Of a DNA stretch of 64,000 nucleotides, positions 1 through 64,000 are shown one piece after another (within the stretch, counting starts at the first letter, position 1; the number at the start of each line of letters is the position of its first letter). The stretch comes from a virus, in the IMG/VR virus record IMGVR_UViG_3300042868_008355, positions 1 to 64,000 of that record; one strand, given 5' to 3'. A program made the position numbers and the translations under genes. The notes under the pieces were generated by a model that saw nothing but the letters and a program-made list of their open reading frames with translations, did no database searches and had not been told where the DNA came from.

Positions 1-2
1 CT

Positions 3-719
3 GAAACACCAACTAATACTCCAACAGAGACGGAAACACCAACACCAACTCCGACAGGAACAATTGGAGCGACACCTACTGAAACGGAAACTCCTACTCC
101 AACACCAACTGAGACTCCAACAGGAACTCCTGAGGTAACACAAACAAATACTCCAACAGAGACGGAAACACCAACACCTACTCCGACAGGAACACCAGCG
201 GTAACACCAACAAATACGGAAACACCAACTGAGACTCCTACACCTACAGTAACGGAGACACCAACAAACACTCCAACAAATACGGAAACACCAACTGAGA
301 CTCCAACACCAACACCAACATCAGGGGCAACACCAGTTGGTACTTGGTTCTTCTATTCACCTGATAATGAACCTGCACCAGCACCAGTAAACAACGGTAA
401 TGCGTTATTTACTTATGGAACCGCACCTGCAATAGGTACGTATAATCCAAACTATACGGGTGGAACATTTAACATATATTTTAACAATAATAGTAGTGAA
501 CCAATAAGTTACTTATCACAATTCTCAGGATTGAATACGACAGGTGGAACAATAACCATAAGTCAAGGAGGTAGTACCGCAATATACTCAGGAACTTCTG
601 AAAATTATAATCCAGGTTCGAGTTGGATAAACCTTAATGTAACTGGGTCAACACAAATGATTCAATCGGCATCAACATCGTTTGTCTTTGGAATTCCAAT
701 CAATGTTGTGGTAAGTTAA
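3..719 (+). CDS. Thr/Pro-repeat fibre or adhesin protein, 5' partial
   Basis: The reading frame is already open at the left edge and ends at TAA 717-719, giving 238 visible residues. About the first 110 residues are a low-complexity series of TPT, TET and TGT units; the rest is a Ser/Thr/Gly/Asn-rich beta-type domain ending in NVVVS. The same composition occurs in the complete gene at 47900-49153, so the two are probably paralogous surface or tail-fibre proteins in which the repeat is a flexible stalk carrying a C-terminal domain. No enzymatic motif is visible. Receptor binding is an inference from the architecture only. Confidence 0.6.
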
Positions 720-731
720 CAACTTTAGTGA

Positions 732-738
732 TATTTAT
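732..738 (+). promoter_or_regulatory. TATTTAT late-type promoter box
   Basis: TATTTAT, 84 nt before the ATG at 823. It matches the element found upstream of head genes, but the long spacing makes this copy less certain. Confidence 0.35.
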
Positions 739-822
739 CAGTATAAACCCAACGTTTAATTGTGGAGGACTTGCAATATTGGCTGGTGATAAAATTGATA
801 TTATTATTGACTAATTTATTAT

Positions 823-1101
823 ATGAAAAATAAATGGTTTTTTGGTTGGACAAACATTAAATGGTTAATTAAGGAATTAATTAATTTATATAGTAATACA
901 AGCTCTTATTTCTCTAAAAAAAGAATTGAGTCGGGAATTGCATTTCTTGTTGGTCAATGGGGTATGATTTACTTTTTAGTTATCAATATTGATAAATTGA
1001 CAACATCTGACATAGCTCTTTGGGCTGGTGTTGAGTTTGCAATTGCAGGATATATTGTAAATCAAATTCAAAAAGAGAAAAAAACTGAAGATACTCTATA
1101 A
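823..1101 (+). CDS. Small membrane protein, possible holin
   Basis: 92 residues. A Lys/Trp-rich N-terminal third is followed by two hydrophobic stretches, around residues 42-56 (FLVGQWGMIYFLVI) and 65-80 (ALWAGVEFAIAGYIV), separated by a short hydrophilic turn, and a charged tail (QKEKKTED). This is an inner-membrane hairpin topology. It directly precedes the gene at 1120. Size and topology would suit a holin, but no lysis gene is adjacent and no family motif is recognised, so function is unknown. Confidence 0.55.
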   Translation: MKNKWFFGWTNIKWLIKELINLYSNTSSYFSKKRIESGIAFLVGQWGMIYFLVINIDKLTTSDIALWAGVEFAIAGYIVNQIQKEKKTEDTL

Positions 1102-1107
1102 TTGGGG

Positions 1108-1114
1108 TATTTAA
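1108..1114 (+). promoter_or_regulatory. Late-type promoter box (TATTTAA)
   Basis: TATTTAA, 5 nt before the ATG at 1120. It lies inside the end of the preceding gene. Confidence 0.4.
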
Positions 1115-1119
1115 TATAT

Positions 1120-2316
1120 ATGAGGGATTTAATCAGACGAATTCTTAAGGAACAAGAAGAAAATTACGACACACTTGAAATGATTAGAGATTATTCAGGT
1201 AGTAATGACTTTCTTAATGATTTAAGGAGGAAATTAAAAATTAAGGGTAGTTTAACGGATAAACAAATTCAAGCGGCAATTAAAACTTTCAAGAGAGAAC
1301 ATTGGTCAGGTACAATAGCCTCTAAAATTGGGTTATATGAGTACAAACATCTAAAAAGTTTAGTAATAAAATTAGGTATTGAAACTTACAATAGAATGAT
1401 TAGAAGTGAAAAGAAATTTTTTTTCACGCAAACTATTGATAGTGAAGATAAAACTGTTGTAGGTAAACCAAGTTCAGAATGGATTGATAGAAATGAGAAC
1501 GATTTAGATTTTTTTAAAACTCATATTGTTGATTCAGGTAAAAGATTCAAATTTCCTGATAGAGAAAAGTCAGTTACTATAACTGATGAAATTTATTACT
1601 TATTTTATTTATTGGAAATAAATGATTTTTCAGGGTTTATTGAAAAGGGTGAATGGTCAATATTAAATAGACTTGGAAGTAACTGGTCAAATTGGGCAAA
1701 AATGATTGGAATTAGAGAAAGGGATGGATATTTGGGATATGGTGACGACACATCAAAAATTGAAAAGTATTTTGAACAACAACCGATTACTGATATAATT
1801 GACACGAATAATTTATCAAGTAGAACTATTAATAGATTCCCAACAATGAGTTTTGCCGAATTTGATTTGGCTGAAGCTTTTCACGAAGTTGATGAAAATT
1901 TAAAAAGTACTCAATTAGAAAAAATTAAAAACAGAATTAGGTCCACAACTGAAAGTGGTGAATCGGTTGAAAGAGAATTTATTTCTTGGTTAGAAGAAAA
2001 CGGAGTCACTGAAATTAGAAATTTTTCATCATTTGGTAATGTTGTTGATATTACATTTTCTGTTGATTTGATGGCGAAATTAAATAATAAATGGGTGCCA
2101 ATTCAAGTAAAAAGTACTGAAAGTTCTGCTGCAACTTCTCAAATACATAAATTTGATATTGGTGGTATTGCGGTATATCCCGCTCCGAAAAAAATGCAGT
2201 GTGGTAATTGGATTTATATTAAATCGAATAGAGGTTTAAAAAATCAAGGTTCATTTGACGAAGACTTTTTAAATTTTCAATGTGAAAGAAACGACTACGA
2301 AGACATTGAAGATTAA
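1120..2316 (+). CDS. Putative packaged PD-(D/E)XK-type endonuclease
   Basis: 398 residues from ATG 1120; a TTG 18 nt earlier is possible but ATG fits the promoter box. The N-terminus, MRDLIRRILKEQ, closely matches that of the peptidase at 43110-43874 (MRDLIRKVIIET) and carries an ILKE/Q site like those proposed for prohead-protease cleavage. Residues about 305-335 read VVDIT(F), then WVPIQVKST, the D...(Q)xK arrangement of Mrr/Holliday-resolvase-like PD-(D/E)XK nucleases, followed by a region consistent with the rest of such a core. The middle region is unassigned. Nuclease assignment rests on the motif alone; packaging is inferred from the N-terminus and the late-type promoter box. Confidence 0.5.
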   Translation: MRDLIRRILKEQEENYDTLEMIRDYSGSNDFLNDLRRKLKIKGSLTDKQIQAAIKTFKREHWSGTIASKIGLYEYKHLKSLVIKLGIETYNRMIRSEKKFFFTQTIDSEDKTVVGKPSSEWIDRNENDLDFFKTHIVDSGKRFKFPDREKSVTITDEIYYLFYLLEINDFSGFIEKGEWSILNRLGSNWSNWAKMIGIRERDGYLGYGDDTSKIEKYFEQQPITDIIDTNNLSSRTINRFPTMSFAEFDLAEAFHEVDENLKSTQLEKIKNRIRSTTESGESVEREFISWLEENGVTEIRNFSSFGNVVDITFSVDLMAKLNNKWVPIQVKSTESSAATSQIHKFDIGGIAVYPAPKKMQCGNWIYIKSNRGLKNQGSFDEDFLNFQCERNDYEDIED

Positions 2317-2327
2317 AAATATTTTAA

Positions 2328-2335
2328 TATCTTTG
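2328..2335 (+). promoter_or_regulatory. Host-type promoter, TATCTTTG
   Basis: TATCTTTG, exactly 4 nt before the ATG at 2340, so the transcript should begin at or next to the start codon. Confidence 0.6.
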
Positions 2336-2339
2336 TATT

Positions 2340-2564
2340 ATGTCACAAAAACCAGAAAAAGTAACTAAATTCGAAAGAGTATATGAGGACGAGTATTGTA
2401 CCTCTATTTGGAAATATGATTATTCCAAAACTACGTCAGGTCCTGTGTCTGTAGAGCACAAATGGAAAAAGGGGTTTGATGCACCCAATACAAAAAAGAA
2501 AACTTTGGGTGATTTGGTTAGTGAATCTAATCCAAAAAAGAAATCAAAGGGACCTAAGTCTTGA
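2340..2564 (+). CDS. Small hypothetical protein
   Basis: 74 residues, basic, rich in Lys and Ser, with a C-terminal NPKKKSKGPKS tail. No family recognised. The host-type promoter 4 nt upstream supports the ATG and expression as an independent early or middle gene. Its end overlaps the convergent gene at 2544-3182 by 21 bp. Confidence 0.55.
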   Translation: MSQKPEKVTKFERVYEDEYCTSIWKYDYSKTTSGPVSVEHKWKKGFDAPNTKKKTLGDLVSESNPKKKSKGPKS

Positions 2565-3182
2565 ATCAATAATTGATTTTAATTTTAATAATGTTTGTCT
2601 GTCTAAAGACGAAACAACTTCACTTGTATTTTCAATAACCAATCTATCTAATAAAGATTCCTTAAGAGATGATTCACTAACAGGTTGAACATTGTCAAAA
2701 TTATAATCTGATTCTTCAAAATTATCGTATGTCGTGTCTCTTAAATTGTTTCCATTGTATAAATCCCAATTACCATCATTTCTTTGTTGTTCGGCAGAAT
2801 CTTGAACCCAATCCATATCATAAGAATCAAATTTTTGGCTCATATAATCATCATAAGTACAATGTCCCCAAACACTATAAGTTAATTCATATGTTTGTGC
2901 AACAGGAATTATAAGTTTGTCATATAAAGTTTTGTCTCCTGTCTCAAATATGTTAGCAAGAACGTCATCATTCATCTCAAGAAATTTTGAGAAGAACTCA
3001 ACATCTTCATGAACTACCGAAATACTAAAATATTTGCCAATATTTTCTAACTTATTATAAGAATTAGAAAAATCATAACTACCGTAAGGATTTCCTTGTG
3101 GAAAATCCTCATCAACTAATTTTTCTGCAATTAGTACTAATTGTTTTTTTGGTAATTTTGAAAATTGACTTTGTTCTGCCAT
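2544..3182 (-). CDS. Hypothetical protein with virion-type N-terminus
   Basis: 212 residues, acidic, Asp/Asn/Tyr-rich in the middle. The start MAEQSQFSKLPKKQLVLIAE contains an LIAE/K site resembling the proposed cleavage signal, and TATTTAT lies 4 nt before the ATG, both typical of the putative packaged set. The C-terminal half has a helical SLKESLLDRLVIENTS segment. No domain recognised; function unknown. Confidence 0.55.
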   Translation of the reverse strand: MAEQSQFSKLPKKQLVLIAEKLVDEDFPQGNPYGSYDFSNSYNKLENIGKYFSISVVHEDVEFFSKFLEMNDDVLANIFETGDKTLYDKLIIPVAQTYELTYSVWGHCTYDDYMSQKFDSYDMDWVQDSAEQQRNDGNWDLYNGNNLRDTTYDNFEESDYNFDNVQPVSESSLKESLLDRLVIENTSEVVSSLDRQTLLKLKSIIDSRLRSL

Positions 3183-3186
3183 AACA

Positions 3187-3193
3187 ATAAATA
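3187..3193 (-). promoter_or_regulatory. TATTTAT late-type promoter box
   Basis: TATTTAT on the minus strand, 4 nt upstream of the ATG at 3182. Confidence 0.5.
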
Positions 3194-3195
3194 TA

Positions 3196-3226
3196 AAAAA
3201 AGGTGATAATTTCTTATCACCTTTAA
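3196..3226 (-). terminator. Intrinsic terminator
   Basis: Stem AAAGGTGATAA with TTATCACCTTT around a short loop, followed on the minus strand by a T run; directly after the stop of the gene at 3228-3542. Confidence 0.75.
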
Positions 3227-3227
3227 T

Positions 3228-3542
3228 TTATTCTTCTTCAGAATCCCAACCGTCCTCTTCGTACCAATATTCGGCACAAGGATATTCTCTTCCTTGTTCA
3301 TCAATATGACACCAATGAGTTTTACTTTCATCCAACCATTTCCAATCTTTTCCCTCATCACCTTCAGGTAAATCGGGGTGTTCTAATGGTGGATGGTATG
3401 AATTGACATCAACGTATCTGTAATTGCAATCGCATCCACGAGGAACACAATCATCACAAAAGTTTGGATTATCCCCGCCTGAAAACCCAGGACCATAACT
3501 CCAAATTGCAACTTTTCCGCAATCACACAAATCTTTAGACAT
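3228..3542 (-). CDS. Cys-rich small protein, probable zinc binding
   Basis: 104 residues from the ATG at 3542, which overlaps the stop of the upstream phosphoesterase gene; a TTG two codons earlier is less likely. The N-terminal half has CDCG, CDDC and CDCNY pairs, with two more Cys downstream (HWCHI, YPCAEY), and the tail is acidic (EEDGWDSEEE). The pairing suggests a metal-binding fold. Translational coupling to the phosphoesterase gene is likely. No family assigned. Confidence 0.6.
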   Translation of the reverse strand: MSKDLCDCGKVAIWSYGPGFSGGDNPNFCDDCVPRGCDCNYRYVDVNSYHPPLEHPDLPEGDEGKDWKWLDESKTHWCHIDEQGREYPCAEYWYEEDGWDSEEE

Positions 3543-4209
3543 ACTCAATTTCTTTTGTTTCAGGATTATACTCCATCACAATTGGTTTGTTTTGGTACTG
3601 ATATCTTTCATTTAGAACACTGGCATTTAAGAACTCAACACCATGAAATGACTTCTGACCATACGCCCAATGGATATGACCACAAACATGGATTTTTGGT
3701 TGAACTTCCATTATTCTATCGAACAAATCTTCACACCCAACATTTAGACCTTGAATTGTGTGGTCGACCATTTTATGTGCTGGACCATGAGTAACCAAGA
3801 TATCAAGACCCTCAGGGATTTTTGACCACTTCTCAGCGAGTTTTTCTCCTCTTGGTAGGTTGAATGCCCAATCGTAGAATTCAGGTTGCCACGGACTTCC
3901 GTAGATTTTAACTCCATCGACTTCAACCATACTATCAAAAAGGTAGTGAACACCCTTTTCTTTGTATTCAGGTGCAATGTCGTGGTTTTTCACAAATCCC
4001 CAATCATGGTTACCTGCAATGAATACCTTATGAGTAAACGGTGTGTTAGAAAACCAATCCAAAAACTCTTTAACTTCGTGAGTTTTTCCTACGTTGGTAC
4101 AATCTCCCGCATGGACAAGGATATCTCCCTCACCCAAGATGTTGTTATATGCCTTGGTTGTTAAAACTTCATGTTTTCCGTGTGTGTCGCTGATGAATAC
4201 TATTTTCAT
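3535..4209 (-). CDS. Calcineurin-like metallophosphoesterase
   Basis: 224 residues with the full metallophosphoesterase motif series: SDTHG (metal ligands D8, H10), HAGDCTN, GNHDW, THGPAH and CGHIH. These ligate two metals in the family and hydrolyse phosphomono- or diesters. A second, different member lies at 16263-16925. The actual substrate cannot be read from the sequence; roles in nucleotide or RNA-end processing are possible. A TATATTTG box lies 19 nt upstream of the ATG. Confidence 0.85.
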   Translation of the reverse strand: MKIVFISDTHGKHEVLTTKAYNNILGEGDILVHAGDCTNVGKTHEVKEFLDWFSNTPFTHKVFIAGNHDWGFVKNHDIAPEYKEKGVHYLFDSMVEVDGVKIYGSPWQPEFYDWAFNLPRGEKLAEKWSKIPEGLDILVTHGPAHKMVDHTIQGLNVGCEDLFDRIMEVQPKIHVCGHIHWAYGQKSFHGVEFLNASVLNERYQYQNKPIVMEYNPETKEIEYV

Positions 4210-4228
4210 GACTTAAAATATTAGAATA

Positions 4229-4236
4229 CAAATATA
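4229..4236 (-). promoter_or_regulatory. Host-type promoter, TATATTTG
   Basis: TATATTTG on the minus strand, 19 nt before the ATG of the phosphoesterase at 4209. Confidence 0.5.
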
Positions 4237-4246
4237 CAACTTTTTA

Positions 4247-4870
4247 TCAATCCCACCAACCTTTTATTCCAGAACCATCAAACCAATTATCCCAAGCACT
4301 TCCTTTATCTTCAGATTTGTCAAGAAACATTTGATATTCGGTAGGACTTTGACCTTTCAAGATTTCAAATAATTCTTTCCATTCTTTTTCTTCAATCTCA
4401 CGAGCTCGGTCAAATACTTTACGGTTGTGGATTTTTTCTTCCTCAGTATCTCTATCGATTATTCTTGAATATTCAGGTTTATCAGGAACAGGTTCAAATT
4501 CCCATTCATAAATGGCTAACGGACCCAATTCAGACTCCGCCATTTCGATGTATTTGTCCTCATTATAGTTTTTAATTAGTTCAATTGCTCTACGCATTTT
4601 GGCAACTTTCTTTAAACGCGGACCATCAACTTCGTTACCATATTTTTCAACGGTATCTGAAATATTGGTTAAACCTGTTTCAAGAAACATTAAAGTTCCG
4701 TGATGGTCAAACCAATAATGGTTCCATAATGCCTTTCTAAATGTCCAAACATTTTTGAAAAATCGAGGTAGGTCGTGACGAAACAAGGAGTATGTTTGAT
4801 ACCACCAAGTTTGATGACGTATTAGTGTTCTTAGACTATCTGTAAAAGTGTCTGCAAATTGTATCTTCAT
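4247..4870 (-). CDS. Hypothetical protein
   Basis: 207 residues. The N-terminal half is aromatic- and His/Trp-rich (RHQTWWYQTY, WNHYWFDHHGT); the C-terminal half is acidic and helical (DRAREIEEKEWKELFEILKG) and ends SGIKGWWD. The composition looks like a conserved soluble phage protein, but no domain is recognised. Its ATG overlaps the stop of the gene at 4867-5106, so the two are probably co-translated. Confidence 0.6.
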   Translation of the reverse strand: MKIQFADTFTDSLRTLIRHQTWWYQTYSLFRHDLPRFFKNVWTFRKALWNHYWFDHHGTLMFLETGLTNISDTVEKYGNEVDGPRLKKVAKMRRAIELIKNYNEDKYIEMAESELGPLAIYEWEFEPVPDKPEYSRIIDRDTEEEKIHNRKVFDRAREIEEKEWKELFEILKGQSPTEYQMFLDKSEDKGSAWDNWFDGSGIKGWWD

Positions 4871-5106
4871 GATAATTGATTTTTTAAAAGTTCGTCACGT
4901 TTGTCATCTAATTGTAATTTCAATGGTCGGATAACATCGTAAAAGTAATTTGGCCAATAATCAGCAGGATATTTACTAATTAATGTATCCTCGAAATTCC
5001 TTAATAGTTTATCGGCAGTTCTTGTTTGTTGTCTTGTTTCGCAAGATTCAATAACTTTTTCAATCCAAGTTGAAATATCCCCGTAATGATTACTTTGTGC
5101 TCCCAT
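4867..5106 (-). CDS. Small hypothetical protein
   Basis: 79 residues, predicted mostly helical, no recognised motif. It leads a two-gene unit with 4247-4870 (4-nt overlap). A TACATTTG box lies 16 nt upstream. Confidence 0.55.
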   Translation of the reverse strand: MGAQSNHYGDISTWIEKVIESCETRQQTRTADKLLRNFEDTLISKYPADYWPNYFYDVIRPLKLQLDDKRDELLKNQLS

Positions 5107-5122
5107 AGTTTTTATATTTCTA

Positions 5123-5130
5123 CAAATGTA
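5123..5130 (-). promoter_or_regulatory. Host-type promoter, TACATTTG
   Basis: TACATTTG on the minus strand, upstream of the gene at 4867-5106. Confidence 0.45.
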
Positions 5131-5131
5131 A

Positions 5132-5171
5132 TAAAAAAATAAGACCCGTCAAAATAAATTCACGGGTCTTT
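5132..5171 (-). terminator. Intrinsic terminator
   Basis: AAGACCCGTG and CGGGTCTT form the stem, followed on the minus strand by ATTTTTTTAT; ends the transcript of the gene at 5259-5684. Confidence 0.75.
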
Positions 5172-5258
5172 TGGAAAAGGTATATATGAGAACACTCCCT
5201 ATGGAGCGATGTAATAAATAAATATAGTCAATTTTTAAAAAAAACCTACTTATTGGTA

Positions 5259-5684
5259 TTAAGAAAAGTAATTTTTTACTCTTTCTAATAAATTTTCGTT
5301 AAACTTGATACCGTGACGAGTTTTAAAATATTTTAATAATTGTTTGAGGGATTCGTTTTTATCTGATTGTTTTAATAAAATATATGCACCTAAATCGGCA
5401 TCTATCTCATCATCCTCATTTCTTGGACCATCATGACCCATGATAATATGAGATACTTCATGAGCTTCAATGAACTTTAAAACATCGAAATTTTCGACTT
5501 GTTCGCCATCAATAACAATAAGATTTTTACCAGGAACCATAAATCCATAACCATACTCATCAAAAAGTGGTTTTAAATCTTGGTATTGTTGATTGTCTTC
5601 AGACACCACGGCAATTTGGACATTTGGTAAAAATTCACTCTCGTAAAATAATGGTTCAGATTCTTCCATATTATTGTTTATCAT
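5259..5684 (-). CDS. HExxH metallopeptidase-like protein (ImmA/IrrE-like)
   Basis: 141 residues from ATG 5684; a TTG at 5699 or an internal ATG at 5669 are alternatives. Residues around 75-100 read EAHEVSHIIMGHDGPR then DEIDADLGAY: an HExxH zinc motif followed by a D/E-rich third-ligand helix, the layout of small gluzincin peptidases such as ImmA/IrrE. Such proteins in phages and plasmids often cleave repressors, but no repressor partner is adjacent, so the target is unknown. Confidence 0.6.
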   Translation of the reverse strand: MINNNMEESEPLFYESEFLPNVQIAVVSEDNQQYQDLKPLFDEYGYGFMVPGKNLIVIDGEQVENFDVLKFIEAHEVSHIIMGHDGPRNEDDEIDADLGAYILLKQSDKNESLKQLLKYFKTRHGIKFNENLLERVKNYFS

Positions 5685-5711
5685 AAATACTATAAACAAG
5701 TATAATCGAAG

Positions 5712-5718
5712 TATTTAT
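5712..5718 (+). promoter_or_regulatory. TATTTAT late-type promoter box
   Basis: TATTTAT, 17 nt before the ATG at 5736. Confidence 0.45.
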
Positions 5719-5735
5719 AATAAAATACCTATAAT

Positions 5736-6359
5736 ATGAATTTAAAAAAATTAATCAGAGAATCTTTAGAACGACACCTTGACCAAACTTTAATATTAAA
5801 AGAGAATGTTGAAATTTCAGAAGCTCTACAATATCACATTGATAATGATTTATCATTAACTGATAATGTATTCAGAGTTTATTCTGAAAGTTATTTTGAT
5901 TTAGTTAATGAGGTTAGAGGATTATATAACGAAGGTGTGATTGACTTAAATGAAGAAGACAAACTCATGGTTGAGTCTGATTTAGGTAAAAGGGTTAAGA
6001 TTGGTAATGAAATTGTATATCTTGATGCCCCTTATATCTATGAGACGGAAACTGAAGAAGATATTTTAGCCGAAGCCAAACACAGAGGAAAAAATGTGAA
6101 TATCGGAAAACCATTTAGAACACCAGGTGGACCCAAAAAATTTGCAGTATATGTTAAAAGTAAAAATGGTGGTGTTAAAAAAGTTACTTTTGGTGACCCA
6201 GGTTTACGAGTTAAAAATGCAAATAAAAAAGCTGCAAAATCTTTTAGAGCAAGACATAATTGTAAAGATAAAAAAGATAGAACAACCGCAGGATATTGGT
6301 CTTGTAATGTTGGTCGTTATGCAAAACAATTAGGTTTATCATCTTCAAATTCTTGGTAA
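5736..6359 (+). CDS. Putative packaged protein with conserved C-terminal basic domain
   Basis: 207 residues. The start MNLKKLIRESLERHL followed by LILKE/N and ISE/A matches the proposed packaging signal. Residues about 118-207 form a distinct basic domain: GKPFRTPGGPKKFAVYVK, FGDPGLRVK, SFRARHNC and GYWSC. This FGDP...RARHNC...YWSC pattern looks like a domain I have seen in other large phages without known function; the conserved Cys/His could bind metal. The stop overlaps the next start (TAATG), so 5736-6923 is probably an operon. Confidence 0.6.
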   Translation: MNLKKLIRESLERHLDQTLILKENVEISEALQYHIDNDLSLTDNVFRVYSESYFDLVNEVRGLYNEGVIDLNEEDKLMVESDLGKRVKIGNEIVYLDAPYIYETETEEDILAEAKHRGKNVNIGKPFRTPGGPKKFAVYVKSKNGGVKKVTFGDPGLRVKNANKKAAKSFRARHNCKDKKDRTTAGYWSCNVGRYAKQLGLSSSNSW

Positions 6360-6652
6360 TGGATATCGATAAGATTGAAAAATATTTACAGACTTATTTG
6401 GATGAAGTAATCTCACCTGAAATTAATAGTGAGTTGGTTGGTGAAGACGATGAACCAATTAAACTTACGATATATAAAATAACTTTTGGTGATGCAAATC
6501 CTAATAGGATGAATTTCTTTTTAGATATGGACCCTGATTATTCAAAAGGGAGTATCACCAATAGAATAAATCTTGAGTTATCAAGATTTGCTAATATGTT
6601 AGGTATAGAAAAAAATCTACACGTTTATTGGAATAAAAGACCTTTACATTAA
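6359..6652 (+). CDS. Hypothetical protein
   Basis: 97 residues from the ATG in the TAATG overlap with the upstream gene (an in-frame TTG at 6353 is less likely). Acidic, mixed alpha/beta appearance, no motif recognised. Coupled to the gene before it and 1 nt from the gene after. Confidence 0.55.
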   Translation: MDIDKIEKYLQTYLDEVISPEINSELVGEDDEPIKLTIYKITFGDANPNRMNFFLDMDPDYSKGSITNRINLELSRFANMLGIEKNLHVYWNKRPLH

Positions 6653-6653
6653 T

Positions 6654-6923
6654 ATGGATTTCCCATTTGAACAAATAGAAAAAGAAGGTAAGTTAGTTAG
6701 AACATTCAGTCCTGATGTGGATGAGGACGAACTTCAATGGCATCAAGATTTAAAAGACCGAGAAGTTACCGTAGTTGAAGGTAATGGATGGTTATTTCAA
6801 ATGGAAAATGAATTGCCAATCAAATTAGAAGATGCCAAACAAATATTCATTCCGAAACTTGCTTGGCATCGTGTTCTAAAAGGTTCGGGTAACTTAATAG
6901 TCGAGATTAAAGAATTTGATTAA
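6654..6923 (+). CDS. Small conserved-looking protein, possibly cupin-like
   Basis: 89 residues. The C-terminal part, KLAWHRVLKGSGNLIVEIKE, resembles the last strands of a small beta-barrel with a conserved His-Arg, as in one-domain cupin-like phage proteins. No metal triad can be traced, so the fold assignment is tentative and no reaction is proposed. Confidence 0.5.
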   Translation: MDFPFEQIEKEGKLVRTFSPDVDEDELQWHQDLKDREVTVVEGNGWLFQMENELPIKLEDAKQIFIPKLAWHRVLKGSGNLIVEIKEFD

Positions 6924-7987
6924 CCTGCTTGGTCGGGATAATCGTAACCAACAACTTCCTCATCTTGACTTTCCACATCAACCAATCTATGAAGTTCATT
7001 AATAAATTCACGATTAAGTTCGTGGTTCATAATTTCAGTTAATTCCTCCTCAGCTGTAAGTCCTTGTTCGATATCACGAGCTCTCATAGGTATTAATCTT
7101 CTAATATTTCGTAATCTAGGTCTCACTTCCACTTCGTCAGTTGGAATTGCTTCCTCAGAATATTTGTTTTTTCGACCCTCCAATTCTATAAGTTGTCGGT
7201 TTCTTTCTTCATCAGATAATAATTCAAAGTTAGCTTTAACTTGTTCTTTAAATTCTTTTCTAATTACATCCATTACAACAATAGGTAATCCACTGTCCAT
7301 TGAATCGATTCTTTGGTCTACAATATCCCAAAATGATGTCTCTTTTTCATGTTGGTCAAGGCTTTTAAATGCCCCAACTTTATCACCCGTAATTTTGTTA
7401 ATACAATAAATCAAAATACCTCTTCTCGAATATCTCAAGTAATAATCGGGATTTTCTTTTGAGGCGGTACACCATTTGGTGCTTGCACCATATTTTAAAG
7501 ATGCTTGGTATGACATAGGTTTAATAACCAACCACTCATTATCTTCATATAACTTATGAGTTTGTTTAGATAATTCTTTATCCATATTCTTAAGTTCTGA
7601 CAAAGAAATTTGTAATTCGATATCCCTAAAAGTTTTGTATTTGGTTACGTCATTTTGAGTAATTAAGTTTCGTTCATTTAAATCTATAAACTCTTTAAAC
7701 ATTCTGTAATTATTATACCCAATAAAATGACCCATGAATAATGTTAGTTTCATTAATTCTGCGGTATCCATATTTTTGAGTACCTCTTCATCATAACCAA
7801 ATTCTCTCAACTCATATACATAATCGTTTCGACGATTATCATTATCGTGTTCTTTCATTCGGTCATTTTTAATTAAATTAACCAACATCTCTGTGTATTT
7901 ACTTTTACCCACAAAATCGTTGATGATTTCAATACCATCGATGGTTAAGAACGGGTTTTGTTTTTTAAGTTCATTAATTCGTGACAT
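6920..7987 (-). CDS. YGxxTKWCT-domain protein, unknown function (paralogue 1)
   Basis: 355 residues from the first ATG (MSRINELKKQ); an upstream TTG at 8035 is possible. The core LYEDNEWLVIKP ... LKYGASTKWCTAS ... YCINK is shared with the proteins at 38307-39830 and 40447-42237, with invariant Tyr-Gly, Thr-Lys-Trp-Cys-Thr. A Glu/Arg-rich C-terminal 120 residues is unique to this copy. Unlike its paralogues it lacks the IIEG N-terminus. A conserved Trp-Cys pair suggests an active or binding site but the activity is unknown. It converges on the operon ending at 6923 (4-bp overlap). Confidence 0.6.
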   Translation of the reverse strand: MSRINELKKQNPFLTIDGIEIINDFVGKSKYTEMLVNLIKNDRMKEHDNDNRRNDYVYELREFGYDEEVLKNMDTAELMKLTLFMGHFIGYNNYRMFKEFIDLNERNLITQNDVTKYKTFRDIELQISLSELKNMDKELSKQTHKLYEDNEWLVIKPMSYQASLKYGASTKWCTASKENPDYYLRYSRRGILIYCINKITGDKVGAFKSLDQHEKETSFWDIVDQRIDSMDSGLPIVVMDVIRKEFKEQVKANFELLSDEERNRQLIELEGRKNKYSEEAIPTDEVEVRPRLRNIRRLIPMRARDIEQGLTAEEELTEIMNHELNREFINELHRLVDVESQDEEVVGYDYPDQAG

Positions 7988-8045
7988 ATTTTCTTTTGTT
8001 TTTTTAATTATAGTAAAATAAAAATTTAAGTTCAAACTTTTTTTG

Positions 8046-8053
8046 TATCTTTG
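8046..8053 (+). promoter_or_regulatory. Host-type promoter, TATCTTTG
   Basis: TATCTTTG, 4 nt before the ATG at 8058; predicts a leaderless transcript. Confidence 0.6.
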
Positions 8054-8057
8054 TTAT

Positions 8058-8495
8058 ATGAAAACGATACTCACAACAATATTACTTCTTTTATCATTGA
8101 CTGTCAAGTCCCAACAGTGTGATGTTTTATATGTCCCAAGTCAAAAAAGTTTGGTTGCTTCATACAATTATAAACAAATTGGTTTATATGTTGGAGGGTA
8201 TTATGTGACGACTTTTCCACAACCATTTATCTACACAACACCTTTGTCTATTGTAAACCGTGTTGGATTAACGTTTGTAAATAAAAACAATACGTTTAGT
8301 GTTATGGGTGGTGCATATCTTAAAACTTACTTTGACCGTGTAGAGATGACACCTGATATTTGGGTTAAAATTTACCCGATTAGAATGTTGACTGGAGATA
8401 AATCCAATCTTGATTTTGCTGTAGGCGTAAATTATATGAACGGATTTAGACTAGGAATTGGATTATCTATTCCATATTGGAGTATTTATAAGTAA
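8058..8495 (+). CDS. Secreted protein, possible outer-membrane beta-barrel
   Basis: 145 residues. The first 20 (MKTILTTILLLLSLTVKSQQ) are a clear signal peptide ending SQ, typical of Bacteroidetes exported proteins. The rest alternates aromatic and polar residues (YNYKQIGLYVGGYYVTTF, FAVGVNYMNGFRLGIGLSI), resembling short amphipathic beta strands of an outer-membrane barrel. A phage-encoded envelope protein could alter phage receptor access (superinfection exclusion), but this is only inference. The stop overlaps the next ATG by one base. Confidence 0.6.
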   Translation: MKTILTTILLLLSLTVKSQQCDVLYVPSQKSLVASYNYKQIGLYVGGYYVTTFPQPFIYTTPLSIVNRVGLTFVNKNNTFSVMGGAYLKTYFDRVEMTPDIWVKIYPIRMLTGDKSNLDFAVGVNYMNGFRLGIGLSIPYWSIYK

Positions 8496-9499
8496 TGAAC
8501 ATAATTGATTTCCCTATAGAACGTCTTAATGAATTTTTAAGTAACCATTCATTTGTGGTTACAAAGCCGTTGGGCGAAAACATAGAAATTGGAGGTAACG
8601 TAACAGTCAAGGTTAAATTAACGGGAATTAAACCAATGATTTCAGTTGGTGATTGGAAAGATTTTATTGAATATACAATAATAATAGAGGATATTGATGA
8701 TTCTTATCTTAAAGGAATTTTTGGTCATTTATTTGCCGCAGTTAAAACACAAGATTATGCTATTGCGAATACCGATACAACATTTTACCTGATTACATCA
8801 CAAGTTAATGGATTATTACGTAATTTTCTAAGATATTTTAACATCGACAACTATGTGACTTGTACTAGAATTATTGACAAAGCAACAAACATTGACCCAA
8901 AATATATGACCGAAAGTATAATCACTGAAGATAAATATGATAATGCCATTAGACAAGTGGTTAGGGATATTATGTCAGTTTTTAAATATCAAAAAGAAGG
9001 TGATTATCAATTACCTGAGGATATTTCAACTGATGAAAATGACATGGTTTATGATTTTCCTGAATTAGGTTCTAGTTTTACCGTTAATTTAATAATGAGT
9101 TTAAATGATGACATAGACACTATAGACGTTGATGCTGAATACTATGGAGACGATGATTCAATAGACGTTAGAATAGAGTCAAATCCAAATTTAGACCGAG
9201 AAACTTTGCAAGAACTTTATTATGAATTAAATGAATTAGTTGCTCATGAATTACAACATTTAGTTCAAAATGATGAAGGATATAAGTTTCCAAAAAGAGA
9301 AACAAAAAAATCTTTGAAGTATTATACTCAACCTCATGAAATAGAAGCTCAAATTACTGGTTTTAAACGAAGAGCAAAAAAAGAACAAAAACCTTATGAG
9401 GATGTAGTTAGAAGTTGGTTTAAACGAAATCAGTTAAAACACAATTTAAATCCAAAACAAACTGAAATTGTGATAAATAAATTACTTGGGTCTGAATAA
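8495..9499 (+). CDS. HExxH metallopeptidase-domain protein
   Basis: 334 residues. The N-terminal ~150 residues form an unassigned domain; a possible protease site SIITE/D follows. The C-terminal domain has AHELQHLVQ (HExxH) with a downstream PHEIEAQ that could supply the third zinc ligand, an arrangement seen in several phage and Bacteroidetes metallopeptidase-like proteins. Starts and stops overlap neighbours (TAATG at both ends), so 8058-10239 is one translationally coupled unit. Substrate unknown. Confidence 0.6.
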   Translation: MNIIDFPIERLNEFLSNHSFVVTKPLGENIEIGGNVTVKVKLTGIKPMISVGDWKDFIEYTIIIEDIDDSYLKGIFGHLFAAVKTQDYAIANTDTTFYLITSQVNGLLRNFLRYFNIDNYVTCTRIIDKATNIDPKYMTESIITEDKYDNAIRQVVRDIMSVFKYQKEGDYQLPEDISTDENDMVYDFPELGSSFTVNLIMSLNDDIDTIDVDAEYYGDDDSIDVRIESNPNLDRETLQELYYELNELVAHELQHLVQNDEGYKFPKRETKKSLKYYTQPHEIEAQITGFKRRAKKEQKPYEDVVRSWFKRNQLKHNLNPKQTEIVINKLLGSE

Positions 9500-10239
9500 T
9501 GTTTGTTACTGCTAAAGTTGCCAAAAAATTTTTAATGCATGAACCATTCTTTGTTGAGGGTTTTGAATATCAATTTATATCGGTAGAACCCCATGAAGAT
9601 TGGGCGATAGATATTGTGGTTAATGTTGTTTTACCAAAAAAAGGTCAATCATTTGTCACAGAAAAATTTAGTTATGATATCCACTACATTATTAAAAGGT
9701 TTGGAGATTACTTTGGTTCTGGAATATCGTATAATGAAAAAATATTAGTTGATGGTAAACCAGTACCTGAAAAAGGTGTTTATATTAATGAAGAAGACCA
9801 AGATGAAATAATAAATTCATTGAATGGTAACATGTCAAATTTCTCAATTATGAATATGAACACCAATTATGACACTTATAGAGTTAGAGGTAGTTTAACT
9901 TGGGAAAAACCAAACAAAAGATTTTATCAAGTTAATGAAGAGATTGATTTCTATTTTTATTATAACGTATCCGATGTTGTTGTGAATAATGGTGAATTAA
10001 ATGTTAACCCAACTAAAATTAATGAATTCGCATCGACACTTAATGATAGATTACAAGATAATGACCAATTTAGGGACAAAATAGTCGATAATATCTATAT
10101 GGTTTTAGAACCTAGTACTAAGATAGAAAATCTTGAAGTTTATTTTAATGCGAATTATTTCCTTAAAAGAATTAATGGTGAAGAGTACAATCCTACATCT
10201 CCTGAAATGGGATTTAAATGGAATATGTTTATCGAGTAA
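9499..10239 (+). CDS. Hypothetical protein
   Basis: 246 residues, rich in Asn, Tyr and Phe, probably beta-rich. The N-terminal part (AIDIVVNVVLP) resembles in composition the N-terminal domain of the preceding peptidase-domain protein, so the two may be related or act together. No motif recognised. Converges with the gene at 10229-10852 (11-bp overlap). Confidence 0.5.
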   Translation: MFVTAKVAKKFLMHEPFFVEGFEYQFISVEPHEDWAIDIVVNVVLPKKGQSFVTEKFSYDIHYIIKRFGDYFGSGISYNEKILVDGKPVPEKGVYINEEDQDEIINSLNGNMSNFSIMNMNTNYDTYRVRGSLTWEKPNKRFYQVNEEIDFYFYYNVSDVVVNNGELNVNPTKINEFASTLNDRLQDNDQFRDKIVDNIYMVLEPSTKIENLEVYFNANYFLKRINGEEYNPTSPEMGFKWNMFIE

Positions 10240-10852
10240 ATTTCTTGACTAATTTCTTGATTGTGTCAGTTAAAACTGCCTGACTAACAATTACAACACC
10301 TGAAGCGATTAATCTTTTTGCAATTGTTTTTGCAATTGTTGTGGCGTCACCACCATTCATTACACCATTTAAAATATCCGTAATAATTGGAATTAAAAAT
10401 GAGTATGCAACCAAATCCAAACTTGAACTTATTGTTACGTTAGCTGAAGATAAGAATTTTGAAAATGAATTTTTTAAATTTTTAGATTTGATTAGAACTT
10501 CTTTAAACGTGTCTTCAAGACCCTGTTCTTTAATTTTTTTATAAATTAGTTTTAATGCTCTTGAATTATCATAAAAAACTGAACATGCAATTCCAACCAA
10601 TATTAATGTTTGTTCTGTCTCATTTAATTCAAATCTACCTGTCCTAATGAATTTGTCTAATGGTAATACAAAACCACCAACTGACGCACCCCAAGTCAAA
10701 AGTAATTTAAGGTTTAACCCATAAATTGACTTAGCTCTATCAACAAGATTAGAAGTATATGAATACATCTCTTTCATGTAATCACTCATCTTAGATTGGT
10801 CTTGTTCCTGAAGTATTAATCTCAATTGAGATTCGTTAATTAAAAAATCCAT
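10229..10852 (-). CDS. Putative packaged membrane-active protein
   Basis: 207 residues. N-terminus MDFLINESQLRLILQEQDQ has LINE/S and LILQE/Q, both like the proposed prohead-protease site. Hydrophobic segments lie near residues 49-63, 81-93, 147-163 and 183-197, so the mature protein is probably membrane-interacting. The basic tail ends KKLVKKFTR. A late-type box sits 6 nt upstream of ATG. A role in DNA delivery through the host membrane would fit but is inferred. The gene at 22762 has a similar build. Confidence 0.55.
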   Translation of the reverse strand: MDFLINESQLRLILQEQDQSKMSDYMKEMYSYTSNLVDRAKSIYGLNLKLLLTWGASVGGFVLPLDKFIRTGRFELNETEQTLILVGIACSVFYDNSRALKLIYKKIKEQGLEDTFKEVLIKSKNLKNSFSKFLSSANVTISSSLDLVAYSFLIPIITDILNGVMNGGDATTIAKTIAKRLIASGVVIVSQAVLTDTIKKLVKKFTR

Positions 10853-10858
10853 ATACTT

Positions 10859-10865
10859 ATAAATA
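10859..10865 (-). promoter_or_regulatory. TATTTAT late-type promoter box
   Basis: TATTTAT on the minus strand, 6 nt before ATG 10852; part of a divergent promoter pair with 10875-10881. Confidence 0.5.
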
Positions 10866-10874
10866 TATCAAAGA

Positions 10875-10881
10875 TATTTAA
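10875..10881 (+). promoter_or_regulatory. Late-type promoter box (TATTTAA)
   Basis: TATTTAA, 4 nt before ATG 10886. Confidence 0.45.
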
Positions 10882-10885
10882 TGTT

Positions 10886-11497
10886 ATGAGTAAACCAAGA
10901 AGAGAATTAAATCCGAAAGTAACAAATGGTGATAGAGTTATGTGTTTACACATGGATGGTGAGATATCCATACCCCCAATGACATTAGGAACCGTTAGAA
11001 ATGTTGTTAGAGACCCTTTTGAGGACGATGCAGAGATTATTAATGTTACGTGGGATAATGGTAGTTCTTTAAGTTTATTATCACTTACAGATAGTTGGGT
11101 TAAAGAGCCCAAAGAACAAATTGAAGAACAGACAGGTTCAAGAGAATATGATTTCTTTTCGAAAAACCCTGAAATATTTGAAAACTTTGATTATAAGTTT
11201 TTAGTGAAATATTTGTATAAACTTAGAAAGTCTGGGGTTATTAATATGTTTCAATCTGCGGCATTTTTATATTCAGGTAGAGAGTGGATTGACAGATATT
11301 ATGGTGAAAATGAGGAAGACAATGAATCATTTCAAGAACTTTTAGACATGGCTGAAGAATGTAGAAATAAAATGATTCAAGGTCTCATGAAATATATGGA
11401 ATCCAAAAATATGGAGTTAGACGATATGAGTAGAGTTAATTCACTATTGAAAAGACTTGCCGACAAAATCGTCCAACTATATATAGCATTCGCTTAA
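10886..11497 (+). CDS. Hypothetical protein with SH3/KOW-like N-terminal domain
   Basis: 203 residues. Residues about 14-66 (NGDRVMCLHMDGE ... GTVRNVV ... INVTWDNGSSLSLL) resemble a small beta-barrel of the KOW/SH3 type found in proteins binding nucleic acid or protein. The remainder is helical and acidic with FDYKFLVKYLYKLRKSG. No enzymatic motif. The stop converges on thyA with 4 bp of overlap. Confidence 0.5.
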   Translation: MSKPRRELNPKVTNGDRVMCLHMDGEISIPPMTLGTVRNVVRDPFEDDAEIINVTWDNGSSLSLLSLTDSWVKEPKEQIEEQTGSREYDFFSKNPEIFENFDYKFLVKYLYKLRKSGVINMFQSAAFLYSGREWIDRYYGENEEDNESFQELLDMAEECRNKMIQGLMKYMESKNMELDDMSRVNSLLKRLADKIVQLYIAFA

Positions 11498-12591
11498 TTG
11501 GATAAAGGAGCTTTAATTGACTGATGGGATTGATAATCCTTTAAAGTAAAATCACCAACAACGTACGATTCAAAACCTGGTCTTGTTCCTGAATAAGTTG
11601 GGAATTGATTTAAAGTCGGTAACTCAAATGGTTCTCTTGTAATCTGTTCTTTTGCTTGTTCAATGTGGTTAAGGTAAAGGTGTGTATCTCCCAAGTTTCC
11701 AATTAACTGGTCAGGAACCATATTAACTTCTTTCGCTAAAATTGTTAATAAAAGTCCGTATGATGCAATGTTGAATGGTAAACCTAAAAACGTATCTACT
11801 GAACGTTGATTCCACATTAAAGAGATTGCTCGTTTAGGAACATTATTCTCATTCATTTCTTGTTCAATGTGGTCATGATGCATGTGAGAACCTATTTTGT
11901 TTCCATACCAATTAAATCTTTCACTTTCGCTCAACTCTCTTGTATAAACTTGAAAGCCATAATGACAAGGAGGAAGTACCATTTGGTCTAATTCACCTAC
12001 ATTCCAAGCATTAACCATTAATCGTCTTGAGTCTGGATTTGTCTTAAGGTCGTTGATTAGGTTTGTGATTTGGTCTATTTTTTTTGTAAAAGTAAGGTAT
12101 CTTCGGTTTTCATCAATATACCACTTTTCCCAACTTCTCCATTGTTTACCATAAATTGACCCTAATTCACCCCATTTCTTAGCAAACTCATCATCGGTTT
12201 TGATTTTGTCAATGAATTCTTCTATTGTAAATGGTTCAGTTAATGTTCTATTTTTCTTAGAATTCTCTAATAATTTGGTTTTACCAACATATTCACCTTT
12301 ATTATATCTTTTAATATAGGCTTGGTAGGCATCACCATCCCAAATATGACATCTATTATCAACCAAATACTTGATGTTTGTATCACCACGTAGGAACCAC
12401 AGTAATTCAGTTACCATAGTTTTCCAAGCCATCTTCTTGGTTGTAAGTAATGGAAACCCCTCTGACATATTATGACGGATTGTATAACCAAAGATTGATT
12501 TGGTTCCTGTTCCTGTACGGTCTTGTTTTTCAACTCCATAATCTAAAATTGACTGAAGTAAATCTTGATATTGTTTGTCTAATTTATTCAT
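11494..12591 (-). CDS. thyA: Thymidylate synthase ThyA
   Basis: 365 residues. Converts dUMP to dTMP with methylene-tetrahydrofolate. The active-site Cys is in PPCHYGFQVY; RTGTGTKSIFG near the N-terminus is the phosphate-binding loop; NQRSVDTFLGLPFNIASY and GDTHLYLNH are the folate and dUMP-binding segments. It is about 100 residues longer than the usual 264, mainly from an insertion of about 50-70 residues before GSIYGKQWRSW. Such insertions occur in some bacterial ThyA proteins. It supplies dTTP for phage DNA synthesis and is last in the minus-strand block from 15041. Confidence 0.95.
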   Translation of the reverse strand: MNKLDKQYQDLLQSILDYGVEKQDRTGTGTKSIFGYTIRHNMSEGFPLLTTKKMAWKTMVTELLWFLRGDTNIKYLVDNRCHIWDGDAYQAYIKRYNKGEYVGKTKLLENSKKNRTLTEPFTIEEFIDKIKTDDEFAKKWGELGSIYGKQWRSWEKWYIDENRRYLTFTKKIDQITNLINDLKTNPDSRRLMVNAWNVGELDQMVLPPCHYGFQVYTRELSESERFNWYGNKIGSHMHHDHIEQEMNENNVPKRAISLMWNQRSVDTFLGLPFNIASYGLLLTILAKEVNMVPDQLIGNLGDTHLYLNHIEQAKEQITREPFELPTLNQFPTYSGTRPGFESYVVGDFTLKDYQSHQSIKAPLSN

Positions 12592-12594
12592 TTG

Positions 12595-12777
12595 TTAATC
12601 TTGTTTTGTTCCTAAAGCCCAAACCGAGTTTGGGAATAACTCTTTTCTTAATTTTAATATAGTATCTCTATGTTCTTGGAATTTATCTCCCATAACAGAT
12701 TTGTGTCCATTTAAAACTGCTTTGGTTATTTCATAATCTAATTTTGATATTAGAGCTGATTTTTCAATGTCAGTCAT
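12595..12777 (-). CDS. Small hypothetical protein
   Basis: 60 residues from the ATG immediately after the stop of the upstream gene (TAATATG); an ATG nine codons earlier is possible. Helical, no motif. It sits between the HAD phosphatase and thyA genes, in the same operon. Confidence 0.55.
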   Translation of the reverse strand: MTDIEKSALISKLDYEITKAVLNGHKSVMGDKFQEHRDTILKLRKELFPNSVWALGTKQD

Positions 12778-12778
12778 A

Positions 12779-13387
12779 TTATTCAAATATTTGTATTTTG
12801 GCATCAACCTCTTTAAGTTCAGACCATGTACCCAAATAAGTTACTGCTCTAACTTTTCGGTTATCAATCCAAACATATTCTTGATTATCTTTTATTCTTG
12901 GTTTGTCCATAACAAGTCCATGGTATTTGAACCCATTATTTTTTAACCAAGTTTCAGTAACTTCTTTGTCCTTACTTTCACGTGCGGTGAAGAATGTGAT
13001 AACATGACCCTCATCGTACCACTTGTTGATTATCTCTAACGCTGAAAGGTACAATTGAGCTGTTGAGTACAAATGACTATCTTCATTCTTAATGTCGTCA
13101 CAGATTGTCCCATCAATGTCAATCATGAATACTTTGGTGAATTGTTTATCGTCCACCAATATTCTTGCAACTGCAGAATGACTAACAATGTTTTTATCTG
13201 TTACATAACAATCAGGTTCAATTTCAAATTCAACCTCATCACCATCTTTTAGGTTATATTTCCCACTATTAATTTTTTTGACAGATGATTCAGATACTCT
13301 ATATGAGTAATCCGAATGAATAAACCAACCTTCAACCGAGTTGATGAAGGTTGGGTCAGATTCAGAATATGTTAATTTACCCTTCAT
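12779..13387 (-). CDS. HAD-family phosphatase, Pnkp-phosphatase-like
   Basis: 202 residues. The C-terminal ~115 residues are a HAD domain: FMIDIDGTI (nucleophile Asp and acid Asp), ITFFTARES (motif II Thr) and YVWIDNRKVRAV (motif IV-like). The N-terminal ~75 residues form a separate beta-rich domain (VEGWFIHSDYSY). The gene lies in the same block as an RNA ligase and a P-loop kinase, which suggests a 3'-phosphatase role equivalent to the C-terminal domain of T4 Pnkp, here as a separate protein. A small-metabolite phosphatase is the alternative. The start overlaps the upstream thioesterase gene. Confidence 0.65.
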   Translation of the reverse strand: MKGKLTYSESDPTFINSVEGWFIHSDYSYRVSESSVKKINSGKYNLKDGDEVEFEIEPDCYVTDKNIVSHSAVARILVDDKQFTKVFMIDIDGTICDDIKNEDSHLYSTAQLYLSALEIINKWYDEGHVITFFTARESKDKEVTETWLKNNGFKYHGLVMDKPRIKDNQEYVWIDNRKVRAVTYLGTWSELKEVDAKIQIFE

Positions 13388-13799
13388 GGTTTGTTTTAAA
13401 TTCATTTATTAATCTTTCAATTCGAACTCTTCCCTTTTCACCAATCGGAATTGGGTTTCCTTCTTCATCAATTCTAACAAATCTTATGTTAGTTTTCAAG
13501 ACCACAACCTGATTTCCAGTATAAACATTGTGAGCTCTTGCTTCCATGTATAATGTAATTGAGGTATTACCTAATTTGCTTGGATGTCCATAAATTTTTA
13601 ACAATTGACCTTCTCTTGCTGGTTTCTCAAAATAACATTTATCTATAGATACGGTAACCATTCTTGGGTTATCGCATAATTGCATTGAGTATCCTGCAGC
13701 TGCAGCGTCAATCCATGCCAATAATTTTCCACCAAATAAGTTTCCGTGAAATCCTAAATCAGATTTCTTAATTGGGTGCGTGTTCAGTAATTCCATCAT
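13377..13799 (-). CDS. Acyl-CoA thioesterase, hotdog fold (YciA/BACH type)
   Basis: 140 residues. The segment GNLFGGKLLAWIDAAAAGYS is close to the hotdog catalytic helix of acyl-CoA hydrolases of the YciA/BFIT/BACH type (GxxxGGxxLxxxD), and CYFEKPAREGQLL is the following strand. It should hydrolyse acyl-CoA thioesters. An odd gene for a phage; it could change host lipid or acyl-CoA pools during infection (inference). The ATGATG start overlaps the gene at 13768-13974. Confidence 0.8.
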   Translation of the reverse strand: MMELLNTHPIKKSDLGFHGNLFGGKLLAWIDAAAAGYSMQLCDNPRMVTVSIDKCYFEKPAREGQLLKIYGHPSKLGNTSITLYMEARAHNVYTGNQVVVLKTNIRFVRIDEEGNPIPIGEKGRVRIERLINEFKTNHEG

Positions 13800-13974
13800 T
13801 CGTTTCTTTTAACCATTCTTGTTTATATTCTTCGCAAACCTCTTCATACACTTTGTAGTGGTCTGCCTTTGGGTTTATTTTAAAGATATCTTTCACTCTT
13901 TCCATAACCTTATAGTAATATCCTCTTTCATGTGCGTGAATCAATCGTTCTTCGATTCTTTCTTCATTTGTCAT
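13768..13974 (-). CDS. Small hypothetical protein
   Basis: 68 residues, charged and helical (TNEERIEERLIHAHERGYY). No family recognised. Overlaps the following thioesterase gene by 32 bp and follows the RNA ligase gene by 11 nt, so it belongs to the same operon. Confidence 0.55.
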   Translation of the reverse strand: MTNEERIEERLIHAHERGYYYKVMERVKDIFKINPKADHYKVYEEVCEEYKQEWLKETNDGITEHAPN

Positions 13975-13985
13975 AGTAAGTTGTT

Positions 13986-15041
13986 TTAAAGTTTTTTAAA
14001 TTCAGGTTTAAGTATATTCCATATTAATTTATCGTATGGTTTTTCGTCCCACATTGCAAACATAACAGAACGATATGGTGGATGTGAATTTGTCATCACA
14101 TGCTCCGCAAATTCTTTTTTAGTTGGTTCAGTTTCACGGTCACCGTATTTTCCATAACGGAAGTAATCGTGAGCTTTACCGCAGTGTTCAGAAACTTGGT
14201 AAAAACCATACTTTAATGTATCGGCATAGTCCTTAACTTTTTTGTAAAATTCGTCAGGAACATCTTTCAAAAATTCGTTAACATCACCACCATTAGATAT
14301 GAAATCCCATATACCAGTAGTTGATACGTTGGTCATTATCTTATGAAGTCGTAGGTATTCTTCACCTTTGATTTTCATTCGGTCTCCATTTGAAAACTTC
14401 ACAACAAATCCTTCGGCATTGCTCTCAACCATACCTTTCAAAGTGGTGTAATCTTTTATACCGTCATATCTTTTAACAACAGGGATACCTGACACGCTGT
14501 GCATATTAACAACCGCCTCATAATCCAACTCTTTACCTGATACACGACTGGTCATACCTAACACAACCAATTTTTCCTCATCACCATAATCAACTACGAT
14601 ACGGTTCTCAGGATATATGATTTCAAATAAAGTGGCATAACCTTTTGGTATTGACTCCAAGTTGTATTTGGTATCCAACATCTCTCTTGCTTTAACGGCT
14701 TGAGTTGAAGTGAATGAACCTCTTGTAGCAACAACCCATTTACCCTCATAGAAAAACAAGATACCCAAAGAACCATCCATCTTTTCGTAAACCTCAAATT
14801 TTTCAGTTGGGGTGTGTCGGTTTTCCTCTATGTTGAAGAATTTCTTGAATGGGTATGCAACTATATTACCTTCGTTGTCAGTTACCAAACCACGACATTG
14901 TAAAGTTACTTCATCCCATTTTTGATTGTATTGAACGTCAGGAGAATAATTCCATATAGACAATGGCAAAGTTCGGTGGGTCTGTTTAAACAGGTGACCA
15001 GTTCTACTGTATTGCTCCAAAGTGTATAAGAATTCGTTCAT
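13986..15041 (-). CDS. RNA ligase, T4 Rnl1 type
   Basis: 351 residues. Seals RNA 5'-phosphate and 3'-OH ends using ATP. The adenylated lysine is K87 in EKMDGSLG (motif I, KxDG); LFEIIY is motif IIIa, EGFVVKF motif IV and DRMKIKGEEY motif V. Length is close to T4 Rnl1 (374). In T4 this enzyme repairs tRNA cut by host anticodon nucleases together with Pnkp; here the nearby kinase (15347) and HAD phosphatase (12779) could do the Pnkp reactions. TATCTTTG lies exactly 4 nt upstream of the ATG. Confidence 0.9.
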   Translation of the reverse strand: MNEFLYTLEQYSRTGHLFKQTHRTLPLSIWNYSPDVQYNQKWDEVTLQCRGLVTDNEGNIVAYPFKKFFNIEENRHTPTEKFEVYEKMDGSLGILFFYEGKWVVATRGSFTSTQAVKAREMLDTKYNLESIPKGYATLFEIIYPENRIVVDYGDEEKLVVLGMTSRVSGKELDYEAVVNMHSVSGIPVVKRYDGIKDYTTLKGMVESNAEGFVVKFSNGDRMKIKGEEYLRLHKIMTNVSTTGIWDFISNGGDVNEFLKDVPDEFYKKVKDYADTLKYGFYQVSEHCGKAHDYFRYGKYGDRETEPTKKEFAEHVMTNSHPPYRSVMFAMWDEKPYDKLIWNILKPEFKKL

Positions 15042-15045
15042 GGGA

Positions 15046-15053
15046 CAAAGATA
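15046..15053 (-). promoter_or_regulatory. Host-type promoter, TATCTTTG
   Basis: TATCTTTG on the minus strand, 4 nt before the RNA ligase ATG; likely drives 15041 down to thyA. Confidence 0.65.
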
Positions 15054-15063
15054 CGAATTTTTT

Positions 15064-15100
15064 GCATAAAAAAAATCCCCACCTGTAAAAAAGATGGGGA
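15064..15100 (-). terminator. Intrinsic terminator
   Basis: CCCCATC and GGTGGGG stem with a 9-nt loop, then a T run on the minus strand; ends the transcript of the gene at 15120-15341. Confidence 0.7.
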
Positions 15101-15119
15101 ATTCAGTAATTAAATTTGA

Positions 15120-15341
15120 TTATTTTTCGATAATCATGTTTGTGGTTGGGATTCCAAGTCTCATCACAGGAATTGCCGAATTGGTATCCATGTCCTGTTT
15201 TTGCATGACTTCGTAAAAACCAAGTTCGCTACATTTTACGGTTGATACATTGTGAAATGTTTCTAATACTTGGGAATTTCCTCTTGGACCGTCTAATAGT
15301 TTAACAATTTTTGTTGTTGTGTTGAATGTAAGTGTTTGCAT
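15120..15341 (-). CDS. Small hypothetical protein
   Basis: 73 residues, beta-rich appearance (LTFNTTTKIVKLLDG ... IPVMRLGIPTTNMIIEK). No family recognised. Follows the kinase gene by 5 nt and is the last gene before the terminator. Confidence 0.55.
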   Translation of the reverse strand: MQTLTFNTTTKIVKLLDGPRGNSQVLETFHNVSTVKCSELGFYEVMQKQDMDTNSAIPVMRLGIPTTNMIIEK

Positions 15342-15346
15342 ATATG

Positions 15347-15757
15347 TTATTTTAATTTTATTTCAAATCGGTCTTCCATGATTTGTACTTTATCTGCAGG
15401 AACCCCATGGACGTTGGTTCCCCCGTGTCTGTTTTCAACAATAATGGTATGAACTTTATATCCGTATCGTCTTGCGATATTACGATAGAATTTCATCTCC
15501 CAATCTTGTGTGAATGTGTTTGACACTACAATATTATTAAAGAAAATTGAATTAAACAAATTTTCTCTCATTCTATTTGCAACTCTTTGTTTGCAATCAT
15601 TGTGAGCGTCTTTTAATTTTGTTGGGTCAAAGTTATATTTTCCCCTTTTCATAAAATACTGGTCAGCCTCAAATACTTGATATGATTTGGCAATTGACCT
15701 TGCAAATGTAGATTTACCTGAACCAGGTAATCCTCTAACTATGTATAGATTTTTCAT
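15347..15757 (-). CDS. P-loop polynucleotide-kinase-like protein
   Basis: 136 residues. Walker A GLPGSGKST at residues 9-17 directly after the first strand, EADQYFM as the acceptor-binding Asp region, and RVANRMRENLF as the lid-like Arg region. This is the layout of T4 Pnkp-type 5'-kinases and related small P-loop phosphotransferases. The phosphatase domain present in T4 Pnkp is missing, but a separate HAD protein lies 2 kb away in the next operon. It would phosphorylate 5'-OH RNA ends for the ligase at 13986. Overlaps the upstream gene. Confidence 0.7.
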   Translation of the reverse strand: MKNLYIVRGLPGSGKSTFARSIAKSYQVFEADQYFMKRGKYNFDPTKLKDAHNDCKQRVANRMRENLFNSIFFNNIVVSNTFTQDWEMKFYRNIARRYGYKVHTIIVENRHGGTNVHGVPADKVQIMEDRFEIKLK

Positions 15758-15923
15758 AATTTTGTCTTCCTTTACATTTTGTTTTTTCGGTTATGTTCCA
15801 GAGTTCTTTTCCTCCGTTAACCATGTGACAATTGTGAGGTTTATCCGTTCTTTTGGAAAACCCCACGATTGTATCGTTGTGTTTATTTTTTACCACCCAA
15901 GGACATTCTTTACAGCTCGTCAT
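15735..15923 (-). CDS. Small Cys/His protein, probable zinc binding
   Basis: 62 residues from ATG 15923 (MTSCKECPWVVKNKHN); an ATG six codons earlier is possible. CxxC, CHM and TKCKG give four Cys plus His residues spread over 50 residues, a pattern seen in small phage proteins that bind zinc. Function unknown. Overlaps genes on both sides. Confidence 0.6.
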   Translation of the reverse strand: MTSCKECPWVVKNKHNDTIVGFSKRTDKPHNCHMVNGGKELWNITEKTKCKGRQNYEKSIHS

Positions 15924-16266
15924 ATTTTTCAAGTTGTCCATATTTTTCTTTTGCTTCGTTTATACCCCAAATATCAAAAAAATCTGATTCACAATGTTCA
16001 ACACCAGCATTCAATCGAATGCTGATGTCGTTTCTTGTCTCCAAAGATAACATTTCCGCAAGAATTTCCCAATTTAATACATGAAACATTTTAACCATCA
16101 TCATGTAATTTGAATAATTGTTCTCCAAATCTTTGATTTGATTAATCTTTTCAGTTGCGTATCCAAATTGGTCGTCAAATAAACCCCAAGCTTTAATACA
16201 TACTCCTTTCAACTCATCGAAGTATTCTTGTTTTGGTTGTTTATAATAATATTCAATCTTAATCAT
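15910..16266 (-). CDS. Hypothetical protein
   Basis: 118 residues, soluble, helical; no motif recognised. Overlaps the upstream phosphoesterase gene by 4 nt and the downstream Cys-rich gene by 14 nt, so it is translationally coupled within the 16925-15120 operon. Confidence 0.55.
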   Translation of the reverse strand: MIKIEYYYKQPKQEYFDELKGVCIKAWGLFDDQFGYATEKINQIKDLENNYSNYMMMVKMFHVLNWEILAEMLSLETRNDISIRLNAGVEHCESDFFDIWGINEAKEKYGQLEKYDEL

Positions 16267-16925
16267 CCTTGGTCTTTGTTTTCAATTTCGTCTGTGTGGT
16301 GGTCGTTTTCCATTTCTGAAAGACGCTCACGTTTAATTAACATTGGAACCACTTCACGAATAATGTTGTATGGACGAAACTCAGGATGTCCATCCATACC
16401 AACATCCATTCGTTGTCCTTTACCAAAACGTAAGTTTGTTGGTAAGTGACAGTGTCCGTGAAGGTGCATTACACCCTTGTTTAATCCGTCCCAAGAACTG
16501 ATTGGGTAGTGCATCAAACGGAATGTGTGGTCAGCAATTTTTAAAGTGTTGTAGTGAGAAACACTTTTGAAATAACCCTGACATCCTTGTCGGTTGTTCT
16601 CGATGTGGTGGTCGTGGTTTCCAAGAACCAAGTGAATGTTTTTACAAACGATTCGGTCCCAAAACTCTTTGATGGATTCAAACCCACCAAATGACCAGTC
16701 ACCAAGACAAATCAAGATGTCGTCTTGCATCACCTTCTCGTTTATATTATTAACAATTGTGGCGTTCATCCCATCCAAAGTTTGGAAATTACGAGTTTGC
16801 CCAATTGGAATTGAACCATCTGGCATACGCCAGTTTGTCGTACCACGACAGATGTTCTTATGGTTATAATGTGGGTCCGAGAAAATCCACACATTACCTT
16901 TGAAATCTTTATCAATCTTAATCAT
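16263..16925 (-). CDS. Calcineurin-like metallophosphoesterase
   Basis: 220 residues with SDPHYNH, CLGDWSFGG, LGNHDHH, MHYP and LHGHCH, the metal-binding series of the superfamily. Divergent from the enzyme at 3535-4209. The variant with a Trp after GD occurs in other phage phosphoesterases. Substrate unknown; it leads the operon that includes the P-loop kinase, which hints at RNA or nucleotide end processing. TAGATTTG lies 4 nt before the ATG. Confidence 0.85.
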   Translation of the reverse strand: MIKIDKDFKGNVWIFSDPHYNHKNICRGTTNWRMPDGSIPIGQTRNFQTLDGMNATIVNNINEKVMQDDILICLGDWSFGGFESIKEFWDRIVCKNIHLVLGNHDHHIENNRQGCQGYFKSVSHYNTLKIADHTFRLMHYPISSWDGLNKGVMHLHGHCHLPTNLRFGKGQRMDVGMDGHPEFRPYNIIREVVPMLIKRERLSEMENDHHTDEIENKDQG

Positions 16926-17439
16926 AACACAAATCTAATATTTTTTCTTCAAACCAAAAAGGTTTTTCTCTATTTTTCCAAACTGCGAACGAAGCTTTTG
17001 CTCCACGGTAGTAATTTCTATAAGATTCCACCACAGAATCTACTTTATATTCGTCAGGCATTGCCTTCGGAGGTTCGGTGTAACCAATGTCTTGAATACT
17101 TGGTTTATTGGTCACACACCATTCGATTACATCCTGAGATTTATGTCTCTTTCCATAACGATAGGTGTATTCATAACACAACTCCAAACCAAGTTCACAT
17201 AACACCAAATAATTGGTTAATGACTCACGAGCCCAAATTGCACAAGGGTGATTTTTGTGAGACAATTTGTATGGGACTTGGGGGGCGACTTGGGGGGCGA
17301 CTTGGGGGGCGACTTGGGGGGTCATATGATGAACCCCACATAAAAGTTGAGCCGTTTCCAAAATCATTTTTACCACGTGCTTATCACAATGATATTGAGC
17401 ACATTTTTTAATATCGTCGTCAAGGAAAAAGATGTTCAT
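16918..17439 (-). CDS. Hypothetical protein with expanding APQV repeat
   Basis: 173 residues. The N-terminus MNIFFLDDDIKKCAQYHCDKHVVKMI and the segment HPCAIWARESLTNY look like a conserved soluble phage protein with several Cys/His, but I cannot name its family. Between residues about 40 and 55 a PQVA unit is repeated, encoded by a perfect 12-bp DNA repeat (17275-17322). TATATTTG lies 22 nt upstream. Function unknown. Confidence 0.6.
   Translation of the reverse strand: MNIFFLDDDIKKCAQYHCDKHVVKMILETAQLLCGVHHMTPQVAPQVAPQVAPQVPYKLSHKNHPCAIWARESLTNYLVLCELGLELCYEYTYRYGKRHKSQDVIEWCVTNKPSIQDIGYTEPPKAMPDEYKVDSVVESYRNYYRGAKASFAVWKNREKPFWFEEKILDLCYD
16930..16937 (-). promoter_or_regulatory. Host-type promoter, TAGATTTG
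   Basis: TAGATTTG on the minus strand, 4 nt before ATG 16925, inside the end of the upstream gene. Confidence 0.5.
17275..17322 (+). repeat. 12-bp tandem repeat, four units
   Basis: Unit GACTTGGGGGGC four times (last base differs). In frame in the minus-strand gene, coding APQV. G-runs make it prone to slippage. Confidence 0.85.
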
Positions 17440-17461
17440 AGTTGAATTTTTAATTATTCAA

Positions 17462-17469
17462 CAAATATA
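17462..17469 (-). promoter_or_regulatory. Host-type promoter, TATATTTG
   Basis: TATATTTG on the minus strand, 22 nt before ATG 17439. Confidence 0.45.
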
Positions 17470-17473
17470 CAAA

Positions 17474-17731
17474 TTATTCTGTTACCAAAAAAACTGGATT
17501 CTGCTCTCCTGCGTGTAATCCCAAAATATTAAAGTCATAAAACTCAAAAGCTTCAGAATATGTCATACCGTCACGACCTATTAATATGTCAATTATTTTG
17601 GATTTAGAGTAAAGTACTCTACGACCATTACCAAACTCTTCAACCACACCAATAATCGCATCCTCCAAACCATCCAATAATATTGCTCCTTCGGCAATTT
17701 CGTCAATATAATAATCTTCAATAGTTCCCAT
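17474..17731 (-). CDS. Small hypothetical protein
   Basis: 85 residues from ATG 17731, chosen because TATGTTTC (a one-base variant of the host box) lies 4 nt upstream; an in-frame TTG at 17770 is the alternative. The segment SKIIDILIGRDGMTYSEAFEFYDFNI looks like a conserved helical motif of small phage proteins. Function unknown. Confidence 0.6.
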   Translation of the reverse strand: MGTIEDYYIDEIAEGAILLDGLEDAIIGVVEEFGNGRRVLYSKSKIIDILIGRDGMTYSEAFEFYDFNILGLHAGEQNPVFLVTE

Positions 17732-17786
17732 AATGGAAACATAACCCTTATTTTTGGGTATGTCAAACAAATTGGGATTTTTATGG

Positions 17787-17793
17787 TATTTAT
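17787..17793 (+). promoter_or_regulatory. TATTTAT late-type promoter box
   Basis: TATTTAT, 12 nt before ATG 17806. Confidence 0.5.
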
Positions 17794-17805
17794 AAATAAA
17801 AAACT

Positions 17806-19137
17806 ATGAGAGGATATTTCGGATTAGGTCAATTATCTGCGGCTGAAAAGTCAGATATTTTAGACCAACATAAAAGTGTGTATAACGGATACCAAACAAT
17901 GCAACCACAGGTATCAAACACTCAACCATTAACAGTTTATGATTTTGCTGGAGACAAAGAAGGATTGGTTGTTAATAATAAAGGTGAGGTTAAAAAATAC
18001 ACAAACATGGGAATCAACGAACAAGTTGAAACAAATGAAGTTTGTGATGATTGTGGTGCAATGATTATGGATGGAATGTGTACTGAATGTAATTACGGAC
18101 ACATGGAGGAAGAATACATGGAAGGTTCTAAAATGTGTGAACAATGTGGTGGTACTATGAAAGAAGATGTTTGTGAACAATGTAACATGGAAGAAGGTGT
18201 TGGTCATTTAGATGATATCTATGATGAGGAAGATTTGAATCCAAGTGCTGGTTTTGATTACATTGAAGGTTCATCAAATGACGTAGACACTTTTGAAGGA
18301 ATGCACAAAAAACTTTATAAAGAACAAGACGAATTTGTCAATTACGATGAAAACATGGAAGACGATGACGATTTCCAAGATTACGAATCTTCTTATACTG
18401 AAGATGGTGTTGAAGACCCTGATAACGAAGATGATGGATATGAAGACCTTAACGCATCAGAAGTTACTGATGGTGAATTAGATGAACTTGATATTGCTGA
18501 TTTAGTTAAAGGTAAAAGATACAAATATAATCACCCATTACATGCTGATGAATTTGAATTTGATAGTGAACACAAATATCCTGAAGGTGAAGACATGTAT
18601 AGTTTTAGAAGTGGAAAAACGGGATATGCTATACCAGGAAAACAGGTGAAAGATTATGTAAGTCATTTAGATGACGAAGAATTCGGTTCAATTGAAGAAC
18701 AAGGTGGAAATGTTGATGACATGGATGATGACGATGTTCAACCAGCATATAATTTTGATTCTAATGGACCTGGTGATGTTTATCCTGTAAACGAATTGGA
18801 TGAAGACGATATGTATTCATACGACCCTGAAAAAATGTACGAATTTGATGATATGGAATCTGCTTGGGCTGACGAAGAATTGGAAGAGCAACCAGACATC
18901 TCAGGAGTTCAAGGGATATACGGAGCAATGGACAGAGCGTATGACTTTGATAGTGATGGACCAGGTAAGGGTGGACCATACCAAGAATTTTCTTACGAAA
19001 GTGAATTAGATGAAGATGAGGAGTTTACCTCAACCGAAGATGATTTTGAAGAGGTTGATGAAGATTTAAAAGAATCCTTTGTAAATCAACGAAACAAAAT
19101 TATGGAAATGTTTAACAGATTTAATAAATTTAATTAA
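17806..19137 (+). CDS. Acidic zinc-ribbon protein, putative virion component
   Basis: 443 residues, extremely rich in Asp/Glu after residue 120. N-terminus: QLSAAEKSDILDQHKSVY then GINE/Q at about 71, matching the EK..IL..H plus [LI]xEQ signal of other putative packaged proteins. Two Cys4 zinc ribbons follow (CDDCG/CTECN and CEQCG/CEQCN, residues 79-127). The motif AY(N/D)FDS(N/D)GPG occurs twice in the C-terminal half. An acidic, metal-binding head protein or scaffold-like internal protein would fit; function unproven. Confidence 0.6.
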   Translation: MRGYFGLGQLSAAEKSDILDQHKSVYNGYQTMQPQVSNTQPLTVYDFAGDKEGLVVNNKGEVKKYTNMGINEQVETNEVCDDCGAMIMDGMCTECNYGHMEEEYMEGSKMCEQCGGTMKEDVCEQCNMEEGVGHLDDIYDEEDLNPSAGFDYIEGSSNDVDTFEGMHKKLYKEQDEFVNYDENMEDDDDFQDYESSYTEDGVEDPDNEDDGYEDLNASEVTDGELDELDIADLVKGKRYKYNHPLHADEFEFDSEHKYPEGEDMYSFRSGKTGYAIPGKQVKDYVSHLDDEEFGSIEEQGGNVDDMDDDDVQPAYNFDSNGPGDVYPVNELDEDDMYSYDPEKMYEFDDMESAWADEELEEQPDISGVQGIYGAMDRAYDFDSDGPGKGGPYQEFSYESELDEDEEFTSTEDDFEEVDEDLKESFVNQRNKIMEMFNRFNKFN

Positions 19138-19140
19138 TAT

Positions 19141-19168
19141 AAAACCCCTCAAACGAGGGGTTTTTTTA
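19141..19168 (+). terminator. Intrinsic terminator
   Basis: AAACCCCTC and GAGGGGTTT stem with a 4-nt loop and seven T, 3 nt after the stop at 19137. Confidence 0.85.
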
Positions 19169-19221
19169 TTCTCTGTAGAATTTTGCACTTTTTCCGTATA
19201 TTTCTTATTAAAATAAATGTC

Positions 19222-19521
19222 ATGGAAATTAAGGAAATTGTTTCATACTTCTTAAATGCTGAGTCAAACATTTTAGAAGTGACGTTCAGAACTATCGCGG
19301 ATAGTGATGATGTTCTTAGAACCGATAATATTGATTATTCAATATCAGAAGAATACGGGTATGTTTTGGAGTCAGATTACTTCAATTTTTTTGAAGATGA
19401 TGATGAAGAAAATGATTATATGAATTTAGAACTCGAATTAGATGAGGATGTTCTCATATCATTTTTGAATGAGTATTACGAGGTTAATCCAAAGTTATTA
19501 CCAAAACCTGAATACTATTAA
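19222..19521 (+). CDS. Small acidic hypothetical protein
   Basis: 99 residues from ATG 19222; an in-frame TTG at 19183 lies before the TATATTTC box and is unlikely. Asp/Glu-rich with EDDDEEND in the middle. No motif. Converges with the lipoprotein gene at 19522 without a gap. Confidence 0.55.
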   Translation: MEIKEIVSYFLNAESNILEVTFRTIADSDDVLRTDNIDYSISEEYGYVLESDYFNFFEDDDEENDYMNLELELDEDVLISFLNEYYEVNPKLLPKPEYY

Positions 19522-20037
19522 CTATTGTCTTGACAAATATAGTGTTATGTGTTTCTTACTGTTAGTGTAAGTCCCTTCGTGTCTTAAAGTTAATGACATT
19601 ATACCATCATTAACTATTGTAAATGTTAATGGTTGAAATTGATTAGAACCTTTTGGTTTATATGAAAATTTAAGTATACCGCTAAAATATGCAGTATTAC
19701 CGTATATGTTTGTCCATATTTGAGTTGAATCTTCGTTACCACCGTATTCCCATTTATATTCACCCGCTTGAGTTATATTTAACAAAACAAATCTTACATC
19801 CACATAGCTAAATTCCATAAAAAAATTGTTAACAGGTATAGAATCAAATGGTTTTGGTAACAAGTCATTTACACAAACTCCGTCAGTATAGATACTATCG
19901 ATACCCTCGTCAGTTGTAGTGACAATTTTAGTAATATTATACATACCACTTAAAGTAACATCGCTTCGTTCAACAACATATTTCTCACAACCCGTAATGA
20001 GAACCAAAAACATCAAGATACCAACTATTCTTTTCAT
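19522..20037 (-). CDS. Lipoprotein
   Basis: 171 residues. MKRIVGILMFLVLITGCEK is a lipoprotein signal peptide with lipobox LITG/C (Cys 17). The mature part is beta-rich (YNITKIVTTTDEGIDSIYTDG, FTIVNDGIMSLTLRHEGTY) and resembles lipocalin-like Bacteroidetes lipoproteins. A phage-encoded host-type lipoprotein could block superinfection or modify the outer membrane, but no direct evidence. TATCTTTG sits exactly 4 nt upstream. Confidence 0.75.
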   Translation of the reverse strand: MKRIVGILMFLVLITGCEKYVVERSDVTLSGMYNITKIVTTTDEGIDSIYTDGVCVNDLLPKPFDSIPVNNFFMEFSYVDVRFVLLNITQAGEYKWEYGGNEDSTQIWTNIYGNTAYFSGILKFSYKPKGSNQFQPLTFTIVNDGIMSLTLRHEGTYTNSKKHITLYLSRQ

Positions 20038-20041
20038 AGGA

Positions 20042-20049
20042 CAAAGATA
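20042..20049 (-). promoter_or_regulatory. Host-type promoter, TATCTTTG
   Basis: TATCTTTG on the minus strand, 4 nt before ATG 20037. Confidence 0.6.
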
Positions 20050-20073
20050 AATACATTTTTCCGATTATAAAAA

Positions 20074-20080
20074 TATTTAT
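20074..20080 (+). promoter_or_regulatory. TATTTAT late-type promoter box
   Basis: TATTTAT, 4 nt before ATG 20085. Confidence 0.5.
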
Positions 20081-20084
20081 TGAT

Positions 20085-20348
20085 ATGAATTTAGATGTAG
20101 ATTATTTAATTGACTTTTTTACCAAAAATTCCGAATCAAGTAATGATGAAGAATTAGATGGTGAGATTGGAGAACAAGAAGGTGAGGCAGCTGCTTCATC
20201 ACCCGCACCATCAACAGGTGGTGGAGGTTCTGTTCCAAAATGGGCTGATAGTTATCAGACAAAAAGAGGTAAGGCCAATATGTTAGGTAGAGCTGGCGAA
20301 AAATGGAATACAGGTTTAGCTAGAGGCTCCGCTAATCAAATTTGGTGA
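20085..20348 (+). CDS. Small hypothetical, probable structural protein
   Basis: 87 residues. N-terminal acidic helix, a low-complexity linker (AAASSPAPSTGGGGSV) and a C-terminal motif KWADSYQTKRGKAN ... KWNTGLARGSANQIW. The KW..G..RG.AN ending looks like a peptide-like motif that docks on another protein; I cannot name the partner. Late-type promoter 4 nt upstream. Confidence 0.55.
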   Translation: MNLDVDYLIDFFTKNSESSNDEELDGEIGEQEGEAAASSPAPSTGGGGSVPKWADSYQTKRGKANMLGRAGEKWNTGLARGSANQIW

Positions 20349-20355
20349 TAGAGCA

Positions 20356-20382
20356 TATTTATCAATATAATAATATATTTAT
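20356..20382 (+). promoter_or_regulatory. Two TATTTAT boxes 20 bp apart
   Basis: Copies at 20356-20362 and 20376-20382; the second is 13 nt before ATG 20396. Confidence 0.45.
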
Positions 20383-20395
20383 TAGAAAAAAGATT

Positions 20396-21478
20396 ATGAA
20401 ACTACCAACTTATAGCCCAATAGAAGCTTTAAACAGAGTTAAATTAATGATGGGATACGACCCAACAAAAACTTTAACTGAAAATGAAAAATCAATTAAG
20501 ACTTTAATTAAAGAAGATGATATTGATACCGATACTGAAAAATCAGTTAAAAAAGTTTTGGATTCTTGTAATTCAAGAAGTGTTGGTGAAGGTACGTTAG
20601 ATGCCGCATCTATCGCAAGTGCATTTAATAAGTCATTTAATTATCAAACCGCTTATATGTTTGGAGGTACGGACGATTCTTTGTGGAGAGCACAGGCGGC
20701 AAAAATGAAAAAAGGTAACATGGATGACCTATGTAATATCAAAAAAGAGTTTGAAGATTTAGGTTATGGTGATTTTGCTCAAAAATTAGTTGATGAATTA
20801 GACGATGAAGAATTGGCAGAATTAATGGAAGCATTCGCAGCGATGAATTACAAAACTAAAAAAGAAAGTAACTTGAGAGTTGATAGTACTGAACAAAAAA
20901 ATATTAATGAATTTAAGGCTAAATTCCGTTGTGTGTTTGACTCAGACTCTAATGTTGACCAAAAAGTATATTTAAATCAAAACAGATATACTTTCATTAA
21001 AGTTAGAGGTAATTCAGGTAGAGTTTATCAATTATTCTATGATGGAGCGTTAAAAGATTGGAATGGTACAAAATGGGTTGATAGTGGTAAATCGTTAAAT
21101 TGTAATGGAAGACAAGTTGTTGTTGAATCACAAGAAAAAAAAAGCTTAACTGAAGATTTTGATGACAGTGGGATTAGAGTTAAAACCCCAACTCCAACAG
21201 GTGGAGGCGGAGGTGGTGGAGGAACAAGACCAGCACCTGCATATCGTAACTGTACTGGAACATATAAAAAAGGATGTAAATCTGATGTAATTGCAAAAGT
21301 ACAAGGATGTTTAGGATTGACAGCTGACGGTAAATACGGAAATAACACACATACTAAACTTAGTGGTATGGGATTCGCATCATTTACTGATTCTGATGTT
21401 GATAAAATTTGTAATATACCAGCACCAGAAGTAAGTGGTGAAATTATAAAAATTGACCCGTCGAATACCGACTTTTAA
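20396..21478 (+). CDS. Putative internal virion protein with peptidoglycan-binding domain
   Basis: 360 residues from ATG 20396; upstream TTG/GTG codons overlap the previous gene and the promoter boxes. N-terminus YSPIEALNRVKLMMGYDPTKTLTE/N and LIKE/D resembles the packaging signal. After a Gly-rich linker (~residue 275) comes CKSDVIAKVQGCLGLTADG followed by KYGNNTHTKLSGMG, a PG_binding_1 motif. The pairing suggests a head- or tail-borne protein acting at the cell wall during entry. No hydrolase motif is seen in the N-terminal part. Confidence 0.6.
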   Translation: MKLPTYSPIEALNRVKLMMGYDPTKTLTENEKSIKTLIKEDDIDTDTEKSVKKVLDSCNSRSVGEGTLDAASIASAFNKSFNYQTAYMFGGTDDSLWRAQAAKMKKGNMDDLCNIKKEFEDLGYGDFAQKLVDELDDEELAELMEAFAAMNYKTKKESNLRVDSTEQKNINEFKAKFRCVFDSDSNVDQKVYLNQNRYTFIKVRGNSGRVYQLFYDGALKDWNGTKWVDSGKSLNCNGRQVVVESQEKKSLTEDFDDSGIRVKTPTPTGGGGGGGGTRPAPAYRNCTGTYKKGCKSDVIAKVQGCLGLTADGKYGNNTHTKLSGMGFASFTDSDVDKICNIPAPEVSGEIIKIDPSNTDF

Positions 21479-21490
21479 TATTTAAAAAAA

Positions 21491-22753
21491 ATGAAATTTA
21501 ATTTAACAGAAGGAGAAGTTAAAAATATCTTAGAGATGCACTCTAAGGTAAAAGAAGATAATAAAGTTATTTCTGAGCAAGTTACTAATTTAGCCAATAT
21601 GAGTGGTGTTGAGTTAGCTAACATGAGAAGAGGTAGCAAATTGGCATTTGATACGAGTTATAATGGATTAAGTGCACTTCAGAAAAAAATAGTTGATGAT
21701 AAATTGGCAGGCAAACTTGCAACAAGTACAGGTCAATCAACTAATACAAACGCAGGAAGTCCAACTAATACCAACACAGGTACTCAGTCATATGGGACAA
21801 ACACAGGAGAACCTGAATTAACTCTTCAAGAAAAACTACAAGCATTGATTGATGATGGTTGTGTTAAGAATGGTGTTGTAGTTCAAATGGGTTCAACAAA
21901 TCCTAATAAGCAATATGCAATCAAACAACAAAGTACATTAAATCCTAACAAATCTAGATATTTCTTTATTGATAATACTTACGGAACTGTAGTTGACGGT
22001 AAATTTAAATACGGAACTGAAAAATGGGAATGTAATTCTAATAGAATTAAATCTGACAAAGAAAAACAAGCTAAAGATAAAGCAGGGTCTGAAAGTCAAA
22101 AAGCGGCAACAGATGCTAATATAGAAAATTTGAAAAAAGAAGGTGGTTGGAAAACTTACGATGAGTTAATTGCTACCGAAACAAAGGAAAATATTAACAA
22201 CCCTGCGATGTATGAAAAGAAAATTGTTGATGGTGTTACTTTATATAGAAGAACTTCAGGTAGAGGAATAACTAGTGGTTTAGATAAAAGACAACAAGAA
22301 GTTATATCTCAATTTAAGGCTAAAGGTGCTAAATTAGAAAATGAGGTAACGGCATTAGAGGCAAAGGCTTGGACAAGAAAATTAGTTAGTCCTAAATCTG
22401 ATGGATTATTCTCTGAAGATTTATTTATGTATTTCCCACCAAACACAATTTCAAATACTGATATAACAACAGCATTTGAAGATGCAGTTAGAGACCAAAC
22501 ACCTGAAAGTCCTGAAGATTGTAAGAAAGCAATTGAGGCATACTATATGGCGTTTAAGAAGAAAAAAGTATTTACTGATGATGTACTTAGTTCGATGAAA
22601 GAAAAAGTACAGGCATGTAAAAATGAATTTTACGGTTCATGGGGGGCATTTGGAGGTGGAAAAACTATTGATGGTTACTTAAACATGTTAAGTGGTAAAG
22701 CGTCAGGTGGACCATCTTCATATGGTGAAGATTCAAAATGGAGACTTAAATAA
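21491..22753 (+). CDS. Putative internal virion protein
   Basis: 420 residues. N-terminus FNLTEGEVKNILEMHSKVKEDNKVISE/Q matches the E..ILxxH plus [LIV]xEQ signal seen at 17806. A Thr/Asn/Gly-rich linker (residues ~78-105) separates it from a helical, Lys-rich body. Lies between two other signal-bearing genes with gaps of about 10 nt, so 20396-23409 is one operon. No domain recognised. Confidence 0.55.
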   Translation: MKFNLTEGEVKNILEMHSKVKEDNKVISEQVTNLANMSGVELANMRRGSKLAFDTSYNGLSALQKKIVDDKLAGKLATSTGQSTNTNAGSPTNTNTGTQSYGTNTGEPELTLQEKLQALIDDGCVKNGVVVQMGSTNPNKQYAIKQQSTLNPNKSRYFFIDNTYGTVVDGKFKYGTEKWECNSNRIKSDKEKQAKDKAGSESQKAATDANIENLKKEGGWKTYDELIATETKENINNPAMYEKKIVDGVTLYRRTSGRGITSGLDKRQQEVISQFKAKGAKLENEVTALEAKAWTRKLVSPKSDGLFSEDLFMYFPPNTISNTDITTAFEDAVRDQTPESPEDCKKAIEAYYMAFKKKKVFTDDVLSSMKEKVQACKNEFYGSWGAFGGGKTIDGYLNMLSGKASGGPSSYGEDSKWRLK

Positions 22754-22761
22754 TATTTGAT

Positions 22762-23409
22762 ATGTTAGAGAAAAAAATAAGAAGGTCAATTATTGAGGCT
22801 AAAGAACAAAAAGAAAGACAATTGATTGAAACTCATTTAGTCAAGAGTAGACTTTCTGTTCTTGTTGAACACATTCAATCTGAAGAAGATTTTAATAATT
22901 TATCTGAAAGTAAAAGAATACAATTATCTTTTAATATTTTACAAGAACTTTCTTATTTAGAGTCGAGTGGATTATTATCAGAACAAAATTTGAGTGGAGT
23001 GTTTAAGTCTTTATTCGGAGGATTGTTTGGTAATGTAACTCAAACAGTATTTGAACCTTTAATTGGTAAATTAATTTATCCGTTGTTTGGTCAAGGATTC
23101 CTTTCTAATTTTATCATTTCATACTTAACATCAAGACCGTCAGAAGTAATTAGGGCAATGTCAGATTGTAAATTAATGACAAAATTAGTCGCTGAAAGTG
23201 TTGTTGAAGGTATGATTATGTCATTGCAAAGACAAAAAGGGTTTGATGCTCCTGGGTATTCATTTTTAAGAAACACTCTTGGTGATGTCATCAAAGGAAC
23301 AGGATTTGTTTCAGGTATTGAAAACAGTATCTCTAATACAATCTGTAGTCTTTTTGGAAAATTTGCAGACAATGCTGAAAAAGTTAAATCTAAATTAAAA
23401 ACATCTTAA
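22762..23409 (+). CDS. Putative packaged membrane-active protein
   Basis: 215 residues. Starts MLEKKIRRSIIE/AKEQKERQ, a good [LI]xE/A site, with a second candidate LLSE/Q at about 74. After this the chain is hydrophobic and Gly/Phe-rich (GVFKSLFGGLFGNVTQTVF, LIYPLFGQGFLSNFIISYL), then amphipathic. It resembles the protein at 10229 in layout. A membrane-inserting role during DNA entry would fit but is inferred. Confidence 0.55.
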   Translation: MLEKKIRRSIIEAKEQKERQLIETHLVKSRLSVLVEHIQSEEDFNNLSESKRIQLSFNILQELSYLESSGLLSEQNLSGVFKSLFGGLFGNVTQTVFEPLIGKLIYPLFGQGFLSNFIISYLTSRPSEVIRAMSDCKLMTKLVAESVVEGMIMSLQRQKGFDAPGYSFLRNTLGDVIKGTGFVSGIENSISNTICSLFGKFADNAEKVKSKLKTS

Positions 23410-23487
23410 TTTAGAAAAAGAGATTCACAGGGTGAAGACCCTTGAATATAAATGAGAACTAAAACAAAAGGGGGTGTTCCAAATCTC

Positions 23488-23518
23488 AAAAAAAGAAGGG
23501 TTAATTACCCTTCTTTTT
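23488..23518. terminator. Bidirectional intrinsic terminator
   Basis: AAAGAAGGGTaattACCCTTCTTTT: A-run and T-run flank the stem, so it can end both the plus-strand operon and clpP. It overlaps the last codons of clpP. Confidence 0.75.
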
Positions 23519-24181
23519 TGTTTTAACAATCTCGTCAATGATTCCGTATTCAAGAGCGTCGTCCGCACTTAACCACAAATCACGAGTGGCGTCTAAAGTA
23601 ACTTGTTCTGTAGTTTTACCACAATAAGAACCCAACAAATCAAAAAGAATTTTATTTGTTTTTTCCCATTCAATCATATTGATACGAGCGTCTTGGATAT
23701 TACCATAAGCCCCACCTGATGATTGATGTAACATTGTTCTGGAGAAACGTAATGATGAACGTTTACCCTTTGTTCCCGCTCCTAACAGAACTGAACCCAT
23801 TGATGCCGCCATACCTGTATTTACGGTACGAATATCACAAGAGATGTATTCCATAACATCAACCATGGATAGACCTGATTTAACACTTCCTCCTGGTGAG
23901 TCAATGTGCATTGTAATGTCAGATTTATCACTTGAATCTAAGAACATCAATTGTGCTTGCACGATTGTTGACATGCGGTCATTGACTGGACCTGCAACCC
24001 ATAACAATCTGTCTCTCATTAATCTTGAGAAGATGTCCATTTGAGTTGCTCTCATCTCTCTTTCTTCCAAAATGTATGGTGTCATTGATGATTCGATTTG
24101 TTGTGAGAAATAATCTAAATGTGAAGATGGTTTCCCTAAGTGTTTTGTGTAATAAGCTTGAAATTCTTTTCCGTAATCCAT
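23501..24181 (-). CDS. clpP: ClpP serine protease
   Basis: 226 residues from ATG 24181; the in-frame TTG at 24205 overlaps the promoter box and is unlikely. Catalytic triad: Ser127 in GMAASMGSVLL, His152 in MLHQSSGG, Asp in DATRDLWLSA. MHIDSPGGSV is the oxyanion-hole loop. The first ~55 residues before the fold are longer than in most ClpP and could be a propeptide. It would form a tetradecameric barrel fed by an unfoldase; a ClpC-like partner with an IGF loop is encoded at 43921. TATATTTG lies 21 nt upstream. Confidence 0.9.
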   Translation of the reverse strand: MDYGKEFQAYYTKHLGKPSSHLDYFSQQIESSMTPYILEEREMRATQMDIFSRLMRDRLLWVAGPVNDRMSTIVQAQLMFLDSSDKSDITMHIDSPGGSVKSGLSMVDVMEYISCDIRTVNTGMAASMGSVLLGAGTKGKRSSLRFSRTMLHQSSGGAYGNIQDARINMIEWEKTNKILFDLLGSYCGKTTEQVTLDATRDLWLSADDALEYGIIDEIVKTKKKGN

Positions 24182-24202
24182 GTTTAGTATTTTAGTGTGG
24201 TA

Positions 24203-24210
24203 CAAATATA
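24203..24210 (-). promoter_or_regulatory. Host-type promoter, TATATTTG
   Basis: TATATTTG on the minus strand, 21 nt before the clpP ATG. Confidence 0.5.
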
Positions 24211-24244
24211 GTTAAAATAAAACAAACCTCAAAATCAATTTGGA

Positions 24245-24553
24245 TTATTCTTCAGTATTTGGAGTTTCACTTTCGTTAGGTGATTCAGTCATTTCACCTT
24301 CAGGCATACCTAAGTTTACTGCAGTACCTTCTTCAACATCTTCATCACATTTGTAAATGTGTACTTGGTTGTTTTGTTTAAATACGATAACTTTCTTAAC
24401 TCCTTCACCTAATTTAACATCTCCGTTAATATCAACGACAATACCTTCATCGTCTCTGAAGATAAGTCCTAATGCTCTTGCGAAGATTAATGATGCGTTA
24501 ATCAAATCTTGTTGGTTTTCACCTGTTTGTTCTGGGTTTGTGTAATTTTCCAT
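24245..24553 (-). CDS. Small acidic hypothetical protein
   Basis: 102 residues. Helical N-terminus, central beta region (EGIVVDINGDVKLGEGVKKVIVF) and an acidic low-complexity tail (ESPNESETPNTEE). No family recognised. Follows the HNH gene by 41 nt and precedes clpP. Confidence 0.55.
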   Translation of the reverse strand: MENYTNPEQTGENQQDLINASLIFARALGLIFRDDEGIVVDINGDVKLGEGVKKVIVFKQNNQVHIYKCDEDVEEGTAVNLGMPEGEMTESPNESETPNTEE

Positions 24554-24594
24554 TTTTATATATTATTTGTTTTTTATAAGTTTAATAATTTATT

Positions 24595-25083
24595 TTAATA
24601 AACAAAGGATTCCTGATACTCAGTCCAAGCCTTGTTTAGTGTCGCATTATCATTCATAATGGATGGAACATAAGGTTTATGTTTCATTACCATTTTTGCT
24701 TCCTCTGGAGTTCTATTACCCTTTCTAAGATTACATTTAAAACAACAAGTGACCAAGTTAGTCCATTCGTTTTTTCCACCACGAGATTTAGGAATAACAT
24801 GGTCCAAAGTTAATTGTTTAACTGAACCACAATATACACATTCGTGATTATCCCGTTTATAGATTCGATTTCGATTCACCTTTGAAGTCTTTCTACTGAA
24901 TTTGATATAACTCAACAATCGAATGATTAATGGTCTAACATAAGCTGTAAAATTTGCGTTAATCGGATTGTCATCTGATTTTATAATTTCGGCTTTACCC
25001 TTATCTACAAGGATAAACCCCCTCCTTGTTGAAGTTAAATTCAAAGGAGTGTAGTCGTAGTTTAATACCAATACGTTACTCAT
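24595..25083 (-). CDS. HNH endonuclease
   Basis: 162 residues. Residues ~80-125 form an HNH site: CVYCG, LDHVIPKSRGG, NLVTCCFKCNLRKGN, with the two CxxC pairs binding zinc and the DH...N...N catalytic set. The N-terminal ~75 residues (VLVLNYDYTPLNLTSTRRG) match the usual extension of host-type HNH proteins rather than a homing type. Possible roles are DNA packaging or recombination; none is shown. A leader with a short ORF and a terminator-like hairpin precedes it. Confidence 0.75.
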   Translation of the reverse strand: MSNVLVLNYDYTPLNLTSTRRGFILVDKGKAEIIKSDDNPINANFTAYVRPLIIRLLSYIKFSRKTSKVNRNRIYKRDNHECVYCGSVKQLTLDHVIPKSRGGKNEWTNLVTCCFKCNLRKGNRTPEEAKMVMKHKPYVPSIMNDNATLNKAWTEYQESFVY

Positions 25084-25123
25084 TTTTTCAATTTTTTATA
25101 AGGATAGTTTATTTTCTTTACAA

Positions 25124-25155
25124 AACAAAAAAAGGGATGAAAATTTCACCCCTTT
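25124..25155 (-). terminator. Terminator-like hairpin in the HNH leader (possible attenuator)
   Basis: AGGGGTGAAA and TTTCATCCCT stem then seven T on the minus strand, about 40 nt before ATG 25083. It lies after a promoter-like box and a 16-codon ORF, so it would end transcripts before the HNH gene. Confidence 0.5.
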
Positions 25156-25173
25156 ATTATAAAGTAGACTTAT

Positions 25174-25224
25174 TTACGGTTTATGGTTCGAGATTTTCCA
25201 CTTCTCATCGCGACCTGTTCTCAT
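25174..25224 (-). CDS. Possible 16-residue leader peptide
   Basis: ATG to TAA, starting MRTGRDEKWK, between a TATATTTAT-type box (about 25270) and the hairpin at 25124. Its start ATGAGAAC is also seen in the leader ORF at 30550. Translation unproven. Confidence 0.3.
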   Translation of the reverse strand: MRTGRDEKWKISNHKP

Positions 25225-25306
25225 TTTTGGTTTATCCAAAAGACACCTTTATTTTGTCTTACCTATAAATATAGGCAAAAGTCATTGCAGATTCAACTTT
25301 TTATAT

Positions 25307-25314
25307 TATCTTTG
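25307..25314 (+). promoter_or_regulatory. Host-type promoter, TATCTTTG
   Basis: TATCTTTG, 4 nt before ATG 25319. Confidence 0.6.
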
Positions 25315-25318
25315 TTAT

Positions 25319-25822
25319 ATGAAAAATCAACTCCCATACTGCAAAACATCTGAAGCAATTAAAGGTTACGATAATTCTGTAATTGCAAAAAGTGAGAACA
25401 ATGATTGTGTTGTCCGTGCAATTGCGTCAGCATTTGAAATTCATTACGATTATGCTCACCAAACTGTTGCTGACACATTTGGTCGTAAACCAAAAGAGGG
25501 TACTCGTGGTTTTGTGTACGGGATGAATAGAATCGCCAAAGACCGTACACGTATTGGACGTAAGTGTTGCAAGATGATGGGTAAACCTATGAGTCAAAAT
25601 TCTTCATTTAACACTCTTAGTTATGAGGTTAAGGTTAAGGGTCAAAAAGTTACTCGTCAAATGACAGTTGGGACATTTGCAACCAAATACCCAAAAGGTA
25701 CTTACATCCTTACCGTTAAACAACACGCATTCACAATTAAGGATGGTATTGTAATTGGGAATCTTGAGGACTCAACTAAAAAACGTAAAATTGTTCAAGC
25801 GGCTTGGAAAGTTGGAAGTTAA
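25319..25822 (+). CDS. Putative papain-like (C39-type) cysteine peptidase fold protein
   Basis: 167 residues. NNDCVVRAIASAFEIHYDYAH places a Cys at the start of a helix, and GTYILTVKQHAFTIKDG places a His in a late strand, with IGNLEDS after it; this Cys...His order and the TFGRKPKEGT segment resemble small phage proteins with a papain/C39-like fold. Catalysis is not proven. Leaderless host-type promoter; upstream of the gene at 25839 by 16 nt. Confidence 0.55.
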   Translation: MKNQLPYCKTSEAIKGYDNSVIAKSENNDCVVRAIASAFEIHYDYAHQTVADTFGRKPKEGTRGFVYGMNRIAKDRTRIGRKCCKMMGKPMSQNSSFNTLSYEVKVKGQKVTRQMTVGTFATKYPKGTYILTVKQHAFTIKDGIVIGNLEDSTKKRKIVQAAWKVGS

Positions 25823-25826
25823 TTAA

Positions 25827-25834
25827 TATCTTTG
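25827..25834 (+). promoter_or_regulatory. Host-type promoter, TATCTTTG
   Basis: TATCTTTG, 4 nt before ATG 25839. Confidence 0.6.
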
Positions 25835-25838
25835 TGGT

Positions 25839-26276
25839 ATGGAAAAATTTAGAATATATTTGGACGACGTAAGAACTCCTGTGAGCCCTAATAACGAATG
25901 GGTTGATAATGTACCTGAATGGACTGTTGTCCGTTCTTACGATGAGTTCGTACAGAAGATAAACTCAATTGGTTTGGAGAATATTGAATTGATTTCTTTG
26001 GACCACGACTTGGGTGATAGTGCAATGAAAGAGTGGTTGCATGGTGTTGTTAAAAACTATGAAATCAACTACGATAACATTACCGAAAAAACAGGTATGG
26101 ATTGTACCAAATGGTTGGTTGAGAAGTGGATGGATGGTGAACCTGTTGTTGATGTTGTTGTACACTCTGCAAACGCAATTGGTAGTGCTAATATGATGGG
26201 TTATATCAACAATTACCGTCATATTAACAGATTACCCCAAAATTGTGTTAGAGTTATTTGGGAACACACCGTATAA
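25839..26276 (+). CDS. Receiver-like domain protein (cREC type, possible RNA-end processing)
   Basis: 145 residues. YLDDVRTPVSPN at the start and ELISLDHDLGDS near residue 50 are the acidic-pocket motifs of a receiver-like fold; the family with LDDVR.P is known as the cyclic-phosphate-processing receiver domain and has been linked to RNA repair. A classical two-component receiver is less likely because no output domain or kinase is near. It may belong with the RNA ligase, kinase and HAD proteins of this phage. Confidence 0.6.
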   Translation: MEKFRIYLDDVRTPVSPNNEWVDNVPEWTVVRSYDEFVQKINSIGLENIELISLDHDLGDSAMKEWLHGVVKNYEINYDNITEKTGMDCTKWLVEKWMDGEPVVDVVVHSANAIGSANMMGYINNYRHINRLPQNCVRVIWEHTV

Positions 26277-26319
26277 ATTTGTTGGTGTATGTATTTAAGA
26301 TATAAAAAACCCTCATATC

Positions 26320-26433
26320 ATGATAACAGAACCAATTATCCAAACTCAAGAAGAGGAAGTTGAATTACTTCCAATTCTAACTCCAGTCGAAGATGAGTGG
26401 GATAATATCCACGGAGATATTTTCCACTTCTAA
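26320..26433 (+). CDS. 37-residue small ORF
   Basis: ATG to TAA, MITEPIIQTQEEEVELLPIL..., acidic, ending HGDIFHF. It fills the gap before the first tRNA gene; TATTTAAG lies about 28 nt upstream. No known family; coding status uncertain. Confidence 0.35.
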   Translation: MITEPIIQTQEEEVELLPILTPVEDEWDNIHGDIFHF

Positions 26434-26440
26434 AACTTCA

Positions 26441-26514
26441 GGACCCTTAGCTCAGTAGGTTAGAGCAACTGACTCATAATCAGTAGGTGCACGGTTCGAG
26501 CCCGTGAGGGTCCA
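26441..26514 (+). tRNA. tRNA-Met(CAT) or tRNA-Ile2(CAT)
   Basis: Full cloverleaf; acceptor GGACCCT/AGGGTCC, anticodon loop CTCATAA, T-loop TTCGAGC. G1-C72 pairing and lack of the GGG/CCC anticodon stem argue against an initiator. CAT could read Met, or Ile if lysidine-modified. Confidence 0.9.
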
Positions 26515-26536
26515 CAAACTTAACAAAATAAACAAC

Positions 26537-26797
26537 ATGCCAGAGTTTAGTACATACATCGACATCGAACCGTCAGAATATGTTGACGAGTGTTCAAAAA
26601 GTGATATTAAAGAACTGATTGAAGAATTAGTTATTCACGGTTACATTAACAAAAGTGATAGTTTAATTGACAAAGAGAAAATTAGTTTAATGGAACAAGA
26701 GTTCCATGAAAAACTTGACAAACTCAAATCAAAATACTACAACTTATCACCTGATGATGAAGAAACTTTAAAAAACTTATTTTTAAAATACGTTTAG
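26537..26797 (+). CDS. Small hypothetical protein
   Basis: 86 residues from ATG 26537; the GTG at 26504 lies inside the tRNA and is unlikely. Acidic and helical (DIKELIEELVIHGYI, EEFHEKLDKLKSKYYNL type segments), like a small coiled protein. No family recognised. Located between tRNA-Met and a short leader unit. Confidence 0.55.
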   Translation: MPEFSTYIDIEPSEYVDECSKSDIKELIEELVIHGYINKSDSLIDKEKISLMEQEFHEKLDKLKSKYYNLSPDDEETLKNLFLKYV

Positions 26798-26807
26798 GAT
26801 TGATTTT

Positions 26808-26836
26808 TTGACTTTTAGTACTATTTATACTATAAT
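26808..26836 (+). promoter_or_regulatory. Sigma70-like promoter
   Basis: TTGACT, 17-nt spacer, TATAAT: the E. coli-type consensus rather than the Bacteroidetes TAnnTTTG type. Just upstream of the short ORF at 26844. Confidence 0.5.
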
Positions 26837-26843
26837 TACAACA

Positions 26844-26927
26844 ATGAAAAATTTGAATACACTTTTAGCAACTTTAGCACCGACGAATGGCGGAGGGAGA
26901 GATTTATGCTCACGTGTTCAGATTTAA
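26844..26927 (+). CDS. Possible 27-residue leader peptide
   Basis: ATG to TAA, MKNLNTLLATLAPTNGGGRD..., between a consensus promoter and a terminator 30 nt downstream. Same layout as the unit at 30503-30713. Translation unproven. Confidence 0.35.
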   Translation: MKNLNTLLATLAPTNGGGRDLCSRVQI

Positions 26928-26956
26928 TCAAAGGTAATAAGAAGCCAAAATGATTG

Positions 26957-26990
26957 ACCCTGAACACAAAATGTTCGGGGTTTTTTGTTT
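26957..26990 (+). terminator. Intrinsic terminator
   Basis: CCCTGAAC and GTTCGGGG stem with a 7-nt loop, then six T. Confidence 0.75.
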
Positions 26991-27006
26991 TATATGAGTT
27001 TTTTAT

Positions 27007-27014
27007 TATCTTTG
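27007..27014 (+). promoter_or_regulatory. Host-type promoter for tRNA cluster, TATCTTTG
   Basis: TATCTTTG followed after 3 nt by a boxA-like site and then tRNA-Pro at 27046. Confidence 0.6.
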
Positions 27015-27017
27015 TAG

Positions 27018-27029
27018 TGTTCTTTGACT
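27018..27029 (+). promoter_or_regulatory. boxA-like antitermination site
   Basis: TGTTCTTTGACT, compare E. coli rrn boxA TGCTCTTTAACA. It precedes the tRNA-Pro/Asn pair, as at 30775. Confidence 0.55.
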
Positions 27030-27045
27030 TATGGGAAAAATATAA

Positions 27046-27120
27046 TCGGGGTGTAGCGTAGCCAGGTATCGCGCTTGGTTTGGGACCAAGAGGTCGTAGG
27101 TTCGAATCCTGCCACCCCGA
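27046..27120 (+). tRNA. tRNA-Pro(TGG)
   Basis: Acceptor TCGGGGT/ACCCCGA, anticodon loop TTTGGGA, T-arm GTAGG TTCGAAT CCTGC. No encoded CCA. Confidence 0.93.
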
Positions 27121-27128
27121 CTGAAAAT

Positions 27129-27212
27129 TGGCACGTCGCTCAGAGGCCGAGAGCATCAGGCTGTTAACCTGACTGGGAAACCACACCGTAGGTTCGAATC
27201 CTACCGTGTCAG
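27129..27212 (+). tRNA. tRNA-Asn(GTT) with class II-like variable arm
   Basis: Acceptor TGGCACG/CGTGTCA, D-stem GCTC/GAGC, anticodon stem TCAGG/CCTGA, loop CTGTTAA, T-arm GTAGG TTCGAAT CCTAC, discriminator G. The variable region is 15 nt (27173-27187) with a TGG/CCA mini-stem, unlike normal Asn tRNAs. Confidence 0.85.
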
Positions 27213-27233
27213 CAATTTTTTAGAACTATCAAA

Positions 27234-27240
27234 TATTTAT
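27234..27240 (+). promoter_or_regulatory. TATTTAT late-type promoter box
   Basis: TATTTAT, 20 nt before ATG 27261. Confidence 0.35.
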
Positions 27241-27260
27241 TAATATAAAATGTTAATGTT

Positions 27261-27797
27261 ATGGAACGATATTCTAAAGAAATAATCACTCTACGAAAAG
27301 AAGGGAAAACGTACAAAGAGATTGTAAACTTACTTGGTTGTGCATTGTCAACAGTTTCTTACCATTGTAAGATTCATAAACTTGGAGATAATAACCAAAA
27401 AATTTCTGAAGATGAAATTAAAAGTTTTCAAATACTTTATGATACTTTAGGTTCAGTAAAGAAGGTTATGAAAAAAACAAATAGGTCATTTGAAACTATT
27501 AAAAAATATGTTAAAACGACTGAAAGACAAAAAACAACAACTAACTCTGAGTCGGTAATTTTGTGGAGAAAAAGAACTAAGATAAAACTTATAGAATATA
27601 AGGGAGGTAGATGTGAAATATGTGGATATGATAAATGTATGAGAGCTTTGAGTTTTCATCATAAAAATCCAAATGAAAAAGATTTTTCTATTTCAGGTAA
27701 AAGTCTTAGTTTTGAAAAATTAAAGGGTGAGGTTGATAAATGTATGTTAGTATGTTCAAATTGTCATTCTGAAATTCATGACGGAATGTACAATTAG
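27261..27797 (+). CDS. HNH homing-type endonuclease with HTH
   Basis: 178 residues. The N-terminal ~35 residues are a helix-turn-helix (KEGKTYKEIVNLLGCALSTVSYHC), which would bind DNA. The C-terminal ~70 residues hold an HNH site: CEICGY, LSFHHKNPNEKDF, CSNCHSEIHDG. This is the layout of free-standing phage homing endonucleases. Its place between tRNA genes fits intron-less homing into tRNA clusters. Not needed for phage growth in related systems. Confidence 0.8.
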   Translation: MERYSKEIITLRKEGKTYKEIVNLLGCALSTVSYHCKIHKLGDNNQKISEDEIKSFQILYDTLGSVKKVMKKTNRSFETIKKYVKTTERQKTTTNSESVILWRKRTKIKLIEYKGGRCEICGYDKCMRALSFHHKNPNEKDFSISGKSLSFEKLKGEVDKCMLVCSNCHSEIHDGMYN

Positions 27798-27804
27798 GTG
27801 TAAT

Positions 27805-27880
27805 GCGAGAGTAGCTCAGTTGGTAGAGTACAACCTTGCCAAGGTTGGAGTCGCGAGTTCGAATCTCGTTTCTCGCTCCA
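27805..27880 (+). tRNA. tRNA-Gly(GCC)
   Basis: Acceptor GCGAGA/TCTCGC, anticodon stem CAACC/GGTTG, loop TTGCCAA, T-arm GCGAG TTCGAAT CTCGT, encoded CCA. Confidence 0.93.
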
Positions 27881-27882
27881 TT

Positions 27883-27955
27883 GCGGGAGTAGCTCAGTTG
27901 GTAGAGCGATAGCCTTCCAAGCTATAAGTCGCCAGTTCGAACCTGGTTTCCCGCT
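27883..27955 (+). tRNA. tRNA-Gly(TCC)
   Basis: Acceptor GCGGGA/TCCCGC, anticodon stem ATAGC/GCTAT, loop CTTCCAA, T-loop TTCGAAC. Close relative of the preceding Gly gene, likely a duplication. Confidence 0.93.
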
Positions 27956-27956
27956 C

Positions 27957-28327
27957 AATGAGTAAGAGATACTCAGTAGTTTTGGTACCGTTACTGATAA
28001 ATGGTATAGTCGTCGCCTCACACGGCTTTATGGAGGAGGTCGTCGGAAGAAAGGCAAGAACACCATCTTGACCTCCGAGTATATGGTTGACTTTTAAGCG
28101 GTAAGACGCGATGGGTTTTGAATAGAAAAACTATGAATATCTACTCCCTGTAATCTCAGGGTGGGAAATGTGAGAGTAATCGGTCGAGCTACATCTAGCC
28201 GTTAATCACAATATTGGTTTGGAAACAGAGGTAGCCGTGACTTTTCCAACCGAGCCAACCAAGCTTACTATGATACGGGTTAATACCTGTGGATTAGAGG
28301 TGACGGTCAGGAAAGACTGACAATTTT
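27957..28327 (+). other. 371-bp tRNA-array spacer without gene
   Basis: No ORF of note. It holds several stems (for example CCCTG/CAGGG around 28150 and GGTCAG/CTGAC around 28305) and a stretch resembling a decayed tRNA-Lys anticodon and T-arm (TTGACTTTTAAGC then GATGGGTTTTGAAT near 28090-28125). Probably transcribed with the tRNAs; function unknown. Confidence 0.3.
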
Positions 28328-28403
28328 GGTCCTGAGGTCAAACGGTTAAGATATCTCCCTGTCACGGAGTATGGAGCGGGTTCGACTCCCGTCAGGACCG
28401 CCA
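28328..28403 (+). tRNA. tRNA-Asp(GTC)
   Basis: Acceptor GGTCCTG/CAGGACC, anticodon loop CTGTCAC in a CTCC/GGAG stem, T-arm GCGGG TTCGACT CCCGT, discriminator G and encoded CCA. Confidence 0.92.
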
Positions 28404-28455
28404 GGGGCTCGGTGGAAGCCCATGAGTAGGTGATGAGTCTACGTCCGCCAAAATT

Positions 28456-28529
28456 GCCTCCTTAGCTCAGCAGGTTAGAGCGGCTGATTTGTAATCAGCA
28501 GGTCGTTGGTTCGATTCCGACAGGAGGCT
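28456..28529 (+). tRNA. tRNA-Thr(TGT)
   Basis: Acceptor GCCTCC/GGAGGC, anticodon stem GCTGA/TCAGC, loop TTTGTAA, T-loop TTCGATT. Confidence 0.93.
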
Positions 28530-28574
28530 CAAAAGTTTTTAATAAAAAACAACACGATTACCAAATTAATACGT

Positions 28575-28582
28575 TATATTTG
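28575..28582 (+). promoter_or_regulatory. Host-type promoter, TATATTTG
   Basis: TATATTTG, 24 nt before ATG 28607. Confidence 0.45.
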
Positions 28583-28606
28583 TATAAACTTAAAAACATA
28601 AATAAG

Positions 28607-28771
28607 ATGACAGAAAATGAACACAGATTTGAACGAAAATTACGTATTGGTTTTGGTCTCATAATTGTTGGATTTGTTATTTGGATGATGAGTTCATGTT
28701 CGACATCACAACACGTTGATTGTGATGCTTACGGTCAAATAACAACACAACAAGTTGACAAGACTAGTTAA
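28607..28771 (+). CDS. Small membrane or lipoprotein
   Basis: 54 residues from ATG 28607; an upstream TTG overlaps the promoter. Charged N-terminus, one hydrophobic segment (RIGFGLIIVGFVIWMMSSC) ending in a lipobox-like MSSC, then STSQHVDCDAYGQI. The CDAYG ending resembles small Bacteroidetes membrane proteins. Either a single-pass protein or a lipoprotein. Encoded between tRNA-Thr and tRNA-Ala. Confidence 0.6.
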   Translation: MTENEHRFERKLRIGFGLIIVGFVIWMMSSCSTSQHVDCDAYGQITTQQVDKTS

Positions 28772-28776
28772 AACAG

Positions 28777-28851
28777 GGGGTTACATGTACCAAGGCTTGG
28801 CGAGAAACACTTGCAATGTTTCTGAGGTGGGTTCGATTCCCACTAGCTCCA
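28777..28851 (+). tRNA. tRNA-Ala(TGC), atypical D-arm
   Basis: Acceptor GGGGTTA/TAGCTCC, anticodon stem AAACA/TGTTT, loop CTTGCAA, T-arm GTGGG TTCGATT CCCAC, discriminator A. The D-arm region (28784-28804) has normal length but no convincing 4-bp stem. Confidence 0.8.
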
Positions 28852-28864
28852 CAAAATAGAAATT

Positions 28865-29212
28865 ATGGCACATCCAAATTTACACGCAAAAAGTTCGGCA
28901 AAAAAATTCGGTGGAAAACCTGAGGATTATATTCATCTACATGAGTGGATGGATGAAACCAAAAGTTGGTTGGGTGATTCATTACATAGAATGTTCCGAC
29001 ACCATAGTGAAGGAATCTTTGAAATGGAAAAACGATTTGGTCCTGAATTTACAAATAGCGATGGGAAAATAGTTTATACTCGATATGTTGGAGAACAACA
29101 TGTTAAGGAAGATTGTAATAATTATATTCCATGTGCAAAGGAATGGATTACCAATATTTCAGAAAATAAACGACCTCAATGGATGTTGAGGACCATGAAC
29201 ATAGAAGACTGA
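28865..29212 (+). CDS. DUF6915-like conserved protein
   Basis: 115 residues. MAHPNLHAKSSAKKFGGKPEDY, HEWMDETKSW, HRMFRHHSEGIFEMEKRFG and VYTRYVGEQHVKEDC follow the pattern of a family I recognise as DUF6915, found in phages and bacteria, with conserved His residues that could bind metal. Biochemical function unknown. The following gene overlaps its end if its upstream ATG is used. Confidence 0.65.
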   Translation: MAHPNLHAKSSAKKFGGKPEDYIHLHEWMDETKSWLGDSLHRMFRHHSEGIFEMEKRFGPEFTNSDGKIVYTRYVGEQHVKEDCNNYIPCAKEWITNISENKRPQWMLRTMNIED

Positions 29213-29219
29213 TATTTAA
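29213..29219 (+). promoter_or_regulatory. Late-type promoter box (TATTTAA)
   Basis: TATTTAA, 4 nt before ATG 29224. Confidence 0.4.
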
Positions 29220-29223
29220 TAGT

Positions 29224-29943
29224 ATGAAAGGAATACTAACACCAGAAGAAAAACAATACTTAAGAAGAACTGCAAATTATCTTGGTTCTTTAGGAATGAG
29301 AAATGGATACATTGATATTGAAATGGAACAAGATGATGACCGAATTAACTCTAAAGACGTTAATTGGCGTCATGTAACTAAATTTGAAAACAACTATAGT
29401 GCAGATATTCCTGAAGGATTGAAACCCATTTTAAAAAAAGTACTTGAATATGTCGATTCATTAGATAATTTAAATAATGATATTATTGATGACATCAGTC
29501 ACCAAAGAATTGAAATCAATATTAATGGTGAAGATAAGGAGATTACAGTTAGACATGAACTTTATTATTACAGTCGAGATGATGGTCATATGGTTGAATA
29601 CGATTCTGAAGATGATATAGAAAGATTTAACCGATGGATTGACGAAGATTTAGAAGATGTTGAAGTGCCTTCTGACGGTATTTTAACTTTACCTTACAAT
29701 GGTGGTGGTGATTCGGGATATATTGAAAGTTCTTTTGAACCAACTGGTGATGCAGTACCTGCAAGTATTGAAAATTGGTGTTATAGTGAACTTGAAAGTC
29801 ATTTTGGTGGTTGGGAAATAAATGAAGGTTCCGATGGGGTTTTCATATTCAATTTCAACGATTCAACTGTTACTTTGGAACACACATACAATACAGAAGA
29901 AAATCAGACCGATACTCTTTATGAAGAAAGTTTTGACAAGTAA
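29224..29943 (+). CDS. Acidic hypothetical protein
   Basis: 239 residues from ATG 29224 (MKGILTPEEKQYL); an ATG at 29179 lies in the previous gene. Strongly acidic. The C-terminal ~80 residues contain GGGDSGYIESS, ENWCYSELESHFGGWEINEG and DGVFIFNF, resembling a small domain family (DUF6878-like) seen in phage and host proteins. The assignment is tentative and no function is known. Confidence 0.5.
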   Translation: MKGILTPEEKQYLRRTANYLGSLGMRNGYIDIEMEQDDDRINSKDVNWRHVTKFENNYSADIPEGLKPILKKVLEYVDSLDNLNNDIIDDISHQRIEININGEDKEITVRHELYYYSRDDGHMVEYDSEDDIERFNRWIDEDLEDVEVPSDGILTLPYNGGGDSGYIESSFEPTGDAVPASIENWCYSELESHFGGWEINEGSDGVFIFNFNDSTVTLEHTYNTEENQTDTLYEESFDK

Positions 29944-29967
29944 GTTGTATCTTTAAGTAAAATCAAT

Positions 29968-29975
29968 TATATTTG
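29968..29975 (+). promoter_or_regulatory. Host-type promoter for tRNA genes, TATATTTG
   Basis: TATATTTG, 18 nt before tRNA-Leu(TAA). Confidence 0.5.
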
Positions 29976-29993
29976 TACCATAGTAAAATAAAT

Positions 29994-30081
29994 GCTCGGG
30001 TGGTGGAATAGGTAGACACGCCAGACTTAAAATCTTGTGGGCTTTACGCCCGTGCGGGTTCGATTCCCGCTCCGAGTACCA
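29994..30081 (+). tRNA. tRNA-Leu(TAA)
   Basis: Class II. Acceptor GCTCGGG/TCCGAGT, D-arm GTGGTGGAATAGGTAGACAC, anticodon loop CTTAAAA, variable arm GGGC/GCCC, T-arm GCGGG TTCGATT CCCGC, encoded CCA. Confidence 0.93.
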
Positions 30082-30087
30082 AAATAT

Positions 30088-30161
30088 GTCTTCGTAGCTC
30101 AGCTGGATAGAGCAACTGCCTTCTAAGCAGTAGGTCACAGGTTCGAATCCTGTCGGGGATA
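30088..30161 (+). tRNA. tRNA-Arg(TCT)
   Basis: Acceptor GTCTTCG/CGGGGAT (with GU pairs), anticodon stem ACTGC/GCAGT, loop CTTCTAA, T-arm ACAGG TTCGAAT CCTGT. Confidence 0.92.
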
Positions 30162-30277
30162 CAATATATCATATCTTCAGGTACCCGTACCGCAAACGTA
30201 GGGTTAAGTAAGATACAATTTCGTGTTACATTTATGTAAAAGCGGGGAGTAGAATGCCTGTCTGATGTGATATATAT

Positions 30278-30358
30278 GCCTTGGTGGTGGAATGGTAGAC
30301 ACGTATGTCTTAGGAACATATGTCTTATGACGTGAGGGTTCGAGTCCCTCCTAGGGTA
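30278..30358 (+). tRNA. tRNA-Leu(TAG)
   Basis: Class II. Acceptor GCCTTGG/CTAGGGT, Leu-type D-arm, anticodon stem TATGT/ACATA, loop CTTAGGA, T-arm GAGGG TTCGAGT CCCTC. Confidence 0.92.
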
Positions 30359-30360
30359 CA

Positions 30361-30516
30361 ATGAAAATAAACATTTATGCGGTTATTATTCTTTTGGTGA
30401 ATTTTTCGTTTTCTGTATTTGCAATACACAAATCAAATACATATCAAACACCATCAAAAGATAGTATAAATCAAATAGATTCAGTTTTTTCAATAAAAAT
30501 ATTTGACAAAAAATAA
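30361..30516 (+). CDS. 51-residue secreted small protein
   Basis: ATG to TAA directly after tRNA-Leu. MKINIYAVIILLVNFSFSVFA is a good signal peptide; the mature part (about 30 residues) is Ser/Asp/Lys-rich (IHKSNTYQTPSKDSINQID). No family known. One of several small exported proteins of this phage. Confidence 0.5.
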   Translation: MKINIYAVIILLVNFSFSVFAIHKSNTYQTPSKDSINQIDSVFSIKIFDKK

Positions 30517-30530
30517 ACTTTTACTATACT
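30503..30530 (+). promoter_or_regulatory. Sigma70-like promoter
   Basis: TTGACA, 16-nt spacer, TATACT; upstream of the short ORF at 30550, mirroring 26808-26836. Confidence 0.45.
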
Positions 30531-30549
30531 TCAGTATAATTATAATACA

Positions 30550-30651
30550 ATGAGAACAACAATGGTCCATATTTCGTCGTTTAAGCAACAAGAGATTTGT
30601 AGCTGGTATCGCTATGTGGAAAATTGTAGTTCGGAAAATAAGGTAAAATAA
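30550..30651 (+). CDS. Possible 33-residue leader peptide
   Basis: ATG to TAA, MRTTMVHISSFKQQEIC..., followed 25 nt later by a terminator and then a tRNA promoter with boxA. Parallel to the unit at 26844. Translation unproven. Confidence 0.35.
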   Translation: MRTTMVHISSFKQQEICSWYRYVENCSSENKVK

Positions 30652-30675
30652 CAAGTTAGAAATAACAATAAGGTT

Positions 30676-30713
30676 AAACCCCGAACTTCTAAAAAAAGTT
30701 TGGGGTTTTTTTT
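30676..30713 (+). terminator. Intrinsic terminator
   Basis: CCCCGAAC and GTTTGGGG stem, 11-nt loop, nine T. Confidence 0.8.
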
Positions 30714-30745
30714 TACCCGATAGTGCAAGATTAGAAAAAAGTTTT

Positions 30746-30753
30746 TATCTTTG
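30746..30753 (+). promoter_or_regulatory. Host-type promoter for tRNA cluster, TATCTTTG
   Basis: TATCTTTG, 21 nt before the boxA-like site at 30775. Confidence 0.55.
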
Positions 30754-30774
30754 TACCATCAAACAGAATGAGAG

Positions 30775-30786
30775 TGTTCTTTGACA
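30775..30786 (+). promoter_or_regulatory. boxA-like antitermination site
   Basis: TGTTCTTTGACA, nearly identical to the site at 27018, followed by tRNA-Val. Confidence 0.6.
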
Positions 30787-30802
30787 TGTTGGAAACCAAA
30801 AT

Positions 30803-30874
30803 AGTCCTTTAACTCAGCGGTAGAGTTCTTGCCTTACATGCAAGCGGTCGTAGGTTCGAATCCTACAGGGACTA
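30803..30874 (+). tRNA. tRNA-Val(TAC)
   Basis: Acceptor AGTCCTT/AGGGACT, anticodon stem CTTGC/GCAAG, loop CTTACAT, T-arm GTAGG TTCGAAT CCTAC. Confidence 0.93.
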
Positions 30875-30881
30875 CATAAAT

Positions 30882-30953
30882 GGTCGGTTCATCTAGGGGT
30901 CAGGATTCAAGGTTTTCATCCTTGCCACACGGGTTCGAATCCCGTACCGACTA
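30882..30953 (+). tRNA. tRNA-Glu(TTC)
   Basis: Acceptor GGTCGGT/ACCGACT, anticodon stem CAAGG/CCTTG, loop TTTTCAT, T-arm ACGGG TTCGAAT CCCGT. Confidence 0.93.
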
Positions 30954-30964
30954 CAAAAAAAGAT

Positions 30965-30995
30965 TTGGTAGATTGAAATAATCTACTTATCTTTG
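30965..30995 (+). promoter_or_regulatory. Host-type promoter with -33 TTG
   Basis: TTG at 30965 and TATCTTTG at 30988-30995, 20 nt apart, directly upstream of the structured spacer at 31003 and tRNA-Phe. Confidence 0.6.
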
Positions 30996-31002
30996 TAAAA
31001 CA

Positions 31003-31141
31003 TTGATAGTGGTTTTCCCCACCCAACGGATGTCGACAATCCAGGATGGAATCGGAATTCATCACCCTTTCTGCCGAGGCCTCGTAAAACTACGATTAAG
31101 CAGTTAAGATTGGAGCGAGATGGGTACTCCATCACTATCAA
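31003..31141 (+). ncRNA. Candidate structured RNA closed by a 9-bp stem
   Basis: TTGATAGTG (31003-31011) pairs perfectly with CACTATCAA (31133-31141). Inside are hairpins GGAT/ATCC and TCGTA/TACGA. It starts 7 nt after a TATCTTTG promoter and has no ORF. Function unknown; could be a small RNA or a processing element. Confidence 0.35.
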
Positions 31142-31149
31142 CAATATTT

Positions 31150-31222
31150 GGTGTGATAGCTCAGTAGGTAGAGCAGTAGACTGAAAATCTACGTGCCGCA
31201 AGTTCGATTCTTGCTCTCACCA
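31150..31222 (+). tRNA. tRNA-Phe(GAA)
   Basis: Acceptor GGTGTGA/TCTCACC (one T-T mismatch), anticodon stem GTAGA/TCTAC, loop CTGAAAA, T-arm GCAAG TTCGATT CTTGC. Confidence 0.9.
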
Positions 31223-31297
31223 CGGAGTCCTGAAATAACAGGAAACCCCCACTCCCATATGGCAGTCAGTCCGTTAACCTGATGAAGTGGGGTAAAT

Positions 31298-31430
31298 AGT
31301 CAAGTGGACGTAATGCGGGATGGTACCCAAGTCCGAAAAACACCACGGTCCATAACCATTTGGACGCGAGAAGTTATAAGGTTGTCTAATCCGTCTTGAA
31401 CGGTATTCGGTTCGAGTCCGACCTTGACTA
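31298..31430 (+). other. tRNA-like element, 133 nt, unresolved
   Basis: AGTCAAG/CTTGACT acceptor ends pair over 7 bp and a T-arm-like TTCGG TTCGAGT CCGA is present with a CCGT/ACGG variable-arm-like stem, but the molecule is about 45 nt too long and no anticodon arm can be placed. Perhaps a tRNA with an insertion or a decayed gene. Confidence 0.35.
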
Positions 31431-31440
31431 CAAAAAAATT

Positions 31441-31470
31441 TTGGCAGTTTGAAAAATTGTTGTATCTTTG
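31441..31470 (+). promoter_or_regulatory. Host-type promoter with -33 TTG
   Basis: TTTGGCAG with TTG at 31441, TATCTTTG at 31463-31470, 4 nt before ATG 31475. Confidence 0.7.
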
Positions 31471-31474
31471 ACCT

Positions 31475-31732
31475 ATGAAAACGAGAGAGAAACTTTATAA
31501 GAGTGTAAACGGGGAATACCTATATTTGTTTAACTGGGTTGAGGGAGGATTCAACGATGTTTGGGCTCCAAACAAAAAAGAGGCGTATCGCCGAGTGGTG
31601 AATGACCGTAAAGAGTGGGAAGAAAAAAATCCAACTTACTCTAAATTACGACCTGACTACAAATCGATGCGTCGATGTACTTACTCCGAATACGAAGCAC
31701 AGAATCGTATGGGTTGGATGATGAGTATGTAA
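31475..31732 (+). CDS. Small hypothetical protein
   Basis: 85 residues, rich in Trp, Tyr, Lys and Arg (YLFNWVEGGFNDVWAPNKKEAYRRV). No family recognised. Strong leaderless host-type promoter; sits between tRNA genes, so it is probably an early gene with its own transcript. Confidence 0.6.
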   Translation: MKTREKLYKSVNGEYLYLFNWVEGGFNDVWAPNKKEAYRRVVNDRKEWEEKNPTYSKLRPDYKSMRRCTYSEYEAQNRMGWMMSM

Positions 31733-31738
31733 GATACT

Positions 31739-31900
31739 GTTGGTAGAAAATGCGTAGATTGATAAGCGTGGAGAGACGTGACGCAAGGGTACACACTAAG
31801 GACAGGTAGACATTCTTAATTGTATTGTCGTAATTCCCAACTCTCTAATGGTGTGTGAAGTCGTGAGACGGGATTCCTGATAAAGTCAATCACTATCAAC
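31739..31900 (+). ncRNA. Candidate structured RNA
   Basis: GTTGGTAG (31739-31746) pairs with CTATCAAC (31893-31900) with one GU pair, and an inner CACAC/GTGTG stem is present. The 3' strand CACTATCAAC is shared with the element ending at 31141. No ORF. Confidence 0.3.
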
Positions 31901-31906
31901 AAACAT

Positions 31907-31981
31907 GGTGGCTATAGCTCAGTAGGTAGAGCAAAGGTTTGTGGTACCTTGTGTCATGGGTTCGATTCCCATTAGTTACCC
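31907..31981 (+). tRNA. tRNA-His(GTG)
   Basis: Acceptor GGTGGCT/AGTTACC, anticodon stem AAGGT/ACCTT, loop TTGTGGT, T-arm ATGGG TTCGATT CCCAT, discriminator C as expected for His. Confidence 0.9.
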
Positions 31982-31987
31982 AAATAC

Positions 31988-32077
31988 GGAGAGATGGCAG
32001 AGTGGTTGATTGCGTCAGTCTTGAAAACTGAATTACGGGAAACTGTAACGGGGGTTCGAACCCCTCTCTCTCCGCCA
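31988..32077 (+). tRNA. tRNA-Ser(TGA)
   Basis: Class II. Acceptor GGAGAGA/TCTCTCC, anticodon stem TCAGT/ACTGA, loop CTTGAAA, long variable arm, T-arm GGGGG TTCGAAC CCCTC, discriminator G and encoded CCA. Confidence 0.93.
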
Positions 32078-32149
32078 AAGTAAAGAGAACCGTGAGTCCG
32101 CGGATGGAAACAACTACAGGACGAGCATACGTCATACTTTACTTTAATT

Positions 32150-32242
32150 AGTCAGGTTTGGTACAAGGTCGGTTCGAGTCCGATGGCAGGTCATGGATGT
32201 CGGGTAGCTCCCTGTAGAGAGGTTCAATTCCTCTCCTGACTA
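32150..32242 (+). other. tRNA-like element with two T-arm sequences
   Basis: Acceptor AGTCAGG/CCTGACT and a normal 3' T-arm AGAGG TTCAATT CCTCT, but a second T-arm-like TCGG TTCGAGT CCGA sits where the D-arm should be, and no anticodon arm is evident. Looks chimeric or decayed. Confidence 0.35.
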
Positions 32243-32251
32243 CAAAAAAAT

Positions 32252-32282
32252 TTGGCAGATTAAAATATTAGACATATCTTTG
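32252..32282 (+). promoter_or_regulatory. Host-type promoter with -33 TTG
   Basis: TTTGGCAG with TTG at 32252, TATCTTTG at 32275-32282, 4 nt before ATG 32287. Confidence 0.7.
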
Positions 32283-32286
32283 TATT

Positions 32287-32565
32287 ATGAAAAACAAGGA
32301 AAATTTAGAATATTGGTTTTGCAAAATAGGTCCTATTGACAGAAGTGAAATACCTTTTGGTGGTGACGGTCCATTGAGAAGTGCCGTTGAAGATAAGTTT
32401 ATTGATATGTTTGGAGAACAAGCGAAAACCTGTGGTAGTGGTTGGGGATTAAAAGAAGAAATGAAAACAAGATTGGATATCATTTCTTACCTACATATCA
32501 CAGACCCAAGTGGGGAAATGTTAAAACAAATTGATGAAATCTTGAATAAACGACCGATGTTTTAA
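32287..32565 (+). CDS. Small hypothetical protein
   Basis: 92 residues with IPFGGDGPLRSAVEDKFIDMFGE and GSGWGLKEEMKTRLDIISYL, which has the look of a conserved soluble phage protein. No function assigned. Leaderless host-type promoter, between tRNA-like elements. Confidence 0.6.
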   Translation: MKNKENLEYWFCKIGPIDRSEIPFGGDGPLRSAVEDKFIDMFGEQAKTCGSGWGLKEEMKTRLDIISYLHITDPSGEMLKQIDEILNKRPMF

Positions 32566-32573
32566 ATTAAAAT

Positions 32574-32672
32574 AGTCAGGTGGCGGAATGGTAGACGCAA
32601 TAGGTGAAAATACCATACAGATGTTCACCCATCTAATGCAATGGTTTACAGGTTCGAATCCTGTCCTGACTA
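32574..32672 (+). other. Leu-like tRNA element with extra hairpin
   Basis: Acceptor AGTCAGG/CCTGACT, Leu-type D-arm GTGGCGGAATGGTAGACGC, T-arm ACAGG TTCGAAT CCTGT. Between them two hairpins occur (ATaGGT/ACCAT and AGATG/CATCT, the latter with a 6-nt loop TTCACC), so no standard 7-nt anticodon loop can be assigned. Confidence 0.4.
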
Positions 32673-32745
32673 CACGGTTCGGTTCATCACCGAATAGTAT
32701 GCCCAATACGATGAGAAGTGAGGTGATACTTCACATGGGATTTCT

Positions 32746-32826
32746 GATAGAGAAAGGCTCTATCTGGTTTGACTAGCCACGGGGAAGAGCAAAGGGAGTT
32801 AAAGAACAACGTACTCTCATAGTCAA
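32746..32826 (+). other. Structured spacer
   Basis: Perfect stems GATAGAG/CTCTATC (32746-32764) and TTGACTA/TAGTCAA (32769-32826) just before tRNA-Ile. No ORF; possible processing signal or small RNA. Confidence 0.3.
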
Positions 32827-32831
32827 TTTAT

Positions 32832-32903
32832 TGTCACGTAACTCAGCGGTAGAGTTCTTCTCTGATACGGAAGCGGTCGTAGGTTCAAATCCTACCGTGA
32901 CAA
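32832..32903 (+). tRNA. tRNA-Ile(GAT)
   Basis: Acceptor TGTCACG/CGTGACA, anticodon stem CTTCT/GGAAG, loop CTGATAC, T-arm GTAGG TTCAAAT CCTAC, discriminator A. Confidence 0.92.
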
Positions 32904-32909
32904 CACAAT

Positions 32910-32984
32910 GTCTTCGTAGCTCAGCTGGTTTAGAGCACTTCACTTTTAATGAAGGAGTCACAGGTTCGAACCCTGTCGGGGACA
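32910..32984 (+). tRNA. tRNA-Lys(TTT)
   Basis: Acceptor GTCTTCG/CGGGGAC, anticodon stem CTTCA/TGAAG, loop CTTTTAA, T-arm ACAGG TTCGAAC CCTGT. Confidence 0.93.
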
Positions 32985-32990
32985 CTATAA

Positions 32991-33062
32991 GGTCGGTTGG
33001 TCGAGTGGTTTAGGCGGTAGTCTGCAAAACTATCTACACAGGTTCGATTCCTGTACCGACCT
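32991..33062 (+). tRNA. tRNA-Cys(GCA)
   Basis: Acceptor GGTCGGT/ACCGACC, anticodon stem GTAGT/ACTAT, loop CTGCAAA, T-arm ACAGG TTCGATT CCTGT, discriminator T as usual for Cys. Confidence 0.92.
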
Positions 33063-33070
33063 CAATATAC

Positions 33071-33143
33071 ACGTCTGTAGCTCAGTTGGTAGAGCACTGG
33101 TCTCCAAAACCAGGTGTCGGTGGTTCGAGCCCATCCAGTCGTG
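33071..33143 (+). tRNA. tRNA-Trp(CCA)
   Basis: Acceptor ACGTCTG/CAGTCGT (one T-T mismatch), anticodon stem CTGGT/ACCAG, loop CTCCAAA, T-arm GGTGG TTCGAGC CCATC, discriminator G. Confidence 0.9.
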
Positions 33144-33301
33144 CAAAACTAACACAGAATGAATGATACGAGCCACCAAAGTTCGAAAGGAGTCAGGGTG
33201 TTGGTTTAACTTATAGGTTGATTGGGGAAGTCCATAACGTTAACGTGTCAGTAGTTCGTTGTTGTGGGGGAGTTTGAACTGTCATAGTAACGCCAATCGT
33301 A

Positions 33302-33334
33302 AAAACAGATGTCCACTGAACCATCTTCTGTTTT
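33302..33334 (+). other. Hairpin before tRNA-Tyr
   Basis: AAAACAGA and TCTGTTTT form an 8-bp stem 8 nt upstream of tRNA-Tyr, without a T run. Rest of the 33144-33342 spacer has no ORF. Confidence 0.35.
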
Positions 33335-33342
33335 CCTAAATT

Positions 33343-33425
33343 GGGTCAGTTGAGCAATTGGTCGGCTCGCTAGTCTGTAAAACTAGTTCATTTGTGACGT
33401 GTAGGTTCGAATCCTACCTGGCCCA
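33343..33425 (+). tRNA. tRNA-Tyr(GTA)
   Basis: Class II. Acceptor GGGTCAG/CTGGCCC, anticodon stem CTAGT/ACTAG, loop CTGTAAA, T-arm GTAGG TTCGAAT CCTAC, discriminator A. Confidence 0.93.
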
Positions 33426-33432
33426 CTTAAAT

Positions 33433-33505
33433 TGTCCTGTGGTGTAATTGGCAACACGTCTGGTTTTGGTCCAGAAGAGTATAGGTTCGAGACCTGTCGG
33501 GACAA
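33433..33505 (+). tRNA. tRNA-Gln(TTG)
   Basis: Acceptor TGTCCTG/CGGGACA, anticodon stem TCTGG/CCAGA, loop TTTTGGT, T-loop TTCGAGA. Confidence 0.92.
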
Positions 33506-33510
33506 CAATT

Positions 33511-33585
33511 GGTTTTGTGGTGTAACGGAGAGCACATGAAGCTACGGACTTCAGAGTGAGGGTTCGAATCCTTCCAAAACCACCA
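33511..33585 (+). tRNA. tRNA-Arg(ACG)
   Basis: Acceptor GGTTTTG/CAAAACC, anticodon stem TGAAG/CTTCA, loop CTACGGA, T-arm GAGGG TTCGAAT CCTTC, encoded CCA. A34 would need deamination to inosine by host TadA. Confidence 0.92.
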
Positions 33586-33586
33586 T

Positions 33587-33658
33587 GGCGATGTAGTTCA
33601 GTGGTAGAACACTTCTTTCATACGGAAGGGGTCGGTGGTTCGATACCACCCATCGCCA
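33587..33658 (+). tRNA. tRNA-Met(CAT) or tRNA-Ile2(CAT)
   Basis: Acceptor GGCGATG/CATCGCC, anticodon stem CTTCT/GGAAG, loop TTCATAC, T-arm GGTGG TTCGATA CCACC. Not initiator-like. Confidence 0.9.
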
Positions 33659-33664
33659 CTATAT

Positions 33665-33738
33665 TGGAATGTAGCTCAGTTGGTGAGAGCAGTTGTCTTA
33701 TACACAACAGGTCATGGGTTCAACTCCCATCATTCCGA
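33665..33738 (+). tRNA. tRNA-Ile(TAT)
   Basis: Acceptor TGGAATG/CATTCCG, anticodon stem GTTGT/ACAAC, loop CTTATAC, T-arm ATGGG TTCAACT CCCAT, discriminator A. UAU-anticodon Ile tRNAs are uncommon in bacteria. Confidence 0.9.
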
Positions 33739-33743
33739 CAATA

Positions 33744-33831
33744 GGAAGGTTACCCAAGTTGGTGAAGGGGTCAGTTTGCTAAACTGATAGGTCAAGTAAT
33801 TGGCGCGAGGGTTCGAGCCCCTCACCTTCCG
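33744..33831 (+). tRNA. tRNA-Ser(GCT)
   Basis: Class II. Acceptor GGAAGGT/ACCTTCC, anticodon stem TCAGT/ACTGA, loop TTGCTAA, variable arm, T-arm GAGGG TTCGAGC CCCTC, discriminator G. Last tRNA of the array. Confidence 0.93.
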
Positions 33832-33860
33832 CAAAAGTTGACAAAAAAGGATTTAAAACC

Positions 33861-33868
33861 TATATTTG
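33861..33868 (+). promoter_or_regulatory. Host-type promoter, TATATTTG
   Basis: TATATTTG, 4 nt before ATG 33873. Confidence 0.6.
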
Positions 33869-33872
33869 TAGT

Positions 33873-35138
33873 ATGGAAAAACTATCAAAAATAGGGAACA
33901 ATATAGTGGGTTCTGAAATCATCAAAATCTCACAACAAATCAAAGAAATCTCTAAAACAAAACCTGTAATCAATTTAACCATTGGTGATTTTAATTCAGG
34001 ATTTTGGCCAATCCCACCAAAATTGAAACAACACATTGAACAATGTTATGAGGATGGTTTGACCAATTATCCTAATTCTCAAGGTGAGATTAATTTAAGA
34101 GAATCGGTTTCCAAACATATTAAACAACAATTTGATGTAGATTATTCTCCTGAGGAAATCTTAATTGGTGGTGGAGTTCGTCCGTTGATTTATACGGTTT
34201 ACAAAGCGACCACAAATCCAAACGAATCAGTAATTTATCCTGTTCCATCTTGGAACAATAACCACTATTGTTTTTTACATGGAGTTGAAAAAACTGAGAT
34301 TGAATGTCTACCTGAAAATTCATTTTTTCCAACTGTAAGGGATATTGAGGTTAGGATTGGTGACAATACATCTTTGATTTGTATTTGTTCACCACAGAAC
34401 CCTACAGGTCGTGTGATTGACCCTGAAGTTCTTAAAGGTATTTGTGAGTTGGTGGTCAATGAAAATAAAGTTAGGGCAAGTCAAGTCGGTTCAAGACCTT
34501 TGTATTTGTTCTTTGACCAAATCTATTCTGACATCACACAAGATGGTAAATTTGTACATCCAATCAAACTATGTCCTGAAATCAGACCATATTTGATTTG
34601 TGCTGACGGTATTTCCAAATCACTAAATGCCACTGGTGTTCGTGTTGGTTGGTTGTTTGGACCAAAAGATGTTATTGGAAAAATGACTGAAGTATTGTCT
34701 CACATTGGAGCATGGGCACCAAAACCTGAACAACATGGTTTGGACAAATATATTAGAGAAAATTATGATGATTACCTGTGGCATGTCAATTATGTTAAGA
34801 ACGAATATGAATGGATTACGCATAGTATCTGTAAAAAGTTTGAAGAGTTAAAAGAAAAAGGTTTTAACGTTGATTGTCAAAGACCAGAAGGTGGAATCTA
34901 CATTTCAGTTTATTTGGGGTATGTAAATTCATTCGACTCAACTGAAGAATACATTTCATTTCTAATTAACAATTGTGGTCTTGGAATTGTACCATTTGAA
35001 TATTTTGGTTCAAAAGAAAAGGGATGGTTCAGAATTTCGATTGGTAATATTTCCAGTAGTAATTTGGACGATGTTATTAACACAATTGAAAAGTCGGTAG
35101 TGAAATCAACATCTTTTGTTAATTCTAGGATATTTTAA
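33873..35138 (+). CDS. Class I/II PLP-dependent aminotransferase
   Basis: 421 residues. Fold-type I signatures in order: NLTIGDFNSGFWPIP, YPNSQGEINLRESV, YPVPSWNNNHY, ICSPQNPTGRV, FFDQIYSD (PLP-binding Asp/Tyr) and ADGISKSLNATGVRVGW with the Schiff-base Lys. Resembles aspartate or related amino-acid aminotransferases. An unusual gene for a phage; substrate cannot be told. Leaderless host-type promoter suggests early expression; it could adjust amino-acid supply (inference). Confidence 0.85.
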   Translation: MEKLSKIGNNIVGSEIIKISQQIKEISKTKPVINLTIGDFNSGFWPIPPKLKQHIEQCYEDGLTNYPNSQGEINLRESVSKHIKQQFDVDYSPEEILIGGGVRPLIYTVYKATTNPNESVIYPVPSWNNNHYCFLHGVEKTEIECLPENSFFPTVRDIEVRIGDNTSLICICSPQNPTGRVIDPEVLKGICELVVNENKVRASQVGSRPLYLFFDQIYSDITQDGKFVHPIKLCPEIRPYLICADGISKSLNATGVRVGWLFGPKDVIGKMTEVLSHIGAWAPKPEQHGLDKYIRENYDDYLWHVNYVKNEYEWITHSICKKFEELKEKGFNVDCQRPEGGIYISVYLGYVNSFDSTEEYISFLINNCGLGIVPFEYFGSKEKGWFRISIGNISSSNLDDVINTIEKSVVKSTSFVNSRIF

Positions 35139-35181
35139 AAAAAATATTTAAATAAATTGACGAATCAGGGTTCCTAACTTA

Positions 35182-35188
35182 TATTTAT
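35182..35188 (+). promoter_or_regulatory. TATTTAT late-type promoter box
   Basis: TATTTAT, 12 nt before ATG 35201. Confidence 0.4.
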
Positions 35189-35200
35189 CATTCATTGAAT

Positions 35201-35392
35201 ATGAAAAACATTATGAAAAACACAATTCTTACATTATTCACAATCGTAGCTTTAGCCTCTTGTGGACACGAAACAACTGAAACTAAATCTGATTCAACCA
35301 TGGTAGATTCTGTTATGGTAGATTCATCAACAATTGATTCAACCGTAGTTGCAGACTCAGTTGAAGTTGAGTCATCTGTTGAAACTAATTAA
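35201..35392 (+). CDS. Small lipoprotein
   Basis: 63 residues from ATG 35201; an ATG six codons later is also possible. Signal peptide MKNTILTLFTIVALAS with lipobox ALAS/C; the mature part is a Ser/Asp/Val-rich low-complexity chain (MVDSVMVDSSTIDSTVVADS). Probably a flexible, acidic lipoprotein of the host envelope. Function unknown; one of several envelope proteins in the window. Confidence 0.65.
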   Translation: MKNIMKNTILTLFTIVALASCGHETTETKSDSTMVDSVMVDSSTIDSTVVADSVEVESSVETN

Positions 35393-35410
35393 TTGGTTTT
35401 TGACTACAAA

Positions 35411-35441
35411 CAAAAAACCCACTTTTCAGTGGGTTTTTTTT
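35411..35441. terminator. Bidirectional intrinsic terminator
   Basis: AAAAAACCCACTttTCAGTGGGTTTTTTT-type stem: ACCCACT/AGTGGGT flanked by an A run and a T run, between convergent genes. Confidence 0.8.
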
Positions 35442-35442
35442 A

Positions 35443-36627
35443 TTATAATAATCCTTTAATTCTGTTAATATTTTCTTCTAACTTTTTACTTGGTTTCTTA
35501 TCGAATGATTTTTTTAAGTTTTTATAACTACTTAGAAAAAATCCATCATCAGGTGAACTATCATCATTTTTTGGTTCTTCTGGTTCTTTAGGTTTTTCGT
35601 CAGAAGATTTTTTTAAACCTCTATATAAACTAGTAAATATACCAACATCTTCGCCTTTATCTTGTTTAGTGTTAGGAGGCGTTTCATTATCAAAAACAAT
35701 TGAAGTCCTGTTTTTGTTATGTTTATATAGTGTAACCAAAACGTTTGAATTTGTTGTACCTAAAACAGTGCCAACCCCAACCCTATCTTTTATTTTTTGT
35801 GATGGAGATGTAATACCGCAATATTCCAAAAACCCATCCTCAAATTCTATAACAATTTGGTTAATACAAGATGTGTTATTTATTACGTCGACAATTTTTC
35901 CTGAAACAGGACTTTTAATTTTTGTATTTGAATTTCTTGGAATTAATACTTTACCTCCTCTAATTTTTGCACCAACACCAAACGTACCTGGTTTAAATGA
36001 TTCTTTAATACCCATAGAATTTAATATTGAAAGACCAATTTTACTTGCAAAATTACTTGAACTTGGTGTTTCTGTGTCTTGAGTACTGTCCTCTGTCGAT
36101 GTAGTATTGGTTGAAGTTTCTGTTGAACTTGATGTTGGTTGTTGACTTGGAGAACCCGTCATGTTTGATACGTGAACATGGTTATCATGACCTTCAAATC
36201 CAAAAGTTAAAACTGCCTTTGGGTTACTTGGTCCTTCGGCATTTTTATTGTACCCCATTGACACTAACGCAGCTACTAATTTGTCGGCATCTGCTCGATT
36301 AGATGGACTAACCGCTTTACCATTAATCATGGCAATATCAACGGCATTTCCTGTTGTGTGTCGGCTTGTATTACCACTCTTAGTTTTGTTCCCGTGTCCA
36401 CTAATTCCAGTTGTAACACTAACATTTACACCAGCACTTTTTGCAGCATTTTGGATGTCCTGTAATAAAGTGGTATTGATATTATCTGATGCGGGATTAC
36501 CGTGGCCAATATTCCTGAAATCAATATTGTTGTAGGAATCCGTAACTTCAAATACCAAGTTTTTATTTTCATTTATGATATTATAACTTGATAATATATC
36601 TTCAATTAATTTTTTTTGATTACTCAT
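35443..36627 (-). CDS. Putative packaged cell-wall hydrolase, M15 peptidase type
   Basis: 394 residues from ATG 36627, 4 nt after TATTTAT (an ATG two codons earlier overlaps the box). N-terminus QKKLIEDILSSYNIINE/N carries the packaging-like signal. Residues ~74-160 hold GISGHGN, SRHTTGNAVDIAM (H90, D97) and DNHVHVS, the metal ligands of M15 D-Ala-D-Ala/L-Ala-D-Glu peptidases. Residues ~215-320 (IKSPVSGKIVDVINN) resemble an M23/lipoyl-like beta-sandwich, maybe cell-wall binding. Could act as entry lysin carried in the virion or as the endolysin. Confidence 0.65.
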   Translation of the reverse strand: MSNQKKLIEDILSSYNIINENKNLVFEVTDSYNNIDFRNIGHGNPASDNINTTLLQDIQNAAKSAGVNVSVTTGISGHGNKTKSGNTSRHTTGNAVDIAMINGKAVSPSNRADADKLVAALVSMGYNKNAEGPSNPKAVLTFGFEGHDNHVHVSNMTGSPSQQPTSSSTETSTNTTSTEDSTQDTETPSSSNFASKIGLSILNSMGIKESFKPGTFGVGAKIRGGKVLIPRNSNTKIKSPVSGKIVDVINNTSCINQIVIEFEDGFLEYCGITSPSQKIKDRVGVGTVLGTTNSNVLVTLYKHNKNRTSIVFDNETPPNTKQDKGEDVGIFTSLYRGLKKSSDEKPKEPEEPKNDDSSPDDGFFLSSYKNLKKSFDKKPSKKLEENINRIKGLL

Positions 36628-36631
36628 AATC

Positions 36632-36638
36632 ATAAATA
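36632..36638 (-). promoter_or_regulatory. TATTTAT late-type promoter box
   Basis: TATTTAT on the minus strand, 4 nt before ATG 36627. Confidence 0.5.
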
Positions 36639-36647
36639 GTTTAACAA

Positions 36648-36678
36648 TAAAAAAAACCGACTATTGGTCGGTTCTTTT
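36648..36678 (-). terminator. Intrinsic terminator
   Basis: AACCGAC and GTCGGTT stem with a 5-nt loop and a T run on the minus strand, overlapping the end of the gene at 36661-36810. Confidence 0.75.
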
Positions 36679-36810
36679 AGTGTAGACCAATCTTTTGATT
36701 TCTGACTTAACAGGCTCTTCAGATTGGGGTTCAGGTTTATTTACTTTCTTTTTAAAAAACGATTTAAAAAAATTAATAATTTTATTTAATGTTGTCTTGA
36801 TTGTTTTCAT
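36661..36810 (-). CDS. 49-residue small basic protein
   Basis: ATG to TAG, MKTIKTTLNKIINFFKSFFKKK..., an amphipathic cationic helix followed by a polar tail ending VYTKRTDQ. Overlaps the end of the PspC-like gene by 29 nt, so it is probably co-translated with it and may sit at the membrane. No family known. Confidence 0.5.
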   Translation of the reverse strand: MKTIKTTLNKIINFFKSFFKKKVNKPEPQSEEPVKSEIKRLVYTKRTDQ

Positions 36811-36985
36811 ATCTTTCCAATGGAATTATCATCCACATCAATAAGTATGTGATAATAATTGGAAATGGTGTAAAAACTAATGCAACAAAAATAATTCTTA
36901 TTATTGATTCATCAATATTGAAATATTCTGAAAGTCCTTTACATACTCCCACAATTTCTCCATGTGGTCTTTTTAATCTTTTCAT
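36782..36985 (-). CDS. PspC-domain membrane protein
   Basis: 67 residues, essentially one PspC domain: GVCKGLSEYFNIDESIIRII then a membrane segment (FVALVFTPFPIIITYLLMWMIIP). In bacteria PspC is an inner-membrane sensor of the phage-shock response that responds to envelope stress. A phage copy could dampen or mimic that response. Overlaps the RmlC-like gene by 4 nt. Confidence 0.8.
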   Translation of the reverse strand: MKRLKRPHGEIVGVCKGLSEYFNIDESIIRIIFVALVFTPFPIIITYLLMWMIIPLERYENNQDNIK

Positions 36986-37443
36986 TTTCCTTGTTTGTCT
37001 TTTTCTGATATTGTAATTTTATTAACTCCACTATGTTCAAAAACTACATTTGACACTGTTGGGTTTTCAAACCAACGCAAACTATGCTCACTTTCAGGGT
37101 TATAATCACCCTCAACCATGTAAACAACAATTGTATTAGGTTCAAGTGTTAAAAATCCGTGAGCCATGTTATTCGGGATGTATACCGCTTGGTTTTCATT
37201 AACCTCACAATAATCAGTTTCACCTGTTTTTAAATCAACCATAAAGTCGATAATTGAACCCTGAACCACTTTAACGTATTTTGTCTGTGGTGGATTGGTT
37301 TGGTAATGTAATCCTCTAAAGGTAAATGGCTCAGTATTGATACTGATTGAACATTGAGTCCAATCAATATCTAATACCTTTGTGTTTATCGGTGTGTAAG
37401 ACCCCCTATCGTCTTTGAATGTTTCGTGTTCGTGTTTAATCAT
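36982..37443 (-). CDS. RmlC-like dTDP-sugar 3,5-epimerase (cupin)
   Basis: 153 residues. FRGLHYQTNPPQTKYVKVVQGSI, the RmlC substrate-binding segment with the first active-site His, and VYIPNNMAHGFLTLEPNTIVVY with the second conserved His region. RmlC epimerises dTDP-4-keto-6-deoxyglucose in rhamnose synthesis; single-domain relatives act on other nucleotide sugars. The phage may alter surface sugar or decorate its own components. Overlaps the HAD gene upstream. Confidence 0.8.
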   Translation of the reverse strand: MIKHEHETFKDDRGSYTPINTKVLDIDWTQCSISINTEPFTFRGLHYQTNPPQTKYVKVVQGSIIDFMVDLKTGETDYCEVNENQAVYIPNNMAHGFLTLEPNTIVVYMVEGDYNPESEHSLRWFENPTVSNVVFEHSGVNKITISEKDKQGK

Positions 37444-38011
37444 TTAAAAATTTCAGTATTTTATCTTTTATTCCTGATTGTTTGATTCCTTCATTTGAAG
37501 ACGGTGTCAATACGAAATTATCTAATCCCCAATCTTTCCAATCCTCTCCATTCTTACCCATATCAAGGTCATCAACTGCGACCCAATGAGTAACTTCAGG
37601 ATGGTCATGTAAGAATTGTTTAATCTCGATAACACGGGTCATTTCCAAATCCCAACGAGGAGACCAAATCCATATCATATCATTATACCATGTACATTGA
37701 CCCAAATTAGTTGTTAATGCGATTGGTTTTTTGATGATACCTTTTGATTCGTAATATTCTCCCATTTCTTCGAGATTAGCCCACCTCTTCCAATCAGAAG
37801 ACGTTACAATTTCGGCACCTGTTTCTTCCAAGATTTCATTCAAAGTCTTAACAGCTTTTTGATTAAAGTTATCAAAACGATATTCAAGGGGCATTTCTGA
37901 TGTTGTCATAGATAATTTACGACCACCCCATTTTGTTTGTTTCTTAAATCGACCACCCCACTCTGAAGATAAACAGATTACTCCATCATGGTCCAAAAAT
38001 ATAACTTTCAT
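37436..38011 (-). CDS. HAD-family protein of the SAK RNA-repair type
   Basis: 191 residues. IFLDHDGVIC (DxD-type motif I with His between, as HDG) and AEIVTSSDWKRW (motif II), then HWVAVDDLDMG (motif IV). The L..I.EETGAEIVTSSDW pattern is that of HAD domains found in Swiss-army-knife RNA repair proteins. It may remove phosphate from RNA ends. Le aderless host-type promoter 4 nt upstream; first gene of a minus-strand operon with rmlC-like and pspC-like genes. Confidence 0.65.
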   Translation of the reverse strand: MKVIFLDHDGVICLSSEWGGRFKKQTKWGGRKLSMTTSEMPLEYRFDNFNQKAVKTLNEILEETGAEIVTSSDWKRWANLEEMGEYYESKGIIKKPIALTTNLGQCTWYNDMIWIWSPRWDLEMTRVIEIKQFLHDHPEVTHWVAVDDLDMGKNGEDWKDWGLDNFVLTPSSNEGIKQSGIKDKILKFLND

Positions 38012-38015
38012 AACG

Positions 38016-38023
38016 CAAATATA
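38016..38023 (-). promoter_or_regulatory. Host-type promoter, TATATTTG
   Basis: TATATTTG on the minus strand, 4 nt before ATG 38011. Confidence 0.6.
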
Positions 38024-38085
38024 GTATATTTATATAAAAACACAAAGCATAATAAGCATAAAAGTTTAATTTATATCTATGGACG

Positions 38086-38310
38086 ATGATAGTGAAAAAC
38101 AGAACTTGGAGAAGAACGTTTCAAGACAATCTCTCCCAAATCTCTTTAATGTTGGCGTTATTCTTCAATCCTTTTGGATTCGATGCCGTTCAATATGCTC
38201 TAATGTTGTGGACAGGGAGTTTATGGAAAGCCAACTTTATTTTGTATTGTGTTGCGGCAGTATTTTTTGGTTTTTACTTATATTTGAGGAAATTATCTAA
38301 AAAACCTTAA
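38086..38310 (+). CDS. Small membrane protein
   Basis: 74 residues. Basic start (KNRTWRRTFQDNLSQ) then hydrophobic segments (SLMLALFFNPFGFDAVQYALML, FILYCVAAVFFGFYLYL) and a basic tail. Two-pass membrane topology. This frame is preferred to the overlapping one starting at 38079 because of its clear membrane pattern. GTG 38092 is an alternative start. Function unknown. Converges with the gene at 38307. Confidence 0.55.
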   Translation: MIVKNRTWRRTFQDNLSQISLMLALFFNPFGFDAVQYALMLWTGSLWKANFILYCVAAVFFGFYLYLRKLSKKP

Positions 38311-39830
38311 AGAGCTTCAAGTTGTCCTTCTTTAAACCTATCAAAGTTTGGACCTTTTTTCAAATAGAATTGACTACCTTTTTTATTGTAATCTAATATC
38401 CCCGCTAATTTTGCCGAATTAAAAAATCCACTATGTTGACCTCTCCATTTGGATGAGATATGCCAATCTTCCTGACCAGTTCTTGAATAATATGGTTTTC
38501 CTTTAACATCTTTCTTTTTTAGAAGTCCTGCATTAGTTAAGAAATCCAATTTGGTACCTTCTTTCCCTGATTCTAAATAATCCACAAGTTGTTTAACCAA
38601 ACCTGAATCCTGTCTCTTGAATGTGTATCCATAACTTGACCTATTTGGAGACCACACGGTTTTTCCACCATGTATTTTAGACATAAATTCGGGACTGTTT
38701 CTTAAAGAATATACTACCCATTTTTTAATTTCCTCACAAAACCTGTTAAATACTTCTTGAGGAGAATTACGACGGTCTGTAAAATAATCATGATTAAACA
38801 ATATTTGTCTATATCCGTCAGGTAAATCCGCGTTGATTTCCGTGAACCATTCCCCTCTTGGTGAAAATGATACATCAAAGAATACTAAATTGTTTTGATT
38901 ACTTGGTTTAATTCCATATGAAATATTTAAATAATAACTATCAACATTATCTTCATCTATTGATATATTTAAAGTTGCTTGACCTAGTTGTTCATTATAG
39001 TTAGTTCTTTCTGCTTGGTAGAATTCTAATCCAACATTTTCTTTAGTTCTAAGTTCTTTACCAATATCGAAGAACGAATAATTTTCCCAATCAAAGATTT
39101 TATCGAAAATATGTTGTCGGTATTTTTCTTGGTCTTTATCCCAATCATTTCTAATTGTTTCAATAACTTTTGGTGCACCAAGATTAAATACGTCTTTTTC
39201 TCTGTCGGTCATTCTCTCATCGGTTGCGTCATACCATGTCTCAGCACCAGGTTTTTTGTGAATGGCTATTTTGTAGAACTTATTACTCCTATCAAATTTT
39301 TTCAAAATTACATAATATAATGCTTGGTCGTTACCTGATGTGTATTGATTAAAATATGTTGGTGTATTTGCCATGGTTGTACACCATTTGGTTCCTGAAC
39401 CATACTTACATGATGCTTCATATGTTAAAGGTTTGACAATTAAAATATTGGAATCTTCATATAATTTCTTGGCTCCTGATGAATCAAACTTATTTTGTTG
39501 GCTTTTTGAAGTTTCTTTGTGTGATTGTATGGCATTTCTTAAACCAGCAAAACTATACTTATTAATATCTTTTTCTTCTAATGATTGTTGGAATCTATCA
39601 AACTCTTTAATTAATTCAACATCGTCTATAATTTCTTCAATAGATGAATTTGGATGTAAATTTTTTAATAAGAAATCTCCGTATTTGAAATTGGTTTGAG
39701 CCAAAAAAGGATGACCTAAAGCATACTCCAATACCTCAATATGTTCTGGGTCTGCAGAAAATTTTTCTTCATATTTTTTACGTAAATCTTCTTTACGACC
39801 TTCAATAATAAGGATTGGAACTAATCTCAT
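38307..39830 (-). CDS. YGxxTKWCT-domain protein, putatively packaged (paralogue 2)
   Basis: 507 residues from ATG 39830 (MRLVPILIIEGRKED), chosen because TATTTAT lies 4 nt upstream; the frame extends further into the tmRNA gene but that part is not coding. The IIE/G start resembles the packaging signal and the start of the protein at 40447. The core LYEDSNILIVKP ... CKYGSGTKWCTT is shared with 6920 and 40447. The C-terminal ~150 residues include a Trp/Gly/Ser-rich domain (WRGQHSGFFNSAKLAG). Function unknown. Confidence 0.6.
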   Translation of the reverse strand: MRLVPILIIEGRKEDLRKKYEEKFSADPEHIEVLEYALGHPFLAQTNFKYGDFLLKNLHPNSSIEEIIDDVELIKEFDRFQQSLEEKDINKYSFAGLRNAIQSHKETSKSQQNKFDSSGAKKLYEDSNILIVKPLTYEASCKYGSGTKWCTTMANTPTYFNQYTSGNDQALYYVILKKFDRSNKFYKIAIHKKPGAETWYDATDERMTDREKDVFNLGAPKVIETIRNDWDKDQEKYRQHIFDKIFDWENYSFFDIGKELRTKENVGLEFYQAERTNYNEQLGQATLNISIDEDNVDSYYLNISYGIKPSNQNNLVFFDVSFSPRGEWFTEINADLPDGYRQILFNHDYFTDRRNSPQEVFNRFCEEIKKWVVYSLRNSPEFMSKIHGGKTVWSPNRSSYGYTFKRQDSGLVKQLVDYLESGKEGTKLDFLTNAGLLKKKDVKGKPYYSRTGQEDWHISSKWRGQHSGFFNSAKLAGILDYNKKGSQFYLKKGPNFDRFKEGQLEAL

Positions 39831-39834
39831 AACC

Positions 39835-39841
39835 ATAAATA
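39835..39841 (-). promoter_or_regulatory. TATTTAT late-type promoter box
   Basis: TATTTAT on the minus strand, 4 nt before ATG 39830. Confidence 0.5.
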
Positions 39842-39847
39842 TATGGT

Positions 39848-39880
39848 AATAAAAAAACCTCACCATATGATGAGGTTTTA
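39848..39880 (-). terminator. tmRNA terminator
   Basis: AAAACCTCA and TGAGGTTTT stem followed by T run on the minus strand, 3 nt past the tmRNA 3' end. Confidence 0.8.
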
Positions 39881-39882
39881 AT

Positions 39883-40278
39883 TGGTGGAGGTAGAGGGAT
39901 TCGAACCCTCGTCTTGCCCATCTTGACAATAAATGACTACACGCTTAGGTCAACATTTAAGCTAATGTTCCGAAATTTCACAATTCCCTTATTTTAAAGT
40001 GGTTCGGTTTACTGAGAACTAATCCTCCACTTGTTTCTTTTAAGATAGAAACCACACCTTACAAGGACTTCTGTTCCTGGGTTAGTGTCCTCCCGACCCG
40101 ATGGTTCTTCCTAATCTGATTAGGCTGCAACCGTAGCATCTTCACGGACTAATCCGATAGCTGCCATTTTGTTTAAAACGTTGCCGTTTAACTTTTGTAT
40201 CCGTAGATTTAAGTGATAGGAAACTTCTCACTGCGTGCCACGTATCCCCAACTATGTCAATCGATACCAGTGTACCCC
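39883..40278 (-). ncRNA. ssrA: tmRNA (ssrA)
   Basis: 396 nt. 5' GGGGGTA pairs with 3' TACCTCC, discriminator A, encoded CCA; T-arm GAGGG TTCGAAT CCCTC. The tag frame runs 40185-40120: it begins GNVLNKM, ends REDATVAA and stops at TAA, which lies in a CCTAAT/ATTAGG hairpin as in known tmRNAs. Regions between can form pseudoknots. It would rescue stalled ribosomes and add a 21-residue degradation tag. Phage-encoded; partner clpP and clpC-like genes are in the same window. Resume codon GGC (Gly) is inferred. Confidence 0.85.
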
Positions 40279-40280
40279 CA

Positions 40281-40294
40281 TATTTTCAAAGAAC
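40281..40294 (-). promoter_or_regulatory. boxA-like site in tmRNA leader
   Basis: TGTTCTTTGAAAAT on the minus strand, ending 2 nt before the mature tmRNA 5' end; same core as the tRNA-cluster sites at 27018 and 30775. Confidence 0.45.
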
Positions 40295-40383
40295 ATTAAA
40301 ATCACTTTCGCCCCCTGTATAACTTTCGTTGGATGCTTAAGGTCAGCCTTAACTATTAAGGGAGCCACCCGTGATTTGTTATA

Positions 40384-40391
40384 CAAAGGTA
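40384..40391 (-). promoter_or_regulatory. Host-type promoter for tmRNA, TACCTTTG
   Basis: TACCTTTG on the minus strand, about 105 nt upstream of the mature tmRNA; the leader has a CCTTAA/TTAAGG hairpin. Confidence 0.45.
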
Positions 40392-40423
40392 AGTATAAAT
40401 ATGAATATTCCAAACAAAACTGG

Positions 40424-40430
40424 TATTTAT
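40424..40430 (+). promoter_or_regulatory. TATTTAT late-type promoter box
   Basis: TATTTAT, 16 nt before GTG 40447. Confidence 0.4.
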
Positions 40431-40446
40431 AGTAAAAAAATCCCCT

Positions 40447-42237
40447 GTGATAATAATTGAAGGTAAAACCGAAGACGTTGCAAAGAGATTGAAACAAAAG
40501 TTTCAGTATGATGGTCCATTTATTGACAGGATATTAAGTGTTGACCCTACAAGATATAAATACGTAGAATACATTGCCAAAAAATTAGAAAAAATTATTC
40601 CTGAGTTGGCAGGACCTAATGGTGGTCTTAATGTACAACAGGGAGAGGCTCTACAAGATTTATTTGGGACAATCATCCCTTGGTTCCATGCGAACGTAAA
40701 TAGAATCAAAGAAGACGATATTTGGACTGCTGAAACAGCATTTAGAAACGACATGAATAGTGAATATGTTGTTCCAAACATTGAAGGTATTGCTCGTTCA
40801 CCAAAAGACATCAATCAATATGAAAACCCACAATTCATCAAAAAGTTGATGAATACGATTGACGCAAGAAAAACTCAAAGGGAAATTGAAAGAGAGATTA
40901 AAACTCAAGCCGATAAGATTTATGAAGACAATGATGTCTTAGTTGTTAGACCTAAATCACATGCGGCGTCATGTTATTATGGTGCCAATACAAAATGGTG
41001 TACAACACAAACGGGAAACCCTGGTTATTTTGAAAAGTATTTCAGAGACGGAAACTTATATTATTTTTTAAATAAAAAAACTAATGATAAACTTGCGTTA
41101 TATAGAAACGAAAATGAAAGACAAACCGAAGTATATAATTCTCAAGACCGAAATATACCATTAGAAGATTTAAGAGAAGCATTCCCAAATCAAAATGAGT
41201 TAATTGACGAATTATTAGGGATAGGTGAATTCATTAAAAAACTACGTGAATTTAGTAGAGGTAAGGCAAGTATTAGAGAACTTGAAGATTCGGATTCATC
41301 AATACTTGAAGTTATTCCTGCAGACCCATTGGGTCAAAGTAAAATTATATTTGATTTTGGCGATGACGATAATTTCTTAAAAATGTTGGATTTAAGTGAT
41401 GATGACATTTGGTTTTTTAATGTGATTAATAGTCATTACAGTGATTATGAATTTATAGATTCATATACCGTTGATGAAGATTGGAAAGAAGGGTATATTG
41501 TTTATGGTGATTTAAATGATGAAAATAAGGAAAAATTAAAACAAATTTCGGAAGTTATATTACCATCAAAAGAATTTAATTTAAATAGCGACGAATATAG
41601 ACAAGAGTTATCTTCAGTATTGTTAGATTTATTTGAAAGAGAAACCGATAATATTCTTAGTGACTATTTTGTGGAAAAAAATAGGGAAATGACAATTACC
41701 GCAAGAGAAAGTATGAATAAAGAACTTGAAAAAGTTGTGGAAGATATTGGGTTTTATTTTAAAAGAAAATTTGATGAGGTTTATACTACTCCTGCAAATA
41801 TTGTAATGTTGGCAGCAAAACTTGGTATTAATAAAATTGATGCTATGTCATTAATAAAACAACTTATTGAAACATATGCTGGTAATATAGGAGGTTGGGC
41901 TGAGGACCAATATGAATACCAAGATTATGATAATTTTGATAAGGACTCATTTAATAATGAAGTTGAAAGACAATTAGATTCAATTATTGAAAAATTGGAA
42001 GATGACGTAAATGTTACGGAGTTTTTGGAATTTAGAAAAAGAATATTATCTAAATACAAAATAGATGTATGGTATGAATTACCAAAAGACAAGAAAAAAA
42101 GTTTCAAAATAAAAGAGTTTGATAAAGATGATATGACAGTATCAGTTGAAATGAGAACACCTGAAGGAAGATTTGAAACTAAAAAATATCCCGAAGAAAA
42201 TTTTTATTATTTATTACACCAACCAGAGTTATTTTAA
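40447..42237 (+). CDS. YGxxTKWCT-domain protein, putatively packaged (paralogue 3)
   Basis: 596 residues from a GTG start; MIIIEGKTEDVAKRLKQKF matches the start of paralogue 2 and offers IIE/G as a cleavage site. Core: IYEDNDVLVVRP ... CYYGANTKWCTT ... LYYFLNKKTNDKLALY. The long C-terminal half is acidic and helical with no motif. With 38307 it flanks the tmRNA gene. The shared domain implies a common activity on a protein or nucleic acid, not identified. Confidence 0.6.
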   Translation: MIIIEGKTEDVAKRLKQKFQYDGPFIDRILSVDPTRYKYVEYIAKKLEKIIPELAGPNGGLNVQQGEALQDLFGTIIPWFHANVNRIKEDDIWTAETAFRNDMNSEYVVPNIEGIARSPKDINQYENPQFIKKLMNTIDARKTQREIEREIKTQADKIYEDNDVLVVRPKSHAASCYYGANTKWCTTQTGNPGYFEKYFRDGNLYYFLNKKTNDKLALYRNENERQTEVYNSQDRNIPLEDLREAFPNQNELIDELLGIGEFIKKLREFSRGKASIRELEDSDSSILEVIPADPLGQSKIIFDFGDDDNFLKMLDLSDDDIWFFNVINSHYSDYEFIDSYTVDEDWKEGYIVYGDLNDENKEKLKQISEVILPSKEFNLNSDEYRQELSSVLLDLFERETDNILSDYFVEKNREMTITARESMNKELEKVVEDIGFYFKRKFDEVYTTPANIVMLAAKLGINKIDAMSLIKQLIETYAGNIGGWAEDQYEYQDYDNFDKDSFNNEVERQLDSIIEKLEDDVNVTEFLEFRKRILSKYKIDVWYELPKDKKKSFKIKEFDKDDMTVSVEMRTPEGRFETKKYPEENFYYLLHQPELF

Positions 42238-42261
42238 TTTGGTTAGTTCTAATTAAAGTTA

Positions 42262-42269
42262 TATATTTG
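42262..42269 (+). promoter_or_regulatory. Host-type promoter, TATATTTG
   Basis: TATATTTG, 4 nt before ATG 42274. Confidence 0.6.
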
Positions 42270-42273
42270 CTTT

Positions 42274-43113
42274 ATGGAACAAAATTTAGAATTACTTAAA
42301 GCCGTTTTGAGCGTGCCTACCGCAACGTATCACGAAGAAAAAATGGTCGCATTTTTGGTTAATTGGTTAACTGAAAATAATATTGAACACTACGTAGACC
42401 AACATAACAACGTCTATGCGACCAAACAAGAATCCCAAGACCTTCCTGAAGATTTTTATTTTCCATGTGTAATTTCACATACGGATACCGTACATGGACT
42501 TAACGATATCAATATTCGTGAGGAAATGTTACCAAACGCCCAAAAAGAAATTAAATTATCTTATAAGGCATACGATAACGATGGAGACCCAACAGGTATT
42601 GGTGGTGATGACAAATGTGGTGTTTTTGCATGTCTGACATTGTTAAAAGAACTACCTTATGTTAAGGCGGCATTCTTTGTATCTGAAGAAACAGGATGTC
42701 ACGGTTCAATGAAGGCAGACCCAACTTTCTTTGAAAATGTTGGATACGGAATTCAATTTGATGCACCTGAGAACTGGATGATTACAGAGAAATGTTTTGG
42801 TCAAGTTTTGTTTGATAGAGAAACAGAATTCTTTGATGCTTGTGATGAAGTATTAACTGAAGGAATGGGTGATAGAATGAGATACATGGTTCACCCCTAC
42901 ACTGACGTATATGCTCTAAGAGGTAAGTTTGACTTCTCTTGTATTAACTTCTCAATTGGATACTACCAATATCATACAAGCCATGAATACGTCGTTGTTG
43001 AGGATGTAATTAACGGTATCGACATGGGTAAAAAAATGATTGATAAACTTGGTCATAAATTACATTATAAAGAGATGGTTGAACATGGTTGGAAATCCAA
43101 GTGGGTTTTTTAA
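42274..43113 (+). CDS. M20-family metallopeptidase (peptidase T-like)
   Basis: 279 residues. Metal-binding series of the co-catalytic zinc peptidases: VISHTDTVH (H, D), GIGGDDKCG (bridging Asp), FFVSEETGCHGS (catalytic Glu and ligand Glu), QFDAPE (Asp) and YHTSHEYVVVED (last His). Closest in layout to tripeptide or aminoacyl peptidases of M20, but at 279 residues it lacks the usual dimerisation domain. It could recycle peptides made by the Clp protease. Converges with the gene at 43110. Confidence 0.8.
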   Translation: MEQNLELLKAVLSVPTATYHEEKMVAFLVNWLTENNIEHYVDQHNNVYATKQESQDLPEDFYFPCVISHTDTVHGLNDINIREEMLPNAQKEIKLSYKAYDNDGDPTGIGGDDKCGVFACLTLLKELPYVKAAFFVSEETGCHGSMKADPTFFENVGYGIQFDAPENWMITEKCFGQVLFDRETEFFDACDEVLTEGMGDRMRYMVHPYTDVYALRGKFDFSCINFSIGYYQYHTSHEYVVVEDVINGIDMGKKMIDKLGHKLHYKEMVEHGWKSKWVF

Positions 43114-43874
43114 ATAAAGTTTTCTAACTTATCTAAATGTCTTTTAATCATCGGGTGGTCTTGAATATCATTATATTCGCCACCTGATTTTTTTATTTGT
43201 TTAATACTATCTATAATCATTTTTAATTGATATAATACCATTTTAGAAGTTAATGGGTAATTTTCAATATATGATGACAACCCTAAATTTTGTTTTGCAA
43301 CATCAATAGGTAATCCAAGTTTGATTATTAGTTTTGCAATCATTTCTTTTCCAAATCTATCGGCATCTAATTCTAAATCCCAATAATGGTTTGCAATTTT
43401 TTCAAAGTCTTCTAAATCATAATCCGTTAAAGGATTGTCTAATCCCATTCCAGTTTTATCCATTTGTTCTTCATGTCTTATTTCATGGAATACGGTGTAA
43501 ATAAAATCACCAAGAGTTGTCATTGCATTTGGAGAACAAATAATAATTTGGTCTTTGGTTCTCACACCATTAAAACCTGTAGAACAGGAGTTAAGAAATT
43601 TAACCGTAAAGTTATGGTCTTGAATATAATTAACAATAAACTTCTCAATTACATCGACCTTATCTTTTAAATCCTCAGGAAATTTTGTTTTAAATTTTTC
43701 CAATAATTTATTCAAATTTGATTTTGATTTGGGTTCGTTATCATGACCACATTCATGACAGATATATAAGTCATCACCTCCATCGGCAATATCCCACGAC
43801 CATCCACATTTGTCACAAATTATTTCTTTATTTGTTACAGTTTCTATAATAACCTTTCTGATTAAATCCCTCAT
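43110..43874 (-). CDS. Putative packaged zinc metallopeptidase with zinc ribbon
   Basis: 254 residues from ATG 43874. N-terminus MRDLIRKVIIE/TVTNKEI matches that of the nuclease at 1120. A Cys4 ribbon follows (CDKCGWSW ... CHECGHD, residues ~20-45). The catalytic core is TVFHEIRHEEQMDKTG (HExxH) with ELDADRFG as third-ligand helix. Late-type TATTTAT 5 nt upstream. If packaged it would be delivered with the DNA; target unknown. Confidence 0.65.
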   Translation of the reverse strand: MRDLIRKVIIETVTNKEIICDKCGWSWDIADGGDDLYICHECGHDNEPKSKSNLNKLLEKFKTKFPEDLKDKVDVIEKFIVNYIQDHNFTVKFLNSCSTGFNGVRTKDQIIICSPNAMTTLGDFIYTVFHEIRHEEQMDKTGMGLDNPLTDYDLEDFEKIANHYWDLELDADRFGKEMIAKLIIKLGLPIDVAKQNLGLSSYIENYPLTSKMVLYQLKMIIDSIKQIKKSGGEYNDIQDHPMIKRHLDKLENFI

Positions 43875-43879
43875 CAAAT

Positions 43880-43886
43880 ATAAATA
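43880..43886 (-). promoter_or_regulatory. TATTTAT late-type promoter box
   Basis: TATTTAT on the minus strand, 5 nt before ATG 43874. Confidence 0.5.
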
Positions 43887-43887
43887 T

Positions 43888-43918
43888 AAAAAAAGGGGGA
43901 ATAAATCCCCCCTTTCTT
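43888..43918 (-). terminator. Intrinsic terminator
   Basis: GGGGGG and CCCCC stem with a 7-nt loop and T run on the minus strand, directly after the clpC-like stop. Confidence 0.8.
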
Positions 43919-43920
43919 AT

Positions 43921-45936
43921 TTATCGTCCTTTCTTTTGAACAACCACATTCTCATCCACAACTTTGATGATGTAGGTCTTACCCTCTACCATCTTACCCG
44001 TTAGGACTTCTTCAGATAATAGGTCTTCGACCTTGTCCTGAATTGCTCGTTTCAATGGACGAGCTCCGTACAATTCATCGTACCCAATCTTTGCCAAGTA
44101 TTCTACCAAAGATTCGTCGTATGTGATTTTGTACTTCATGTCTACAAGACGAGTCATCAATTTGTTCAATTCGATGTCCGTAATCTTCTTGATGTCTTCT
44201 TGACCCAAAGAGTTGAATACGATTGTATCATCGATACGGTTGATGAACTCAGGTGAGAAGAAGTTTTTCATTTCCTTCATCAACATTTGTTTCTTAGCTT
44301 CTTCATTACTATATGAATTACTTGAGAAACCAATACCTGTTCCAAAGTCTTGTAGTTTTTTAACTCCCAAGTTTGATGTCAAGATAATCAAGGTATTCTT
44401 GAAGTTAATCTTACGACCCAAACTATCGGTTACGTGACCATCATCTAAAATTTGAAGTAGGATGGTGAACACATCTTTGTGAGCCTTTTCGACCTCATCG
44501 AATAGGATTACAGAATAAGGTTTGTTTTTAACTTTTTCAGTTAACAATCCACCTTCTTCATAACCTACGTATCCTGGAGGGGCTCCAACCAATTTGGATA
44601 CGGTGTGTTTCTCTTGGTATTCAGACATGTCGACACGAATGAGAGCATCTTCGGAACCGAACATTTCTTTTGCCAATTGTTTTGCCAAATAGGTCTTACC
44701 AACACCAGTTGAACCCAAGAACACAAACGAACCTATTGGACGATTAGGGTCTTTGATACCCAAACGGTTTCTCTTGATTGCCTTCGCAATCTTAATCACC
44801 GCATTGTTTTGACCGATTACTTTGTCAATCAAAGTTTTGTCCAAGTCAACCAAAGCTTTGGTGTCGTCCACACTCATTTTACTTACAGGGATTTTTGTCA
44901 TGTTCGATACAACATCATAAACATGTTCCAATAAGATGAGTTGTTTTTCTTTGGATAACTTTTCCTCAAACTTGATTTTCTCTTGGTCCAACTTTAACAA
45001 CAACTTTTTCTCTTTGTCTCTAAGTTCAGCCGCCTGTTCGTAGTTTTGTTTTTTAACTACTTCCATTTTTTGGACTTTGATGTCCGCCGCTTTCTTCTTC
45101 AATTCTTCAATTGCTTCAGGAACTTTTAAGTCAGTCTGCATTCTTGCCCCAACCTCATCCAAGATGTCAAACGCTTTATCAGGGAACTCACGGTCCGTGA
45201 TATAACGGTCTGCCAACTTAACACAAGTTTCAATCACCTCATCGCTGTAATTCACCTTATGGAAATCTTCGTATTTGTCACGAACATTTTTAAGGATTTG
45301 GATTGTCTCATCAACTGATGATGGTTCAACGATTACCTTTTGGAATCTACGTTCCAACGCTCCATCTTTTTCAATGTTTTTACGGAACTCATCTAATGTA
45401 GTTGCTCCGATACATTGAACTTCCCCACGTGCCAATGCGGGTTTAAAGATGTTTGAACCGTCCATTGAACCTGAAGAATTACCTGAACCAACCAAAGTGT
45501 GAATCTCATCGATGAATACGATGATGTTCGGGTTTGCTTGAAGTTCTTCGATAATCACCTTCATACGTTCTTCAAATTGTCCACGATACTTCGTACCAGC
45601 GACAACTGAAGTTAGGTCAAGATTGACAATACGTTTATCCACCAAATTACGAGGACAATCTCCATTTACAATCTTAATTGCCAAACCTTCAACAAGTGCG
45701 GTTTTACCACAGCCAGGTTCTCCAAGAATGATTGGGTTGTTTTTCTTTCTACGAGAAAGAATCTGAGCAATCCTTAAGATTTCTCGGTCACGACCAATTA
45801 CAGGGTCAAGTTTACCAGCTTCTGCTAGTTTAATCAAATCTCTACTGAAGTTGTCCAATACAGGTGTGTTAGATTCTCCTGATGATTTTGATTTTTTGTT
45901 CATTGTTTTGTCGTCGTCGTCCATTAAGTCGTTCAT
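43921..45936 (-). CDS. clpC: ClpC-like AAA+ unfoldase
   Basis: 671 residues. First AAA+ module: Walker A GEPGCGKT, Walker B VFIDEIHTL. Middle region with a UVR-like motif (KKQNYEQAAELRDKEKKL). Second module: GSTGVGKT, ILFDEVEKAH. GTGIGFSSN in the second module matches the IGF/VGF loop that docks ClpA/ClpC on ClpP, so it should feed the phage or host ClpP. The N-terminal substrate-binding Clp_N domain of ClpC/ClpA (~140 residues) is missing and replaced by a short acidic tail, so adaptor-dependent substrate choice is likely. Confidence 0.85.
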   Translation of the reverse strand: MNDLMDDDDKTMNKKSKSSGESNTPVLDNFSRDLIKLAEAGKLDPVIGRDREILRIAQILSRRKKNNPIILGEPGCGKTALVEGLAIKIVNGDCPRNLVDKRIVNLDLTSVVAGTKYRGQFEERMKVIIEELQANPNIIVFIDEIHTLVGSGNSSGSMDGSNIFKPALARGEVQCIGATTLDEFRKNIEKDGALERRFQKVIVEPSSVDETIQILKNVRDKYEDFHKVNYSDEVIETCVKLADRYITDREFPDKAFDILDEVGARMQTDLKVPEAIEELKKKAADIKVQKMEVVKKQNYEQAAELRDKEKKLLLKLDQEKIKFEEKLSKEKQLILLEHVYDVVSNMTKIPVSKMSVDDTKALVDLDKTLIDKVIGQNNAVIKIAKAIKRNRLGIKDPNRPIGSFVFLGSTGVGKTYLAKQLAKEMFGSEDALIRVDMSEYQEKHTVSKLVGAPPGYVGYEEGGLLTEKVKNKPYSVILFDEVEKAHKDVFTILLQILDDGHVTDSLGRKINFKNTLIILTSNLGVKKLQDFGTGIGFSSNSYSNEEAKKQMLMKEMKNFFSPEFINRIDDTIVFNSLGQEDIKKITDIELNKLMTRLVDMKYKITYDESLVEYLAKIGYDELYGARPLKRAIQDKVEDLLSEEVLTGKMVEGKTYIIKVVDENVVVQKKGR

Positions 45937-45990
45937 ATTTTTAAATTGTTTTACAAATTAACGTCAAATTTCATACACTTCCAAATAATT

Positions 45991-46033
45991 TGACAAATTG
46001 TCATGATAATTTTTTTAACCTGACATAATGTCA
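45991..46033. promoter_or_regulatory. Two TGACA-N3-TGTCA operator-like palindromes
   Basis: TGACAAATTGTCA at 45991-46003 and TGACATAATGTCA at 46021-46033, both followed by TG; centres exactly 30 bp apart, in the divergent region between clpC and the UVR gene. Likely binding sites for a dimeric regulator. Confidence 0.55.
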
Positions 46034-46057
46034 TGGATTAATTGAAATTGTGTCTTA

Positions 46058-46064
46058 TATTTAT
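46058..46064 (+). promoter_or_regulatory. TATTTAT late-type promoter box
   Basis: TATTTAT, 61 nt before ATG 46126, just after the palindromes. Confidence 0.35.
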
Positions 46065-46125
46065 CATCGGTATGATACTTGACAAGTACAAAGATAATCA
46101 ATAAATTTAAATAAAACAAAAAAAT

Positions 46126-46530
46126 ATGTTTAACAAAAGAAGATTTAACTTTAACTTTGACGACCTAATGGCTCGTTACGACAAAATGATGGAAGAATTC
46201 AATAAACAAGATTGGGATACCAAAACTTTTGAATCTCCTGATGGGAATTACAAATACACCCGTTATGTAAAGGTATTCGATTTATCAGATTTTGATAATG
46301 ATAATTCAAAAGAAATGGATAAAGAAGAATATCTTAAAATCAAACTTGAAAGAGCAATTGAAATGGAAGATTTTGAACAAGCCGTTAAGTTGAGAGACCA
46401 AATCAAAAACTTGGGAACCAATCAAGAACAAATTGAAAAACTTGAATTGGAATTAAAAAAATCAATCGAAGAACAGAACTTCGAAAAATCAATTGAAATT
46501 CGAGACCATTTAAGAAAATTGAAGTCATAA
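46126..46530 (+). CDS. UVR-domain protein, possible ClpC adaptor
   Basis: 134 residues. The C-terminal half has two UVR motifs: KLERAIEMEDFEQAVKLRDQ and ELKKSIEEQNFEKSIEIRDH. UVR motifs occur in UvrB/UvrC, in ClpC's middle domain and in McsA, the adaptor that activates ClpC. It lies divergent from the ClpC-like gene and shares the palindromic region, which supports an adaptor role; McsA's Cys-rich zinc part is absent. The N-terminal 60 residues are aromatic and acidic. Confidence 0.65.
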   Translation: MFNKRRFNFNFDDLMARYDKMMEEFNKQDWDTKTFESPDGNYKYTRYVKVFDLSDFDNDNSKEMDKEEYLKIKLERAIEMEDFEQAVKLRDQIKNLGTNQEQIEKLELELKKSIEEQNFEKSIEIRDHLRKLKS

Positions 46531-46538
46531 CATAATAA

Positions 46539-46566
46539 CCCTCACCAAACGGTGGGGGTTTTATAT
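46539..46566 (+). terminator. Intrinsic terminator
   Basis: CCCTCACC and GGTGGGGG stem with AAAC loop, then TTTT. Confidence 0.65.
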
Positions 46567-46570
46567 TTAT
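46564..46570 (+). promoter_or_regulatory. TATTTAT late-type promoter box
   Basis: TATTTAT, 4 nt before ATG 46575. Confidence 0.5.
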
Positions 46571-46574
46571 AAAC

Positions 46575-46907
46575 ATGAAACCATACGAAATATATTTGAA
46601 TGAGTCGTTTACGTTGAAAAAACTACTTGAGACGTATCTTGAGCTACGACAACATTTTCAAGAGTTGGGATTTAGCGAACCCCAATTAGAAAAACCGCCA
46701 ACGTATACACCGACCATGATGAGGTTATTTCGCGAATTTGGTAATCAAAGAGACACTTTACTTAATGATGTTACATCTTATGGTTTTGATATGAGTTTTG
46801 ATGAGCTAACCGCTTATCTAACACCATTATTAAGCAAGATAAACGAATTAACACCACTTAAAGAAAATGGCAATAATAAAAGAAGTAATCGATGGGACGA
46901 AGATTAA
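46575..46907 (+). CDS. Small hypothetical, putatively packaged
   Basis: 110 residues. The start MKPYEIYLNE/SFTLKKLLE offers a YLNE/S site. Mostly helical, with FDELTAYLTPLLSKINEL. No domain recognised. The next gene starts within its end (41-nt overlap). Confidence 0.5.
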   Translation: MKPYEIYLNESFTLKKLLETYLELRQHFQELGFSEPQLEKPPTYTPTMMRLFREFGNQRDTLLNDVTSYGFDMSFDELTAYLTPLLSKINELTPLKENGNNKRSNRWDED

Positions 46908-47109
46908 AAACGAAATTAAATCTTCAAATATTAAATCTGCAGAGTACGACACAGAATCAAAAGATTTGGTCGTAGAATTCAATAACGGAGCAAAATACAA
47001 GTACAATAACGTACCTCACCAAGTATATACAAAGTTCAGATTGGCAGAATCTCAAGGTAAATTTTTCACTACCGACATCGCAAAACAATATTCATATAAA
47101 AAAGTTTAA
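46867..47109 (+). CDS. KTSC-domain protein
   Basis: 80 residues. SSNIKSAEYDTESKDLVVEF, NGAKYKYNNVPHQVYTKF and ESQGKFFTTDIAKQY follow the KTSC-domain pattern (S..I....Y....L.V.F..G..Y.Y..VP). The domain occurs alone or fused in phages and bacteria and has no firm function. Overlaps the gene before it. Confidence 0.75.
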   Translation: MAIIKEVIDGTKIKNEIKSSNIKSAEYDTESKDLVVEFNNGAKYKYNNVPHQVYTKFRLAESQGKFFTTDIAKQYSYKKV

Positions 47110-47118
47110 TTAACGGAC

Positions 47119-47125
47119 TATTTAT
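47119..47125 (+). promoter_or_regulatory. TATTTAT late-type promoter box
   Basis: TATTTAT, 5 nt before ATG 47131. Confidence 0.5.
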
Positions 47126-47130
47126 TAAGG

Positions 47131-47874
47131 ATGAATAATTTTCAAAAAATCCTTAATAGTTTTTCGGTTAAAGAATCTTTAAATCCGAAAATTTGGGAAA
47201 ATCCAAAAAATCCTGACAAGTCGGTTATGATACCAAAGGTCAGAAAGGCTCTTATGCTCATCGCAGAAAAGTTTATTGATTATTTGGGTGATGAGGTTTT
47301 TGTTGAAGATATTCATCTAACAGGTTCATTGGCCAATTACAATTGGTCCGAGTTTTCAGATTTTGATTTACACGTAATTGTTGATTTACAACAATACGAA
47401 AACCAATCAGAACTATATAAGGAACTATTCAATTTAAAAAAACAAGTTTTTAACGATAAACATGATATTCGAATCTTTGGATATGATGTTGAACTATATG
47501 CTCAAGATGTTGAAGAATCTCATTATAGTTCAGGAGTGTATTCCGTTATGAATAATGAGTGGATATCTGAACCAAAAAAATTCAAAAATAATGTTGATAA
47601 AGAAGTCCTAACAAAAAAGATTGAATGTTGGACGGAAAAGATTGATACCGCAATTGATGAGGGTAAAGATTTGGAAAAAATCAAAGAAAAATTAAAAGAC
47701 TATAGAAAGTCAGGATTGGAATCAGATGGTGAATTATCTTATGAAAATCTTGTCTTTAAATTTTTAAGAAGGTCGGGTCATATTGAAAAATTGTTCGATA
47801 CCGCAAATAAAGAAACTGATAAAGAACTGTCCATTGAAAGAACTATTCAAGAATATTCAAATAATTCACATTAA
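47131..47874 (+). CDS. Nucleotidyltransferase-fold protein, putatively packaged
   Basis: 247 residues. Start MNNFQKILNSFSVKE/SLN offers a VKE/S site. Residues ~65-85 read HLTGSLANYNWSEFSDFDLHV: the GS...SDxD pattern of DNA polymerase beta-like nucleotidyltransferases, with the two metal-binding Asp. A third Asp may be in YDVELYAQD. The C-terminal half is helical. It may transfer nucleotides to an RNA or protein of the host soon after entry; substrate unknown. Confidence 0.65.
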   Translation: MNNFQKILNSFSVKESLNPKIWENPKNPDKSVMIPKVRKALMLIAEKFIDYLGDEVFVEDIHLTGSLANYNWSEFSDFDLHVIVDLQQYENQSELYKELFNLKKQVFNDKHDIRIFGYDVELYAQDVEESHYSSGVYSVMNNEWISEPKKFKNNVDKEVLTKKIECWTEKIDTAIDEGKDLEKIKEKLKDYRKSGLESDGELSYENLVFKFLRRSGHIEKLFDTANKETDKELSIERTIQEYSNNSH

Positions 47875-47879
47875 TCGTA

Positions 47880-47886
47880 TATTTAT
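47880..47886 (+). promoter_or_regulatory. TATTTAT late-type promoter box
   Basis: TATTTAT, 13 nt before ATG 47900. Confidence 0.5.
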
Positions 47887-47899
47887 TAAGAAAAATTAA

Positions 47900-49153
47900 A
47901 TGGCAGCTACTAAATATAATTTATATGGTTCTCCTTGTGGTTTAAATATTCAATTTAATGCAGTTGAATTTCCTGGTGGTGATATTTTAACTACAGGTCA
48001 AATTTATTACGTTGAATTTGATAATGGGGGTCAATTTTTCACAGGTTGTTTCTTAAACCAAGGAGCCAGTTTTGCAAACGTTTCATATACAGCAACAGTG
48101 TTAGGGGGTCAATTTGCGGATTGTCCAACTTGTGAGGCATCATTAATAACCCCAACACCCACAACCACTAGTACTCCGACACCAACTCCAACAGGAACTG
48201 CGTCGGTAACACCAACCAATACGACAACTCCAACCGTAACACCAACACAAACAGGTACTATTTCTATAACCCCAACAAACACTCCAACAGTAACTAAAAC
48301 TCAAACAAACACCCCAACTCAAACAAATACTCCAACTCAAACAAATACTCCAACTAATACTAGTACTCAAACTCAAACTCCAAGTAATACACCAACACCA
48401 AGTAATACACCTGGTGTATGTAAAACATATCAATTATATGGTGGAACGGGTGACACAACATTTGTCGGTAAAGATTGTAATGGATTTACATTTACAGTTC
48501 AAGTTCAGGCTTTTCAAACACTTACGACATGTGCCACAGAAATAATTATAATTCAAGGTAACGGGTCTTATGTTTCAATAGGTTCTTGTCCATTACCAAC
48601 ACCAACACCAACAGTAACACCAACTAATACATCAAGTAATACACCAACACCATCAGTAACTACAACTAAAACTCCAACACAAACAGGAACTGCTGCAGTT
48701 ACACCAACCCAAACACCTACTCAAACCCAAACACCTACTCAAACCCAAACAGGAACTGCATCTGTAACTTCAACTCCTACACCAACTAAAACGCCAACTC
48801 AAACAGGAACTCCTACAGGAACTGCGGCGGTTACTCCAACACCAACTAAAACACCGACCTCAACTCCAACTCAAACAGGAACTGCATCGGTTACACCTAC
48901 ACCAACTAAAACTCCAACTCAAACAGGAACTCCAGCGGTAACTCCAAGTCCAACACCAACTTATTGGTTTACAGGTTTTTCAGCTGACCAACAATACGCA
49001 TACACTTTAGATATCTTGGGTAACTTTAGTGGTGGAAGTGCTGATTTCTCAGGAGCATACGCACCTCACCCAGTCTTCTTGGATAATGAAGGAATACCAG
49101 TACAACAATTAAACGGAATCACGTTAGGTGGTTTTAACGGATTAAATAACTAA
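47900..49153 (+). CDS. Thr/Pro-repeat fibre or adhesin protein
   Basis: 417 residues. N-terminal domain ~75 residues (YNLYGSPCGLNIQF ... DCPTCEAS), a first TP-rich repeat block, a second small domain (CKTYQLYGG ... YVSIGSCPLP), a second longer TP block with TPTQTGTA and TPTKTPTQ units, and a C-terminal domain (YWFTGFSADQQYAYT). This is a multi-domain stalk architecture like the partial gene at 3-719, probably a tail or head fibre binding the host surface. Repeats could expand or contract by recombination. Confidence 0.65.
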   Translation: MAATKYNLYGSPCGLNIQFNAVEFPGGDILTTGQIYYVEFDNGGQFFTGCFLNQGASFANVSYTATVLGGQFADCPTCEASLITPTPTTTSTPTPTPTGTASVTPTNTTTPTVTPTQTGTISITPTNTPTVTKTQTNTPTQTNTPTQTNTPTNTSTQTQTPSNTPTPSNTPGVCKTYQLYGGTGDTTFVGKDCNGFTFTVQVQAFQTLTTCATEIIIIQGNGSYVSIGSCPLPTPTPTVTPTNTSSNTPTPSVTTTKTPTQTGTAAVTPTQTPTQTQTPTQTQTGTASVTSTPTPTKTPTQTGTPTGTAAVTPTPTKTPTSTPTQTGTASVTPTPTKTPTQTGTPAVTPSPTPTYWFTGFSADQQYAYTLDILGNFSGGSADFSGAYAPHPVFLDNEGIPVQQLNGITLGGFNGLNN

Positions 49154-49172
49154 AAAATAAATAACAACAAAT

Positions 49173-50411
49173 ATGGCAGACTTAAAAGCAATTGGAAGTG
49201 AAAAACTTACAGGCCAAGACAAGATAAATAGAATTATGGAAATTGCTAGATTTAAAGAGGCAACTCCTAAAACTATAAATGAAAATGCTACTTCAGAGTA
49301 TTCGATTTCTCTTGCAGATGGAAACAATTATCAAATTGTTAGAGAAAGACAAGGATATATTATTAAAAAAACTATTTCCGAATCTGAGACGGATTATATT
49401 GAACCTATGAAAAATAGAAAATACTATTCCTCGTATTCTCAAGCATTAAAAAGATTAAATCTTGTTGCGGGTGAGTTAAATAGAGTTAACGAAAATGAGG
49501 AAGGTGTTTCATTATACGGTGAACAAAAAAGATTCACATTAAAAACTCCAAAACCAGCGGCACCTGAAATGCCTGCAGGACCACCAGCAGAATTACCTGC
49601 GGCTCCTCCAGCGGTTCCAAGTCCTGAATTACCTCCATCTCCAATGGGTGGTGAAGAAATGCCGATGGATGACATGGGTGGTGAAGAAATGCCGATGGAT
49701 GACATGGGTGGTGAAGATATTGATGTTGACGTAGATGTTGATGCTGAAGGTGGAGAAACACCTGAAGACCAAATAACATTTAAAACGATTCAAAAATTAA
49801 CAGGTAAATTAACTCAAAAAATTAGAACATTAGATAACGAAGATGGTATGACATCAGAAGATGTTAAGTACGTTATCAACATGATTTTATCGGCACTTGA
49901 TTTAACTTCATTATCTGAAGAAGATAAAGAAGATATCATGTCAAAATTTGAAGAAGATGAAACTGAAGAATTTGGTCAAGAAGATGATATGGATGGTGAA
50001 GACTTTACAGATGACACTGAAGTTGAGGATATTCAAGCTGACATGGACGTACCTGTTGAAGGTTACGAAATGGAAGAAGAGGAGTACGGAAACGGAGCAA
50101 TCTTTGATAGTATCTTTGGTGAGTCTAAAGTTGACAAAGTTATTTCAAAATACTTTGAAGTTTCTAAATCAGAAATTAGAGAACACAAAGAAAAACAAGT
50201 ACAAAAACAATTACAAAAAAGAACAATCGTTAAAACAATCATGGAATCAGTAACGAAAATGACTGAAACTATTGAACAAGAATTGGCGGCTGAAAAATTT
50301 GTAAAAGAAAACGTAAATTCTAAATTTATTGGGGTTACTAATAAAAAGAATTTAGTGTTTGAAACTAAATCAGGTCAAGTTAAAATAACACCAAACGGAG
50401 AAATTCTATGA
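49173..50411 (+). CDS. Putative virion or head-core protein
   Basis: 412 residues. Contains FKEATPKTINE/N and RVNE/N sites in the first 110 residues, then a Pro/Ala linker, an exact duplication (EEMPMDDMGG twice, from a 30-bp DNA repeat near 49655-49714), an acidic region and a coiled-coil-like basic C-terminal third (EIREHKEKQVQKQLQKRTIV). First gene of the head module; composition resembles the scaffold at 59080. Function unknown. Confidence 0.55.
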   Translation: MADLKAIGSEKLTGQDKINRIMEIARFKEATPKTINENATSEYSISLADGNNYQIVRERQGYIIKKTISESETDYIEPMKNRKYYSSYSQALKRLNLVAGELNRVNENEEGVSLYGEQKRFTLKTPKPAAPEMPAGPPAELPAAPPAVPSPELPPSPMGGEEMPMDDMGGEEMPMDDMGGEDIDVDVDVDAEGGETPEDQITFKTIQKLTGKLTQKIRTLDNEDGMTSEDVKYVINMILSALDLTSLSEEDKEDIMSKFEEDETEEFGQEDDMDGEDFTDDTEVEDIQADMDVPVEGYEMEEEEYGNGAIFDSIFGESKVDKVISKYFEVSKSEIREHKEKQVQKQLQKRTIVKTIMESVTKMTETIEQELAAEKFVKENVNSKFIGVTNKKNLVFETKSGQVKITPNGEIL

Positions 50412-50803
50412 GTTATTTAACTTATGTTAATGGACTTGGTCCTAACTATAAGGGAGATAATTTATATGAGTTTATTTTTTCGGATAGTTTGGATGTTTGG
50501 GGTGACTCATGGGAGAGTAGACCTTCAAACGGTTATCCAACACCACCTGAATTAAAATATATTAAGAAAGTAGGAGTTCTGAGAAATACTGATTTAAAAT
50601 TGGAATTGATTCAGAACTCCGATTTTTTTTGTATGATAGATGCGATGGACGATGTTGTTGCATTAGCCTGGGAAACAGAAGAATTGGAAGGACAAAAAAG
50701 ATTGGTCTTTAGATTTGGATGTACCGAAAAAGAAATAAAAGATAAACTCTATGAAAGAGATTTAATTTTGGAATTTGAACAAAAAGTAGTCTATGAAAAC
50801 TAA
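50408..50803 (+). CDS. Hypothetical protein in head module
   Basis: 131 residues. LTYVNGLGPNYKGDNLYEFIFSD and VWGDSWESRPSNG at the start, C-terminal acidic helix. No family recognised. Overlaps neighbours by 4 and 11 nt, so it is translationally coupled within the structural operon; a small head or neck component is likely from position. Confidence 0.55.
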   Translation: MSYLTYVNGLGPNYKGDNLYEFIFSDSLDVWGDSWESRPSNGYPTPPELKYIKKVGVLRNTDLKLELIQNSDFFCMIDAMDDVVALAWETEELEGQKRLVFRFGCTEKEIKDKLYERDLILEFEQKVVYEN

Positions 50804-51569
50804 TATAAAAGCACTTCAACTAATTGAAAAAGGTTTATCTTCTAACACTGTTAGTAAGTTAAACGAATCTCAAATTAATGTATTACACACAAAAATGTTT
50901 ACTGAACAAGCGACAAATCCAAAAGTTGCTCAGAAAATGAAAGACATTGGAGCATTAAATCAACAACTTACTTCGGTTGAACTTAAAATGAAAAACCTTG
51001 GTTTGGAGGAAGATGATGATTTTGATTTGGATGCTGACCAAGCCTATACAGGACAACAAGGTTCTCATGATGAATATCAGGCATCTGATGATGGTATGGA
51101 TGATGATACATCGCCAGAAAACCATGATAGTAAAATGATTGGTATGTCTGAAGAAAAAGACGGAGAACCAAATCCATATTCTATTTGTCACGCACAAGTT
51201 GGACCTAAAAAATCAAGAAAATTTGAAAGATGTGTAATGTCTGTAAAAAAACAGCTTAAAGAAGGAAAAAATCCCGTATCTTTGTTTTTAGAAACTCAAA
51301 TAGAAAAAATCGTGGAAAGAAACATGCCTCCAAAAATTACAAAAGGTGACTTAGTTAGATACATTTCAGAACAAGGTACTGCTCCGTCACCAACAACAAA
51401 ACCAGCACCAACAAAACCTGGTGTATCTCCTGGTAAAAAACCAAGACCTGCACATCCAGGTAAGAATCCAAATCCAGGTGAAAATCCCGCACCAAAGGCG
51501 AAAAAAGTTTCCCCTGAAGATGCGAAAGAAAAAGTGATTGACGTTATAATGCAAATACTACAAAAATAA
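50793..51569 (+). CDS. Putative packaged or head-associated protein
   Basis: 258 residues. N-terminus KLNESQINVLHTKMFTE/Q matches the (S/E)..I..LH plus [FLI]xEQ signal. Followed by an acidic region (DDDFDLDADQAY), a Cys-containing segment (YSICHAQVGPKKSRKFERC), and a Pro/Lys-rich tail (TKPAPTKPGVSPGKK). No domain recognised. Coupled to both neighbours in the head operon. Confidence 0.55.
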   Translation: MKTNIKALQLIEKGLSSNTVSKLNESQINVLHTKMFTEQATNPKVAQKMKDIGALNQQLTSVELKMKNLGLEEDDDFDLDADQAYTGQQGSHDEYQASDDGMDDDTSPENHDSKMIGMSEEKDGEPNPYSICHAQVGPKKSRKFERCVMSVKKQLKEGKNPVSLFLETQIEKIVERNMPPKITKGDLVRYISEQGTAPSPTTKPAPTKPGVSPGKKPRPAHPGKNPNPGENPAPKAKKVSPEDAKEKVIDVIMQILQK

Positions 51570-51571
51570 TC

Positions 51572-52873
51572 ATGGCAAGAAAAATTAAAGAACAAATCGA
51601 TTACGGGAACAGACCCGAAAGAATGGACCCCAACCTTGAAAGAAAGTTGGCTAGTCCTGAAGGATTATATGCTACGAATCCTGCAATGAAAAAAGGTGCT
51701 GAAGACGTACAAAGATTGGTTAGTAAAAGATTTCAAAAAGTCGCTGATAAATTAAGCCAAGTTACAGGTATTGAAGACTTAAGTTCTCAACAAGTACAAG
51801 GTATGATTTATCAAGAGATGATGAGAAAACTACCTAACATTATGAGAATCGAAGCCGCTCACAGAGATGAACTAATTGAGTTAGCGAAAGAAGCATCATT
51901 GGAAGACGCTGAGGTTCCTGCGGATTGGTATGAAATTGAAGCGTCTTTAGGGATGCCATCTACAGACAATTTCAGAATGCAACCTGAACCTGAAGATGAT
52001 GACGAAGAAGATGAAGACGAAGATAAAAAAGAAAAATTACAATTCCCTTCTTTTGACATTGACGATTTAACTGATGAAGAAATACTTGAGTTAGAGAAAC
52101 ACAAAAGAAATATTATTAATGCTCTTATTCAGGGAGCTGCAAAAAAAGGTCATTACCTTTTCCAAAAACCTGATGTAAAATCAAGATTAGATGCAATTGA
52201 CCCTTCACTTTATGGTGATTATTTGGGTATTATGGCAATCAACGATTTCTTATACTTTAGTATGGAACAGATGATTGAAATGATGAGTCAAACAGGTCAA
52301 GGAGTTGCAGGTAAAGTTGAATTAGAAGATACTGACGATGAAGACGGTGGTGGTGAAGGAGAAGAAGGTGAAGAAAGACCTGATACTAGAATTGTTGCAA
52401 CAGGTTTAATTTTCCCAATCCTTTGTCATGAAATTATTAAAGGTTTGGAAGAAGCTAAAGGTAGACATGGTTTACCATCGGACCCTGGCATGAGAGAAAA
52501 AGTTATGGGTCAAGTAGACACATTAGCAAATGAACCAATGCAATTACGTATTGGTCCTGAAATTGTTGAAAAAATACGTTTCGCATTACCTGATGATATT
52601 TTTGACCCTGAATATAAAGGATTGATTAATTGGTTCCATATCTTATTATATCAAATTGAGGCCAAAGAATTCTTGGAAATTATCGGAAATGCTATATCAG
52701 AAGACTCAACTAAATTGTCAAGAGCTAAAAAACGATTTGAAGAAATTGTTAGAGAAGCTAAGCAAATGAAAGATGAGTATGACAATTACAAAGAGGAAGA
52801 GAATATCGACCCTGATGATGATGATGGATTAGATGATTTCTTAAGTGGTTTAGGCATAACAAGACCTAACTAA
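51572..52873 (+). CDS. Hypothetical structural protein upstream of terminase
   Basis: 433 residues. Starts MARKIKE/QIDYGNRP with an IKE/Q-like site. Helical throughout with three acidic low-complexity linkers (EDDDEEDEDEDKKE, DDEDGGGEGEEGEE). Position just before the large terminase gene fits a packaging or neck component, but no small-terminase or neck motif is seen. Begins 2 nt after the previous stop. Confidence 0.5.
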   Translation: MARKIKEQIDYGNRPERMDPNLERKLASPEGLYATNPAMKKGAEDVQRLVSKRFQKVADKLSQVTGIEDLSSQQVQGMIYQEMMRKLPNIMRIEAAHRDELIELAKEASLEDAEVPADWYEIEASLGMPSTDNFRMQPEPEDDDEEDEDEDKKEKLQFPSFDIDDLTDEEILELEKHKRNIINALIQGAAKKGHYLFQKPDVKSRLDAIDPSLYGDYLGIMAINDFLYFSMEQMIEMMSQTGQGVAGKVELEDTDDEDGGGEGEEGEERPDTRIVATGLIFPILCHEIIKGLEEAKGRHGLPSDPGMREKVMGQVDTLANEPMQLRIGPEIVEKIRFALPDDIFDPEYKGLINWFHILLYQIEAKEFLEIIGNAISEDSTKLSRAKKRFEEIVREAKQMKDEYDNYKEEENIDPDDDDGLDDFLSGLGITRPN

Positions 52874-52878
52874 CATGT

Positions 52879-54639
52879 GTGAATAAAGAACAACTGATTA
52901 TAGAGGTAACGAAGTGTATGAGGAACACACCTTATGCACTTCGTACTTATTTACAGACATACGATAATACCGTATCAAAATACGTCCCATTAGATTTATT
53001 CCCCGACCAAGTTAGTCTTATAGAAGACTATGATACATACAACGAAAACATTGCGTTAAAGTATCGTCAGGCGGGTGTATCCACAGTAACTGCAGCTTGG
53101 ATATCAAAAAGATTGGTTTTTGCCAAGAAAAACAAACCAGAAAAAATTCTTATTATTGCCAACAAATTGGATACATCTATGGAGATGGCAAATAAGGTTA
53201 GGGGGTTCACAGAACAATGGCCTGAATGGGTTGGTGTTGGATTCTCAAAAGAAAAAAATTCACAACGACATTTTAAATTAACCAACAACTGTGAAGTTAA
53301 AGCCGTGGCTACCTCACGAGATGCCTTGAGGGGTTATACTCCCACCATCCTTGTATTTGACGAGGCGGCGTTTATCGAGGCAGACTCAGACTTCTGGTCA
53401 GCCTGTATGGCTTCACTATCTACGGGTGGTAAGGTAATTGTTGTATCCACACCAAACGGATATGACCCCATCTATTATGAAATCTACGACCAGTCATTAA
53501 GGAACATGAACGATTTCAAAATATCTGAGATGTTTTGGTATCGTGACCCAAGATATACAAAAGATTTGTATATGGTTAAAACTCCTGACTTGGTCCATTT
53601 CTTATTAAACCGAGAAGAATATTCTGACAAAGATGTTATTGACTTATCTATGGAAAATCCATACGAAAGAGACCATACCATTGTAACTGACTATATTGAA
53701 CAAGGATACAAACCATGTTCCGCTTGGTTTGAAAGTATGGTTAAGAAATTAAAGTTTGATAGACGTAAAGTTGCTCAAGAGTTAGAATGTGACTTTTTAG
53801 GTTCGGGTGATAATGTATTCGAATCTGAATTGATGCAAGAAATCTCTAAAAATAGTTTACGTGACCCACAAGCCAAGTTAATGGGAGGTTCACTATGGAT
53901 ATTTAAAGAGCCTGTAAACGGACATAAGTACGTAATGGGTGTCGATGTATCAAGAGGTGACTCCGAAGACTTCTCAAGTATTGAAATTATTGATTTTGAC
54001 ACAAGAGAACAAGTATTGGAATATGTTGCCAAGGTTCCACCAGATGTATTAGCAGAAATTGCTTATAAATGGGGGACAATGTATAATGCTTACTGTGTAA
54101 TTGATATCACGGGAGGTATGGGCATTTCTACCGCAAGAAAATTACAAGAATTAAGTTATCAAGGTGGATTATACGTTGATAATGTTGATACAAGTAATAA
54201 GTGGAAATGGGACCCAAAAATTAACGATAAGATACCAGGTATTAACTTTAACTCAAAAAGGGTTCAGATTATTGCTGCATTTGAAGAAAATGTTAGACAC
54301 GGATTTAAAGTATATTCGAGCAGATTATATAATGAGATGAATACCTTCATTTACATTAATGGAAGACCAGACCACCAAAAAGGACACCATGATGACTGTA
54401 TCATGGGAGTTTCTATGGCATTATATGTCGCTGAAAAATCATTCCAATCTTTAGAAAAGGTTACTAACCACACTAAAGCAATGATTAACTCATGGGCAAC
54501 CAATGTTAATGAGAACAAAAACTCTTCCGAATTCTTTAATCCAATGGTTCCACAGATGGGTAGAGGTAATGGTATGGGTAATCATGGTGAAGCAACTAAA
54601 GCTGATTACCAAAAATACGGATGGCTATTTGGTGGCTGA
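52879..54639 (+). CDS. terL: Large terminase subunit (T4 gp17-like)
   Basis: 586 residues from GTG 52879 (no in-frame ATG nearby). ATPase domain: Walker A KYRQAGVSTVT at residues 61-71, Walker B ILVFDEAAF near 158, coupling motif VVSTPNG. Nuclease domain: VMGVDVSRGDSED, YCVIDITGG and GHHDDCIMG give the RNase H-fold Asp triad. It cuts concatemeric DNA and pumps it into the prohead through the portal encoded next door. Length is close to T4 gp17 (610). Confidence 0.95.
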   Translation: MNKEQLIIEVTKCMRNTPYALRTYLQTYDNTVSKYVPLDLFPDQVSLIEDYDTYNENIALKYRQAGVSTVTAAWISKRLVFAKKNKPEKILIIANKLDTSMEMANKVRGFTEQWPEWVGVGFSKEKNSQRHFKLTNNCEVKAVATSRDALRGYTPTILVFDEAAFIEADSDFWSACMASLSTGGKVIVVSTPNGYDPIYYEIYDQSLRNMNDFKISEMFWYRDPRYTKDLYMVKTPDLVHFLLNREEYSDKDVIDLSMENPYERDHTIVTDYIEQGYKPCSAWFESMVKKLKFDRRKVAQELECDFLGSGDNVFESELMQEISKNSLRDPQAKLMGGSLWIFKEPVNGHKYVMGVDVSRGDSEDFSSIEIIDFDTREQVLEYVAKVPPDVLAEIAYKWGTMYNAYCVIDITGGMGISTARKLQELSYQGGLYVDNVDTSNKWKWDPKINDKIPGINFNSKRVQIIAAFEENVRHGFKVYSSRLYNEMNTFIYINGRPDHQKGHHDDCIMGVSMALYVAEKSFQSLEKVTNHTKAMINSWATNVNENKNSSEFFNPMVPQMGRGNGMGNHGEATKADYQKYGWLFGG

Positions 54640-54643
54640 TAAG

Positions 54644-54650
54644 TATTTAT
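54644..54650 (+). promoter_or_regulatory. TATTTAT late-type promoter box
   Basis: TATTTAT, 29 nt before ATG 54680. Confidence 0.4.
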
Positions 54651-54679
54651 ATTATCAAAGTAATTAGTAAGATTGTAAT

Positions 54680-56527
54680 ATGAGCGAACAAAATCTAACG
54701 GTATGGCAGAGGTTATCCCAAACATTCGGGCCAAATTCATTATTGAAACAAGATTATCCGACGTTTAAGTTCGATAAAAAGGAACTCCTACGTACCACAA
54801 ACCGTGATGATTATGAAAGGGAGAAACTCCAAGCTCAACAAACATTTTATTTAACAAATCAATGGGCTAAAGTTGAAAACAACTTATATTCCCAAGCAAT
54901 TTATTATGAACCATCAAGATTGTCTGCCCAATATGACTACGAGTCAATGGAGTATACACCTGAGATTTCTGCGGCATTAGATATCTATTCTGAAGAATCT
55001 ACAACAACAAATGAAGATGGTTTTATTTTACAAATCTATTCTGAATCAAAAAGAATTAAATCTGTATTGGCAGATTTATTTAACAATGCCCTTGATATTA
55101 ACACTAACTTACCGATGTGGACAAGAAACACTTGTAAGTATGGTGATAACTTTGTTTACCTTAAATTAGACCCTGAAAAAGGGATTGTCGGTTGTCAACA
55201 ATTACCAACAATTGAAATTGAACGTCATGAGGTTGGTGTAACTGCCAAAATCACTATTGATATTACACAAGAAAAAGATGAGAACAAAAAGGCTCTTCAC
55301 TTTACTTGGAAAAATAGAAACATGGAATTCCAATCATGGGAGATTGCTCACTTCAGATTATTAGGTGATGACAGAAAACTTCCTTATGGTACATCTATGT
55401 TGGAAAAGGCGAGACGTATTTGGAAACAGTTATTGTTATCAGAAGATGCAATGTTAATTTATCGTACATCAAGAGCACCTGAAAGAAGAATGTTTAAAGT
55501 ATTCGTGGGTAACATGAATGACGATGACGTTGAAGCATACGTAAACCGTGTTGCCAACAAGTTCAAAAGAGAACAAGTTGTGGATTCAAAAACAGGAAAC
55601 GTAGATATGAGATTCAACCAAATGGCTGTTGACCAAGATTATTTTATCCCTGTTCGTGACCCTGCGGCACCAGACCCAATAACAACATTACCTGGAGCAA
55701 CAAACTTATCAGAGATTGCCGATATTGAATATATTCAAAAGAAATTATTAACCGCACTTCGTGTTCCTAAAGCGTTTTTAGGATTTGAAGAAGTTGTTGG
55801 TGATGGTAAAAACTTATCATTACAAGATATTCGTTTTGCTCGTACAATCAACAGAATTCAAAAAAGCATGATTGCCGAGTTAAACAAAATTGCAATCGTT
55901 CACTTATTCTTATTAGGATTTGAAGACGAATTACAAAACTTTACGTTAGGTCTTACTAACCCTTCTACCCAAGCAGATTTATTAAAAATCGACGTATGGA
56001 AAGAAAAAGTATTATTGTATAAAGATTTGGTTGCTGACCCTGGAAACGGTATTCAACCTACATCATCTACATGGGCTAAGAAACACATCTTTGGTTGGTC
56101 TGATGAAGAAATCAGATTGGATTTACAACAACAAAGAATTGAAAGAGCGGTTGGTGAAGAACTTAAAGCAACTCCTACAGTTATTACCAAAACAGGTTTA
56201 TTTGATAATATTGACAAGTTATACGGAAGTACTACAGGTGGTACTGCAACTGCAGCGGCAACCACAGGAGATGAAGATATGGGGGCAGTTCCTTCATTTG
56301 GTGGCGGAGGATTTGAAACCGCACCTGCAGGGGGTGAAGAAGCTCCACCAGCGGCGGAAGAAACTCCACCAGCAGGAGGTGAGGTTACACCTGAATCCAA
56401 AAAAGAAAGAATGAATATTCTTTTAGAAAGTGGATTTGCAAAACAAAACAGATTTTTTAATTTAGACCAAGGTCAAGATTCTTTAGGAGAAATTTCAAAA
56501 GAATTAGATAAGTTGTTAAACTCGTAA
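54680..56527 (+). CDS. Portal protein (T4 gp20-like)
   Basis: 615 residues. Identified by position after terL and by portal-like segments: EYTPEISAALDIYSEE, WTRNTCKYGDNFVYLK, AHFRLLGDDRKLPYGTS, LLLSEDAMLIYRTSRAPERRMF and RVPKAFLGFEE, all typical of T4-type portals. A Gly/Ala/Pro-rich insertion (residues ~515-570) precedes a conserved helical tail. It forms the dodecameric ring at the capsid vertex for DNA entry and tail attachment. Confidence 0.9.
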   Translation: MSEQNLTVWQRLSQTFGPNSLLKQDYPTFKFDKKELLRTTNRDDYEREKLQAQQTFYLTNQWAKVENNLYSQAIYYEPSRLSAQYDYESMEYTPEISAALDIYSEESTTTNEDGFILQIYSESKRIKSVLADLFNNALDINTNLPMWTRNTCKYGDNFVYLKLDPEKGIVGCQQLPTIEIERHEVGVTAKITIDITQEKDENKKALHFTWKNRNMEFQSWEIAHFRLLGDDRKLPYGTSMLEKARRIWKQLLLSEDAMLIYRTSRAPERRMFKVFVGNMNDDDVEAYVNRVANKFKREQVVDSKTGNVDMRFNQMAVDQDYFIPVRDPAAPDPITTLPGATNLSEIADIEYIQKKLLTALRVPKAFLGFEEVVGDGKNLSLQDIRFARTINRIQKSMIAELNKIAIVHLFLLGFEDELQNFTLGLTNPSTQADLLKIDVWKEKVLLYKDLVADPGNGIQPTSSTWAKKHIFGWSDEEIRLDLQQQRIERAVGEELKATPTVITKTGLFDNIDKLYGSTTGGTATAAATTGDEDMGAVPSFGGGGFETAPAGGEEAPPAAEETPPAGGEVTPESKKERMNILLESGFAKQNRFFNLDQGQDSLGEISKELDKLLNS

Positions 56528-56534
56528 TATTTAT
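56528..56534 (+). promoter_or_regulatory. TATTTAT late-type promoter box
   Basis: TATTTAT, 16 nt before ATG 56551. Confidence 0.45.
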
Positions 56535-56550
56535 ATTGAAAACAGACAAA

Positions 56551-57252
56551 ATGACTTTCGGACAAATTAAATCCATAATTGAAAACAATTTATTAGAATC
56601 CTACAAAAATGAGCAGGAGTTTAAAAAATCGTTAAAAGAGTTCAAACACAATGTTTTGAGCAATAAGAATATGTCAAAATTATATTCTTTATACGACCAA
56701 TTAACAACACCTCAAGGATTAACTGAAAATGACGCCAAAGACTTTCTTGATGAAGGTGTTAGTTTAATTCAAAAACTATTACCGTCAATTAAAACTCCAA
56801 AAACTGTAACTGAAAACGTTGAGAACAAATATTCTGACGTTGATGTTCTTGTATACACAAACAAGTTAGATTTAATGGAGAGATTAAAATCTAAGAAAAA
56901 TTTAATTCAAACATTAACGTTAGACAAAAAATCAACCATAAAGGAAACAATCAACATTCCTTTAAAATCTATGATTTCTATTGCTAATCACACTTTGAAT
57001 AACTATATTGATAATCTTGACGAAACCGCAAAAAAAGAATTCATTCAATTAATGTCTGAAGATACTTCATTACTTAAAGAAAAATTTGAAACTTTAAGAG
57101 AGAGTACAATAACTAAATTGAACACTCTTTTAGAAAACGAAAACGAGTTTGAAATTAAGACAAAATTGTCAGAAACAATCGATAGATTGAAAGTCGAAAA
57201 ATTTGACCAGCTTAATTTCCTTAAGTTAAAAGGCTTAGAAGAATCAATCTAA
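56551..57252 (+). CDS. Putative prohead core or packaged protein
   Basis: 233 residues from ATG 56551 (an in-frame TTG precedes it). MTFGQIKSIIE/NNLLES offers an IIE/N site. Lys/Glu-rich, predicted almost all helical. Its place between portal and protease corresponds to gp67/gp68-type core genes of T4, though no sequence similarity can be claimed. Its end overlaps the antisense bS21 gene by 9 bp. Confidence 0.55.
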   Translation: MTFGQIKSIIENNLLESYKNEQEFKKSLKEFKHNVLSNKNMSKLYSLYDQLTTPQGLTENDAKDFLDEGVSLIQKLLPSIKTPKTVTENVENKYSDVDVLVYTNKLDLMERLKSKKNLIQTLTLDKKSTIKETINIPLKSMISIANHTLNNYIDNLDETAKKEFIQLMSEDTSLLKEKFETLRESTITKLNTLLENENEFEIKTKLSETIDRLKVEKFDQLNFLKLKGLEESI

Positions 57253-57432
57253 TTTAGATTTCATCTTTTGAACGTAAGACGCTTTCAACTTTTGTTGTCT
57301 TCTTTCCACCGATTTTTTAACAAATTCTTTCTTACCAAACAACATCTGATTTTGTTTAGTTTTAATTACTTTTGACTTTAATGTCTTTAGGGCTTTTTCT
57401 ATCCCATCTTTTTTTACATCTACTTTTAACAT
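57244..57432 (-). CDS. rpsU: Ribosomal protein bS21
   Basis: 62 residues from ATG 57432 (MLKVDVKKDG); a longer frame upstream is not supported. KKDGIEKALKTLKSKVIKTK, KKEFVKKSVERRQQKLKASY and a basic tail follow the bS21 pattern. bS21 sits near the anti-Shine-Dalgarno region of the 30S subunit; in Bacteroidetes it helps hide that sequence. A phage copy could replace host bS21 on ribosomes. A near-consensus box (GATATTTG) lies just upstream. Antisense to the head operon. Confidence 0.85.
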   Translation of the reverse strand: MLKVDVKKDGIEKALKTLKSKVIKTKQNQMLFGKKEFVKKSVERRQQKLKASYVQKMKSKLD

Positions 57433-57530
57433 ATAATACAAATATCTTAATTTTTCTGAAAGTTTTTGACAATCCCTATAAAATTTGTTATTTTTTAACA
57501 AACAAATAAACATTGACAACATGAAACTTA

Positions 57531-57962
57531 ATGAAAAAAGGAAAAAGTGTAAAGTTAAATCTCTACAACCCAATTAAATCTGTATACGGAACGGTAGATT
57601 CAAAAAATTTGAAATCGTTATACATAAACATACAATCATGGGTAACCCCAAAATTTGAACACGACAATTGGAATCGAATTGTCTGTAATTTAAGTAGAGA
57701 TATCAAACATTCAGTCTATAACTCCATAAACCACGAATTATTCAAAGAACAGAGTATAGTTGATTTAGACCTAAGAACAAGTGGAATTTCACACGGAAAA
57801 AAATCCTTTTTAAATTTAGAGGTTAATTTATATACCAACAATGAAATGGATTTTAAATCTCAAGAAATTAAAAATTCAGTTAAAACAATTATCAAAAGTA
57901 TAGTAAAAGAGAATGTAATCCAAAACAAATACTTCGATTTTTCACCATCAAAAAACGATTAA
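57531..57962 (+). CDS. Hypothetical protein
   Basis: 143 residues. NLYNPIKSVYGTVDSKNLKSLYINIQSWVTPK, then NRIVCNLSRDIKHSVY; the overall look is of a soluble alpha/beta protein. No family recognised. It sits between the bS21 and protease genes on the head-gene strand. Confidence 0.5.
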   Translation: MKKGKSVKLNLYNPIKSVYGTVDSKNLKSLYINIQSWVTPKFEHDNWNRIVCNLSRDIKHSVYNSINHELFKEQSIVDLDLRTSGISHGKKSFLNLEVNLYTNNEMDFKSQEIKNSVKTIIKSIVKENVIQNKYFDFSPSKND

Positions 57963-57986
57963 CCTTAAAAAGATACTTATATCGTA

Positions 57987-57993
57987 TATTTAT
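57987..57993 (+). promoter_or_regulatory. TATTTAT late-type promoter box
   Basis: TATTTAT, 14 nt before ATG 58008. Confidence 0.5.
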
Positions 57994-58007
57994 CTTAAAA
58001 CGAATTC

Positions 58008-58730
58008 ATGAAACAATTAAGAATTTTAGAAGCAAGTGAAGTAGGTCATGGAATATTGGTTGAAACCGATGCAGGTTGGATATCACCAAAAGATGTTCGT
58101 AACGCCGAGATGTTAAGAGAAGCAAAAGAATTAGATTATAGAAATCCTTTTGAATTTTATGCGGTATTACAGAAATACGATACACCAAATAGAAATGGAA
58201 GATTTTATCCTGAGAGAATATTAAAGAGAGAAGCTGAGAACTATAAAAAGGCAATTGCTAAAGGTTTGTCTACTTCAGAACTTAATCACCCTGAATCATC
58301 TTTAATTGACTTGGATAGAGTATCCCATATTATCACAGACATATGGTGGGATAAAAATATCTTGATGGGTAAACTTAAATTGTTAACATCACCAGGATTT
58401 CATGAAAGAGGTATTGTTTCTACTAAAGGAGACCAAGCGGCTAACTTAATGAGACAAGGTGTTACTATGGGAGTTTCTTCAAGAGGGGTAGGTTCTTTGA
58501 AAAAAGTTGGTGAAAGAAATGAAGTACAGGATGATTTCGAATTAATCTGTTTTGACTTGGTATCATCTCCATCTACACCAGGAGCTTACTTATTTGGTAA
58601 TCCTAATGATAGAGACAAGTATGAAGAAAACTTGGAAGAAGAAAAAAAATACAAATCACCTGAAAATTCGGAATTTCAATCTAAAGGAGTTGACTTAATG
58701 AGAAAATTAACCGATTATTTGGGAAAATAA
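58008..58730 (+). CDS. Prohead serine protease (T4 gp21-like)
   Basis: 240 residues. STSELNHPESS holds the catalytic His and GVTMGVSSRGVG the catalytic Ser of the herpesvirus/T4-type assembly protease; the third residue is probably Asp near FDLVSSPSTPGA. It degrades the scaffold and trims capsid proteins after (I/L)-x-E. Its own start, RILE/ASEV, could be a self-cleavage site. Expected to cut the capsid protein at E60/A61 and the many [ILFV]xE-tagged proteins listed here. Confidence 0.9.
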   Translation: MKQLRILEASEVGHGILVETDAGWISPKDVRNAEMLREAKELDYRNPFEFYAVLQKYDTPNRNGRFYPERILKREAENYKKAIAKGLSTSELNHPESSLIDLDRVSHIITDIWWDKNILMGKLKLLTSPGFHERGIVSTKGDQAANLMRQGVTMGVSSRGVGSLKKVGERNEVQDDFELICFDLVSSPSTPGAYLFGNPNDRDKYEENLEEEKKYKSPENSEFQSKGVDLMRKLTDYLGK

Positions 58731-58736
58731 TAAATT

Positions 58737-58946
58737 ATGGACGAAAAATATTTTGTAGCAAAAATTCAGTACGATTTACCTGACGAGAATACTGGTAAAA
58801 TTAAAAAAATTAGAGAAGAGAAACTTGTTAAAGGATTCTCAGTAACCGATGTTGAAGCTAAGGTTACGGAAAAGTATCAAGGATTTACAAATGATTGGAG
58901 GATAACTTCAGTATCAGAAAGTAAAATTGATGAAGTAATTGAATAA
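58737..58946 (+). CDS. DUF4494-like small protein
   Basis: 69 residues. FVAKIQYDLPDENTGKIKKIREEKLVKGFSV, DVEAKVTEKYQG and the following RITSVSESKIDEVIE resemble DUF4494, a small family common in Bacteroidetes. Function unknown. Lies 6 nt after the protease and before the terminator. Confidence 0.6.
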   Translation: MDEKYFVAKIQYDLPDENTGKIKKIREEKLVKGFSVTDVEAKVTEKYQGFTNDWRITSVSESKIDEVIE

Positions 58947-58978
58947 AAAATAAAGTGGTTTAACAACCACTTTTTTTA
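58947..58978 (+). terminator. Intrinsic terminator
   Basis: AAAGTGGTT and AACCACTTT stem with TAAC loop, followed by T run. Confidence 0.8.
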
Positions 58979-59050
58979 TGCTCTAAACTTTTTGTAAAAA
59001 TAAAAATAAGATTACATAACCATAAAAGTGAATTTTTTATTATTTGACAC

Positions 59051-59057
59051 TATTTAT
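59051..59057 (+). promoter_or_regulatory. TATTTAT late-type promoter box
   Basis: TATTTAT, 22 nt before ATG 59080, in front of the scaffold gene. Confidence 0.5.
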
Positions 59058-59079
59058 ATTGTAAAAATAATAGATTTTC

Positions 59080-60630
59080 ATGAAAGAAAACAAATTAGTT
59101 CAAGAGGCTCTTATTCAAATGAAACAAGTTGAAGATGTCATAGCCGAAAATGCAAAAGGAATACTTGCTTCTACAATGAAGGAGGAAATCAACCAATTAG
59201 TAAAAGAATCTCTTTCCGAACAGGATGATGAGGAGATTGATGTAGATGCAGACGTTGATACGGATGCTGATAACGATGAAATGGAAATGGACGTTGATAT
59301 GGAAATGGGTTCTGATGAAGAAGACATGGATATGGACATGGATATGGACATGGATTCAGAAGAAAGTCCAATAGATTTAACTGACGCTTCTGACGAGGAA
59401 ATCTTGAAAGTATTCAAAGCTATGGGTGAAGATGACGGTATCATTGTTAAAAAAGATGGTGAAAACGTTCATTTATCCGATGATGATGCTGACGTAGAAT
59501 ATCTTGTTAAGCTTGGTGAGTCTGAAGAAGACGAATTAATGCAAGAAGATGATATGAATTACGACGAACAAGACGAATCAGTTGATGACGTTATTAACGC
59601 TATTTTCTCTGATAGTGGTGACGTATCAGATGTTGATTCATCAGATATGGAAGATTTCGATGATGAAGAAGTTGTTTATGAAATCACATTAGATGATGAA
59701 GACGACATGATGGAAGAAGAATCTGACGACATGATGGAAGAAGACGACATGATGGAAGAAGAATCTGACGAAATGATGGAAGAAGACGACATGGACGATT
59801 TAACAAATGAAACTTACAAACCTAAGGGTGTTGGAATTGGCTCAGGTCCTAAATTTTCTTACAAAGATAAAGCTAAAGGCGGATTCGATGAAAAGAAAAA
59901 ACAAGGTCCTAAATCAGTAGGTACTGGTAAAGCAAAATTCGAATACAAGAAAGGTGCAAATATGGAAGGAAAATCTAAAGTTGTTAAAGCAGAAACTAAA
60001 GAAGGTGATTACGGAATGAATAAGGGTGACAAATCTAAAACTATGAAAGGTAAAGAAGATTTCACCACTAAAAAAGGTATGACAAATTCTAAAGGAGAAA
60101 AAGCTTTTGAAAAAGTAGAAACTAAAGAAGCTGCTAGAACATACGGAATGGGTTCCAAAGAAGGTAGAGGATTAAGAAAGGGCATCACAAATAACAGAAA
60201 CTATAACTATAGTAATAGTGGTGTTAAAGTTGAATCTACCCAAGAAGAAGTTAGAATGTTGAGAGAAAAAAATGAAGAGTACAGAAAAGCATTGAATGTA
60301 TTTAGAGAAAAACTTAACGAAGTTGCAATCTTTAATTCAAACTTGGCTTACGCTACAAGATTGTTCACAGAACACTCAACTACTAAAAAAGAAAAATTAA
60401 ATATCCTAAGAAGATTTGATGATGTTGAAACTTTAAAAGAATCTAAAAATCTTTATAAGTCAATCAAAGACGAATTATCTCAGGTAGATACAAAATCAAT
60501 TAATGAATCAGTAGGTCAAAAATTAAACAAAACTGTTACTACAGGTTCATCAACAACATTGATTGAATCAAAAACTTATGAAAATCCACAATTCTTAAGA
60601 ATGAAGGATTTAATGGGTAAAATTGGTTAA
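59080..60630 (+). CDS. Acidic prohead core scaffold (T4 gp22-like)
   Basis: 516 residues. First ~250 residues are extremely acidic with Met (DMDMDMDMD and MMEEESDDMMEEDD repeats), the middle is Lys/Gly-rich, and the C-terminal ~140 residues form a coiled-coil-like segment (EVRMLREKNEEYRKALNVFR) typical of T4-type core proteins. VIAE/N near the start may be a cleavage site. Position between protease and major capsid genes is that of T4 gene 22. It would guide prohead assembly and then be degraded. Confidence 0.8.
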   Translation: MKENKLVQEALIQMKQVEDVIAENAKGILASTMKEEINQLVKESLSEQDDEEIDVDADVDTDADNDEMEMDVDMEMGSDEEDMDMDMDMDMDSEESPIDLTDASDEEILKVFKAMGEDDGIIVKKDGENVHLSDDDADVEYLVKLGESEEDELMQEDDMNYDEQDESVDDVINAIFSDSGDVSDVDSSDMEDFDDEEVVYEITLDDEDDMMEEESDDMMEEDDMMEEESDEMMEEDDMDDLTNETYKPKGVGIGSGPKFSYKDKAKGGFDEKKKQGPKSVGTGKAKFEYKKGANMEGKSKVVKAETKEGDYGMNKGDKSKTMKGKEDFTTKKGMTNSKGEKAFEKVETKEAARTYGMGSKEGRGLRKGITNNRNYNYSNSGVKVESTQEEVRMLREKNEEYRKALNVFREKLNEVAIFNSNLAYATRLFTEHSTTKKEKLNILRRFDDVETLKESKNLYKSIKDELSQVDTKSINESVGQKLNKTVTTGSSTTLIESKTYENPQFLRMKDLMGKIG

Positions 60631-60672
60631 AAAAATAAATAAAAATAAACTAAAAACAAAACAAATACTAAA

Positions 60673-62475
60673 ATGGGAGCATTATTAGAATCAGGTCTTG
60701 TAGGTAACATCGGTTTAAAACACCTTAAAGTTATCAAAGAAGACACAATCAACAAATGGGACAAATTAGGATTCTTAGAGGGTCTTAAAGGTCACATGAG
60801 AGAAAACGTAGCACAATTATACGAAAACCAAGCATCGTACTTGATTAACGAAGCATCATCTACATCTGATACAGGTGCATTTGAAACAGTTGTTTTCCCA
60901 ATTGTAAGACGTGTATTCTCTAAATTATTAGCGAACGACATCGTTTCTGTACAAGCTATGAACTTACCTATCGGTAAATTATTCTACTTCGTACCTAACA
61001 TTCAGGCTTACACTGATGAATCAAATGCGAATACTGGTATTCACTACGCACCTTATGGTTCACCAAACGCTGCGGCAGGACAAACACCAAACAGTGGTTA
61101 TGACTACAATAACACTAAAGACCTTTACGATAGATTCTACGAAGGTAACGAACCAGCTTTGGACCCTCCAGGATTGTTCGACTATTCTAAAGGACAATTT
61201 TCTGCAATAACTGCAAACGTAACAACAGTTTCATGGTTAGCTGACCAATTAGTTCCTTCAGCTTATACTGAGGATAATTACAGAAAAGTGTTAATCGTTA
61301 TGTCAGGTTTTGCATCTGATGGAGCAGGTAAATTAATCGGTCCTGATGGTCAACCAATGGACAACGAAGCGTTCTTATCTGATTTAACTATTTATGGTGC
61401 TACTGGTAACGCTTTCACATCAGGTAACACAACTAACCCTTACTTATTTAGAGTTGTAACTCAAAGATATGGTAAAGGTATCGTACAATATGGTAATAAC
61501 AACGAAACGTTAGTATTCCCTAACAGTAAAACTGATGGTGGTCAATATGACAACTTATGTGATACTGAAGGTAAAATTTACTTAGAAGTTGATTTACAAG
61601 TACCAGTTTGTATCACTTGTGGTGGTTCTATGGACGGTTATACAGGTTCAACATTTGCATCTGATACAACAGTTAACGACGCATTTACTGCTAAATACAG
61701 AATCTACAAAAACTTAGAGTTTGAAGATAGAATCGGTGAGGTATCTTTCGACCTTATGTCAGTTACAGTTTCTGTAACAGAAAGAAAATTAAGAGCTCAA
61801 TGGTCACCAGAAATGGCTCAAGACGTTGCAGCATTCCACAACATCGACGCTGAAGCTGAATTAACAGCTTTATTGTCTGAGCAAGTTGCGGCTGAAATCG
61901 ACCGTGAAATCTTAAGAGATTTACGTAAAGGTGCGGCTTGGAACTTACGTTGGGATTACAACGGATGGAAGCGTCTTGGTTCAAGTGCAGTTCCTTACAC
62001 TCAAAAAGACTGGAATCAAACATTGATTACAGCTATCAACCAAATTTCGGCTCAAATCCACAAATCTACCTTAAGAGGTGGAGCTAACTGGATTGTTGTT
62101 TCTTCTGAAATCAGTGCTATCTTTGATGACTTGGAATACTTCCACGTATCAAACGCGGCTCCTGAGCAAGACCAATACAACATGGGTATTGAAAGAGTTG
62201 GTACATTGGCAGGTCGTTACCAAGTGTATAGAGACCCTTACTTCCCACCAAACCAAGTGTTGTTGGGTCACAAAGGTACATCTTTACTTGACACAGGTTA
62301 CATCTACGCACCGTATGTACCTCTACAATTAACACCTACAATGTACAATCCATTCAACTTCACACCTATCAAAGGTATTATGACACGTTACGCTAAGAAA
62401 ATGGTTAACAACCGTTTCTACGGACGTATCACAGTTGATGGAGTAAGAACATTCGACTTAAGAGAATTGAGATAA
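60673..62475 (+). CDS. Major capsid protein (T4 gp23-like)
   Basis: 600 residues. N-terminal ~60 residues (propeptide) end in SYLINE/ASSTSD: the L-I-N-E60/A61 site matches the T4 gp21 cleavage rule, like gp23 cut at E65/A66. The body has HK97-fold features: VQAMNLPIGKLFYF, an insertion around residues 330-350, FEDRIGEVSFDLMSVTVSVTERKLRAQWS and a C-terminal VNNRFYGRITVDGV. Strong codon bias and position after the scaffold support the call. Confidence 0.95.
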   Translation: MGALLESGLVGNIGLKHLKVIKEDTINKWDKLGFLEGLKGHMRENVAQLYENQASYLINEASSTSDTGAFETVVFPIVRRVFSKLLANDIVSVQAMNLPIGKLFYFVPNIQAYTDESNANTGIHYAPYGSPNAAAGQTPNSGYDYNNTKDLYDRFYEGNEPALDPPGLFDYSKGQFSAITANVTTVSWLADQLVPSAYTEDNYRKVLIVMSGFASDGAGKLIGPDGQPMDNEAFLSDLTIYGATGNAFTSGNTTNPYLFRVVTQRYGKGIVQYGNNNETLVFPNSKTDGGQYDNLCDTEGKIYLEVDLQVPVCITCGGSMDGYTGSTFASDTTVNDAFTAKYRIYKNLEFEDRIGEVSFDLMSVTVSVTERKLRAQWSPEMAQDVAAFHNIDAEAELTALLSEQVAAEIDREILRDLRKGAAWNLRWDYNGWKRLGSSAVPYTQKDWNQTLITAINQISAQIHKSTLRGGANWIVVSSEISAIFDDLEYFHVSNAAPEQDQYNMGIERVGTLAGRYQVYRDPYFPPNQVLLGHKGTSLLDTGYIYAPYVPLQLTPTMYNPFNFTPIKGIMTRYAKKMVNNRFYGRITVDGVRTFDLRELR

Positions 62476-62494
62476 TCAATATCTTACCCTATAA

Positions 62495-62526
62495 GAAAGG
62501 AGACAAGAAATTGTCTCCTTTTTTTG
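62495..62526 (+). terminator. Intrinsic terminator
   Basis: AAGGAGACAA and TTGTCTCCTT stem with a GAAA loop, then seven T; ends the capsid transcript. Confidence 0.9.
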
Positions 62527-62550
62527 TTTACACAATTTTAAGTTGGAGTA

Positions 62551-62557
62551 TATTTAT
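62551..62557 (+). promoter_or_regulatory. TATTTAT late-type promoter box
   Basis: TATTTAT, 106 nt before ATG 62664; the long leader in between has no clear ORF. Confidence 0.4.
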
Positions 62558-62663
62558 TGTTAGATTTTAGTTTATCAGTCCCCAGCCCTTAAAAGCTGTA
62601 GAGTATTCACGGACACAAAGGTATTGGTAACATAGTCATTAACTATTTTAAAATTAAAAAAAA

Positions 62664-63458
62664 ATGTATTACACAACAACTAGCGTGAGCAAGCCGACAG
62701 CTCACATCACAAAGAAAAAGTCGCGTTTAAAAATCTACAATGGTAATGTCGTATTCCTTAACGACAAAGATAATTTCGAATTCGAAATTCATAATCCAAC
62801 ACAAAAATCAGTACTTTGTAAAATCAAACTTAATGGTAAATACATCTCGACAAGTGGGATTGTTATTCGACCAGGTCAAAGGGTGTTTTTAGAACGTTTC
62901 CTTGACTCAAATAACAAGTTTGAGTTCAGTACCTATGAAGTTAAAGATACGTCCGAGAATCGTGACGCAATTGACTTAAATGGGGATGTTAGTGTTGAGT
63001 TTTATGATGAATCTCAAATAGTTAATTATCCTCATCTTTCAGGTGGCAATTGGAATACTGGTTGGTCACAAGTTATTAACACAGGTTCTCCATATTATGG
63101 TAATATGACTTTTACCAATAACTCATCAAATACATATAGTGTGACATCTTTATCAGGACCACACCTAACAAATTCAAATGGTGTAACTAACACATTTGAA
63201 GGTCCAAATATTAGAAGTGTTAAATCTAAAAAATCTATTGAAACGGGTAGAGTTGAAAAAGGTGAAAAATCCAATCAAAAATTTACTAATTCATACGGAG
63301 AATTTAACTATTTCGCATCACATCAAATAAGTTTAAAAATATTACCATTAAGTAATAAAAATAATACCACTGAAGATATTAAACATTATTGTACCGAATG
63401 TGGTACCAAGACAAAATCAAAATATAAGTTTTGTCCATCTTGTGGTAACAAATTGTAA
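62664..63458 (+). CDS. Putative capsid-associated protein with zinc ribbon
   Basis: 264 residues. N-terminal ~100 residues form a beta domain (LKIYNGNVVFLNDKDNFEFEIHN ... GIVIRPGQRVFLERFLD), a Ser/Asn/Gly-rich middle, and a C-terminal Cys4 ribbon (CTECGTK ... FCPSCGNKL). Located right after the major capsid gene, where decoration or vertex proteins are often encoded. No name can be given with confidence. Confidence 0.55.
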   Translation: MYYTTTSVSKPTAHITKKKSRLKIYNGNVVFLNDKDNFEFEIHNPTQKSVLCKIKLNGKYISTSGIVIRPGQRVFLERFLDSNNKFEFSTYEVKDTSENRDAIDLNGDVSVEFYDESQIVNYPHLSGGNWNTGWSQVINTGSPYYGNMTFTNNSSNTYSVTSLSGPHLTNSNGVTNTFEGPNIRSVKSKKSIETGRVEKGEKSNQKFTNSYGEFNYFASHQISLKILPLSNKNNTTEDIKHYCTECGTKTKSKYKFCPSCGNKL

Positions 63459-63465
63459 GATATAA

Positions 63466-63496
63466 AAAAAGGGGTCCCGTGAGACCCCTTTTTTAT
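63466..63496. terminator. Bidirectional intrinsic terminator
   Basis: AAAGGGGTC and GACCCCTTT stem flanked by A and T runs between convergent genes. Confidence 0.85.
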
Positions 63497-63699
63497 TTTA
63501 ACACTCTGAGTGATTTGGATATTAATTCTGACTCTGAAAGAGAATATAAACCATGTTTATGTGCCATTTGAACCGCCCGTGTTAACATGAACTTTGCTTG
63601 TTCTTCAGTTAATCCGTCTATAAGGTTATCGACATCCTCAGGTTTGTATATTGCCACTTCCTCAAAAAGAAATGCGATGGGTTGTTTTTCTTGTTCCAT
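63493..63699 (-). CDS. Small hypothetical protein
   Basis: 68 residues, helical, acidic; PEDVDNLIDGLTEEQAKFMLTRAVQMAHKHGLYSL. No family recognised. Transcribed against the head genes and ending in the shared terminator, so probably an earlier gene. Confidence 0.55.
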   Translation of the reverse strand: MEQEKQPIAFLFEEVAIYKPEDVDNLIDGLTEEQAKFMLTRAVQMAHKHGLYSLSESELISKSLRVLK

Positions 63700-63714
63700 A
63701 ATGTATTAACGATA

Positions 63715-63721
63715 TATTTAT
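63715..63721 (+). promoter_or_regulatory. TATTTAT late-type promoter box
   Basis: TATTTAT, 9 nt before ATG 63731. Confidence 0.5.
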
Positions 63722-63730
63722 AGTAAGTAT

Positions 63731-64000
63731 ATGAAAAGAAATAGAATTAGTGAAGCAACGGGTTCAGGAAATGCTGGTCATTTCAAAGTACCTATTGTAT
63801 TATCTCCACAACCATGGAAAGAAAACCAAATTGCTCCATTTACAGATTCTGTTTATAGTTACGATAATGCTGAGTTGGCGTATGAAGAGGCTGACGGGGA
63901 TTTTAAAGAAACTCCTGAAGAAAGAGCAAGAATTGAAAAAAGAACGGATAAAATATCACAAGTTGACGCATATCTAAAAAGTTTCTACACAGGACAAAAT
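63731..64000 (+). CDS. Putative virion protein, 3' partial
   Basis: 90 residues to the window edge, frame open. MKRNRISE/ATGSGNAGHF has an ISE/A cleavage-type site nine residues in, then FKVPIVLSPQPWKENQ. Position after the capsid genes and the late-type box suggest a structural protein. The remainder lies outside the window. Confidence 0.6.
   Translation, partial: MKRNRISEATGSGNAGHFKVPIVLSPQPWKENQIAPFTDSVYSYDNAELAYEEADGDFKETPEERARIEKRTDKISQVDAYLKSFYTGQN

Follow-up and report, generated by a model that had tools for sequence, protein, structure and literature searches.

A gene for a homologue of ribosomal protein bS21 lies among the head genes of a phage contig, IMG/VR virus record IMGVR_UViG_3300042868_008355, of which positions 1 to 64,000 (64,000 nucleotides, hereafter the window) were analysed; the whole record comprises 90,935 bases and holds a single bS21 copy. 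On balance, we think that the phage protein is probably incorporated into host 30S subunits, where it would hold the anti-Shine-Dalgarno (ASD) sequence masked for phage mRNAs lacking a Shine-Dalgarno (SD) sequence, while its own gene stands outside the feedback that governs the host gene. The observations behind this reading are the homology, the placement, the residue that latches the ASD, the absence of an SD, a promoter-like box at the start codon, and an SD-poor genome.

The gene (57244-57432, reverse strand) runs from ATG to TAA and encodes 62 amino acids (MLKVDVKKDGIEKALKTLKSKVIKTKQNQMLFGKKEFVKKSVERRQQKLKASYVQKMKSKLD), with boundaries exactly as in the initial annotation, which had called it a clear bS21 homologue. 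This description holds: the product matches the Pfam family Ribosomal_S21 (PF01165) over the whole domain (profile positions 1-54 of 55) with 32.5 bits against a curated cut-off of 27 (E 7e-8), which places it in the family, and the nearest PDB sequence is bS21 of the Flavobacterium johnsoniae 70S ribosome (7jil chain z, E 7e-6). The score against the NCBIfam equivalog TIGR00030 is below its cut-off (16.1 versus 28.95 bits), so the protein is divergent; homology stands, but naming it as an equivalog is unsupported. PHROGs gave no bS21 match for the phage gene. An AlphaFold2 model (pLDDT 81, pTM 0.39) has helices at residues 11-23, 26-34 and 40-61, and a Foldseek search of the PDB with it returned nothing significant, an outcome not unexpected for a helical protein that is small and open. 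A chance open reading frame is ruled out by the Pfam match, by conservation at 118 loci and by purifying selection (dN/dS ~0.03-0.24 in pairs with unsaturated dS). A longer frame of 109 amino acids with a TTG start (57244-57573) is likewise ruled out, because conservation begins at the ATG at 57432 and a -7 box lies inside the extension.

The surrounding head genes are T4-like and all point rightward. On the forward strand lie the terminase large subunit (52879-54639; PHROG 2; start GTG at 52879 or ATG at 52918), the portal protein (54680-56527; PHROG 213), a hypothetical gene convergent with bS21 (56551-57252; alternative TTG start at 56536), a divergent neighbor of 143 amino acids (57531-57962; no Pfam or PHROG match), the prohead (head maturation) protease (58008-58730; PHROG 207) and the major head protein, MCP (60673-62475; PHROG 138). 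The divergent hypothetical gene is 98 nt from bS21 and is, judged by its position, probably the "bS21_CN" of Chen et al. (2022). The initial annotation had placed bS21 antisense inside the head operon. It is indeed on the strand opposite to the late head genes, but it is antisense to no gene: it occupies an intergenic gap, and only the 3' end of the convergent gene overlaps it, by 9 nt. Two scans of viral contigs yielded 118 distinct viral loci with bS21, where the neighbors, at each locus that contains them, keep the same order on the opposite strand (upstream hypothetical gene, 118/118; portal, 110/110; divergent gene, 115/115; protease, 111/111); the MCP, too, is on the strand opposite to bS21 in all 71 related loci that hold it. 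Between protease and MCP, 59080-60630 encodes a very acidic, repeat-rich product (DMDMDMD and MMEED runs) that matches no family and whose position resembles that of a scaffold. A protein with a nucleotidyltransferase domain (PF01909) is encoded at 47131-47874, shortly before the head region.

The same architecture, together with expression of the gene late in infection, is known from 47 Bacteroidetes phage genomes (Chen et al., 2022; PMC9723584). The gene, its placement, the aromatic residue and the late expression are thus already published, and the contig joins that phage group. The initial annotation was right that phage bS21 genes are known, although it missed this published system itself, as well as the absence of the autoregulatory SD treated below.

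The aromatic residue involved in ASD sequestration in Bacteroidota is present as Y53 (Tyr54 in F. johnsoniae numbering), and this aromatic latch is kept in 117/117 phage copies. In a tree of 132 proteins the phage bS21s group as a single clade (100/100), whose long stem adjoins Bacteroidota sequences; it is built on 64 columns, and the exact sister group is not resolved. A bS21 homologue of Bacteroidota descent that has retained the ASD-masking aromatic residue is therefore supported by the sequence. Two SD-less host bS21 copies, L255 (G111) and L269 (G061), branch next to the phage clade, and some Bacteroidota chromosomes carry two or three bS21 genes (genomes G045, G096, G104, G111, G126 and G148).

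The central part of the protein has been remodeled. When 49 distinct phage proteins were compared with 116 distinct host proteins, the block from T17 to F37 (columns 17-37) was nearly fixed in phages (TLKSKVIKTKQNQ-LF-KKEF; RYKRKFDKTGTVRQLRARTAF in the F. johnsoniae host) and missing from all 116 host sequences. Within it lies a phage-specific segment, L18-K19-S20-K21-V22-I23-K24-T25-K26-Q27-N28 of the 62-residue protein; all 117 phage copies have a KTKQN-type motif, against none of 149 hosts, and Gly9 is lost by a one-residue deletion in most phage copies. As far as our search extended, a phage-only segment as such is new beside the four divergent positions that Chen et al. (2022) reported in the same region. 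These features bear on the proposal of those authors that the phage protein takes the place of host bS21 in ribosomes and that its remodeled part biases them toward phage over host mRNAs late in infection (PMC9723584). The near-fixation of the block, the Gly9 deletion and the phage-only motif all agree with it, as does the divergent N-terminal helix, which they place at the mRNA-binding site (PMC9723584). The same segment counts against the supply of bS21 free from host feedback, as pure replenishment would not need it. However, the mRNAs of the head genes and of the host differ in no distinguishing sequence feature, both being SD-less and apparently leadered, and the conserved segment may instead serve binding, assembly or avoidance of host proteases. 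We regard this strong rival as possible but somewhat doubtful as the main explanation; it is compatible with feedback-free supply, and both can hold.

A role outside the ribosome, for example as a basic peptide that binds RNA or DNA inside the head, would fit the invariable position among head genes and the very basic character of the protein. Phage copies retain the latch residue of the ribosomal protein and most of the bS21 C-terminus, and we consider such a role extremely improbable.

The preferred reading, supply outside host feedback, draws on the leader of the gene. In hosts, autoregulation of rpsU works by way of an extended SD that ribosomes lacking bS21 read (McNutt et al., 2023; PMC9976891), a study in which phage bS21 appears as speculation only. 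An extended SD such as GAGAGGAGGTG precedes the rpsU start in all 79 Flavobacterium-like host loci (<= -13 kcal/mol), with SD-ASD energies in Flavobacterium of -18 to -22 kcal/mol, mostly about -21. Of 70 hosts sampled from the whole phylum, 42 reach the same threshold, but none of the 117 phage copies does; these have 46 distinct leaders between them, the best at -6.4 kcal/mol; the gene on this contig has -2.0 kcal/mol. Energies were calculated by ViennaRNA with one ASD sequence, a bias that works against the host-phage contrast because hosts with a changed ASD are underrated. Since 20 of the 70 diverse hosts lie above -8 kcal/mol, some host bS21 genes are SD-less too; absence of the SD is thus no phage mark by itself, and its loss outside phages counts against the feedback-free reading. 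In Chen et al. (2022; PMC9723584), a term search for promoters, leaders, the rpsU SD and autoregulation gave nothing, and no literature on phage bS21 leaders was found in a search that left out preprints and most subscription journals. As far as that search goes, the lack of the autoregulatory SD in phage bS21 genes is a new, if modest, addition.

The promoter may leave little room for such an element. A predicted -7 box, GATATTTG (57439-57446, reverse strand), with one mismatch to TAnnTTTG, ends 6 nt before the ATG; from this motif, transcription would start at 57434 and give a 2-nt leader (AU) with no room for an SD. A TATTTG core resembling the sigma-A-like -7 box ends 6-8 nt before the ATG in 94 of 118 phage copies, and because the F. 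johnsoniae -7 box ends at -5 (PMC6847099), leaders of 2-4 nt are predicted. A promoter almost on the start codon is the second modest novelty, and like the leader it is a motif-based prediction; the box, moreover, carries G at -12, where hosts have T, which counts against the feedback-free reading. A pure host-type promoter was accepted only in part: the bS21 box, GATATTTGTATTAT, is also similar to GATATTTATATTAA, the late motif at 66535, and a sub-clade (L172, L178, L179, L180, L182, L183, L188 and L199) has in its place a TATATTTATATC motif ~18-26 nt upstream. In an alignment of 29 non-redundant intergenic regions, a conserved block, ATTGTCAAAAA on the reverse strand (TTTTTGACAAT on the forward strand; 57463-57473), lies between the two divergent genes and is possibly an upstream promoter element. 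An inverted repeat in the same region (TTTGTTA-N5-TAACAAA, 57484-57502), largely conserved in the main clade, may serve the divergent gene as an operator or as part of its promoter.

The initial annotation had further claimed that leaderless or SD-poor mRNAs are abundant in this phage, and both parts of that claim are borne out. TAnnTTTG stands exactly 4 nt before the ATG of 11-12 genes on the contig, where ~0.1 would be expected for that one position; the forward-strand genes start at 2340, 8058, 25319, 25839, 31475, 32287, 33873 and 42274, and those on the reverse strand are listed at 13986, 16263, 19522 and 37436. From this spacing, strictly leaderless mRNAs are predicted. SD sequences of <= -7 kcal/mol precede 4 of 110 phage starts, compared with 14 in mock regions; each of the three phages tested has fewer strong SD-like sequences at its gene starts than mock regions have, and no start comes to <= -11 kcal/mol, so the phage is as SD-poor as its hosts. 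Two of the three phages make abundant use of the leaderless-type spacing (TAHHTTTG-N4-ATG), a pattern that is also new to the extent of our search: relative G006 has 9 such genes and relative G005 one. None was found in the host Flavobacterium loci scanned, where boxes cluster 17-28 nt upstream, a sample that is not independent because neighbors are shared. The pattern agrees with leaderless mRNAs, which are uncommon in the hosts; leaders of <= 10 nt account for 13% in F. johnsoniae (PMC6847099).

The head genes starting at 54680, 56551, 58008 and 59080 do not have this spacing; a TATTTAT motif precedes them by 14-29 nt, and they are probably leadered. The motif recurs 12-29 nt before these and other genes and probably acts as a late promoter of the phage; it is similar to TATAAATA, the T4 late box, in reverse complement.

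It had been suggested on first reading that phage bS21 tunes start-site choice toward such leaderless or SD-poor mRNAs. The SD-poor half of this idea accords with the retained aromatic ASD residue and the depletion of SD sequences. A bias of ribosomes toward leaderless mRNAs specifically is another matter: two of the three phages show an excess of leaderless-type starts, the sampled host loci have none, and ~5.5% of mRNAs are leaderless in F. psychrophilum, but the head genes adjacent to bS21 are of the other type, and relative G005 has bS21 yet one leaderless start. Moreover, leaderless mRNAs start on 70S ribosomes, for which the ASD region is not needed. A link of bS21 to leaderless initiation is unproven, and as an explanation of the gene we find it very unlikely.

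The sequence of events that we infer under feedback-free supply would be as follows. An ancestor of these Bacteroidota myophages would have taken bS21 from a Bacteroidota host. Made during infection, the phage protein would take up the position of bS21 on 30S subunits of the host and leave the 16S rRNA 3' tail, which holds the ASD, tucked away, the state best suited to starts on SD-less mRNAs on Bacteroidota ribosomes. In keeping with this, ribosomes without bS21 or its C-terminus initiate more poorly on SD-less mRNAs (PMC9976891). Because the extended SD is absent and the predicted promoter lies almost on the start codon, the phage may supply bS21 whatever the state of the ribosomes. Ribosomes filled with the phage protein would in turn cause host rpsU to be turned down by the host's own feedback loop, and late in infection ribosomes would be held in the ASD-masked state. 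Ribosome joining, masking by the phage protein, rpsU repression and the benefit to the phage are all inferred.

Incorporation need not support translation. Pelagiphage bS21 is incorporated into Escherichia coli ribosomes (Mizuno et al., 2019; PMC6375957), a finding that favors feedback-free supply, as does the late expression of such phage genes (PMC9723584), but these ribosomes then show about 5% activity in vitro (PMC6375957). The low activity speaks against feedback-free supply and could suggest instead that phage bS21 lowers host ribosome activity and hence shuts off host translation. That assay crossed phyla, however, and expression of phage bS21 is strong and late, together with the head genes (PMC9723584), when the phage itself needs translation; we judge a shut-off function highly improbable.

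A broader view combines several of these elements: a bS21 with a fixed segment and free from feedback may build a distinct class of 30S subunits as part of a phage-specialized initiation program, alongside leaderless non-structural and SD-less leadered late mRNAs. We put this forward tentatively and think it rather unlikely; if true, host ribosomes are rebuilt for phage transcripts. It is still unsettled whether bacteria or their viruses make specialized ribosomes, and among viral ribosomal proteins none is as common as phage bS21. The absence of the SD in every phage copy studied allows a sharp and cheap test in F. johnsoniae of the published hypothesis, namely whether an SD-dependent rpsU reporter falls silent when phage bS21 is present, and the fixed phage segment marks the residues to swap.

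Among known systems, no cultured relative that could serve as a model was found in the phage collection, which offered huge uncultured phages only. Those (LR756501-LR756504 and LR745206) have genomes of 630-735 kb and encode bS21 homologues with 44-47% identity, a similarity that is only distant; by terminase large subunit, the nearest cultured Bacteroidota phages are the Flavobacterium "immuto" phages (25% identity). Pelagiphage HTVC008M also encodes a bS21 of host descent, the one tested for ribosome incorporation in E. coli (PMC6375957); it infects Pelagibacter, of another phylum, and a separate acquisition is likely. Host Flavobacterium rpsU (PMC9976891) shares the protein family and the aromatic latch, and K40, S42, R46, K51, A52 and Q56 are largely common to both, but its extended SD, at about -20 kcal/mol, has no counterpart in the phage genes, and its KTG-type turn (KTGTVRQL) has become KTKQNQ-L in phages, Gly9 being deleted in most phage copies. 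Closest are the freshwater Bacteroidetes bS21 phages of clades a-e (PMC9723584), in which bS21 likewise lies on the reverse strand, flanked by two hypothetical genes in the region of terminase, portal, protease and MCP. They also share a Bacteroidota-like bS21 with an aromatic Tyr54 position and an N-terminal helix that departs from that of hosts, as well as many tRNAs (Chen et al., 2022). The gene itself shows no essential difference from theirs; the tRNA genes number 5-25 in the published phages and 26 here (26441-33832), jointly covering all 20 amino acids.
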